From: Planctomycetes bacterium GWF2_41_51
GTDB lineage: Bacteria > Planctomycetota > Phycisphaerae > Sedimentisphaerales > UBA12454
Length of the DNA stretch: 33,687 nt
Direction of reading: 5' to 3'
NCBI GenBank assembly: GCA_001825665.1
Contig: MHXZ01000124.1
Span: 1-33,687 of the forward strand
Under the pieces are notes generated by a model. The model was not told where the DNA came from. It searched no databases and saw only the letters and a list, made by a program, of their open reading frames with translations. Numbering within the stretch: the stretch's first letter is position 1; each line of letters starts with the position of its first letter. Position numbers and translations under genes: made by a program. This document shows positions 1 to 33,687 of the stretch, piece by piece.

Positions 1-846
1 CGCGAGGTCGGTATAAAGATAGCCTGGATAGCCGCGTCGGCCGGGGACTTCTTTTCTGGCGGCACTAATCTGACGCAGAGCTTCGCAGTAATTTGTCATA
101 TCGTTAAGAATAACCAAAACGTGCATATCCTGGTCAAACGCGAGGTATTCAGCGGCGGTAAGAGCAACACGCGGAGTTGCGATTCTTTCGATAGCAGGGT
201 CGTTGGCGAGATTGATGAACATAACCGCTCTTTCAATTGCACCGGTGTTCTGTAAATCATTGATGAAGAACTGAGCGGCTTCAAAAGTGATACCCATCGC
301 GGCGAAAACTACGGCGAACTGTTCGCCTTTGCCGAGAACTGTGGCCTGTCTTGCAAGCTGGGCAGTCAAATCATCGTGGGGCAGACCTGAGCCGCTGAAA
401 ATCGGCAGTTTCTGGCCGCGGACGAGCGGATTAAGGCCATCGATAGTAGAAATACCGGTCTGAATAAATTCATTCGGGTAATCTCTGCTGTATGGATTAA
501 TCGGGTTGCCGTTGATGTTTAAACGTTTTTCAGCGATGATTTCGGGGCCGCCGTCTTTCGGTGCACCGATGCCGTTGAAAACTCTGCCGAGAATGTCTTT
601 TGAAACGGCAAGCTCCTGCGGTCTGCCGAGCATTCTGACAGTCGCGGAACTGACGTCGATACCTTCTGTGCCTTCAAAAATTTGAACGAGCACTTTGTCA
701 TTTTCGACCTGGAGGATTTGGCCGTGGCGGATTGAACCATCGCCGATTTCGATTTCGACCATTTCGCCATAGCGAGCTTCATCGACTGATTCAACCAGCA
801 CCAAAGGGCCGCTAATACTGCTTACTGTTTTATATTCTTTAAGCAT
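1..846 (-). CDS. atpB: A/V-type ATPase subunit B (partial, C-terminus beyond the left edge)
   Basis: This is the non-catalytic nucleotide-binding subunit of the A/V-type ATPase head, alternating with subunit A in the A3B3 hexamer. The visible 282 codons start [19 protein letters not shown], contain the beta-barrel N-domain and the central domain with [18 protein letters not shown] (the degenerate P-loop region typical of B subunits), and run off the edge in PGYLYTDLA. The start ATG at 844-846 lies inside the last codons of subunit A, giving an 8-bp overlap that implies translational coupling. The reading is unbroken and matches the family along its length. Subunit D is expected just beyond the window but cannot be seen. 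Confidence 0.95.
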
Positions 847-2620
847 TCGCTGCTCCTGTAAATTGAGCCTTAAATTGTTCGTTGATTGTATCTCTAATTT
901 TAATAATTTTATCCATTTGTTCTTCGGGCACGAATTTTGATTGCGCTATGTCGTGACGAATGGGGAGTTTGAAAATATCATCGGTATCTGCACCGGCCTG
1001 GATTGCCTCGAGACCTTTCTTATGGAAATGCAGAATACATTTAAGCATTTCATATTGCTTGTCCATCGAGGTATATGTATCGACTTCGTGGAAGGCGTTC
1101 TGGTGAAGATAATCTTCGCGAATACTTCTGGAAGTCTGGAGAACCATTCTATCAGCGGGGCTTATCGCGTCCGAGCCGACGAGCCTTACGATTTCAGCAA
1201 GTCCCGATTCGAGTTCGAGGAGACTCATCGCTTCCTGCGTGAGGTCCATCATTTCCTGTCCTTTTTCCTTGTCTTTGAAACAGCTTAGCAGATATTGCTT
1301 ATAGAAAGAATAACTTGTAAGCCAATCGATGGCCGGGAAGTGTCTCTGGTATGCGAGTTTTCCCATCAATGACCAGAACACTTTAACGACGTGCAGCGTT
1401 GCCTGAACGACTGAGTCGGACAAATCGCCGCCGGGCGGGCTGACTGCACCAATGATTGATACAGAGCCTTTTCGCTGCGGCATTCCAAGGCAATCGATGC
1501 TGCCTGCGCGTTCATAGAATGAAGCGATTCTCGCACCTAAATATGCCGGGTAACCTTCTTCAGCGGGCATTTCTTCGAGCCTTGTCGAAATTTCACGCAT
1601 TGCTTCTGCCCAACGACTTGTTGAGTCGGCCATCAATGCGACGCTATATCCCATATCGCGGAAATATTCCGCTATTGTAATACCTGTATAAACCGAAGCT
1701 TCTCTTGCCGCAACGGGCATATCTGAAGTATTGGCGATAAGCACGGAACGCTTCATCAGGGGCTGGCCGCTGCGCGGGTCTTTCAATTCCGGGAATTCCA
1801 TGAGCACATCTGTCATTTCGTTTCCGCGTTCTCCGCAGCCGACGTAAACGACGACATCGGCATCGACCCATTTTGCGAGCTGATGCTGAACAACAGTTTT
1901 GCCTGAGCCGAATGGGCCTGGTACGCAGGCTGTTCCGCCTCGAGCTATCGGGAAGAATGTATCGACAACACGCTGACCGGTCTGGAGAATGGAATCCGGT
2001 GCGAGTCTTTTCTTGACAAGCCGGCCCAAACGCACAGGCCATTTCTGCATCATTGTGATATCATTTTTTTTGCCATCGTTTGAAGTGATATCAGCGATTT
2101 TTTCGGTAACGGTGAAATCGCCTTCTCTTAAGCCTTCGATTTTTCCGCTGATGTTCGGCGGAACCATAATTTTGTGCAGCATAAGGGGCGTTTCCTGAAC
2201 TTCTGCGATAATGTCGCCGCTGCTGACTTGCGAGCCGTTTTGAATGACAGGTTTGAAATGCCATTTCTTTTCTCTGCTTAAGCCGGGAAGCTGACTTCCG
2301 CGAAGAATATAGTCGCCTTGTTCTTTATAAAGAGAGTCGAGCGGTCTTTGGATACCATCGTAAATGCTTTCGATGAGGCCCGGGCCAAGTTCAACGCTCA
2401 ATGGAGCGCCTGTATCGACGACGGGTTCGCCGGGGCCGACGCTGATCGTATCTTCGTAAACCTGAATGCTGGCGGTTTCGCCTTTCAGCTCGACGATTTC
2501 GCCGATAAGGTTATGTTTGCTGACTCTAACGACGTCGTACATTCTTGAGCCGAGCATACCTTTGGCCATAACGACGGGGCCCGCAACTTTCACAATCGTT
2601 CCTGTTTTTGTCTCTGACAT
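839..2620 (-). CDS. atpA: A/V-type ATPase catalytic subunit A
   Basis: Catalytic subunit that hydrolyses or synthesises ATP in the cytoplasmic V1/A1 head. The 593-residue length is normal. Visible landmarks are the beta-barrel start ([16 protein letters not shown]), the non-homologous bulge insert about residues 110-200, Walker [10 protein letters not shown] at 235-243, the GCGERGNEM motif, and the conserved [15 protein letters not shown] and [16 protein letters not shown] segments. These features separate it from F-type beta. It follows subunit F after an unusually long 129-bp spacer holding a repeat, and overlaps the start of subunit B by 8 bp. No key residue is missing. The assignment to the V/A rather than the F family is secure because of the bulge domain and the gene order. 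Confidence 0.97.
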
Positions 2621-2648
2621 AATCTATCCTGTTATTTTAAATTAAAAT

Positions 2649-2712
2649 GTTATCAGTTATCAGAACTCAGTTATCGGGTAAAACTGATAACCGCTAACCG
2701 AAAACTGATAAC
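2649..2712. repeat. Cluster of direct and inverted TTATCAG/CTGATAA units inside the ATPase operon
   Basis: The F-A spacer holds TTATCAG at 2650-2656 and 2657-2663, a related CAGTTATCGG near 2668, and the inverse CTGATAA at 2684-2690 and 2705-2711, each inside AACTGATAAC. The inverted units could form hairpins in the transcript between subunits F and A. It looks like a small dispersed or minisatellite-type repeat, but copy number elsewhere cannot be seen from this window. Confidence 0.6.
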
Positions 2713-2749
2713 TTCGTGCTTCGGTTTTAAAAGTTAATTCGCTGTAGTA

Positions 2750-3073
2750 TTAAACATTCTTTAATATATTTATTCCGGTTGCGATTTTCAAAAGCTTCGA
2801 GAGGCTTTCAATCGCGAACCCTTTTGATTCAGTAGTGAACGGCACGACAAGGACGCAGGGGACAGCCTTTGAGACGAACTGTCCTAATACCTGGTGCGCT
2901 GCCGGAGCGATATTCTCGGCAACAATTATCAGGGAATATTTTTCAGCGATGATTTTTTCCGCTTTGGCTTTGATTTCATCGGCATTTTCGCTTACCGGAT
3001 AACAATCGACACCAAGAGCCGAGAAGGGCATCACGAAGTCCGCACTACCAAATATTGCAACTTTTCCCTGCAT
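2750..3073 (-). CDS. atpF: A/V-type ATPase subunit F
   Basis: Small central-stalk subunit, 107 residues, that binds subunit D in the rotor and affects coupling. The sequence opens with MQGKVAIFGSADFVMPFSALGV, the usual Rossmann-like start of the family (compare the I-G-D-x-D-x-V-x-G-F-x-L-x-G pattern), and has the conserved YSLIIVAENIA strand and a flexible C-terminal helix. Its ATG overlaps the TAA of subunit C as TAATG, so the two are translationally coupled. It is followed by the repeat-bearing 129-bp spacer before subunit A. Sequence similarity in this family is low, so position in the operon contributes much of the confidence. Confidence 0.9.
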   Translation of the reverse strand: MQGKVAIFGSADFVMPFSALGVDCYPVSENADEIKAKAEKIIAEKYSLIIVAENIAPAAHQVLGQFVSKAVPCVLVVPFTTESKGFAIESLSKLLKIATGINILKNV

Positions 3074-4107
3074 TAGACGACTATCCTGTCAAGAATCGTA
3101 TCAGATTTTATTAATGCTTTATTGCCCGCTATTACGAGTCTTACCATTCTTATTTCATGTTCCTTGAAAAGGAGGTACGCGACAATGGGCTGAATGCCTG
3201 CGGGGATATATCTTGTGGTTTTCAAGAAACCGAGAAGATGCTCATCGCACGCCGCTTCGAGTTTCAAAAAAGATTTTTCTTTTTGAAGATAAACCGCTCC
3301 GCTTTCAACAAGGTGATAATATGGTGTAGCGAAGAAATGAGATCCCAAAGCTTCGAAGCCTATATCGAGGCACTGTATAAGCCGTGATTTTTCGAGATAT
3401 CCGCCGGGGAGGAAAGCATCACGCTCATCTATATTGCGTAATTTTTGTCTCATCATAGTTCGGATATTCGTCAAATCGGTTTGCAATCTGAAAAGTTCAA
3501 TCAGAAATATGTGGCCGATTTTTTCTGCGCCTGAAATTTCAAATTCAGTTTCGGCTCTGTCTATCTCTAAATCAACGTCCCTGACGTTCTTGTTTTTATA
3601 ATAAGCCAGCACAGCCGACTCTACGTCATCCTGCAGAAACATAGGCAGCCCGCTGTAATCTTCCTGTTCAAAAGCCAATTCGAAACTATCGGGCTGAACG
3701 TTTCCCTGCGGCAAATAATCGGTGCCGAGCGGTTTTTCAGTTACAAGCCTTCTGATAGCCAGTCTCAAATTCGCGAAATCGATTCTTGCCCTGAACAGTT
3801 TCGCAATTTCCTCATTTTCAATTAACTGTTCAAATAATTTTCTTGTTTCCACCCTGCGGGCAAGAAGCAGTTGTTCTATTTCTTCTTCCGTCATAGAAGG
3901 GGTAATCGCGTAATCCGTGCCTGCGAGCATATCGGAAAGCTCTTTAATGTCGCCGGCATTGGCGAGTTCTGCAAAGAACTGCCTGGTGAATAAGCTGTCC
4001 TCGACTGCACGAATCTGCGCAGTCGCGAAACTGTATCGCCAATCAGGCTCTCCGACCGGCGGATAAGTATTAAAATAGAAACGAGGTTGTTCTGTTTGTA
4101 GTGCCAT
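3073..4107 (-). CDS. atpC: A/V-type ATPase subunit C (AC39/d-like)
   Basis: Funnel-shaped subunit that sits on the membrane ring and receives the central stalk, linking the V1 and Vo parts. The 344-residue, largely helical and non-membrane sequence with repeated acidic and aromatic helices (for example YNKN-type loops and LFRLQTDLTNIRTMMRQK) agrees with the vATP-synt_AC39 family in length and style. It begins directly at the stop of subunit E (zero spacer) and ends overlapping the ATG of subunit F by one base. The identification relies on the helix pattern LIELFRLQTDLTNIRTM, which is a hallmark of the family, plus the canonical E-C-F order. Confidence 0.9.
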   Translation of the reverse strand: MALQTEQPRFYFNTYPPVGEPDWRYSFATAQIRAVEDSLFTRQFFAELANAGDIKELSDMLAGTDYAITPSMTEEEIEQLLLARRVETRKLFEQLIENEEIAKLFRARIDFANLRLAIRRLVTEKPLGTDYLPQGNVQPDSFELAFEQEDYSGLPMFLQDDVESAVLAYYKNKNVRDVDLEIDRAETEFEISGAEKIGHIFLIELFRLQTDLTNIRTMMRQKLRNIDERDAFLPGGYLEKSRLIQCLDIGFEALGSHFFATPYYHLVESGAVYLQKEKSFLKLEAACDEHLLGFLKTTRYIPAGIQPIVAYLLFKEHEIRMVRLVIAGNKALIKSDTILDRIVV

Positions 4108-4695
4108 TTATTGTCCGAATAACTGCCGGGCCAATTTTCCTTCGAGCTGCTGCGCCGCGACTTTTAGCATAACATCGAGAGAAGCGTTAGTCTGCCGCTT
4201 GCCTTGTCTTAAAATGAAACCAGCATCGATATCCGCTTTTTCGTCCGCGATGCGAAGATTGCCTTTGTCTCCGAGCTTTTGATTAACACGGCTGACAAAA
4301 TCGTTATTGATGCGTTTTTCATTTTTGCCGATGACTAATTCTTCACCGCCGGTTTTTACCGATGCGATTATCAAGCCTTCTATCAGGTTGAGATATTCAT
4401 CATCGTTCATCGATTTTATTTTCTGAGCGGTTTTTTCGACGACCTTATTAAGCAGGGTTCTTTTAGTTTCGGTTTCCTGCCGTAAAGCCGCCATTCTGGC
4501 GCCGGCAAGAATCCGTTCTTTACTTTCCAATGTCGCCTTTTCACAAAGGCGCTGCGTTTCCTGCTCAAATGACGAAAGTTCTTTTTCCGTCTCGGCGTTT
4601 AAGGCGTTTAATTTCTCATCGGCCTGGGCTTTAATCTTTTGCGCCTGGGCCTGGGCTTCGTTAAGAATTTTTTGTACTACCTGATTAGTATCCAT
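4108..4695 (-). CDS. atpE: A/V-type ATPase subunit E (peripheral stalk)
   Basis: Peripheral-stalk subunit, 195 residues, that pairs with the H/G-type subunit as a long coiled coil and holds the catalytic head static against the rotor. Residues 1-100 are charged, Ala/Glu/Gln/Lys-rich heptads (EAQAQAQKIKAQADEKLNAL), and the C-terminal half is the globular E domain with LIEGLIIASVKTGGEELVIG and the closing DAGFILRQGKRQTNASLDVM motif. It lies 18 bp after the proteolipid gene and abuts subunit C. The length is normal for the family. Confidence 0.93.
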   Translation of the reverse strand: MDTNQVVQKILNEAQAQAQKIKAQADEKLNALNAETEKELSSFEQETQRLCEKATLESKERILAGARMAALRQETETKRTLLNKVVEKTAQKIKSMNDDEYLNLIEGLIIASVKTGGEELVIGKNEKRINNDFVSRVNQKLGDKGNLRIADEKADIDAGFILRQGKRQTNASLDVMLKVAAQQLEGKLARQLFGQ

Positions 4696-4713
4696 AATTT
4701 ATCCGACCATTAG

Positions 4714-5202
4714 TTATGCTACTGTTTTAATGCCGAGAACAAGCAGCAGTGAAATCAAAAAGCCAAGAATCGCGTAGAACTCAATCATAGCTGCGTAGAG
4801 AACGCCGGCTTTGACAGCCATTTCCGGTCTTTTAGCGGTCATAATAATGCCGCTTGCAGATGCTTTGCCTTGCTGAATGCCGCTAATCAAACCTGCAACT
4901 GCTACTGGTAAACATGCCGCGAATATTTCAAAGCCGTTCATCATTGTAAGTTCGATTGGGGTTCCACCGATGATTTTAAGCTTTACCATAACCATAACGG
5001 CGATAACGAAACCGTAGATACCCTGCGTACTTGGCAGAAGCACCATCAGCATCAAAGAGCCGTAACGTTCCGGCTTTTCGCTCAGAACTCCGCCAGCGGC
5101 CCTTGCGGCTATGCTAAGACCTACAGAAGAACCGATACCTGCGATAAATGTTGCTACAGCCGCTCCGGCTAATGCAAATGTTAAACCTAAATTTTCGAGC
5201 AT
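4714..5202 (-). CDS. atpK: A/V-type ATPase proteolipid subunit K (rotor ring), Na+-type residues
   Basis: Membrane rotor subunit that carries the transported ion. The 162 residues form two tandem hairpins (four membrane segments), a duplicated proteolipid. The first hairpin has L56-P-S-T59-Q60 and lacks a carboxylate. The second has Q111-G-K and the essential E141 in AAMIEFYAILG. These correspond to L61, T64, Q65, Q110 and E139, the Na+ ligands known in Enterococcus hirae NtpK, so Na+ specificity is a reasonable inference. The start has a GAGG ribosome-binding site 8 bases upstream. It lies between subunits I and E as in archaeal operons. Confidence 0.95.
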   Translation of the reverse strand: MLENLGLTFALAGAAVATFIAGIGSSVGLSIAARAAGGVLSEKPERYGSLMLMVLLPSTQGIYGFVIAVMVMVKLKIIGGTPIELTMMNGFEIFAACLPVAVAGLISGIQQGKASASGIIMTAKRPEMAVKAGVLYAAMIEFYAILGFLISLLLVLGIKTVA

Positions 5203-5227
5203 TGCTATTACCTCACTTTCCTTAAAT

Positions 5228-7204
5228 TTATTCTTTAATCATTACGTGTTTATATTCCTGTGTTAAAGGGCGAAAATCAGTTCCGCCACCGGAAAAGAAT
5301 TTCGGGAAAAATTCGACAAACTGGAGTCTGAGTGAATGAACGAACGCTCCCAACAGCGAAAGCGCGACGTTGAAGGTATGACCGACTACGAACAAAATCG
5401 CTCCGGCAACAAATCCGATATAAGGAATGTCCATAAGCAATTTAACTAAAACGTTTATCGCCATTCCGAAACCGGCTCCCACCATCCCGAGAGCCATCAA
5501 ACGTACATAACTTAAAATGTCGCCTACGTAAAATACGGTGCTGAACAACTGGAATGCACCCATTCCAATTCTTGAACCCCATGAGCCTTCGCGTACCGCA
5601 AACAGCAAAATTGTAAGTGCACAGATAATAGCGACAGCGACGCTGACAGGCATTAGCGAGGCAGGGAGGATTTCGGCTTTAATCAGACCGATGACACCAA
5701 AATTATTAAGAAATACGAGCCAGACAACCTGGTCGCAGATTGCGCCGATAAAATTCTTAACCATTAAGTTTCTTACCAAAGCGATACAGAAGCCGAACAT
5801 AATTTGAATGTACCCAAGTGCCAATGTAAGAAGGATAAAATTAATCGGCTGACCAATCGGGTCTATCAAAAGAAATTTAAGGCGAATGCCGTTGAGAACG
5901 TTGAAAGCCTGTGTGTTCTCAGGTATTAAAGCGCTGAATGTATCAGCAAACCAGCTTCCTGTAATTAAACCGGCCAGGATTGTAGTGAAACTGCACATGA
6001 AAAACATTATCACAGCTTCCTTGCCTGCCTGGAGTTTTCGTGCAAGCCACCATAAGGCAACGGCAAGAATAATTCCGTATCCGACATCGGCAACGCACAA
6101 TCCCATAAATATAGCGAAGAAGGGTGCGAGGAATACTGTGGGGTCAACGCTCGTTTGATGGGGCATTCCATAAAGTCGCGTTACGGTTTCAAACGGACGG
6201 ATGAATTTATTATTGTCTATTTCGACAGGCACATCTTCGCCTTTTTTGATTGGTATTTCGCTCAGGCTGGAAGCGTCGAATTGTTTGAGGATTTTCTTCA
6301 AATGATGCAAATCGTTCTTTTTGACCCAGCCTTCGAAAATAAAGACCTGCTCGCTTTGAGGCGATGTCATTTGCGTTTTTTGCCTGCTGAGCAAATTTCG
6401 ATAATAATCGGCCAAAATTTCCAAATCCAATAAGCTGCTGACGAGTTCTTTGGCCTGCTTATGGGCATTTGCCAAATCCTTTTCAACAGCTTCTAATTTT
6501 TCCCTGTATTCTTTTATAAGATGATGTGCTGTTCCTTTAAGGTTTGCGAAATTGACAGCCTCGAATTCGAGATTTCGCAAAAATTTGTGAACTTCCTGTG
6601 TATTTTCATTGAAACATACCGCGTAAAACGCGATTGTGCTGTTGTCTCTGCTGATTCGTTCAAAAATTGCAAGTTTAGACAATTTGTTTGCAGCTTCGGC
6701 AAAATTTTTCTCAGAAAGAAAACCCGCTAAAACTGTTGCATTGTGCAAACTGTCTACTTCTTCAAGCGGGGTTTGCAAATTTTCCCAAGGAAGCAGATAT
6801 TGTATTTGACCGAAGATATTTTCCGATTCAGTTGAGAGGTTTTCAATTTTTTTTGCTATAAGCAGGCAGTCTTCAAGCTTTTTATTAGCTTCTGCACTGC
6901 CGATAACGTTTGCAAATTTATTTTGCTCAACTATTGTTCTGGGTGCAAACGCAGAGGCTAATCCGCCTTTTTTTTCTTCATAAGCTTTAAGAAATGAAAT
7001 CGCCTGCTCGAGTTTTTCGAGTTTTTCTTCAATTTGCCTGGGCCTTTCCCAAACGCTTTCAAGCTCGGGCCATTCTTTGCGGACAGCCGAACGCTGTACA
7101 TCGAGCACTTCCATAACGCCCATCCGCTGAATCGCTTCGAGCAGTTCGCCGGCCTGGTTTTTGTAGCTGGCGATCAGGATTTTTTTCATTTGAGATATGG
7201 CCAT
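5228..7204 (-). CDS. atpI: A/V-type ATPase subunit I (a-subunit, stator membrane channel)
   Basis: The a-type stator subunit that provides the two ion half-channels next to the K ring. The 658 residues divide into a cytoplasmic N-terminal half (about 1-330) with coiled-coil arms and a C-terminal half (about 350-645) with multiple membrane helices starting at DPTVFLAPFFAIFMGLCVAD. The conserved Arg that displaces the ion is at about residue 626 in HSLRLQFVEFFPKFF. Motifs ADVGYG and GDILSYVRLMALGM are family hallmarks. It follows subunit H by 25 bp and precedes K by 25 bp. The start ATG has no clear Shine-Dalgarno sequence, as for several genes in this window. Confidence 0.95.
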   Translation of the reverse strand: MAISQMKKILIASYKNQAGELLEAIQRMGVMEVLDVQRSAVRKEWPELESVWERPRQIEEKLEKLEQAISFLKAYEEKKGGLASAFAPRTIVEQNKFANVIGSAEANKKLEDCLLIAKKIENLSTESENIFGQIQYLLPWENLQTPLEEVDSLHNATVLAGFLSEKNFAEAANKLSKLAIFERISRDNSTIAFYAVCFNENTQEVHKFLRNLEFEAVNFANLKGTAHHLIKEYREKLEAVEKDLANAHKQAKELVSSLLDLEILADYYRNLLSRQKTQMTSPQSEQVFIFEGWVKKNDLHHLKKILKQFDASSLSEIPIKKGEDVPVEIDNNKFIRPFETVTRLYGMPHQTSVDPTVFLAPFFAIFMGLCVADVGYGIILAVALWWLARKLQAGKEAVIMFFMCSFTTILAGLITGSWFADTFSALIPENTQAFNVLNGIRLKFLLIDPIGQPINFILLTLALGYIQIMFGFCIALVRNLMVKNFIGAICDQVVWLVFLNNFGVIGLIKAEILPASLMPVSVAVAIICALTILLFAVREGSWGSRIGMGAFQLFSTVFYVGDILSYVRLMALGMVGAGFGMAINVLVKLLMDIPYIGFVAGAILFVVGHTFNVALSLLGAFVHSLRLQFVEFFPKFFSGGGTDFRPLTQEYKHVMIKE

Positions 7205-7229
7205 TGGTTATCGATTCAAGAATTATGAA

Positions 7230-7541
7230 TTAACTTTGATTTTTAATAAATTCAATTACGGAGTTGACAGCCGATTCCATTTTACTTTCAGCTTTCTGCT
7301 CAAGCAGTTGTTTTGCCTGGAGGGCAGCGGCTTTTAACTGTTCAGATTCAGCCATTCCCTGCTTTTGTCCTTCTTCCTGAGCCTGTTCAATGCTTTTTCT
7401 TCGCTGCTGCTGCGCTTTGTTTAAACTTTCTGTTTTCTGTTTGCCTGCGTTATCGAGTGCCTGAACTGCATACTTCTGAGCATCTTCAACCAGATTTTTA
7501 GCATTGCTTTCCGCTTCTTTTATTTGCTTTATCAATTCCAT
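7230..7541 (-). CDS. atpH: A/V-type ATPase subunit H (G-like peripheral stalk)
   Basis: A 103-residue, almost wholly helical protein rich in Ala, Gln, Glu and Lys with a continuous heptad pattern (IKEAESNAKNLVEDAQ at the start). This fits the H (AhaH)/G-type subunit that forms the peripheral-stalk coiled coil with subunit E. It is the first gene of the ATPase operon, which is its normal place ahead of subunit I in archaeal-type operons. Low-complexity coiled coils give weak homology signals, so the name depends on position as well as composition. No Shine-Dalgarno sequence is evident before the ATG. Confidence 0.82.
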   Translation of the reverse strand: MELIKQIKEAESNAKNLVEDAQKYAVQALDNAGKQKTESLNKAQQQRRKSIEQAQEEGQKQGMAESEQLKAAALQAKQLLEQKAESKMESAVNSVIEFIKNQS

Positions 7542-7670
7542 TTTTGCGGTATCCCATTTTGTACTATTTAGACCAAAGTTTTAAAAGAGTATAGGTATTG
7601 TCTAATCAATTTCCAGAAAATAAAATAAAATCAATTAAAAACTCTGCTATACATATAGAACATAATCTTA

Positions 7671-7698
7671 TTATCGGTCTAAATCAGATTTAACCTTA
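7671..7698 (-). promoter_or_regulatory. Possible sigma-28-like promoter of the ATPase operon
   Basis: On the minus strand TAAGGTTA and ACCGATAA are separated by 12 bases. ACCGATAA matches 7 of 8 positions of the flagellar sigma-28 -10 consensus GCCGATAA, and TAAGGTTA matches 6 of 8 of TAAAGTTT, but the spacer is one base longer than the usual 11. It lies about 130 bp upstream of subunit H in the 230-bp gap after OGT1. No better sigma-70 promoter was seen in this gap. This is a weak call. Confidence 0.25.
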
Positions 7699-7771
7699 AC
7701 AATTCTGCTGCTTTTTGGACCAATTTTGCCGATTTGGCGATAGCTGGAATATCTCTGTTTTTCCCCCGGGT

Positions 7772-9568
7772 TCATAACCGCTGCGGCGAACTTTCAACTA
7801 ATTTATTATCGTTTTGTTTTTGACACCATGTATGCCACATATTCCTGTATGCGTCTTCCATTCTTTTGGCGAATATGATTTGGTTACAAAGCGAACTTGT
7901 ACGCATTCTATCCCGCATTGTATTCCTGATTTTGGCCAGCGAATCCGGTTTTAACGCAAGTGCAACTGCTCTGGCGACGTACTGCTCCGGTGTTGGAGCG
8001 GCGAAAAACTCAAAACCGAGGTTTGTTAATATGCTTAATCCGACTCGCGACATGTGGTGTTCGCCAATGAGAGATACAACAGGTACACCCATTAAAAGCG
8101 ACTGGCATGTGGTTGTCGTGCCGTTGTACGGATAAGTATCCAGTGCAATGTCAACTCTGTTATAAAGTGTGAGGTCGGCAGGTGACTGGAGCCAGCCGGA
8201 AATAGCAATCCTGTCCCTGGTTACACCGGCATCCTCAAATTTTTTAAGGAATATTTCGCGAATCTCATCATCCTGGCCGGATTTGAATTTCAGCAGAAGA
8301 TTTGAATTTGGCACCTGATTCAATATTTTTGCCCAGAGTCCTATAATAAACGTGTTAATTTTACTGCTATTGTTGAAACAACCGAAAGTGATATATCTGT
8401 TAGCTAAAACCGGTGATGGGGCGATGGGGGGTTGTAAACTTCCGGGACCATAACACAGGAAAGTGTCCGGGATATACATTAATTTTTCAGAGTAATATTT
8501 TTCGCTTCCGGGCGGGTCTGTTATAGCATCTGTTATCCTATAATCAATCTGGCTCATGCCTGTCGTATCCGGATAGCCGCACCATGTAACCTGGATTGGT
8601 GCTGGTTTGTATGCCATTGCATAAATTTTTGAATCTCCGGAATGGCCGGCTAAATCGACGAGAATGTCAATTTCGTCGTTTTCAATGATCTCTGCTGTTT
8701 GCTTATCATCGAGGGGACGGACATTTCTGTATTGGTCGAATTTATTTTTCAGTCGCTCGGTCGTCTCATCATAATTACAAACATTGCCATAACCGTAAAC
8801 TTCAACTTTTTCCCTATTGTGTGCTTCGAGCAGAGGTTCAAAAAAATAATTAACCGAATGATTGCGAAAATCGGGAGAAATGTAGCCTATTTTGAGTTTT
8901 TTGTCCGGGTCTGGAACATTGATATGGTTTGTTTTTGCCAATCGCTGGGGCATATTCCGTTTTGCCCATTTTACAGCGGCATCATACATAACGGAACGTT
9001 CCAATTTGGGCAAATAATGCATGTGAAGCAGCATATTTGAAAAGGCAAAATTATCATCAGGACGCTTTTCGACTAATTTACGGTCTATTTCTATCGCAGT
9101 TTCCACCTGGCCAAGATTAATCAAATTAGTGGCGAGATTTCCGGAAAGCAGGGGCTGATTGGGATTTACATCTATCGCCCTTTTTAAATAAATAACAGCT
9201 TTTCCAATTCGTCCTGTTTTTCTGAATATATCCGCCAATTCATTAAAAACCGCTGAATGATTATTAATTTTCAAAAGATCTTCATACATCTGCTCGGCTC
9301 TGAATAATTGATTGGCATTTTTTAGAAGGCCGGCAATGTGATACATACTGAATATTTTGTTTGTGCCGGATGTATTCCAGAGATAATCATTAACGAATTT
9401 TTCGTCTAAAATTGTATTTGCGTTGTCAATTTGGTTATTTTCAATGGCAGCTTTGGCGTCCTTCATCCATTGAGGCATACATTCAGCGGCCCATTGGTCG
9501 AATTTCATACCTTCCAACGCATCTTTTGTTTCTTTCTTGCTGTTTGCCTTTTTTGATTTTCGGCGCAT
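7772..9568 (-). CDS. TPR-linked O-GlcNAc transferase-like glycosyltransferase 1 (SPINDLY/OGT family, GT41)
   Basis: Predicted cytoplasmic O-linked sugar transferase. From the ATG (598 residues), a Lys-rich N-terminus is followed by TPR helices about residues 65-195, then a GT41-type catalytic region from KIGYISPDFRNHSV onward. Counterparts of human OGT residues are visible: H237 (H498), H309 in DLAGH, K403 in FNNSSKIN (K842) and NGTTTT at 482-487 (the HTT nucleotide loop), so it looks catalytically intact. It ends with WHTWCQK, shared with OGT2. The ATG at 9566-9568 is preferred; an in-frame TTG three codons upstream is possible. A sigma-54 promoter lies 25 bases upstream of the start, tying it to the flagellar regulon. 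Flagellin is the likely target by context; the exact sugar is unknown. Confidence 0.9.
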   Translation of the reverse strand: MRRKSKKANSKKETKDALEGMKFDQWAAECMPQWMKDAKAAIENNQIDNANTILDEKFVNDYLWNTSGTNKIFSMYHIAGLLKNANQLFRAEQMYEDLLKINNHSAVFNELADIFRKTGRIGKAVIYLKRAIDVNPNQPLLSGNLATNLINLGQVETAIEIDRKLVEKRPDDNFAFSNMLLHMHYLPKLERSVMYDAAVKWAKRNMPQRLAKTNHINVPDPDKKLKIGYISPDFRNHSVNYFFEPLLEAHNREKVEVYGYGNVCNYDETTERLKNKFDQYRNVRPLDDKQTAEIIENDEIDILVDLAGHSGDSKIYAMAYKPAPIQVTWCGYPDTTGMSQIDYRITDAITDPPGSEKYYSEKLMYIPDTFLCYGPGSLQPPIAPSPVLANRYITFGCFNNSSKINTFIIGLWAKILNQVPNSNLLLKFKSGQDDEIREIFLKKFEDAGVTRDRIAISGWLQSPADLTLYNRVDIALDTYPYNGTTTTCQSLLMGVPVVSLIGEHHMSRVGLSILTNLGFEFFAAPTPEQYVARAVALALKPDSLAKIRNTMRDRMRTSSLCNQIIFAKRMEDAYRNMWHTWCQKQNDNKLVESSPQRL

Positions 9569-9603
9569 ATTTGTCAAGGTTCCAATTCAAATATTGTAAA
9601 CTA

Positions 9604-9619
9604 AGCAATAAATGTGCCA
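9604..9619 (-). promoter_or_regulatory. Sigma-54 (-24/-12) promoter of OGT-like gene 1
   Basis: The minus strand reads TGGCACATTTATTGCT, a perfect match to TGGCAC-N5-TTGCW with GG and GC ten bases apart. The expected transcript start is near 9593, giving a 25-base leader. A 13-base palindrome AAAATGCCATTTT at 9626-9638 lies just upstream. The element is in the fliS-OGT1 spacer and points at the glycosyltransferase. Confidence 0.85.
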
Positions 9620-9712
9620 GTTAGGAAAATGCCATTTTGAAGATTTTAAATGGGGGTATTATGATTGTTGTTTGAAGTATGTCAGGATATTATACGGTTG
9701 AGAGGTGAAATA

Positions 9713-10072
9713 TTACACGGAAATAGCCTTCCAGCTTTGGTTCAATTCGTCCAAAAGTTTGATAACTTCTTCCAGCTTTTGAGTGTCATTTTTTGTATTT
9801 GCTTCGTGAATCTGGCGAATCATAAACATATATAATGCGCGAAGATTTGTTGCGATTTCACCGCCTGCTTCCATATCCAAAACGGTATTCAATTCGTTAA
9901 TTATGTCCTCGGCCTTGAGAAGGTACTTGCTTTTTGCTTCAAAATCCTCGGCCTGAATTTCAATGATGGCACGTTTCAGGAATTTTATAGCACCTTCATA
10001 AAGCATAACGACAATGCGACCCTGGCTTTGTGTCGTGATTGAATTTTCCTGGTATGTTTCGTAACTCTTCAT
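9713..10072 (-). CDS. fliS: Flagellar export chaperone FliS
   Basis: Cytoplasmic chaperone that binds the flagellin C-terminus and prevents premature polymerisation before export. The 119-residue, all-helical sequence has the family signatures YQENSITTQSQGRIVVMLYE near the N-terminus, AIKFLKRA, and LRALYMFMIRQIHEAN in the middle. Length is normal. It lies 99 bp downstream of flagellin on the same strand, behind the flagellin terminator, so it is likely expressed by partial read-through; no separate promoter was recognised. A GGAG sits 9 bases before the ATG. The sigma-54 promoter of OGT1 begins in the spacer that follows. Confidence 0.96.
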   Translation of the reverse strand: MKSYETYQENSITTQSQGRIVVMLYEGAIKFLKRAIIEIQAEDFEAKSKYLLKAEDIINELNTVLDMEAGGEIATNLRALYMFMIRQIHEANTKNDTQKLEEVIKLLDELNQSWKAISV

Positions 10073-10112
10073 TATTCGGCACTCCGTTTTGCTCTTATAC
10101 TATTAATGCGTT

Positions 10113-10147
10113 TTTAAAAAAAGGGGACGGTATTGATGCCGTCCCCT
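10113..10147 (-). terminator. Intrinsic terminator after flagellin
   Basis: AGGGGACGG at 10122-10130 pairs with CCGTCCCCT at 10139-10147 (9 perfect base pairs, 8-base loop), and on the minus strand the stem is followed by a run of seven U. It lies 25 bp past the flagellin stop and before fliS, so it should cap the abundant flagellin mRNA and reduce fliS expression. Confidence 0.93.
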
Positions 10148-10171
10148 ATTAAATTTTCAAATATGCTCGAA

Positions 10172-11479
10172 TTATCTGAGCAGTGAAAGAGCCATCTGAG
10201 GCATTGAATTAGCCTGAGACAACATAGCGATACCCGCTTGAGAAAGCACTTGTGTTCTGGTCAACGCGGCCATTTCAGTAGCAACGTCAACGTCAGATAT
10301 ACGGCTTTCCGCAGACATCAGGTTCTCAGCCTGAATATCGAGAATCGATATCGTGCTTTCGAGACGGTTCATCTTATAACCGAATGCCGCACGGGCTGCG
10401 TCTTTAACTGTAATCGCATTGCCTACCGATGTCAAAGCAGATTGTGCTGCTGAAGCGGTAAGAATGTTGATGCCTTCGCCAACGGCGACGGTACCGAATT
10501 GTGCGATAACACTTGAAGGTGCGGTGTCTATATCTGTAGTGGCGACGATGAAACCCGATGTTGTAATTGCAGATTCAGTAGCTGAAGCAGTAATAGCCAC
10601 AGAATCAGCTGCTTCAGTGTTTGAATCGAGCTGGAGGAAATAGTTGCCGCTTGTATCGAGTTTTGCCGAAGCCATCTGGTAATTAAGAGAATTACCATCT
10701 GTACCATTACCGAGGTTCTGGCTGACGAGGTTAATTGCATCGATAACTTCCTGGAGAGTGTAATTCTTTGCTCCGCCGTCAGTTATTGCAAATGAAACGT
10801 CAACTGCTGTCTCATCAGTACTTGCATCGGTATCACTGAAAGTAAAACTCAAGGTAACAGTGTCTGTCGCGGCTGCATCACCGGCATCTGTAAGTGTAAA
10901 GTATGTGTCTGTTAATGCAGTAACAGCACTTGACGCAACTATTGTCGCGCCTACATTGCCAGTTGCAATGCTAAGACCGGTTTCAGTGGTCATATCCTGT
11001 CTTTCAACAGTGATTGTTTCATCTGTACCGACGTGAATCTCTACATCAGCAGTACTGTCGGCTGTTGTTAACATTCTAATGCCGTTGAATGCTGTAGCGC
11101 CGGCGATTCTATCAATTTCATCGGCCATTTCAGCAAACTCGGCGTTCATAATTGTTCTTTGTGCTGTAGAATATGAGCCTGTGGCAGCCTGTTCAGCAAG
11201 TTCTTTCATTCTGATCAAGTTGTCATCTATAACGCCCATTGCACCTTCCATTGTTTGTAACATACTGATACCGTCCTGTGCGTTACGTGCTCCCTGCTGT
11301 AAAACAGCAACGTCAGCACGAATTAATTCGCGAACGGCCAAACCTGCAGCATCGTCCTTTGCACTGTTTATGCGAAGGCCTGATGCTAATCTCTCAACAC
11401 TTGTTGACAAGCTGTCATAAGCTCTACCCAAGTGTCTGGCAGCGTTACTTGCCATAATGTTGTTTTTAATCGCTAACAT
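10172..11479 (-). CDS. fliC: Flagellin
   Basis: Filament structural protein, 435 residues. Conserved D0/D1 helices are at the N-terminus (about 1-155, with LERLASG-type VERLASGLRINSAKDDAAGL and AQDGISMLQTMEGAM) and at the C-terminus (about 355-435, with LSQANSMPQMALSLLR). The middle, about 160-350, is a variable surface domain unusually rich in Thr, Ser, Ala and Asp and nearly free of Lys and Arg. This supplies many potential O-glycosylation sites next to two OGT-like genes. AAGGAG lies 8 bases before the ATG. A sigma-28-like promoter is about 112 bp upstream and an intrinsic terminator follows. It is the only flagellin in the window. Confidence 0.97.
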   Translation of the reverse strand: MLAIKNNIMASNAARHLGRAYDSLSTSVERLASGLRINSAKDDAAGLAVRELIRADVAVLQQGARNAQDGISMLQTMEGAMGVIDDNLIRMKELAEQAATGSYSTAQRTIMNAEFAEMADEIDRIAGATAFNGIRMLTTADSTADVEIHVGTDETITVERQDMTTETGLSIATGNVGATIVASSAVTALTDTYFTLTDAGDAAATDTVTLSFTFSDTDASTDETAVDVSFAITDGGAKNYTLQEVIDAINLVSQNLGNGTDGNSLNYQMASAKLDTSGNYFLQLDSNTEAADSVAITASATESAITTSGFIVATTDIDTAPSSVIAQFGTVAVGEGINILTASAAQSALTSVGNAITVKDAARAAFGYKMNRLESTISILDIQAENLMSAESRISDVDVATEMAALTRTQVLSQAGIAMLSQANSMPQMALSLLR

Positions 11480-11590
11480 GGTTTTGACTCCTTAAAAAAT
11501 AAACGTTTACCTTTTTAGGCCCTGTCAAGCCTTAATTCTCACATCAATGCGCTACAAGCACATCGAGGGAAAAAATCATATACAATGTGA

Positions 11591-11617
11591 TTTTCGATTG
11601 AGAAAAGAAAAACTTAA
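11591..11617 (-). promoter_or_regulatory. Sigma-28-like flagellin promoter
   Basis: The minus strand has TTAAGTTT, eleven bases, then ATCGAAAA. The first box matches 7 of 8 positions of the TAAAGTTT consensus, the spacer is exact, and the second box matches 5 of 8 of GCCGATAA. The expected leader is about 105 nt. FliA-type control of flagellin is the common arrangement, but the -10 match is imperfect. Confidence 0.5.
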
Positions 11618-11723
11618 GGGGGTTTTTTAATTTAGATAAGAAGAGTAATATGGGTTGTGGAAAAACGCGTTTTTTGACGCTGAAAACGGCATTTTCGGAC
11701 GTAAAGCGAGGGGAAAAAACGAT

Positions 11724-11846
11724 ATGAAATTTTATGGTCTCTTAATAACGCGCATAAGCGTACTGATAATGATTTTGTGGGTACTGAGTTACTCAAAAAA
11801 AATTTTATTTTTCAAAAAATATTGTGCCATTTATCTTAATCTATAG
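11724..11846 (+). CDS. Possible small membrane peptide (40 codons), doubtful
   Basis: A short open frame beginning MKFYGLLITRISVLIMILWV has a hydrophobic segment at about residues 4-22 followed by a Lys-rich tail. A GAGGGG sequence lies about 10 bases before the ATG, and a weak hairpin with eight T follows the stop. The frame can be extended upstream to a TTG at 11655. It resembles no family I know, and A/T-rich DNA yields such frames by chance, so it may not be a gene. Confidence 0.2.
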   Translation: MKFYGLLITRISVLIMILWVLSYSKKILFFKKYCAIYLNL

Positions 11847-11885
11847 ATGGGTAGTGCGGTATGTCCGATAATGACATGATTTTTT

Positions 11886-13886
11886 TTAAATAGTGGTCTC
11901 GCTGGTTTTTTGGCACCATTGATGCCACATTTTTCTATAAGCGGATTCTACTTCTTCTGCGAGGCGTTTGGAATCGCATAGCGGACTATTTGTCATTTTT
12001 TTACGCAGAGAGGCTCTTAGTTCAACAATTTTATCCTTGTTTTTGGCCAATTCAGCGGCTTTTGCGATATATTGAGGGATTGTTGGGACCGCGTAATCGT
12101 TAAAGCCTATTCTGCTAAGGATTGTCAGCGCGGCTCTTTCATTCATGTGTGAGCCATACTTGGAAATGAAGGGGACACCCATATATAAAGAATCACACAT
12201 AGTTGAGCCGCCGTTTTCAGGGAAAGTATCCAATGCAATGTCAATAGTCTCATATTGTTTCATATATTCTTCATAAACTTTTCGTCCGCTGAATTTTATT
12301 CTCTCTTTGGAAACTCCGAATTTCTCAAAATCTCTGAGAAAAGTAGCCTGTACGGCAGGGTCGCTGCCGCCATCAAAGCCAATCAATAATCTGGAAGTTG
12401 AAACGCTTTTTAAAATTTCAGCCCATGTTTGAAGCAGTTTGCTGTTGAATCTAAGATTATTTGTAAAAACACCAAATGTCGGATATCCATTTTTAACAAT
12501 TGGGGCAGGACTTATTTCAAGGTCTATATGGGGATGATAGAAACAGACGCCTCCGGGCAAATATGCTAATTTTTCTGTGTAGTACCTTTGCGTTTCATTG
12601 GGATTCAGCAGTTCGTCTGTTATTATATAGTCCACCTGCGGCATTCCGGTAGTATCGAAATATCCGAGATATGTAACCTGAACAGGGGCAGGCTTGCGAG
12701 CTAAAACTAAAAGACGATTATTTACTGTATGGCCTGCAAGGTCGATCAATATATCAATCTCATCTTCCCTGATTACTCTTGCTACCGCATCATCATTTAC
12801 CCCATAAACATTGCGATATTTATGAAACATTTTCATAAACTTCGGTGTTAAAGAATCCGGCATTTCAACGTTTGCATAACCGTAAATCTCAAAATTAATG
12901 CGATTATGTTCTGTAAGAAGCTTGTCAAATATATAACCAACCGAGTGATGGCGGAAATCGGGAGAAATGTAGCCGATTCGGAGTTTACGATTGGGGTCTG
13001 GATTGTTGTTATGGTTTAAATTTGCCAGAGACATGGGAGCCTGCTTGATTCCCCATTGTTTATGTGCTTCGAAAATGTTCTGCTGGTCTACTTCGGGCAG
13101 TAAATGCAGATGATAAAGGTATGCGGAATGCATACTGATATCAACAGACTCTTTCTTTATAGAATTCTCCAGAATTTTAGTAGCTTCACGAATTTGTCCT
13201 GATTTTATAAATGCAACGGCAAGGAAATTCAGGGTGTTTTGATTGCCAGGCTGCAATTCGAGGGCTTTTCGCAGATAAAAGATGGCATCAGCCATGCGTC
13301 CGATTCTCATATATAGACAGCCGAGCCTGTGGTATGATGGAGCGTGCGGAACAACTTTCAGGATATTGAGAAACAATTGTTCGGCCAAATCATTCTGGAA
13401 AATATGCTCATACAGCATTGCGAGTTCGAACATTAAATCAAATTTCCCCTTCGGATTTTCCACAATCATTTTTTCCAGAGTTTCGGCGGCGTTTTTGCCT
13501 TTTCCCTGTTTTCGCATTGATTCAGCCATCTCACGTACGCCAAGGATGGTTTTCTGATTTCTCAAAGCTTTGCACATAAAGTCAATTGCTGTTTCATTAT
13601 GGTTGAGCTTACTTAGCACAAGTCCTATACTTTCGACGATATGTGTTGAATTGGGATTGTATTCATGAGCCTTATTGAGCCATTTCAATGCTTCTGCATA
13701 GTTCCCTTTGGCACGATATACATCGCCTATTCCGCTGTATGCCATAAACCGATTGGATTCGATATTCTGCTTGAAAATTTCGATTGCTTTATCGTGCTCG
13801 CCTCTGTTGATTGCAGAAGCGGCATCTGAAAGAAATTTGGGAGGGCCTTTTTGTGTGTTATTCTGTGCTGCAACATTGTTTGACAT
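11886..13886 (-). CDS. TPR-linked O-GlcNAc transferase-like glycosyltransferase 2 (divergent GT41 paralogue)
   Basis: A 666-residue paralogue of OGT1 with a longer TPR array (about residues 10-260) and a GT41-type C-terminal region starting at LRIGYISPDFRHHSV. H314 and H386 match conserved OGT histidines, but the position of human K842 is R479 (TNNLRFN), the nucleotide-loop TTT is replaced by G-S-T in NGGSTMC (558-564), and SRVG becomes ERAA. The enzyme may therefore have altered donor use or low activity. It shares the C-terminal WHxWCQK with OGT1, indicating duplication. The ATG at 13884-13886 is chosen because AAGGA lies 7 bases upstream; a longer in-frame extension to 13943 lacks support. 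It is transcribed toward flagellin. Confidence 0.9.
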   Translation of the reverse strand: MSNNVAAQNNTQKGPPKFLSDAASAINRGEHDKAIEIFKQNIESNRFMAYSGIGDVYRAKGNYAEALKWLNKAHEYNPNSTHIVESIGLVLSKLNHNETAIDFMCKALRNQKTILGVREMAESMRKQGKGKNAAETLEKMIVENPKGKFDLMFELAMLYEHIFQNDLAEQLFLNILKVVPHAPSYHRLGCLYMRIGRMADAIFYLRKALELQPGNQNTLNFLAVAFIKSGQIREATKILENSIKKESVDISMHSAYLYHLHLLPEVDQQNIFEAHKQWGIKQAPMSLANLNHNNNPDPNRKLRIGYISPDFRHHSVGYIFDKLLTEHNRINFEIYGYANVEMPDSLTPKFMKMFHKYRNVYGVNDDAVARVIREDEIDILIDLAGHTVNNRLLVLARKPAPVQVTYLGYFDTTGMPQVDYIITDELLNPNETQRYYTEKLAYLPGGVCFYHPHIDLEISPAPIVKNGYPTFGVFTNNLRFNSKLLQTWAEILKSVSTSRLLIGFDGGSDPAVQATFLRDFEKFGVSKERIKFSGRKVYEEYMKQYETIDIALDTFPENGGSTMCDSLYMGVPFISKYGSHMNERAALTILSRIGFNDYAVPTIPQYIAKAAELAKNKDKIVELRASLRKKMTNSPLCDSKRLAEEVESAYRKMWHQWCQKTSETTI

Positions 13887-13915
13887 CTTCAATCCTTTTT
13901 TGATGGTTAGAACTG

Positions 13916-13943
13916 ATAATATAAAAACTATTTGAAAATTCAA
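13916..13943 (-). promoter_or_regulatory. Possible sigma-70 promoter of OGT-like gene 2
   Basis: The minus strand has TTGAAT and TATTAT separated by 16 bases, about 30 bp upstream of the ATG. There is no -24/-12 element in this spacer, so OGT2 appears to be expressed differently from OGT1. Confidence 0.4.
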
Positions 13944-13961
13944 GGTTTTTTCAAATTAATC

Positions 13962-13989
13962 TTGTGAGACAGCCGGAGAATTATACAAT
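13962..13989 (+). promoter_or_regulatory. Possible sigma-70 promoter of the TPR-GT9-like gene
   Basis: TTGTGA and TACAAT are separated by 16 bases, ending 32 bp before the TTG start at 14022. The match is fair, and it is divergent from the OGT2 promoter in a 135-bp spacer. Confidence 0.4.
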
Positions 13990-14021
13990 AGTTTTCAGGA
14001 AGTTTTGATTCGGAGTTTATT

Positions 14022-15611
14022 TTGCCGCAGCCTGATGGAACAGATAAGGAAATAGTGAGCACAATTGACCTGGCGTTTTCGGCTTATGGTAATGCCGATA
14101 TGCAACAGGCAGAGCGTCTTTGCCGGGGAGTTCTTGAAAAAGCTCCAAACCAAATCGAAGCGATGCAATTGCTGGGGCTGATTTACGGTAAACAAGGTAA
14201 ATATGCCGAAGCGGCGGAATTACTCCATAAAGCAATTCAAATCAAACCTGATTCAGCGAAAATACATAATAATTTAGGTGTCGCATTAATGCAGCTCGGC
14301 AATTTGGAGCAGGCTCAGGCTGCTTTCGAGAAAGCAATTGCTCTACAAACAGATTTCAAACAGGCATATAATAATCTCGGACTGGTTTTGAAAAAACATG
14401 GCAGGGTCGCTGAATCAGAGGCGGTGTTTGAAAAAGCGATTATGATTGACGCAAAATATGCAGAAGCATTGGGTAATCTTGGTGTTGCGTTTTTATTGCA
14501 GAGGAAATTTGAAGATGCAGCGGAAAATCTGCAAAAGGCAATTGAGTTAAAACCGAATCTGGCAGAATTTCATAATAATCTTGGCAATGCACTGATGGAG
14601 CTTTATAGATTCGATGAGGCGATAGCGGCTTTTGATAAAGCGATTGAAATTGAACCGCAGTCGGCTCAGCCGCATCATAATCGCTCGCTTGTTTTGATTT
14701 TGACGGGACAGTTTGAGCAGGGGTGGAAGGAATACCAATGGCGATGGAAGAACAGCGGTTTCTCAACTCCGCTGCGTCCGTTTAAACAAAAGATGTGGGA
14801 TGGGGCGGCTATTGCGGGGAAATTGCTGGTCTGGGGCGAACAGGGTATTGGGGATGAAGTACAGTTTTCGGGGCTTATTCAGTATATAGTCGCTAAAGGT
14901 ATAAAGGTGATTGCTGAATGCGATAAGCGTCTTGTTCCGATTTTGCAGCGAAGTTTGCCGCAAATTACAGTTGTGCCGCGAACTGACCCGCCGGCAGAAC
15001 TGCTGAATGATGCTTCGATTACCCATCAGATTCCAATGTGTTCTATTCCGTTGGCTTTAGGTTGGCCGATGGATTTAAAACCTCATCTTGTCGCTGATGA
15101 AAATCTGCGAAATCAATTGCGCGGCCGATACAAAAATGGAAAGAAAGTTTTGCTTGCCGGGATAAGCTGGAGGAGCGGCAATACTCAGGAAGGGCCGAAG
15201 AGGTCGATTGATTTGGAATACTGGGAGCCTGTATTGAAAATTGCGGGTGTGAAATTTATCAGTCTGCAATATGGTCAATGCCAAAAACAATTGCAGGAAG
15301 CTAACCAGCGGTTTGGAATTGAAATTTTAAAAGATGAAACAATCAATCCTATGACGGACCTGGAAGGTTTTGCCGCTCAAACTGCCGCGATGGATATAAT
15401 AATTTCAGTCGATAATTCAACGGTGCACTTTGCGGGAGCTATGGGGGTTAAAGTTTGGACGCTGTTGCCGAAAGTTCCGGACTGGAGATGGGGGCTTGAA
15501 GGCGAAAAAACGTGCTGGTATCCTTCGATGCGTCTTTTCCGTCAAAAGGAAAGAGGAAACTGGCAGCCTGTGATTTCAAACGTTGCACAGGAACTGCGTT
15601 CACTTATTTAA
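14022..15611 (+). CDS. TPR protein with C-terminal GT9/heptosyltransferase-like domain
   Basis: The 529-residue protein has about six TPR units in residues 10-225 (repeats such as IHNNLGVALMQLGNLEQAQ and FHNNLGNALMELYRFDEA) joined to a C-terminal domain with WGEQGIGDEVQF at 271-282, AGISWRSG near 379-386 and SVDNSTVHFAGAMG at 462-475. The last motif resembles the S-x-D-x-x-x-x-H-x-A-x-A-x-G nucleotide-sugar signature of ADP-heptose-type transferases. This architecture is common in planctomycete and alphaproteobacterial surface or flagellar glycosylation loci. The start is a TTG with GGAG six bases upstream; no ATG lies close by. It is divergent from OGT2 and convergent with the GT2 gene, with 3 bp between stops. 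The acceptor and sugar are unknown. Confidence 0.82.
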   Translation: MPQPDGTDKEIVSTIDLAFSAYGNADMQQAERLCRGVLEKAPNQIEAMQLLGLIYGKQGKYAEAAELLHKAIQIKPDSAKIHNNLGVALMQLGNLEQAQAAFEKAIALQTDFKQAYNNLGLVLKKHGRVAESEAVFEKAIMIDAKYAEALGNLGVAFLLQRKFEDAAENLQKAIELKPNLAEFHNNLGNALMELYRFDEAIAAFDKAIEIEPQSAQPHHNRSLVLILTGQFEQGWKEYQWRWKNSGFSTPLRPFKQKMWDGAAIAGKLLVWGEQGIGDEVQFSGLIQYIVAKGIKVIAECDKRLVPILQRSLPQITVVPRTDPPAELLNDASITHQIPMCSIPLALGWPMDLKPHLVADENLRNQLRGRYKNGKKVLLAGISWRSGNTQEGPKRSIDLEYWEPVLKIAGVKFISLQYGQCQKQLQEANQRFGIEILKDETINPMTDLEGFAAQTAAMDIIISVDNSTVHFAGAMGVKVWTLLPKVPDWRWGLEGEKTCWYPSMRLFRQKERGNWQPVISNVAQELRSLI

Positions 15612-15614
15612 TTT

Positions 15615-16409
15615 TTATTTTAAATGCTCAGGCAGTTCAATTCCATAATTGGCATACATCCGCTGCAATACTCTTTTTTGCAGATATTGTATTTTTGGCG
15701 ATGCCCATTGGCTGTATCGTTTATAAATCAATTCAAGATTCGTTAATCGTCTTTGTTTATTGGAGCCGGTTTGTGAAATGTCATCATTTTTTTCTTTGAA
15801 CTCGGATGTAACTTTTGCAATGTGAGCGAAGTCATACCAATGCGACAGCCGAATCCACATATCAAGGTCTTCGTGCGTGGCAAGCGACTCATCGAAATAT
15901 CCTGTTTTCTCCAAACATGCCTTCTCGTGCATTATACTTTGAATCGCTATATAGCTTGCGACCAGAAAATAATCCCGATTAAAATCCTGCGAGTGATAGA
16001 TTTCTTTGGCAATCGTAACATATTTATCGTTTCTCCTTTCCTGGAGAACACGATACGCATCTGTATAGACGGCTTTGTATTCAGATGTTTCGAGAAAATC
16101 CGTTAATGTCTGGATATGGGCGGGATAGATGATGTCATCGTCATCGAGATAGGCGATGTATTTGCCCTCGGCGCTGTGAAGGCCGGTATTTCGTGCTGCG
16201 GCAGGGCCTTTACTCGTATGATGATTGATATATTTTATTTCCATATTTTTGGAAGCTGCGCTGATAATATCCTGAACATCGCATTCGCCGTCATTGACAA
16301 CGATTACTTCGATATCCTTATAGGTTTGTTTGGCAATACTATCCAGCGCCTCTGTCAAAGTATCAGGGCGGTTATGCGTCGGAACAATTATCGAAACTTT
16401 TTTTGTCAT
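15615..16409 (-). CDS. Family 2 glycosyltransferase
   Basis: A 264-residue inverting GT-A fold transferase. It starts with KVSIIVPTHNRPDTLTEALD, has the nucleotide-binding D40 in VVND, the GPAAARNTGLHSAEGKYIAY segment and the metal-binding DDDD at 89-92. A C-terminal acceptor region includes THEDLDMWIRLS, typical of family 2 enzymes. It is the last gene of the fliK-GT4-GT2 unit; its ATG overlaps the stop of the GT4 gene as ATGA, so the two are coupled. No membrane segment is visible, so it likely acts in the cytoplasm, for example extending a sugar first placed on a flagellar protein. The exact substrate cannot be read from the sequence. Confidence 0.93.
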   Translation of the reverse strand: MTKKVSIIVPTHNRPDTLTEALDSIAKQTYKDIEVIVVNDGECDVQDIISAASKNMEIKYINHHTSKGPAAARNTGLHSAEGKYIAYLDDDDIIYPAHIQTLTDFLETSEYKAVYTDAYRVLQERRNDKYVTIAKEIYHSQDFNRDYFLVASYIAIQSIMHEKACLEKTGYFDESLATHEDLDMWIRLSHWYDFAHIAKVTSEFKEKNDDISQTGSNKQRRLTNLELIYKRYSQWASPKIQYLQKRVLQRMYANYGIELPEHLK

Positions 16410-18049
16410 TCAGATATTTTGATAAGATTATATTTTGCCATCCACAATAAATAATACATCGCTGTCGAATCGGATATTTCCGCATTTTTTTTCAGAGCGG
16501 CCGCAAACTGCTGTGCCGTGATGATGTTTTGATTAATGTTTTTTATTGCTGCCATGACAAGCTGCGGTACGATAATGCTTGCGCTGACATCTGAATACGG
16601 GACGGGAACTTTTCCTGAAATGAACACTTTGCTGCCGTATTCAGTCAAAGATATTTTGCTATCGGCAGCAACAATCTTTGAAGGATAATGTGAAAAGACC
16701 GAATAATAATCAACTTCCCATGGATTCTTCGGTTTGCTTATTTCAATTTTGCTCTCAGCGGCCTGTTTGGCGAGCTCATCCCATAAATTGCAGTATTGCT
16801 TAATTATATCCGACCAGAAATATTTTTGCTGAGTTTTCTTTCTCGCCTCTTTTCCTAATGCAGTGCATTTTTCAGGATTATCGAGAAGCTCCTGAAAAGC
16901 ATCTGACATTTTATCAATGTCAACCGCGACAGACTGACTCAAAAGCAGTTGGTGTGTCGGGAAATTCATTATTTCTGATATATCCCTAAAACCATCTGTA
17001 GCGTCAGCCCAGTATGTAGGGATTTTAACGCCGTTTATATCATGGTCAACGATTTCAGAATACCCATTGAAATCTGAAATTACCGGGGTGCATTCGTGTG
17101 CCATTGCTTCGACAACTGAAATGCCGAAAGTTTCCTGGAAGTTATCGATTGGAGAGGTATATACATTTGCCGCCCTGTAAAGATGCGTCTTTAAACCATC
17201 TTCAAAATTAATAAATAATTTTGCGGCCGCTTCAAGCTGGTTTTCTTTTAGCACATCTTTTATGAATTTTTGTGATTGGTTATCCCCGCCGCCTGCGATG
17301 ACAAGGTTTATTTTTTTGTCTTTGTTCTTCTGAACGAAATTTTTCACACAGTTTAAAAACGGCAGTATGTCCATTTTATTATTCGTTTCGAGCCGTCCCA
17401 GCATAAGTATCACAAACGAATCGTTGTCAATGCCGAGCAGTTTTCTGCTTTCCGTTCTGTCAGGAATTTTTCTGTAAGCATCATCTATGCCCAATGGAAT
17501 GACATCCATTCGGCCGTTATATTTTGCACCGGAATGTTTAAAATTGTTTTCTGCCTGCGCGAACAGATTTTGCAGGACTTTTTTGCCGCAATTACTGGTG
17601 CATACGATTGAATCGAAAGGCATTGTCGGCGCCATGCAGACCTTTAACGCGTGGAATGAAGATTCTTTAGCATTAAGAGAATGTGTTACGCCGGTGATTG
17701 GGAACATTTTCGGGGAATTGATATTTCTAAAATGAGCAAAACCCGGATAGAAAAAGCCCCATCCGCCGAGGTGGAATATATGATAATTATTTTCAGCTAT
17801 TGTTTGTTTAAGAGAGGAGATATGAAAAATTTTAATCTTCTGTTTCCGGTCGTTTGGGATGTTTTCCTTCACGATTTTTTCGCTGCTTAATTTGCAGTTC
17901 GAGAAAGTAGGGCAGAAAATATGAAATTCATCAAAATCCGAATAGCGGAATAGTGCATTATAAAATTCGTAATTTGCTACAAGTCTGCCGATTTTGAACG
18001 AACTGTCGGCCGATTCTATAAATGGCTGTACTGTACCGAATATTTTCAT
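16406..18049 (-). CDS. Family 4 glycosyltransferase with an unusual C-terminal extension
   Basis: A 547-residue retaining GT-B transferase. The C-terminal Rossmann domain is clear: VILMLGRLETNNKMDI near 213-228, LVIAGGGDN near 249-257, and the E-x7-E donor-site motif in ETFGISVVE (E306 and E314). After the normal end of the domain (about residue 420) there are about 100 more residues, including an Ala/Ile-rich helical tail (ITAQQFAAALKKNAEISDST), which I do not recognise. The gene starts 27 bp after fliK and overlaps the GT2 gene by 4 bp, so it should share the sigma-54 promoter of fliK. A role in flagellar glycosylation is inferred from this linkage. Confidence 0.9.
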   Translation of the reverse strand: MKIFGTVQPFIESADSSFKIGRLVANYEFYNALFRYSDFDEFHIFCPTFSNCKLSSEKIVKENIPNDRKQKIKIFHISSLKQTIAENNYHIFHLGGWGFFYPGFAHFRNINSPKMFPITGVTHSLNAKESSFHALKVCMAPTMPFDSIVCTSNCGKKVLQNLFAQAENNFKHSGAKYNGRMDVIPLGIDDAYRKIPDRTESRKLLGIDNDSFVILMLGRLETNNKMDILPFLNCVKNFVQKNKDKKINLVIAGGGDNQSQKFIKDVLKENQLEAAAKLFINFEDGLKTHLYRAANVYTSPIDNFQETFGISVVEAMAHECTPVISDFNGYSEIVDHDINGVKIPTYWADATDGFRDISEIMNFPTHQLLLSQSVAVDIDKMSDAFQELLDNPEKCTALGKEARKKTQQKYFWSDIIKQYCNLWDELAKQAAESKIEISKPKNPWEVDYYSVFSHYPSKIVAADSKISLTEYGSKVFISGKVPVPYSDVSASIIVPQLVMAAIKNINQNIITAQQFAAALKKNAEISDSTAMYYLLWMAKYNLIKISE

Positions 18050-18076
18050 TCAGGTTTTTTAACAATTTTGTTTGAA

Positions 18077-19645
18077 TTATGCCAGCATATTTATTGAAGC
18101 GCCGCTAAATTGCATCAGCGGTTCGGCAATATTCGAGACAGTTTCAGCGAAGGCGTTCCATTGACTGTAAACGCTGCCGCTTCTTTGGGGTTCATGGTTT
18201 GGTGAGCTTTGCTGCTGTGAAGGGCTGTTCTGGCCGGAAAATGATGATTGATCTTTCAATGTATGCTGCTCCTGTTGATTTGATAACACAACTTCGATTT
18301 TTTTTACCAAGATGCCATTTTCCTGAAGATTCTGAATAATTTCAGGAAGTTCTTTTTGTATCTGATTTTTGGTGTGAAGTTCATCTACCTGCATTACACC
18401 GTGTATTTCGTTATTTTCTTCAGAAAACCTGATAGCCACTTTGCCGAGTTCCGGAGGACTGAGCCGAATTACGATTTCCCGCCCATCGGCACTGTACGAT
18501 GTAAATATTGACTCCTGAATTTGACTTGTAACACTTGCCGGGGTTTCGGAATCTACTGCTTTTGAGGGTTCTGCCGTTTCGTATGTATGTTCTGCTGTGT
18601 TAGAAGAAGGAATGTTATTGCTAATGAGTAAATCATTTTCAATTGGAGTATCTACTGCATCATTATTCTTTTCAACTGTCTCGACTGCCTCAACTATTTC
18701 CTGCACCTGAGGTTGAGTGATTTTTTGCTCTGCCGGTTCGAAAAGGATTGCTTCTGTAGTTGAATCCTGTTCCTGGATAACTTCGGAGGATTCTAACTGG
18801 TGCTGATTGTCTTCCTGAGAGGTGTTTTGGGGTTGTACTGTCTCATTTAGCGGCTCTGCATCAGTTACGATTTTATTATTTTGAACTTCAGGTTTATTTG
18901 TGACAATTTCGGGTTTTATTTCGGAAACGATATTTTCTTCAATTGACGTTTCTTCATTATTATCTATCTGTTCAGTAAAGTTTTTATCATCTTTTTGAAT
19001 TACCGCAGCGGTGTTTATAACAGGTGTTTCAGTTGAAAATTCCTCTGTCTCAATTTGAGTTGATTCCAATTGGGTAACTTGTTTTTCATTTTCAAAATAT
19101 GACTGCTGCTCAGAGGTTTGGTTTTCAGGAAGAACTTCGGTATCAGTAATGGATGCCTGATTATTTTCTTTTGAAATTTCCGGCACATCCGTTTGGATTT
19201 TGACGTTTTCAGCTTCGACTGATTCGTTTAATGTAATTTCCTCTGGTAATTGGTTTGTTTCAATTACGTTGGCGGTAATTTCCGAAATTTTGATTTCCGC
19301 ACTATCCTGGATTTCAACTGCCAGTTCATCAATTTTAGCATCGATGCTGATGTTTTGTACTGCTGCAATAGCTATCAGGTCTTGAGATATATCAGCACTA
19401 TCTGGTTCGGAAGTTAATTCCGCTTTCGGTAAGGCTGTGGCGATGGAGCTATCTGAATTTTCCTCATCTGTGATTTTCTTTGCCAAAGTTTGGCTGAAAT
19501 TTTCAAAAATTTCTGTAATAGAAATGTTTTCAGCAGCTTGCTGTCCTAAATCTAAATTCGCAGCATTTTCCGAAGGATTCGCTTGCGACAGTAAATCCTT
19601 CACTGAGATGTTTGCTGCGAACAAATTGTTTAAAGTTATGGACAT
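18077..19645 (-). CDS. fliK: Flagellar hook-length control protein FliK-like
   Basis: A 522-residue protein with a long Glu/Gln/Thr/Ser-rich, disordered-looking region (about 30-375) and a C-terminal hook-control domain at about 384-455 containing IVIRLSPPELGKVAIRF and the conserved hydrophobic-then-charged pattern to KKIEVVLSNQQEQ. This is the FliK layout: a molecular ruler with a C-terminal domain that switches FlhB. The ATG at 19643-19645 (MSITLNNLF) is chosen because a sigma-54 promoter predicts transcription from about 19649; a longer frame to 19732 would begin before the transcript. It is divergent from flgB and heads the fliK-GT4-GT2 unit. Confidence 0.88.
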   Translation of the reverse strand: MSITLNNLFAANISVKDLLSQANPSENAANLDLGQQAAENISITEIFENFSQTLAKKITDEENSDSSIATALPKAELTSEPDSADISQDLIAIAAVQNISIDAKIDELAVEIQDSAEIKISEITANVIETNQLPEEITLNESVEAENVKIQTDVPEISKENNQASITDTEVLPENQTSEQQSYFENEKQVTQLESTQIETEEFSTETPVINTAAVIQKDDKNFTEQIDNNEETSIEENIVSEIKPEIVTNKPEVQNNKIVTDAEPLNETVQPQNTSQEDNQHQLESSEVIQEQDSTTEAILFEPAEQKITQPQVQEIVEAVETVEKNNDAVDTPIENDLLISNNIPSSNTAEHTYETAEPSKAVDSETPASVTSQIQESIFTSYSADGREIVIRLSPPELGKVAIRFSEENNEIHGVMQVDELHTKNQIQKELPEIIQNLQENGILVKKIEVVLSNQQEQHTLKDQSSFSGQNSPSQQQSSPNHEPQRSGSVYSQWNAFAETVSNIAEPLMQFSGASINMLA

Positions 19646-19659
19646 ATACCTATAATAAT

Positions 19660-19675
19660 AGCAATTTACGTGCCA
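19660..19675 (-). promoter_or_regulatory. Sigma-54 promoter of fliK-GT4-GT2
   Basis: The minus strand reads TGGCACGTAAATTGCT, a perfect match to TGGCACR-N4-TTGCW. Counting 12 bases from the -12 C puts the transcript start near 19649, only about 4 bases before the fliK ATG. Confidence 0.9.
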
Positions 19676-19676
19676 A

Positions 19677-19720
19677 TTACATAAGTTATGTAAATGTAAA
19701 TAGTTATGAAATTTACATAA
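19677..19720. promoter_or_regulatory. Pair of palindromes, candidate enhancer (UAS) for flagellar sigma-54 activation
   Basis: TTACATAAGTTATGTAA (19677-19693) is a perfect palindrome around a central base. TTATGAAATTTACATAA (19704-19720) is a second, partly symmetrical site of the same length and similar half-sites, 27 bp away centre to centre. They lie about 200 bp upstream of the flgB -24 box, a typical enhancer distance, and touch the fliK promoter. Confidence 0.55.
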
Positions 19721-19779
19721 AAAATTGCTCATAGGATCAGGAAGAAATTGCCTGATTTGGAGGACTTTTTTTCCGGTTA

Positions 19780-19815
19780 TTAACCAAGTTCGCAGTACTA
19801 CGGAACTTGGGTTAA
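19780..19815. repeat. Inverted repeat TTAACC-AAGTTC / GAACTT-GGGTTAA
   Basis: The arms at 19780-19791 and 19803-19815 pair over 12 bases with a one-base bulge, enclosing an 11-base loop that contains AGTACT. No U-run follows on either strand, so it is not an intrinsic terminator. It could be a dispersed palindromic element or a protein-binding site. Confidence 0.6.
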
Positions 19816-19896
19816 GATGTACAGGATTTTTACACCTAAAATAGCGAGCACAATCAAAAAGCGGTTTATATCTCCAAAAATCAATTTTTTAAAATT

Positions 19897-19912
19897 TGGC
19901 ACATTTCTTGCT
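19897..19912 (+). promoter_or_regulatory. Sigma-54 promoter of the flgB operon
   Basis: TGGCACATTTCTTGCT matches the -24/-12 consensus perfectly (GG and GC ten bases apart). The expected start is near 19923, leaving a 25-base leader before the flgB ATG. Confidence 0.92.
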
Positions 19913-19947
19913 TCACTGTTTTAAAAATACTTTGGAATTCTATAAAA

Positions 19948-20307
19948 ATGTCAAAAATTAATGAAATATTCGATTATTTAAATGCCGGCATAAAATCCGA
20001 ATCCCTCCGCCAACGAACGATTGCGAATAATGTCGCCAATCTCCAGACGCCGGGATATCGAAGGGTTGACGTTAAATTTCAGGATATTCTCGCCAAAGCA
20101 ATGGAATCCTCAGACTCGATGGATATCAACGAGATAGAGGCCGAGATTTACCAGCCAAATGAGACTGCGGTGAAATCCAACGGCAATGATGTAAATCTGG
20201 AATTTGAAGTCGGGCAGATGGTGAAGAATAATATTCGGCATAAAGCATTGACCCGACTGCTTGCAAAGAAATATCAGCAAATCGATTTAGCTATAGATGT
20301 TAAATAA
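19948..20307 (+). CDS. flgB: Flagellar basal-body rod protein FlgB
   Basis: Proximal rod subunit exported through the flagellar type III apparatus. The 119 residues include the rod-family N-terminal signature NNVANLQTPGYRRVDV near residues 27-42 and a C-terminal helix KALTRLLAKKYQQIDLAID. Slightly shorter than the usual 130 residues. It is the first gene of the long plus-strand flagellar operon behind a perfect sigma-54 promoter, and is followed by flgC after 28 bp, the classic flgB-flgC-fliE order. No strong Shine-Dalgarno sequence is seen. Confidence 0.96.
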   Translation: MSKINEIFDYLNAGIKSESLRQRTIANNVANLQTPGYRRVDVKFQDILAKAMESSDSMDINEIEAEIYQPNETAVKSNGNDVNLEFEVGQMVKNNIRHKALTRLLAKKYQQIDLAIDVK

Positions 20308-20335
20308 TGCTGAGAAATAGAGAAAGGATACTCAA

Positions 20336-20737
20336 ATGGAAGTTAGTTCATTAGGACCTATAGACATATCGGTATCCGGTCTGCGTGCGCATAGTAAAAA
20401 TATAGAGGTGATCTCTTCGAATGTTGCCAATGCCCAATCGACGGATGACGGTAAGGGGCAGCCATACCGCAGGATTGAAGCGGTGATGAAAGCAGAAGGT
20501 GAAAGTTTGGGGGGAGTCGAAATGGAAGATATTGTCGGCGATATGGCAGAATTTCCGAAAATTTTCAAACCGGGCCATCCTGATGCTGATGAGCAGGGGT
20601 ATGTAAAGATGCCGAATGTCAATCTTCCTGTAGAAATGATGAACTTGAATTTAGCCGCACGTGCTTATCAGGCGAATACTGCGGTTTTGAGGCGTTACCA
20701 GCAAATGGTCGAAACGACGCTCGAATTGTTAAGGTGA
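20336..20737 (+). CDS. flgC: Flagellar basal-body rod protein FlgC
   Basis: Proximal rod subunit, 133 residues, a normal length. The N-terminal helix has VSGLRAHSKNIEVISSNVAN and the C-terminus has MMNLNLAARAYQANTAVLRR, both diagnostic of FlgC. It partners FlgB and FliE to build the rod on the MS ring. AGGA lies about 7 bases before the ATG. The fliE gene begins 8 bp after the stop. Confidence 0.97.
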   Translation: MEVSSLGPIDISVSGLRAHSKNIEVISSNVANAQSTDDGKGQPYRRIEAVMKAEGESLGGVEMEDIVGDMAEFPKIFKPGHPDADEQGYVKMPNVNLPVEMMNLNLAARAYQANTAVLRRYQQMVETTLELLR

Positions 20738-20745
20738 GGTAAAAT

Positions 20746-21057
20746 ATGGTAAACTTTAATCCAAATGTAAGTTCTGCGTTGCCGATATCAGCGCCGGGTA
20801 CTGCCGGGAAAACAAATGTAAAACCGGATTCGGGGTTCGCTGATACTATCAAAGCTGTCGAAGAACAAATTTCGAAAGTGGACAATCTTCAGCAGTCTTC
20901 GGATATTTCGATACAGGATTTGCTTGCCGGCAAAAATGAGGACATCACATCGGTTGTCTCTGCTGTCGCAAAAGCGGATATGAGTTTTAAACTTCTTGTG
21001 GGTGTCAGGAACAAGCTGATTGAGGCCTACAAGCAGACTATGAATATGCCTATATAA
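20746..21057 (+). CDS. fliE: Flagellar hook-basal body protein FliE
   Basis: Adapter that joins the MS ring and rod and is the first rod component exported. The 103-residue protein has the typical variable N-terminus and conserved C-terminal helices, including MSFKLLVGVRNKLIEAYKQT at about residues 80-99. An AGG precedes the ATG. It is followed by fliF after 40 bp, the usual order. Confidence 0.95.
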   Translation: MVNFNPNVSSALPISAPGTAGKTNVKPDSGFADTIKAVEEQISKVDNLQQSSDISIQDLLAGKNEDITSVVSAVAKADMSFKLLVGVRNKLIEAYKQTMNMPI

Positions 21058-21097
21058 TGGAAATGATTTCTGGAATCTTGCGATTCGAAAGGTTTAA

Positions 21098-22573
21098 ATG
21101 GATTTTATCCAGAAGTTAAAACTGGTTTGGCAAAATGTGAGTTTTGTTCACAGAATTTTGCTTATAGCAATAGCACTGACTTTTGTCATTGTCGGTACTT
21201 TCCTGACTCATTGGGCCCGCAGACCTGATATGGCTTTGTTGTATTCCGGTCTGGAAGCTGAAGAAGCTTCAAAAATTGTGGAAAAAGTCGCGGAGAAGAA
21301 CATTGTATATAAATTAGCGAGCGGCGGAACAACAATCTACGTTCCGAAAGAATACGTAGCACAGCTTCGTCTGGATATGGCAAAAGAAGGGCTGCCGGAA
21401 GGAGGGCAAAAGGGTTATGGAATATTTGATAATGAGAAAATAGGAATAAGCCCGTTTGTTCAGAATGTTAACCTTAATCGTGCGCTTCAGGAAGAGCTTG
21501 CAAAAAGTATACAAATGATAGACGGCGTTGTTCATGCGAGAGTTCATATTGTTACTCCGGAAAAAAATCTATTCAATTCTGCATCAATGAAGCCGAGCGC
21601 TTCGGTTGTTCTTCGATTGAAAGCCGGTTATAGAATGAGCGGCTTAAATATCGCGGCGATAACGCACCTTGTTGCAGGCAGTGTTGAAGGGCTCAAATCC
21701 GAGAATATTACTGTTGTTGACAGCCAGGGCAGACTTCTTTCAAGTGAAACGGACAAAGCAATGGGGGGAGCCGGAGTAGGGACAATGGTCGATTTTCGAG
21801 AGAGAGTTGAACAGGGATTGGCCGGCAAAGTTGAAGATATGCTCGCGACAGTTCTTGGTCAAGGCCGAGCGACTGTAAAGGTCAGCACCGAATTGGATAT
21901 GAACAGCACCAGCCTGATTACAAAATCTTACGACCCTACCGGTGTGGTAGTCAAAGAAGAAATTACAGAAAAATCTAAAACGCCGGGCAGTACAATTGGG
22001 GCAGATGGCACTCCCGCTGCAAACGGCGGTAAAGAAACAGACAATACCATTACAACCAATAAACTTTTTGGTGAGAAAACCCAAACAGTCAGTGAACTGC
22101 CGGGCGGCATAAAATCTTTATCCGTAGCTGCTTTTGTAGATTTATATCCTTCTGACCCGAATTCAAAAGAATTGATAATCCCGGAAGCAAGCGTTGTTGA
22201 GATAATCAAAAACGCGCTTGGACTGAAAGACCCGAATTCAATCAAGGTTGTCAATGCAAGATTTTTCCGGCAGCCTTTGGCTGAAATAGAAGAAAAGAAA
22301 TTTGATTTTGCGGCTATTGCCGGCCAGGCTTCGCTTGGAATTATGGCAATCTGCGCATTAGTCGTATTGAAAATGTTCAGCGGCGCCAAGAAAAAGACTG
22401 TTAAAACTTCGTCTGCAGAATTGCCTCCGGCAGATGCGGCCGGTCTTCTTCCTGCGGGAGTTACAAGTGATGATCCGCTGGTTCTGCGTAAACAAATTGC
22501 GGATAGTCTGCGGAATAATCCCGAACAGGCGAAACAACTTTTTTCAAGCTGGCTTGAGGATAAGGGGAGTTGA
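21098..22573 (+). CDS. fliF: Flagellar MS-ring protein FliF
   Basis: Inner-membrane ring protein that houses the export gate and carries FliG. The 491 residues have membrane segments near 19-38 and near 405-425 flanking a periplasmic part with LLYSGLEAEEASKIVE, LPEGGQKGYGIFDNEKIG and the ring-building motif SASVVLRLKAG. The C-terminal cytoplasmic tail ends with EQAKQLFSSWLED, the FliG-binding peptide. It is shorter than the 550-560 residues of enteric FliF but otherwise complete. AAGG lies about 6 bases before the ATG, and fliG begins 4 bp after the stop. Confidence 0.97.
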   Translation: MDFIQKLKLVWQNVSFVHRILLIAIALTFVIVGTFLTHWARRPDMALLYSGLEAEEASKIVEKVAEKNIVYKLASGGTTIYVPKEYVAQLRLDMAKEGLPEGGQKGYGIFDNEKIGISPFVQNVNLNRALQEELAKSIQMIDGVVHARVHIVTPEKNLFNSASMKPSASVVLRLKAGYRMSGLNIAAITHLVAGSVEGLKSENITVVDSQGRLLSSETDKAMGGAGVGTMVDFRERVEQGLAGKVEDMLATVLGQGRATVKVSTELDMNSTSLITKSYDPTGVVVKEEITEKSKTPGSTIGADGTPAANGGKETDNTITTNKLFGEKTQTVSELPGGIKSLSVAAFVDLYPSDPNSKELIIPEASVVEIIKNALGLKDPNSIKVVNARFFRQPLAEIEEKKFDFAAIAGQASLGIMAICALVVLKMFSGAKKKTVKTSSAELPPADAAGLLPAGVTSDDPLVLRKQIADSLRNNPEQAKQLFSSWLEDKGS

Positions 22574-22577
22574 TTAG

Positions 22578-23570
22578 ATGGCTTTGACGGGCAGACAAAA
22601 AGCGGCAATACTACTAACGAGTCTTGATGCGGTTACCGCATCTGAATTGCTTAAAGGTGTTAGACCTGAACTTGTTCAGGAATTGGCAGTTGAATTGGCA
22701 TATCTTGATGCTACGGGGCTGCGAGACAAAAAACATACGGCTGAAGTTGCTTCTCAATTTTGCAATTCGCTGCAGCCGGGCAAAGTATTTCATCTAAAAG
22801 GTTTTCTCGATACAATGCTTAAAAGCAGTGTCGGCAATGACAAGGCAAAGCAAATACAAACCCAGATAGAGGAAATGCTTCGCAGACGTGACCCGTTTCT
22901 TTCTATTCGCACGGCTCCTTCACAAATATTAGCAGCTATTTTAGCCAAAGAACATCCTCAGGCGATAGCGGTTGTTCTTTCGGAACTGCCTCCGAAAAAA
23001 AGCTCAGAAGTTCTCGGTCTTTTGGCAGAAGATCTGCGTCTTGGAGCTGTAAGCGGAATGACAAGCATTAATTCCGTTACTATCGAAGCGAAAAGAAGAA
23101 TTGCAGAAATGGTTTCAAAACGTATAGAGGCTTTTGGCGAAGGCGGTGCTGTACAGGCTTCCGGAGAACAGGCATTAAGAAAAGTTGCTGTTATTTTAAG
23201 GAATCTCGGAAAAGAACTGCGGGATGGTATGCTTGCCGCTTTACAGGAAAAAGACAGTCAGGCCGCGGAAAAAGTCAGTGAATTGATGATTCTTTGGGAA
23301 GATATTCTGCAGGTTACTGACAGGTCTATGCAGGAGGCATTAAGAGGTATCGATGCACAGAAACTGGCTTTGGCCTTGTATAAAGCAGATGAAGTGCTTG
23401 TCAAAAAAATCAAAGCCAATATTTCAGAACGCGCCGCGGCATCGATAGATGAAGAAACAGGTCTTATGTCTTCACCGAGAAAAGAAGATGTTAATAAGGC
23501 AAGAGAAGAGATTGTAATTTTGCTGCGAGAGATGAATAAAAAAGGCGAATTAAACTTTATTGAAGAATAA
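22578..23570 (+). CDS. fliG: Flagellar motor switch protein FliG
   Basis: Cytoplasmic rotor protein that contacts the stator and sets rotation direction. The 330 residues include the N-terminal FliF-binding domain (GRQKAAILLTSLDA), the middle-domain EHPQ motif at 125-128 and the C-terminal torque domain with LILWEDI-like SELMILWEDILQVTDRSMQE and ALRGIDAQKLALALYKA. Length is normal. AAGGGGAG lies about 8 bases before the ATG. FliM and FliN, its usual switch partners, are not in this window. Confidence 0.97.
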   Translation: MALTGRQKAAILLTSLDAVTASELLKGVRPELVQELAVELAYLDATGLRDKKHTAEVASQFCNSLQPGKVFHLKGFLDTMLKSSVGNDKAKQIQTQIEEMLRRRDPFLSIRTAPSQILAAILAKEHPQAIAVVLSELPPKKSSEVLGLLAEDLRLGAVSGMTSINSVTIEAKRRIAEMVSKRIEAFGEGGAVQASGEQALRKVAVILRNLGKELRDGMLAALQEKDSQAAEKVSELMILWEDILQVTDRSMQEALRGIDAQKLALALYKADEVLVKKIKANISERAAASIDEETGLMSSPRKEDVNKAREEIVILLREMNKKGELNFIEE

Positions 23571-23575
23571 ATAAA

Positions 23576-24133
23576 ATGCCAAATATATTCGTCAAACTCG
23601 CTAACCCGCTCAAATCAGTAAAAATCATAGAGAATTATAAAGCTGCTCCCGAGCCGACTGCGGCGGTGACTGATACAGAACAAACTAAATTGATGAATGA
23701 ATTGAATGCTCAAAAAAGTTTATACAGTCAGGCTTGCCAGACAGTTCAGAGTATAGCTGAGAAACTCAATCATATTTACGAACAGATTTATGTTGAACAA
23801 AGTGAACAAATCGCAAAACTATCTGTTGAAATCGCCAGAAAAGTATTGATGCAGAAAGTCCAGGATGGAGATTATGAAATTGAATCCATCATAAAGGAAA
23901 TACTCAAAAATTCGCCTTCTCAGCAGGATTTGACAGTTCATTTGAGTCCGAAAGATTTCAATGACTGTCAAAAAATGCAAAGCGAAAATCAGGCATTTGA
24001 CGGCATTAAGCTTGTTTCCGATGATAATGTCGGAAATGCTGAATGTGTTCTTGAGAGTCCTAAAGGAATTATAAAGTCAATTATCGACGAACATCTTGAG
24101 GAAATTGGAAAGGCACTTAAAAAAGCGGGCTAA
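23576..24133 (+). CDS. fliH: Flagellar assembly protein FliH
   Basis: Cytoplasmic regulator of the export ATPase FliI, analogous to a peripheral stalk. The 185-residue protein has a variable N-terminus, a central coiled coil (about 35-85) and a C-terminal E-subunit-like domain with LSVEIARKVLMQKV and LTVHLSPKDFNDC, then GIIKSIIDEHLEEIGKALKK. The position between fliG and fliI, with spacers of 5 and 2 bp, supports the name. Its similarity to the ATPase E subunit is family-wide, not specific to this genome. Confidence 0.92.
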   Translation: MPNIFVKLANPLKSVKIIENYKAAPEPTAAVTDTEQTKLMNELNAQKSLYSQACQTVQSIAEKLNHIYEQIYVEQSEQIAKLSVEIARKVLMQKVQDGDYEIESIIKEILKNSPSQQDLTVHLSPKDFNDCQKMQSENQAFDGIKLVSDDNVGNAECVLESPKGIIKSIIDEHLEEIGKALKKAG

Positions 24134-24135
24134 TT

Positions 24136-25539
24136 ATGACAGCGGTCAAAGTCAAAACGCAAAAGCAGAATACGGTTTTCACTCAACCAAACGAGTTGAT
24201 TGATTTCGATAAATTTCATTCGGCTTTGCGCGCTGTTAATTTAATAAATTGTCAGGGAACCATTGTTCGTGTTTCCGGTTTAACTGTGGAATCGACAGGT
24301 CCGAAAATCGGGCTTGGTGAACTTTGCAATATCAATATACGGGATGGCCGGCGAGTGTTGGCTGAAGTAGTCGGTTTTCATGCAGATCGCCTTGTACTGC
24401 TTCCGTTGGAACATATCGAAGGTATATCTCCCGGAGATTCTGTTACAAGCCGAACAACTCCTCGATATATTTGTCTCAGTCAAAATATACTGGGAAGAGT
24501 TTTAAATGGATTAGGCGAACCAATTGACGGCAAAGGCCCCTTGAACGGCAGCGATAAAAAAGCTTTGGACGCGAGCAGTCCGTCTGCTTTGAGCAGAACT
24601 AAAATTACTCAGCCTCTTGCTCTGGGTATCAGGTCAATCGATGGGATGCTTACCTGCGGAAGAGGACAGCGGGTGGGTATATTCGCAGGCAGCGGAGTAG
24701 GCAAGAGTGTGCTGCTTGGCGATATAGCAAACTCCAGTGAAGCAGATGTAAATATTGTAGCTCTTATTGGCGAGCGAGGCCGTGAAGTCCGGGAGTTCCT
24801 TGAAGAAAATCTTGGGCCGGAAGGTTTAGCAAAAAGCGTTGTAATTATTGCCGCATCGGATTCGCCGCCGATTCAAAGAGTGAAGGCAGCGTTTGTAGCT
24901 GTTGCTATAGCCGAATATTTCAGAGACTTAGGCAAAAATGTTTTGTTTATGATGGATTCTTTTACACGTTTTGCGCAGGCTCAGCGAGAGATCGGGCTTG
25001 CAGCAGGTGAACCGCCTGCCGCTAAAGGTTATTGTCCGAGCGTTTTTGCTTTGATGCCCCGGCTTGTCGAACGTCTGGGATATTCAGATAAAGGCAGCAT
25101 TACAGGCATTTTGACAGTTCTCGTTGAAAATGATGATTTGTCCGACCCTGTAGCAGACAGCGCAAGAAGTCTGCTTGACGGCCATATCGTTTTGTCCAGA
25201 AAACTTGCAGACAGGGGACATTTTCCGGCAGTAGATATTCTGGCGAGTGTAAGCAGACTAATGCCGGCAGTTACAAGTAAAGAGCACAGAATCGCTGCTC
25301 AAAAAATTAAGGAAATGTACGCAACGTACATTGACGCTGAAGACCTTATAAATATCGGTGCATTTTCGGCGGGAAGCAATCGTCGAATCGATGGAGCTAT
25401 AGCGTTAATTGAAAGGGTAAAAAGTTTCCTTGTGCAGTCCGTCAGGGAAAGAACAACTTTCGATGATACCGTTAAAAATCTGGTCTCGATAACACAGGTC
25501 TGGGATGAATTGCTGAACGTAAATGCCGGGAAGAAATAA
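24136..25539 (+). CDS. fliI: Flagellum-specific ATP synthase FliI
   Basis: Export ATPase that helps unfold and deliver substrates to the flagellar type III gate. The 467 residues contain Walker A AGSGVGKS at 184-191, the ALIGERGREVREFLEE motif and Walker B KNVLFMMDSFTRFAQAQREI, all diagnostic. Length is slightly above the usual 440 because of a longer N-terminus. It lies 2 bp after fliH and 3 bp before fliJ. It is related to, but clearly distinct from, the ATPase A and B subunits at the left of the window. Confidence 0.98.
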   Translation: MTAVKVKTQKQNTVFTQPNELIDFDKFHSALRAVNLINCQGTIVRVSGLTVESTGPKIGLGELCNINIRDGRRVLAEVVGFHADRLVLLPLEHIEGISPGDSVTSRTTPRYICLSQNILGRVLNGLGEPIDGKGPLNGSDKKALDASSPSALSRTKITQPLALGIRSIDGMLTCGRGQRVGIFAGSGVGKSVLLGDIANSSEADVNIVALIGERGREVREFLEENLGPEGLAKSVVIIAASDSPPIQRVKAAFVAVAIAEYFRDLGKNVLFMMDSFTRFAQAQREIGLAAGEPPAAKGYCPSVFALMPRLVERLGYSDKGSITGILTVLVENDDLSDPVADSARSLLDGHIVLSRKLADRGHFPAVDILASVSRLMPAVTSKEHRIAAQKIKEMYATYIDAEDLINIGAFSAGSNRRIDGAIALIERVKSFLVQSVRERTTFDDTVKNLVSITQVWDELLNVNAGKK

Positions 25540-25542
25540 AAC

Positions 25543-26013
25543 ATGAAACGATTTGTTTGGCGTCTGCAGCGTGTTCTTGACATAAAAATAAAGGAAGAGC
25601 AAATTAAAAGAGCTCAATTGCTCGAGATAACAGAAAAATTAACTTTTGCTCAAAGCGAATTGCTTATGCAAAGAAGAATATTGGCTGATACGATCAATAG
25701 TTTATCGCAGGTCGAACCCAAAAAACGGTTGGACAGGCAGGAATTGTTCCTGAAACATTCTGCAATAAATGATGAATTGATTGATAAACTCGAAAAGAAA
25801 GTGAAAGAAATAGAAAAACAGCAAAAAGATAAGATTAATGAAATTATAAAGATTAAGCAATTTCGAAAGAGTTTGGAAAAGATGCGGGAAGAAACAAAAA
25901 CCCAGTTTATAAAGGAACAGGAAAAAATTGAGCAAAAGGATGCCGATGAAATGACGACGATGGCTGTTTCACGCAGGATAATGGAACAGGCGCTGGTTTC
26001 ATTGCATAAATAA
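25543..26013 (+). CDS. fliJ: Flagellar export protein FliJ
   Basis: Central-stalk-like export chaperone that links FliI to FlhA. The 156-residue protein is a long antiparallel coiled coil, rich in Lys, Glu and Gln, starting MKRFVWRLQRVLDIKIKEEQ, the family's usual opening (F-x-x-L-x-x-V-L-x-x-K). It follows fliI by 3 bp. Sequence conservation is inherently low, so position is a large part of the evidence. Confidence 0.9.
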   Translation: MKRFVWRLQRVLDIKIKEEQIKRAQLLEITEKLTFAQSELLMQRRILADTINSLSQVEPKKRLDRQELFLKHSAINDELIDKLEKKVKEIEKQQKDKINEIIKIKQFRKSLEKMREETKTQFIKEQEKIEQKDADEMTTMAVSRRIMEQALVSLHK

Positions 26014-26025
26014 GGAGATGAATCC

Positions 26026-26718
26026 GTGAATAAAAAGATGATAATAATTGTGGCAGGTGCCGGATTAATTAGTTTTGGCGGAATGTTCGCTTTCGGATGG
26101 CTGACCAAGAAAGCTCCTCCAGCACCGCAGGCAGACGCAGAGACAAAGCAGGACACAGATACTAATTTGCCGGAGCTGAAACTGACTCAACCGCAGGTTG
26201 CCAGCAGCGGCACAGCTTTAGAAGATAAAATGAAAGTTGCTTTAACTGAAAAACAGTTGAAAGAACTGATTTATGAAGTTCGTGAGAAAATCAAACAGTA
26301 CGATCACAAACTTCAGGAATTGTCCGCGAGGGAACAGAATCTGCAAACTGCACAGGAAACACTGAAAAAAGATATCAAGGAACTTGACGACCTTCGAATT
26401 GAACTGGCGGGGACGATTTCCGGCATCAAGACTGAGCAGGATAAACTTCAAAAAAGCAAAATTGAAATTGCAGGAATTGAAAAAGCAAATCTTGTCTCGA
26501 TTGCAGCTACGTACGACAAAATGGATGCAGCACAGGCAGGGAAAATTCTTACTAATATGAATCAGATAAGGGGCGGCAGCGGAGAAGATGCCGTTAAAAT
26601 TCTTCATTATATGTCTGAAAGAACAAAAGCCAAGGTATTGGCAGTAATTGCTGAAACAGAACCCGCTGTTTCAGCAGATTTTTGCCGACGATTGAAACAG
26701 ATTACTCAGAAAGATTAA
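26026..26718 (+). CDS. MotE-like protein (TM, coiled coil, MgtE-N-like domain)
   Basis: The 230-residue protein has one N-terminal membrane segment (about 4-24), a Pro/Ala-rich linker, a coiled coil from about 60 to 155, and a C-terminal helical domain with YDKMDAAQAGKILTNM and AVKILHYMSERTKAKVLAVI. This layout is that of the MotE/FlbB-type, MgtE-N-like flagellar proteins, which help stators assemble (MotE is the MotC chaperone in Rhizobium). It stands immediately before motA (5 bp), in keeping with a stator role. The GTG start is supported by AAGGAG eight bases upstream. The subfamily is uncertain. Confidence 0.82.
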   Translation: MNKKMIIIVAGAGLISFGGMFAFGWLTKKAPPAPQADAETKQDTDTNLPELKLTQPQVASSGTALEDKMKVALTEKQLKELIYEVREKIKQYDHKLQELSAREQNLQTAQETLKKDIKELDDLRIELAGTISGIKTEQDKLQKSKIEIAGIEKANLVSIAATYDKMDAAQAGKILTNMNQIRGGSGEDAVKILHYMSERTKAKVLAVIAETEPAVSADFCRRLKQITQKD

Positions 26719-26723
26719 ACATT

Positions 26724-27494
26724 ATGGATATCGCGACAATAATAGGAATATTGCTGGGTCTTGTAGTTATCATCGGTTCTATTGTAGCCGGTGGCGGCGC
26801 CTTGATATTCTTTGATATTCCGTCTATGGCCATCACAATGGGCGGAATGATATGTGCCACGCTTATTCATTTTTCGCTGCCGCAGTTTCTGAGCATTTTT
26901 TCTATTATTAAAAAAACTATTGTAACTAAAATTCCTTCCTCATCGGAATTGATTAAAAATATGGTTAATTATGCCGCAATCAACCGGCGTGATGGTACAC
27001 TGGCACTTGAACAGGAACTTAAAAACGTAACAAATCCGTTTTTTGTCAAAGGCCTACAGATGCTTATTGACGGTCAGGAAGCGGATAAGATTCGTGAATA
27101 TATGGAACTTGAGATTCAATATCTTCAGGAACGTCACGCCACAGGCAAGAAGATATTGGAATTTATGGGTGCTTCGGCACCTGCATTTGGAATGATTGGA
27201 ACGCTTATCGGTTTAGTGCAAATGCTTAGAAGTCTTGACTCTCCCGATAGTATCGGTGCGGGTATGGCGGTTGCTTTGATTACAACTTTTTACGGCGCAT
27301 TCGCATCAAATCTTATTTTTATTCCATTGGCGGGTAAGCTCGGCATTTATTCTAAAGCAGAAGTTACGTCGATGGAGATGATTATAGAAGGAATTTGTGC
27401 CATCGCACAGGGCGAGAACCCCACAGCAGTTCGTGAAAAAATGCAGGCGTTTGTCTCGCACGGCAAACGTGAAATGGTTAAGGCGAAAGCTTAA
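26724..27494 (+). CDS. motA: Flagellar motor stator protein MotA
   Basis: Inner-membrane stator subunit that, as a pentamer around a MotB dimer, converts ion flow into torque. The 256 residues show the family's four membrane segments, starting IATIIGILLGLVVIIGSI, the cytoplasmic loop with charged FliG-contact residues, and ASAPAFGMIGTLIGLVQML and AVALITTFYGAFASNLIFIP in TM3-TM4. The ATG at 26724 (MDIATIIG) is chosen over an upstream in-frame start at 26682 that overlaps the previous gene. Its stop overlaps the motB ATG as TAATG. Confidence 0.97.
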   Translation: MDIATIIGILLGLVVIIGSIVAGGGALIFFDIPSMAITMGGMICATLIHFSLPQFLSIFSIIKKTIVTKIPSSSELIKNMVNYAAINRRDGTLALEQELKNVTNPFFVKGLQMLIDGQEADKIREYMELEIQYLQERHATGKKILEFMGASAPAFGMIGTLIGLVQMLRSLDSPDSIGAGMAVALITTFYGAFASNLIFIPLAGKLGIYSKAEVTSMEMIIEGICAIAQGENPTAVREKMQAFVSHGKREMVKAKA

Positions 27495-28195
27495 TGGCAC
27501 GCAAACCACAGGCTGAAGAAGGTGATCCCGGAGCGCCGGAATGGATGGTTACCTTCAGCGATTGTATGACGCTGCTGCTGACATTTTTTGTGCTTATGCT
27601 TAGTTTCTCGTCTTTTGATGAAAAAGTTATTGTAAAATGGAATTCTATTTTCGCGAAAAGATTTTCATTAAATCAAACCACCTTCATAGATAGAGACTCA
27701 GTTGTAGCTTCTGAAGCATTCAAAGAAGTAGAAGATTATCAAAAAGGCAGCGAGAAGCCGACCTTAGCTACCGGCCGTGAGAATAATCTCGTAAAAGAAG
27801 CAAAAACTCCAAATTATAATGACCGAAAAGTTTTCATCATTTCCTCTGATAAGGTTTTTTACGGCAACGGCACTGTAATTTCGATTACAGGCCGAAAAAT
27901 CCTCGCCGATCTGGCTTCTTTTTTGAGAGAAATGCCTGCGAGAATCGTTGTCAGTGAAAACGGCAATAACGGCATGGAAGAAGACAAAAACCTTGGGATG
28001 AACCGTGCATGGACTATTGTGGAGTATATGACAAAAACGCAGTCTCTTGACAAGCAGATGTTCAGTATTTCCATCGGCGGTACTGTTAGTAAAAATGAAA
28101 TCCGGGAAAACGAGTTAAACGCCAAACAGGATTTAACAAGTAAAGATAAGCGTATGCTTGAAATCGTTTTGCTCGAAAGGAGTATTTACAATTGA
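27494..28195 (+). CDS. motB: Flagellar motor protein MotB (first copy), degenerate peptidoglycan-binding loop
   Basis: Stator subunit with one membrane helix containing the ion-carrying Asp at D23 (VTFSDCMTLLLTFFVLML), a periplasmic linker and an OmpA-like domain from about residue 110. In that domain the usual GHTD loop is absent: the aligned stretch is IVVSENGNNG at 151-160. The NxxLGxxRA helix is kept (KNLGMNRAWTIVEYM, R171). The 233-residue length is normal. It is coupled to motA by a one-base overlap and followed 45 bp later by a second MotB-like gene. Confidence 0.93.
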   Translation: MARKPQAEEGDPGAPEWMVTFSDCMTLLLTFFVLMLSFSSFDEKVIVKWNSIFAKRFSLNQTTFIDRDSVVASEAFKEVEDYQKGSEKPTLATGRENNLVKEAKTPNYNDRKVFIISSDKVFYGNGTVISITGRKILADLASFLREMPARIVVSENGNNGMEEDKNLGMNRAWTIVEYMTKTQSLDKQMFSISIGGTVSKNEIRENELNAKQDLTSKDKRMLEIVLLERSIYN

Positions 28196-28240
28196 TTTGT
28201 GCGTTGCTGCATAATGTTTTTAGGAATGCGGAGGTTTCTT

Positions 28241-28969
28241 ATGGCCCGTAAATCAGCACCTGATGAAAGCGGGCCTTCAGTTCCGGCGTATATTGTCACT
28301 TTTTCTGATATGGTTACGCTTCTGCTGACATTCTTCGTATTGCTCATCTCACTGGCACACATGCAGGATCCTGAAAAATATCAACAGGGGCGTGAGGCCT
28401 TTGTTCGACACATTAATACTTTTGGTCTTGGCATTCTATTTGGTCAAAGCATGGTTCCAGATTTCGGAAATGTCAAACTTAAATACAACATAAAAAAACC
28501 TCAAGATGATATTGCAGTCAGGACTGTTGATGCCAAAGAAGAAAATTTACAAAAGATATTCAGCAGGGTTAATGACTCGATGAATACGATGCCTTCGAAC
28601 ATAGTCTCGGAAAAGACTATTTTTTCAGTCACTAACATCAGTTTTCCAGAAGGGGATGCCCGTTTAAACGAATCCGCGAAGAAATTTTTAACGCAGTATG
28701 CCGTAAATTTGCAGCAGAATCTTGATTCCAAACTGATTAAGCTTTATGTACTTGGTTTAGCTCGCGATGTCGAATCTGAAAAAGAACAGTGGCTTTTATC
28801 CGCAAAGCGGGCACAGAACGTCGCCGATTATCTAAACAAAGTTTTACCTTCAAAATTTAATACCGGTGTGTATTCCTGGGGGGCCGGGCCGGGCGGCTGT
28901 TGGGTTGCCAAAGATGACATCGTTTCTGAGCAGTCTCAGATATTAATAGCCGTTCTTAGAGGTAATTGA
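28241..28969 (+). CDS. Second MotB-like stator protein
   Basis: A 242-residue MotB-family protein with the same N-terminal plan as the preceding gene, including D23 in IVTFSDMVTLLLTFFVLL, and an OmpA-like periplasmic domain (LYVLGLARD at 168-176; LLSAKRAQNVADYL with R190). Here an Asp and an Arg in the peptidoglycan-binding loop are kept, though the canonical GHTD reads GLARD. The ATG at 28241 is chosen because GGAGG lies six bases upstream; a GTG at 28199 is not supported. Both MotB-like genes follow a single motA, so mixed MotB dimers are possible. Confidence 0.88.
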   Translation: MARKSAPDESGPSVPAYIVTFSDMVTLLLTFFVLLISLAHMQDPEKYQQGREAFVRHINTFGLGILFGQSMVPDFGNVKLKYNIKKPQDDIAVRTVDAKEENLQKIFSRVNDSMNTMPSNIVSEKTIFSVTNISFPEGDARLNESAKKFLTQYAVNLQQNLDSKLIKLYVLGLARDVESEKEQWLLSAKRAQNVADYLNKVLPSKFNTGVYSWGAGPGGCWVAKDDIVSEQSQILIAVLRGN

Positions 28970-29095
28970 TTTCCACATTCATAGTGTAAATTCAAGCTTT
29001 AAAGCCGTCAATTTTTATTACATTTCTCAAATAGTTATTTTCAATCTTCCTGAAATTAAACCCTTTTTGAAGCACTGATGCCTGTTTCAATGATT

Positions 29096-29111
29096 CGGCA
29101 CGCTGTTTGCT
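29096..29111 (+). promoter_or_regulatory. Sigma-54 promoter of fliO-flhB
   Basis: CGGCACGCTGTTTGCT matches TGGCACR-N4-TTGCW at every position except the first, with GG and GC ten bases apart. The predicted start is near 29122, two bases before the fliO ATG at 29124. It lies in the 145-bp gap after the second motB-like gene. Confidence 0.8.
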
Positions 29112-29123
29112 ACTATGATAAGC

Positions 29124-29534
29124 ATGAAACTGCATAAAATATGTTCAGGGGCGATTATGCTGCTTTGCAGCAATAAATTGGTTTGGGCGACTGTTAATGC
29201 TGCCGAGCCTAATTTTTCAGTCGGTTCAGGCAATAACATTGCCGTAAGCGGTTTGCTCTACAAAATGATTTTTATGGTTCTGATGGTTATATTTCTGGGC
29301 GTTGCCATCATTTTTTTGTCAAAAAAACTGCTGCCGAAATTCAATCTGCCCGGCAAAAGAATCCAGATTATTGAAGCGGTGCATCTTGGCCCCCGCAAAT
29401 CCCTGCATTTGATAAAGGTAGGCAAAAAAACGCTCCTGATAGGCAGTACAAACGAAAACATTTCGCATTTGGCGGATTTAACCAACCATATCATAGATGT
29501 GAACTCACCAGACAGCCAGATAAGTGATAATTGA
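29124..29534 (+). CDS. fliO: Flagellar biosynthetic protein FliO
   Basis: Membrane protein that helps assemble the FliP export-gate complex. The 136 residues start with a probable signal peptide (MKLHKICSGAIMLL, cleavage near VNA-AE), then one membrane helix at about 47-67 and a cytoplasmic domain with the FliO signature RIQIIEAVHLGPRKSLHLIK and VGKKTLLIG. The ATG at 29124 is preferred over one nine bases upstream because the sigma-54 promoter predicts transcription from about 29122. It precedes fliP with 8 bp between them. Confidence 0.92.
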   Translation: MKLHKICSGAIMLLCSNKLVWATVNAAEPNFSVGSGNNIAVSGLLYKMIFMVLMVIFLGVAIIFLSKKLLPKFNLPGKRIQIIEAVHLGPRKSLHLIKVGKKTLLIGSTNENISHLADLTNHIIDVNSPDSQISDN

Positions 29535-29542
29535 GGATTACA

Positions 29543-30337
29543 ATGATAATAAAAACTGGCAGGCTTTTTTTACTAATCCTTGTTTTGCTCTCATCGTGCG
29601 GTTTATCGATAGCAGAAGACGTTAATCCTTCCGCCAATATGCTTCCAAGTTTGAATGACCTTGTATCTGTAATAGATAAATCAACCGTGAATGATGATGA
29701 AACGGCAAAGGATTGGTCAACGCCTGTCAAACTGGTAATTATTTTCAGCGGCCTTGCGATTTTGCCGAGCTTGCTTGTGATGATGACATCTTTTACACGG
29801 ATTGTTATTGTTTTGTCTTTTGTCCGCAAAGCTCTCGGCACGCAAACAATACCTCCGACAGTAGCTATTATGGGGTTGGCTTTGTTTTTGACTTTATATA
29901 CGATGGCGCCGACTTTTACTAAAATAAACGAAACCAGTATTAAGCCGTACCTTGCCGACCAGATTACTTTCGATATTGCAGGAACAAACGCCGGTAACGC
30001 TATTAAGGAATTTATGCTTCACCAATGCAGGCAGTCTGATTTGGCTCTTTTTGTGCAAATGGCTAAAATAGCACCTCCTGAAAATCCCATGCAGATTGGT
30101 CTCCACGTTGTTATCCCGGCATTTATAATCAGCGAATTCAGAACATCTTTCGAAATTGGCGTTCTTCTGTTTATTCCTTTTTTAGTTATAGACCTCGTCA
30201 TTGCCAGCGTACTGCTCAGTGCAGGTATGATGATGCTTCCGCCCGTAATGATTTCGCTTCCTTTCAAGCTGATATTATTCATTCTCGTTGACGGCTGGGG
30301 ATTGCTCGCCAAAAGCTTGAGTCTCGGGTTTAATTAA
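29543..30337 (+). CDS. fliP: Flagellar biosynthetic protein FliP
   Basis: Core component of the flagellar type III export gate, forming the FliP5-FliQ4-FliR1 channel. The 264 residues include a signal peptide (MIIKTGRLFLLILVLLSSCG, cleavage near SIA-ED) and the conserved MMTSFTRIVIVLSFVRKALG, PTVAIMGLALFLTLYTMAPT, AFIISEFRTSFEIGVLLFIP and MMMLPPVMISLPFKLILFIL segments. The ATG at 29543 follows GAGG; an in-frame TTG at 29531 overlaps the fliO stop and is less likely. Confidence 0.97.
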   Translation: MIIKTGRLFLLILVLLSSCGLSIAEDVNPSANMLPSLNDLVSVIDKSTVNDDETAKDWSTPVKLVIIFSGLAILPSLLVMMTSFTRIVIVLSFVRKALGTQTIPPTVAIMGLALFLTLYTMAPTFTKINETSIKPYLADQITFDIAGTNAGNAIKEFMLHQCRQSDLALFVQMAKIAPPENPMQIGLHVVIPAFIISEFRTSFEIGVLLFIPFLVIDLVIASVLLSAGMMMLPPVMISLPFKLILFILVDGWGLLAKSLSLGFN

Positions 30338-30358
30338 TTTTTTATAAGGATTTAATCC

Positions 30359-30628
30359 GTGGATAGCAGTTTTATAATTTATCTTGGCCGGCAGACTCTC
30401 GAATTATCACTTATGTTGTCTGCTCCGATTTTGATTACCTGCATTGTTGTTGGTGTTGTGGTAACGTTATTCCAGGCGGTTACCTCCATTCGCGATATGT
30501 CTCTTACTGTTGCGCCGAAACTTGTGGCTGTAGGATTTGTTACAATTATGTTTGCAGGCTGGATGCTCGGATTGATGCTCAAATTTACAACTGAAATTTT
30601 CAGTTATATACAAAATGTCGGGCGGTAG
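30359..30628 (+). CDS. fliQ: Flagellar biosynthetic protein FliQ
   Basis: Small export-gate subunit with two membrane helices, 89 residues, the usual length. It has APILITCIVVGVVVTLFQAV and TSIRDMSLTVAPKLVAVG, the conserved FliQ hairpin. The GTG start is supported by AAGGA eight bases upstream. It lies between fliP (21 bp) and fliR (3 bp). Confidence 0.96.
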   Translation: MDSSFIIYLGRQTLELSLMLSAPILITCIVVGVVVTLFQAVTSIRDMSLTVAPKLVAVGFVTIMFAGWMLGLMLKFTTEIFSYIQNVGR

Positions 30629-30631
30629 TTA

Positions 30632-31384
30632 ATGGAGTTGATGATAACAAAGCTGCTCGGATTTATACTGGTGCTGACAAGAGTGTCAGCTTTTTTTCTT
30701 GTAACACCGTTATTTAGCGGTGATATACTGCCTGCCAGAATCAAAGCTGCTATTATTCTTTTAATTTCTATTTTTTTCGCATCTGTTGCGCCTTCTCTTA
30801 TAGATTTTTCACAAATTTCCGAATTGGAAGCTTTTTTTCTGATATGCAGCGAGATGATTTACGGTTTGGCAATGGGGCTGATTACAATTTTAATATATTC
30901 AGCGGTAAAAGTAGCAGGGCAGATGATTGAACGTGAAATGGGTCTTGCCATGTCTGAAATCCTGGATCCAATAACAGGTGAAAGCGCCGAATCGCTCAGC
31001 ATCTTAATTGATATGCTCTTTATACTCTTTTTCCTTAGCGCAAACGGCCATCAAATGCTTCTTTTGATTCTCTCTAAAAGTTACCAGGTGTTCCCGGCGG
31101 GAGAAGTCACATCAGTATTGGCTCTTGTGGAAGGAATTATAAAAGCAGGTTCAGTAATGCTAATCGCAGGTCTGAGATTGGCAGCACCTATGCTGTGCGT
31201 GTTTTTAGTGCTTCTGGTTGTCCTCGCGGTATTTTCCCGCTTAATGCCGGACATGGATATTTTATTTATCAGTATGCCTTTGAGAGTTGGTATGGGGCTG
31301 CTGATGTTGGGAATATTTTTACCTTTTATAAATCAATTCGTATCTGAGTTTGCCGATTGGATGGGCAAACTGATACCTTTATAA
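30632..31384 (+). CDS. fliR: Flagellar biosynthetic protein FliR
   Basis: Export-gate subunit that completes the FliPQR channel. The 250 residues form about six membrane segments, with conserved RVSAFFLVTPLFSGDILPAR near the start, the middle motif GQMIEREMGLAMSEILDPIT and the late RLMPDMDILFISMPLRVGMG. Length is normal. It lies 3 bp after fliQ and 24 bp before flhB. Confidence 0.97.
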   Translation: MELMITKLLGFILVLTRVSAFFLVTPLFSGDILPARIKAAIILLISIFFASVAPSLIDFSQISELEAFFLICSEMIYGLAMGLITILIYSAVKVAGQMIEREMGLAMSEILDPITGESAESLSILIDMLFILFFLSANGHQMLLLILSKSYQVFPAGEVTSVLALVEGIIKAGSVMLIAGLRLAAPMLCVFLVLLVVLAVFSRLMPDMDILFISMPLRVGMGLLMLGIFLPFINQFVSEFADWMGKLIPL

Positions 31385-31408
31385 TTTCATTTTAAATGAG
31401 TATTAACT

Positions 31409-32479
31409 GTGGCTGAGAAACCGGCATCAGAAAAAACAGAAAAACCGACTTATAGACGGCTCCAGAAAGCGAAAAAAGACGGTCAGGTCGCGCACAGTGA
31501 GGAACTGCCTGCCGCCGCTTCAATCCTGGTGCTGATTTTAGTTTTAGTTTTAGTTTCACCGGCAATGCTGAATTCGTTTATCTTGCAGATGAGAGAGGGC
31601 ATGTCTGGTGAGATAAGTGTGTTCGCCGATAGCGGAGCTTTTATTGGTTTTTTCAATAAGATTATCCTCAATTCAGTGTTGATTGTTCTGCCTGTTTTTG
31701 CAGCTCTTGCAGCAGGTTCGATTGCTTCCTGTATCGTTGTCAGCGGGCTGAATTTTTCTTCCAAGCCGGTTGTTCCGAATTTCGATGCTGTAAATCCGGT
31801 AAAGGGATTTGGGAAATTATTCAACGTCAAATCGATTGTAAAACTTGGTATTTCAATTGCAAAATTGATTTTCATTTCAATTATCGTTTGGAAATACCTT
31901 CAGGGCAGGATAGAAGAACTTGCCGCTATTCGATGGGCCTGGACTGCGCAGATTGTAGCAGCTATAGCTAAAATAATTTATGGTATGCTGCTGAGAATAT
32001 CTGTAGCAATTCTTATTATAGCCGCACTTGATGTTCTATTTCAAAAATGGAAGTATATAAAAGATTTAATGATGACGAAGCAGGAAATCAAACAGGAGAG
32101 AAGAGACAGCGACGGTTCTCCTGAACTCAAATCGCGGCTGAGAAGAATCCAGATTGATATGGCTAAAAAACGTATGCTGCAGGAAATTCCCAAAGCAAAC
32201 GTTGTTCTTGTCAACCCGACTCACGTTGCTGTTGCGCTACGTTACGATCCCAAAACTATGGAAGCTCCGATTATGGTCGCAAAAGGTGCTGACCACATCG
32301 CAGAAAAAATCAGGGAAATCGCGCGTGCTTATGGTGTGCCGATTATCAGGAGACCGGAACTGGCAAGAACTATTTATTCATCTGTGAAAAAGCCGGGTGA
32401 CCCCATACCGCAGAAATTATACGCGGCAGTTGCTGAAATTTTGGCTATGATTTACAGGCTTAAACGCAGGGGAGCTTAA
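31409..32479 (+). CDS. flhB: Flagellar biosynthetic protein FlhB
   Basis: Export-gate substrate-specificity switch. The 356 residues include the N-terminal motif EKTEKPTYRRLQKAKKDGQV, four membrane segments, and a cytoplasmic C-domain with the self-cleavage site NPTH at 269-272 followed by VAVALRYD. FliK binding to this domain switches export from hook to filament. The GTG start follows fliR by 24 bp without a strong Shine-Dalgarno sequence. The TAA overlaps the stop codon of the convergent fliD, and flhA, which usually follows flhB, is missing here. Confidence 0.97.
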   Translation: MAEKPASEKTEKPTYRRLQKAKKDGQVAHSEELPAAASILVLILVLVLVSPAMLNSFILQMREGMSGEISVFADSGAFIGFFNKIILNSVLIVLPVFAALAAGSIASCIVVSGLNFSSKPVVPNFDAVNPVKGFGKLFNVKSIVKLGISIAKLIFISIIVWKYLQGRIEELAAIRWAWTAQIVAAIAKIIYGMLLRISVAILIIAALDVLFQKWKYIKDLMMTKQEIKQERRDSDGSPELKSRLRRIQIDMAKKRMLQEIPKANVVLVNPTHVAVALRYDPKTMEAPIMVAKGADHIAEKIREIARAYGVPIIRRPELARTIYSSVKKPGDPIPQKLYAAVAEILAMIYRLKRRGA

Positions 32480-33687
32480 GCCGAAGTTGATTGAGTTAAT
32501 GATGCCATTTGCTGCTGCAGCATTGTTAATGTCTTTTCGAGACGTGCATATTTATCAACAAGTCTTTGTTTATAATTGCTCAGACGTGTTTCTTCGTTGG
32601 TTACTTTCTTCTCTATCGCGGCTATTTTGTCATTAATGACATCTCCGCTTATATCCAGGCGTCCATCGGTTTTAAGAATTCCTTCGACATATTTATCAAG
32701 AGTTGTAACTATGCCTTGTTTAACAGATATGCTCGAAGTGTAAGTGCCTGCGGGCTGTAATGTGTCAACTGTAAACTGTAAGCTGTTTTCCGGGTAGATA
32801 GCATTTCCATCTTCATCAAATGTCATGATTCCGGTTACAAGATTATTTGACCATGTACTGTTGCTCCGGTATTCCGTTTCAGTTGAGAGCTTGATTCTTA
32901 CATCAGTAATTTGGTGTTCAGCATTAATATCGACCTGGATATCATAAGTGCCCGCAGATGTATATTTTTTGCTTGCTGAATAGAATTCAACAACGCCGCT
33001 TTCATTATTACTTGTTTTATTCGCGCCGAGCAAACGAAGTACACCATTAAAATCATCATTTATAGCTTCATTTAACGCGCTTGAATCGAGCTGCATCATT
33101 CCTGCGCCATCGAAAGTTATACCTATGTCTTCAGCCGTAGTAAAGCTGTCACTTCCGCTGACAAAACCGCTGGCTAATCCCAGGAAAGGATTACGTGCCT
33201 GGCCTTTAATATAAGATACAGCCATATCGCTGCTCAAGGTTCCCATTTTTTTAGTGGAACTGTTGTATTCGGTTTGTTTTTTGAGTTCCGTCATTAAATC
33301 ATTATATGCGGTAACAATACTGTTGATTTTTTGCGATACTGTAGAAGTATTTCTGCTGATAGTAACCTTAACAGGCTGATCGACTTCTGTAACATCTCTC
33401 AAATTTATTGTTACACCGCTCAATGCATCAGAAATACTGTTCGTATTTCTTTCAATGTAGCCATTATTGCCTTTGATATTTTCAGTTATAACCGTGGTGC
33501 TTGCGCCTGAAAAAACGAGAGCGCTTGCATCGATTGTAAGCATACTTGCATCGCCGGCAGAACTTTGGAAACTGAAACTTGTATATCCTGTAACGTTTTC
33601 ACTCAGTTTGTCCCCGCCTACAGTAATACCGCTGATACCTGCGGCTGCCATAGCGGCTTGTATCTGCTCTGTTGTTGCATCATAATT
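32476..33687 (-). CDS. fliD: Flagellar hook-associated protein 2 / filament cap FliD (partial, N-terminus beyond the right edge)
   Basis: Cap protein that folds flagellin subunits at the filament tip. The visible 403 residues include the FliD middle region (GVTINLRDVTEVDQPVKVTI and QKINSIVTAYNDLMTELKKQ) and the C-terminal domain ending in KIAAIEKKVTNEETRLSNY and a helix with MLQQQMASLTQSTSA. The frame stays open to the last base (opening N-Y-D-A-T-T-E-Q), so the start lies off the window. Its TAA overlaps that of flhB on the other strand, with no space for a terminator. Confidence 0.95.
   Translation of the reverse strand, partial: NYDATTEQIQAAMAAAGISGITVGGDKLSENVTGYTSFSFQSSAGDASMLTIDASALVFSGASTTVITENIKGNNGYIERNTNSISDALSGVTINLRDVTEVDQPVKVTISRNTSTVSQKINSIVTAYNDLMTELKKQTEYNSSTKKMGTLSSDMAVSYIKGQARNPFLGLASGFVSGSDSFTTAEDIGITFDGAGMMQLDSSALNEAINDDFNGVLRLLGANKTSNNESGVVEFYSASKKYTSAGTYDIQVDINAEHQITDVRIKLSTETEYRSNSTWSNNLVTGIMTFDEDGNAIYPENSLQFTVDTLQPAGTYTSSISVKQGIVTTLDKYVEGILKTDGRLDISGDVINDKIAAIEKKVTNEETRLSNYKQRLVDKYARLEKTLTMLQQQMASLTQSTSA

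Follow-up and report, generated by a model that had tools for sequence, protein, structure and literature searches.

A putative flagellar glycosylation island with glycosyltransferases of four families in a planctomycete of the order Sedimentisphaerales

INTRODUCTION

The flagellin glycosylation islands of enterobacteria, located in the interval between fliC and fliA, contain GT41 enzymes with SPINDLY domains beside fliC and frequently methyltransferases. These islands carry one to three glycosyltransferases (GTs) of a single family each, and their low GC content suggests recent transfer (De Maayer and Cowan, 2016, PMC4875605). In Caulobacter, the soluble TPR-GT FlmG gives an experimental precedent for the binding of flagellin by a TPR domain, and this enzyme, which acts ahead of export, needs pseudaminic acid (NeuB) (PMC7591256). 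In Listeria, the catalytic part of GmaR is an N-terminal domain of ~180 residues ahead of the TPRs, and the protein is also an anti-repressor (PMC9638930). No precedent for GT41 associated with flagellin in Planctomycetes was found in the open-access literature.

The locus analyzed here, from a planctomycete of the order Sedimentisphaerales, resembles the enterobacterial islands in the SPINDLY-type GT41 enzyme by the flagellin gene, in the presence of methyltransferases in the islands of relatives, and in the reliance on linkage for the choice of acceptor. Unlike those islands, with their single family per island, it combines four GT families (GT41, GT9-like, GT4, and GT2), some of them under sigma-54, and its GT41 enzymes belong to one clade of the order that shows large tandem expansions. 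The TPR-GT9 protein is similar to FlmG in layout and in the length of its C-terminal part, consisting of N-terminal TPRs and a C-terminal GT-B-type domain (CTD) of ~290 aa; unlike in the FlmG system, a true NeuB is missing from this genome, and with it the pseudaminic acid pathway. The closest solved homologue of the two GT41 enzymes, here named OGT1 and OGT2, is Arabidopsis SPINDLY (SPY), a GT41 protein O-fucosyltransferase, from which both differ in being bacterial and flagellum-linked. GmaR, which had been cited as the OGT-type precedent in a preliminary description of this DNA, likewise joins a catalytic domain to TPRs and glycosylates flagellin, with GlcNAc, but its GT domain is short, N-terminal and not GT41. 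This parallel is therefore weak, and FlmG and the enterobacterial GT41 islands are closer.

With these two as precedents, the locus belongs to an already known kind of system. What sets it apart is the mixture of GT families, the partial sigma-54 control, the lineage-specific GT41 arrays, an OGT2 subclade with altered donor residues (R/E), and the independence from nonulosonic acid.

GENE CONTENT OF THE LOCUS

The window, that is, the whole stretch of DNA analyzed (33.7 kb), corresponds to the entire contig C124; the draft genome is 4.83 Mb in size and 95.6% complete. The window was characterized by gene content, homology, active-site residues, promoter motifs, and conserved linkage. Along the window the order is V-ATPase subunits, OGT1, fliS, flagellin, OGT2, TPR-GT9-like, GT2, GT4, and fliK, followed by a flagellar run from flgB to flhB (Table 1). 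The five GT genes claimed in the preliminary description (two TPR-GT41, one TPR-GT9-like, one GT4, and one GT2) were all confirmed, and the coordinates agree with its account of GT genes interleaved with flagellin, fliS, and fliK from the V-ATPase genes to flgB. The TPR-GT9-like sequence scores under the Pfam GT9 cut-off, and its assignment is supported by fold. There is a 4-bp overlap of the GT2 gene with the GT4 stop, and 3 bp separate the end of GT2 from the convergent TPR-GT9 gene. The start of fliK is likely at 19645, because the mechanical ORF start (19732) falls on the 5' side of the fliK promoter. Ser and Thr make up 27% of the flagellin central region by composition, and flagellin is presumed to be the acceptor.

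Table 1. Features of the glycosyltransferase region and its borders, in window coordinates.
Feature	Position	Strand	Evidence or remark
V-ATPase genes	839-7204		One border of GT region
OGT1, TPR + GT41 (SPINDLY-like) glycosyltransferase	7772..9568	-	Pfam GT41 9e-54; ATG at 9568; ORF opens with TTG at 9577
Sigma-54 (-24/-12) promoter of OGT1	9604..9619	-	TGGCACATTTATTGCT; perfect match
fliS, flagellin export chaperone	9713..10072	-	Pfam FliS 1e-40
Terminator-like hairpin + T tract	10122..10147	-	Flagellin/fliS gap
Flagellin, 435 aa	10172..11479	-	Pfam Flagellin_N 1e-34, Flagellin_C 6e-23
Sigma-28-like promoter of flagellin	11591..11617	-	TTAAGTTT-N11-ATCGAAAA
OGT2, TPR + GT41 glycosyltransferase, altered donor pocket	11886..13886	-	Pfam GT41 4e-46
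TPR-GT9-like glycosyltransferase	14022..15611	+	Start codon uncertain; TPRs by Pfam, CTD fold by AlphaFold model
GT2-family glycosyltransferase	15615..16409	-	Pfam 5e-32; PDB PglI-type glucosyltransferase 1e-26
GT4-family glycosyltransferase	16406..18049	-	Pfam 2e-22; ~120 aa C-terminal extension
fliK, hook-length control	18077..19645	-	Pfam Flg_hook 1e-13; heads fliK-GT4-GT2 unit
Sigma-54 promoter of fliK-GT4-GT2	19660..19675	-	TGGCACGTAAATTGCT; perfect match
Sigma-54 promoter of flgB operon	19897..19912	+	Perfect match; kept 5' of flgB in relatives
flgB	from 19948	+	Other border of GT region

THE GT41 ENZYMES

The GT41 Pfam scores of OGT1 and OGT2 are 183 and 158 bits, respectively, against a curated cut-off of 25, and the best PDB match of both is SPINDLY (2e-112 and 1e-98), far ahead of human OGT. 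All six SPY active-site residues whose roles have been described (D491, H495, S496, K665, Y744, and T748; PMC9715652) are retained in OGT1. Since Y744 is present in most of the bacterial GT41 proteins sampled, its presence in OGT1 does not alone indicate fucose; a GDP-mannose 4,6-dehydratase encoded in the genome leaves a GDP-fucose donor possible. OGT2 keeps the histidine at SPY H495 and departs from SPINDLY in having R at K665 and E at Y744, with S at T748. The R/E pair is common to seven proteins of one clade (support 0.999), among them the other OGT2 proteins of the genus and three copies from a genome of family f6 (G136); because of this recurrence, it is regarded as a conserved change and not as decay. 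To judge from these non-canonical donor residues, OGT2 might be inactive on known donors.

THE TPR-GT9, GT4, AND GT2 ENZYMES

The AlphaFold model of the TPR-GT9 protein (pLDDT 89.6) consists of an N-terminal TPR part and a C-terminal GT9/GT-B fold, and the CTD folded alone reached a pLDDT of 85.8. A SPY/OGT-like identity, which came top in the whole-chain structure search, was rejected, since the TPR matches dominated that search and the CTD alone is GT9-like. The CTD model matched GT9 heptosyltransferases, with Z 18.2 for 3tov (rmsd 3.2, 255 aligned) and Z 18.1 for WaaC, and it matched TibC, a protein heptosyltransferase, with Z 16.4. Homologues of this protein adjoin flagellin in many relatives, including genomes that have no GT41 (G070, G082, G086, and G006).

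Each of the four members of the genus with data keeps the order fliK-GT4-GT2; conservation of the fliK order was seen in L031, L169, and L172. GT4 orthologues are 66-83% identical within the genus and 69-70% identical in G053 and G086; the latter values exceed the identity of OGT1 across families and thereby hint at transfer. In G053, 0.5 kb separates the 69%-identical gene from flagellin. Only within the genus did homologues of GT2 turn up near flagella.

GT2 and GT4 are generic families, and the CTD fold of the TPR-GT9 protein is that of the LPS heptosyltransferases WaaC/WaaF, as would be expected if these enzymes built a cell-surface polysaccharide (LPS, capsule, or flagellar sheath) and their flagellar location were due to accident or co-regulation. 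However, neither a polymerase, a flippase, a ligase, nor an initiating enzyme is among the genes annotated in the locus, the characterized enzymes of GT41 or TPR-GT architecture modify proteins, and the linkage is repeated over many genera, all of which makes a role in surface polysaccharide highly improbable.

CONSERVATION AND LINKAGE IN THE ORDER

Among 161 surveyed genomes of Sedimentisphaerales, 129 were flagellin-positive and 38 GT41-positive. All GT41 genomes carry flagellin (38/129 versus 0/32 of the flagellin-less genomes; Fisher P 1e-4, with the genomes of one order being non-independent samples), and since 91 flagellin-bearing genomes have no GT41, the GT41 system is not required for filaments. 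Flagellin length, judged by eye, did not separate GT41-bearing from GT41-less genomes. In 28 of the 38 genomes, GT41 and flagellin/fliS share one cluster, and the number is 29 when G052, with GT41 beside fliK-flgB, is counted. The distance to flagellin/fliS in the linked genomes is mostly 0.4-3 kb (0.9 kb in the single-contig genome G069), and the order is mostly fla-fliS-GT41. Such a search of related genomes had been proposed in the preliminary description, and the conserved linkage that it revealed strongly supports the flagellar glycosylation reading. Occurrence of the same genes away from flagella, named there as the contrary outcome, was largely not observed; the few copies elsewhere include those of G102 and G103, whose neighborhood is non-flagellar (GH123, STELLO). 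No flagellar neighbor was found on the stretch read in 9 of the 38 genomes, several of these contigs being short, and no GT41 was found outside the locus in the genome under study.

All 95 GT41 domains that were sampled from the order fall into one clade (support 0.994) in a midpoint-rooted tree whose outgroups came from the best 80 matches only. Tandem copies number 6 in G117, 7 in G118, and at least 11 in G088, and against these the present set cannot be called unusually large, as had been thought. The islands of relatives also hold methyltransferases, a sulfotransferase, and APS kinase. Beyond planctomycetes, flagellin was present inside the fetched GT41 flank in L077, L078, L100, L101, and L102.

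The tandem arrays also bear on the physiological role of OGT1 and OGT2. SPINDLY and OGT are regulatory in eukaryotes and GmaR has a double role as anti-repressor (PMC9638930), and by this analogy the two enzymes could have a regulatory role inside the cell, with a regulator or the export gate as their target, and not be chiefly filament decorators. But 6 to at least 11 diverged tandem copies by flagellin suit surface decoration better than a single regulator, and no GmaR-like anti-repressor domain is present among the annotated domains, and a mainly regulatory function is thus considered very unlikely.

A different flagellin glycosylation system apparently occurs within the same order. In family f4, a full-length Maf-type gene (PF01973 below 1e-38) is present in 10 of 13 flagellin-bearing genomes, with NeuB ~5-6 kb from Maf on the same contig in six genomes, and no GT41 was found in the flagellin-bearing genomes of this family. 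Strong Maf and GT41 co-occur in 0 of the 161 genomes (P 0.03), an exclusion confounded with ancestry because the Maf carriers are one family. The genome under study has no match to Maf (PF01973) and only weak partial matches to the NeuB family (best 2e-12, in a draft 95.6% complete); a nonulosonic acid donor was rejected for this genome, as no true NeuB is present.

PROMOTERS AND REGULATION

Both RpoN and FliA are encoded in the genome. The sigma-54 pattern TGGCACN5TTGCW has 14 perfect matches genome-wide versus 0 for the reversed-pattern control, and 3 of them lie inside the window (P about 1e-4). The three sites are those of OGT1, fliK-GT4-GT2, and flgB, which bears out the earlier claim of perfect -24/-12 promoters of one type; the fliO site (29096), included in that claim, has one mismatch. 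The notion of a sigma-54-controlled module holds for two of the four GT-carrying transcription units (OGT1 and fliK-GT4-GT2) and fails for OGT2 and TPR-GT9, for which no sigma-54 site was found. Perfect sites also occur 5' of flgD/flgE, an ammonium transporter, hsp20, dnaK, and response regulators, and the sigma-54 regulon therefore extends beyond flagella.

In relatives, the perfect OGT1 site in the fliS-OGT1 gap recurs in L031, L035, and L048, L032 and L043 have a perfect site ahead of a methyltransferase-OGT1 pair, and the perfect site 5' of fliK recurs in L035, L169, and L172. Since no perfect site was found before OGT1 in the other relatives, sigma-54 control of OGT1 is only partly conserved. 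A sigma-28-like motif, mostly TTAAGTTT-N11-NNCGANAA, precedes flagellin in this genome and in 15 related loci; in the related loci its distance to flagellin is ~100-150 bp. Predicted sigma-70-type promoters (40 versus 33.2 in shuffles) and terminators (14 versus 12.5) showed no clear excess in the region, and OGT2 and TPR-GT9 were for this reason assigned no promoter. Should the promoters behave as they do elsewhere in bacteria, the sigma-54-controlled enzymes would be made ahead of flagellin.

This regulation is relevant to the identity of the acceptor. GT4 and GT2 lie in the fliK unit, OGT1 and fliK are under sigma-54 like the hook/basal-body genes, and flgD/flgE elsewhere likewise have a sigma-54 site, which would suit a target among the other exported flagellar proteins (the hook FlgE, the cap FliD, the junction proteins FlgK/FlgL, or FliK itself), the proximity to flagellin reflecting shared regulation only. 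Against such a target, GT41 lies directly 3' of flagellin-fliS in most linked genomes and TPR-GT9 adjoins flagellin even in GT41-less genomes, and we consider it unlikely, with flagellin the preferred acceptor.

PROPOSED FUNCTION

The five-GT locus is most probably a flagellar glycosylation island responsible for cytoplasmic O-glycosylation of flagellin prior to export, with the GT2-, GT4-, and GT9-type enzymes adding sugars. We infer the acceptor, the donor sugars, the sequence of steps, and the timing to be as follows. OGT1, as a soluble SPINDLY/OGT-like GT41 enzyme, would use its TPR domain to bind cytoplasmic flagellin and would move a sugar from a nucleotide donor onto Ser/Thr residues of the Thr-rich central domain, before FliS delivers the protein at the type III export gate. 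Further sites may be modified, or other sugars attached, by OGT2 and the TPR-GT9 enzyme, and GT4 and GT2 may build on the protein-linked sugars to give a short glycan. Sigma-54 would switch on OGT1 and GT4-GT2 along with the hook/basal-body genes, so that these enzymes would be ready once sigma-28 turns on flagellin.

A more specific picture is offered tentatively, as a possibility that we do not favor over its negation. Sedimentisphaerales flagellin may bear a glycan of several sugars, in part methylated or sulfated, that is produced by lineage-specific tandem GT41 arrays, involving neither nonulosonic acids nor Maf, with sigma-54 timing ahead of sigma-28-driven flagellin; the OGT2 subclade, in which Arg replaces the donor-phosphate Lys and the sugar pocket contains Glu, may be a GT41 type using a donor new to the family.

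The locus would extend GT41-linked flagellin modification to Planctomycetota, where one clade has expanded in the flagellar locus to arrays that reach at least 11 copies. These arrays are a natural series for studying what governs the choice of donor and of site by GT41 enzymes, a family that includes human OGT and plant SPINDLY. With some lineages apparently using Maf and NeuB and others GT41 and/or TPR-GT9 within one order, Sedimentisphaerales is a useful case for replacement among flagellin glycosylation systems.

Diversification of GT41 Glycosyltransferases in Flagellar Loci

The window gene OGT2 belongs to a subclade of the GT41 (OGT/SPINDLY) family which is common to two families of Sedimentisphaerales, and in which the donor lysine (K665 of Arabidopsis SPINDLY, SPY) is replaced by arginine and the sugar-pocket tyrosine (Y744) by glutamate. 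In the GT41 array of the relative G088, the residues equivalent to SPY Y744 and T748 differ among the copies. The flagellar island of another relative, G053, contains sulfation and methylation genes, followed by five TPR-GT9 genes and at least four GT41 genes; this gene content suggests a sulfated and methylated flagellar glycan. GT41 copies distant from flagellar genes were also observed (loci L049 and L050 of genomes G102 and G103), where a glycoside hydrolase of family GH123 and a glycosyltransferase resembling STELLO lie nearby.

Location of the features in the window and in related genomes
Feature	Location	Remark
OGT2-type GT41 subclade	window 11886-13886; L065 4866-10045	Arg/Glu signature
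APS kinase, sulfotransferase, methyltransferase, B12-binding radical SAM gene	L167 (G053:C67) 8463-13566	flanked by fliK and GT4-flagellin
GT41 array	L139 (G088:C26) 1-20000	at least 11 consecutive domains, 3' of flagellin-fliS
fliK promoter to start	window 19645-19675	
fliO promoter to start	window 29096-29124	
MotB-like tandem pair	window 27494-28969	3' of MotA/PomA

Promoters and Motor Genes

Only about 15 nt separate the -12 element from the fliK start codon, and the fliO start codon lies at a similarly small distance from its promoter element; the leaders of both genes would therefore be very short. Two MotB-like genes are present in tandem.

Apparent Replacement between GT41 and Maf/NeuB Systems

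Family f4 is a sister family without GT41, and in some of its genomes Maf and NeuB share one contig (e.g., G028:C53, G015:C60). Within one order, flagellin glycosylation systems appear to have replaced one another, with Maf and NeuB in f4 versus GT41.
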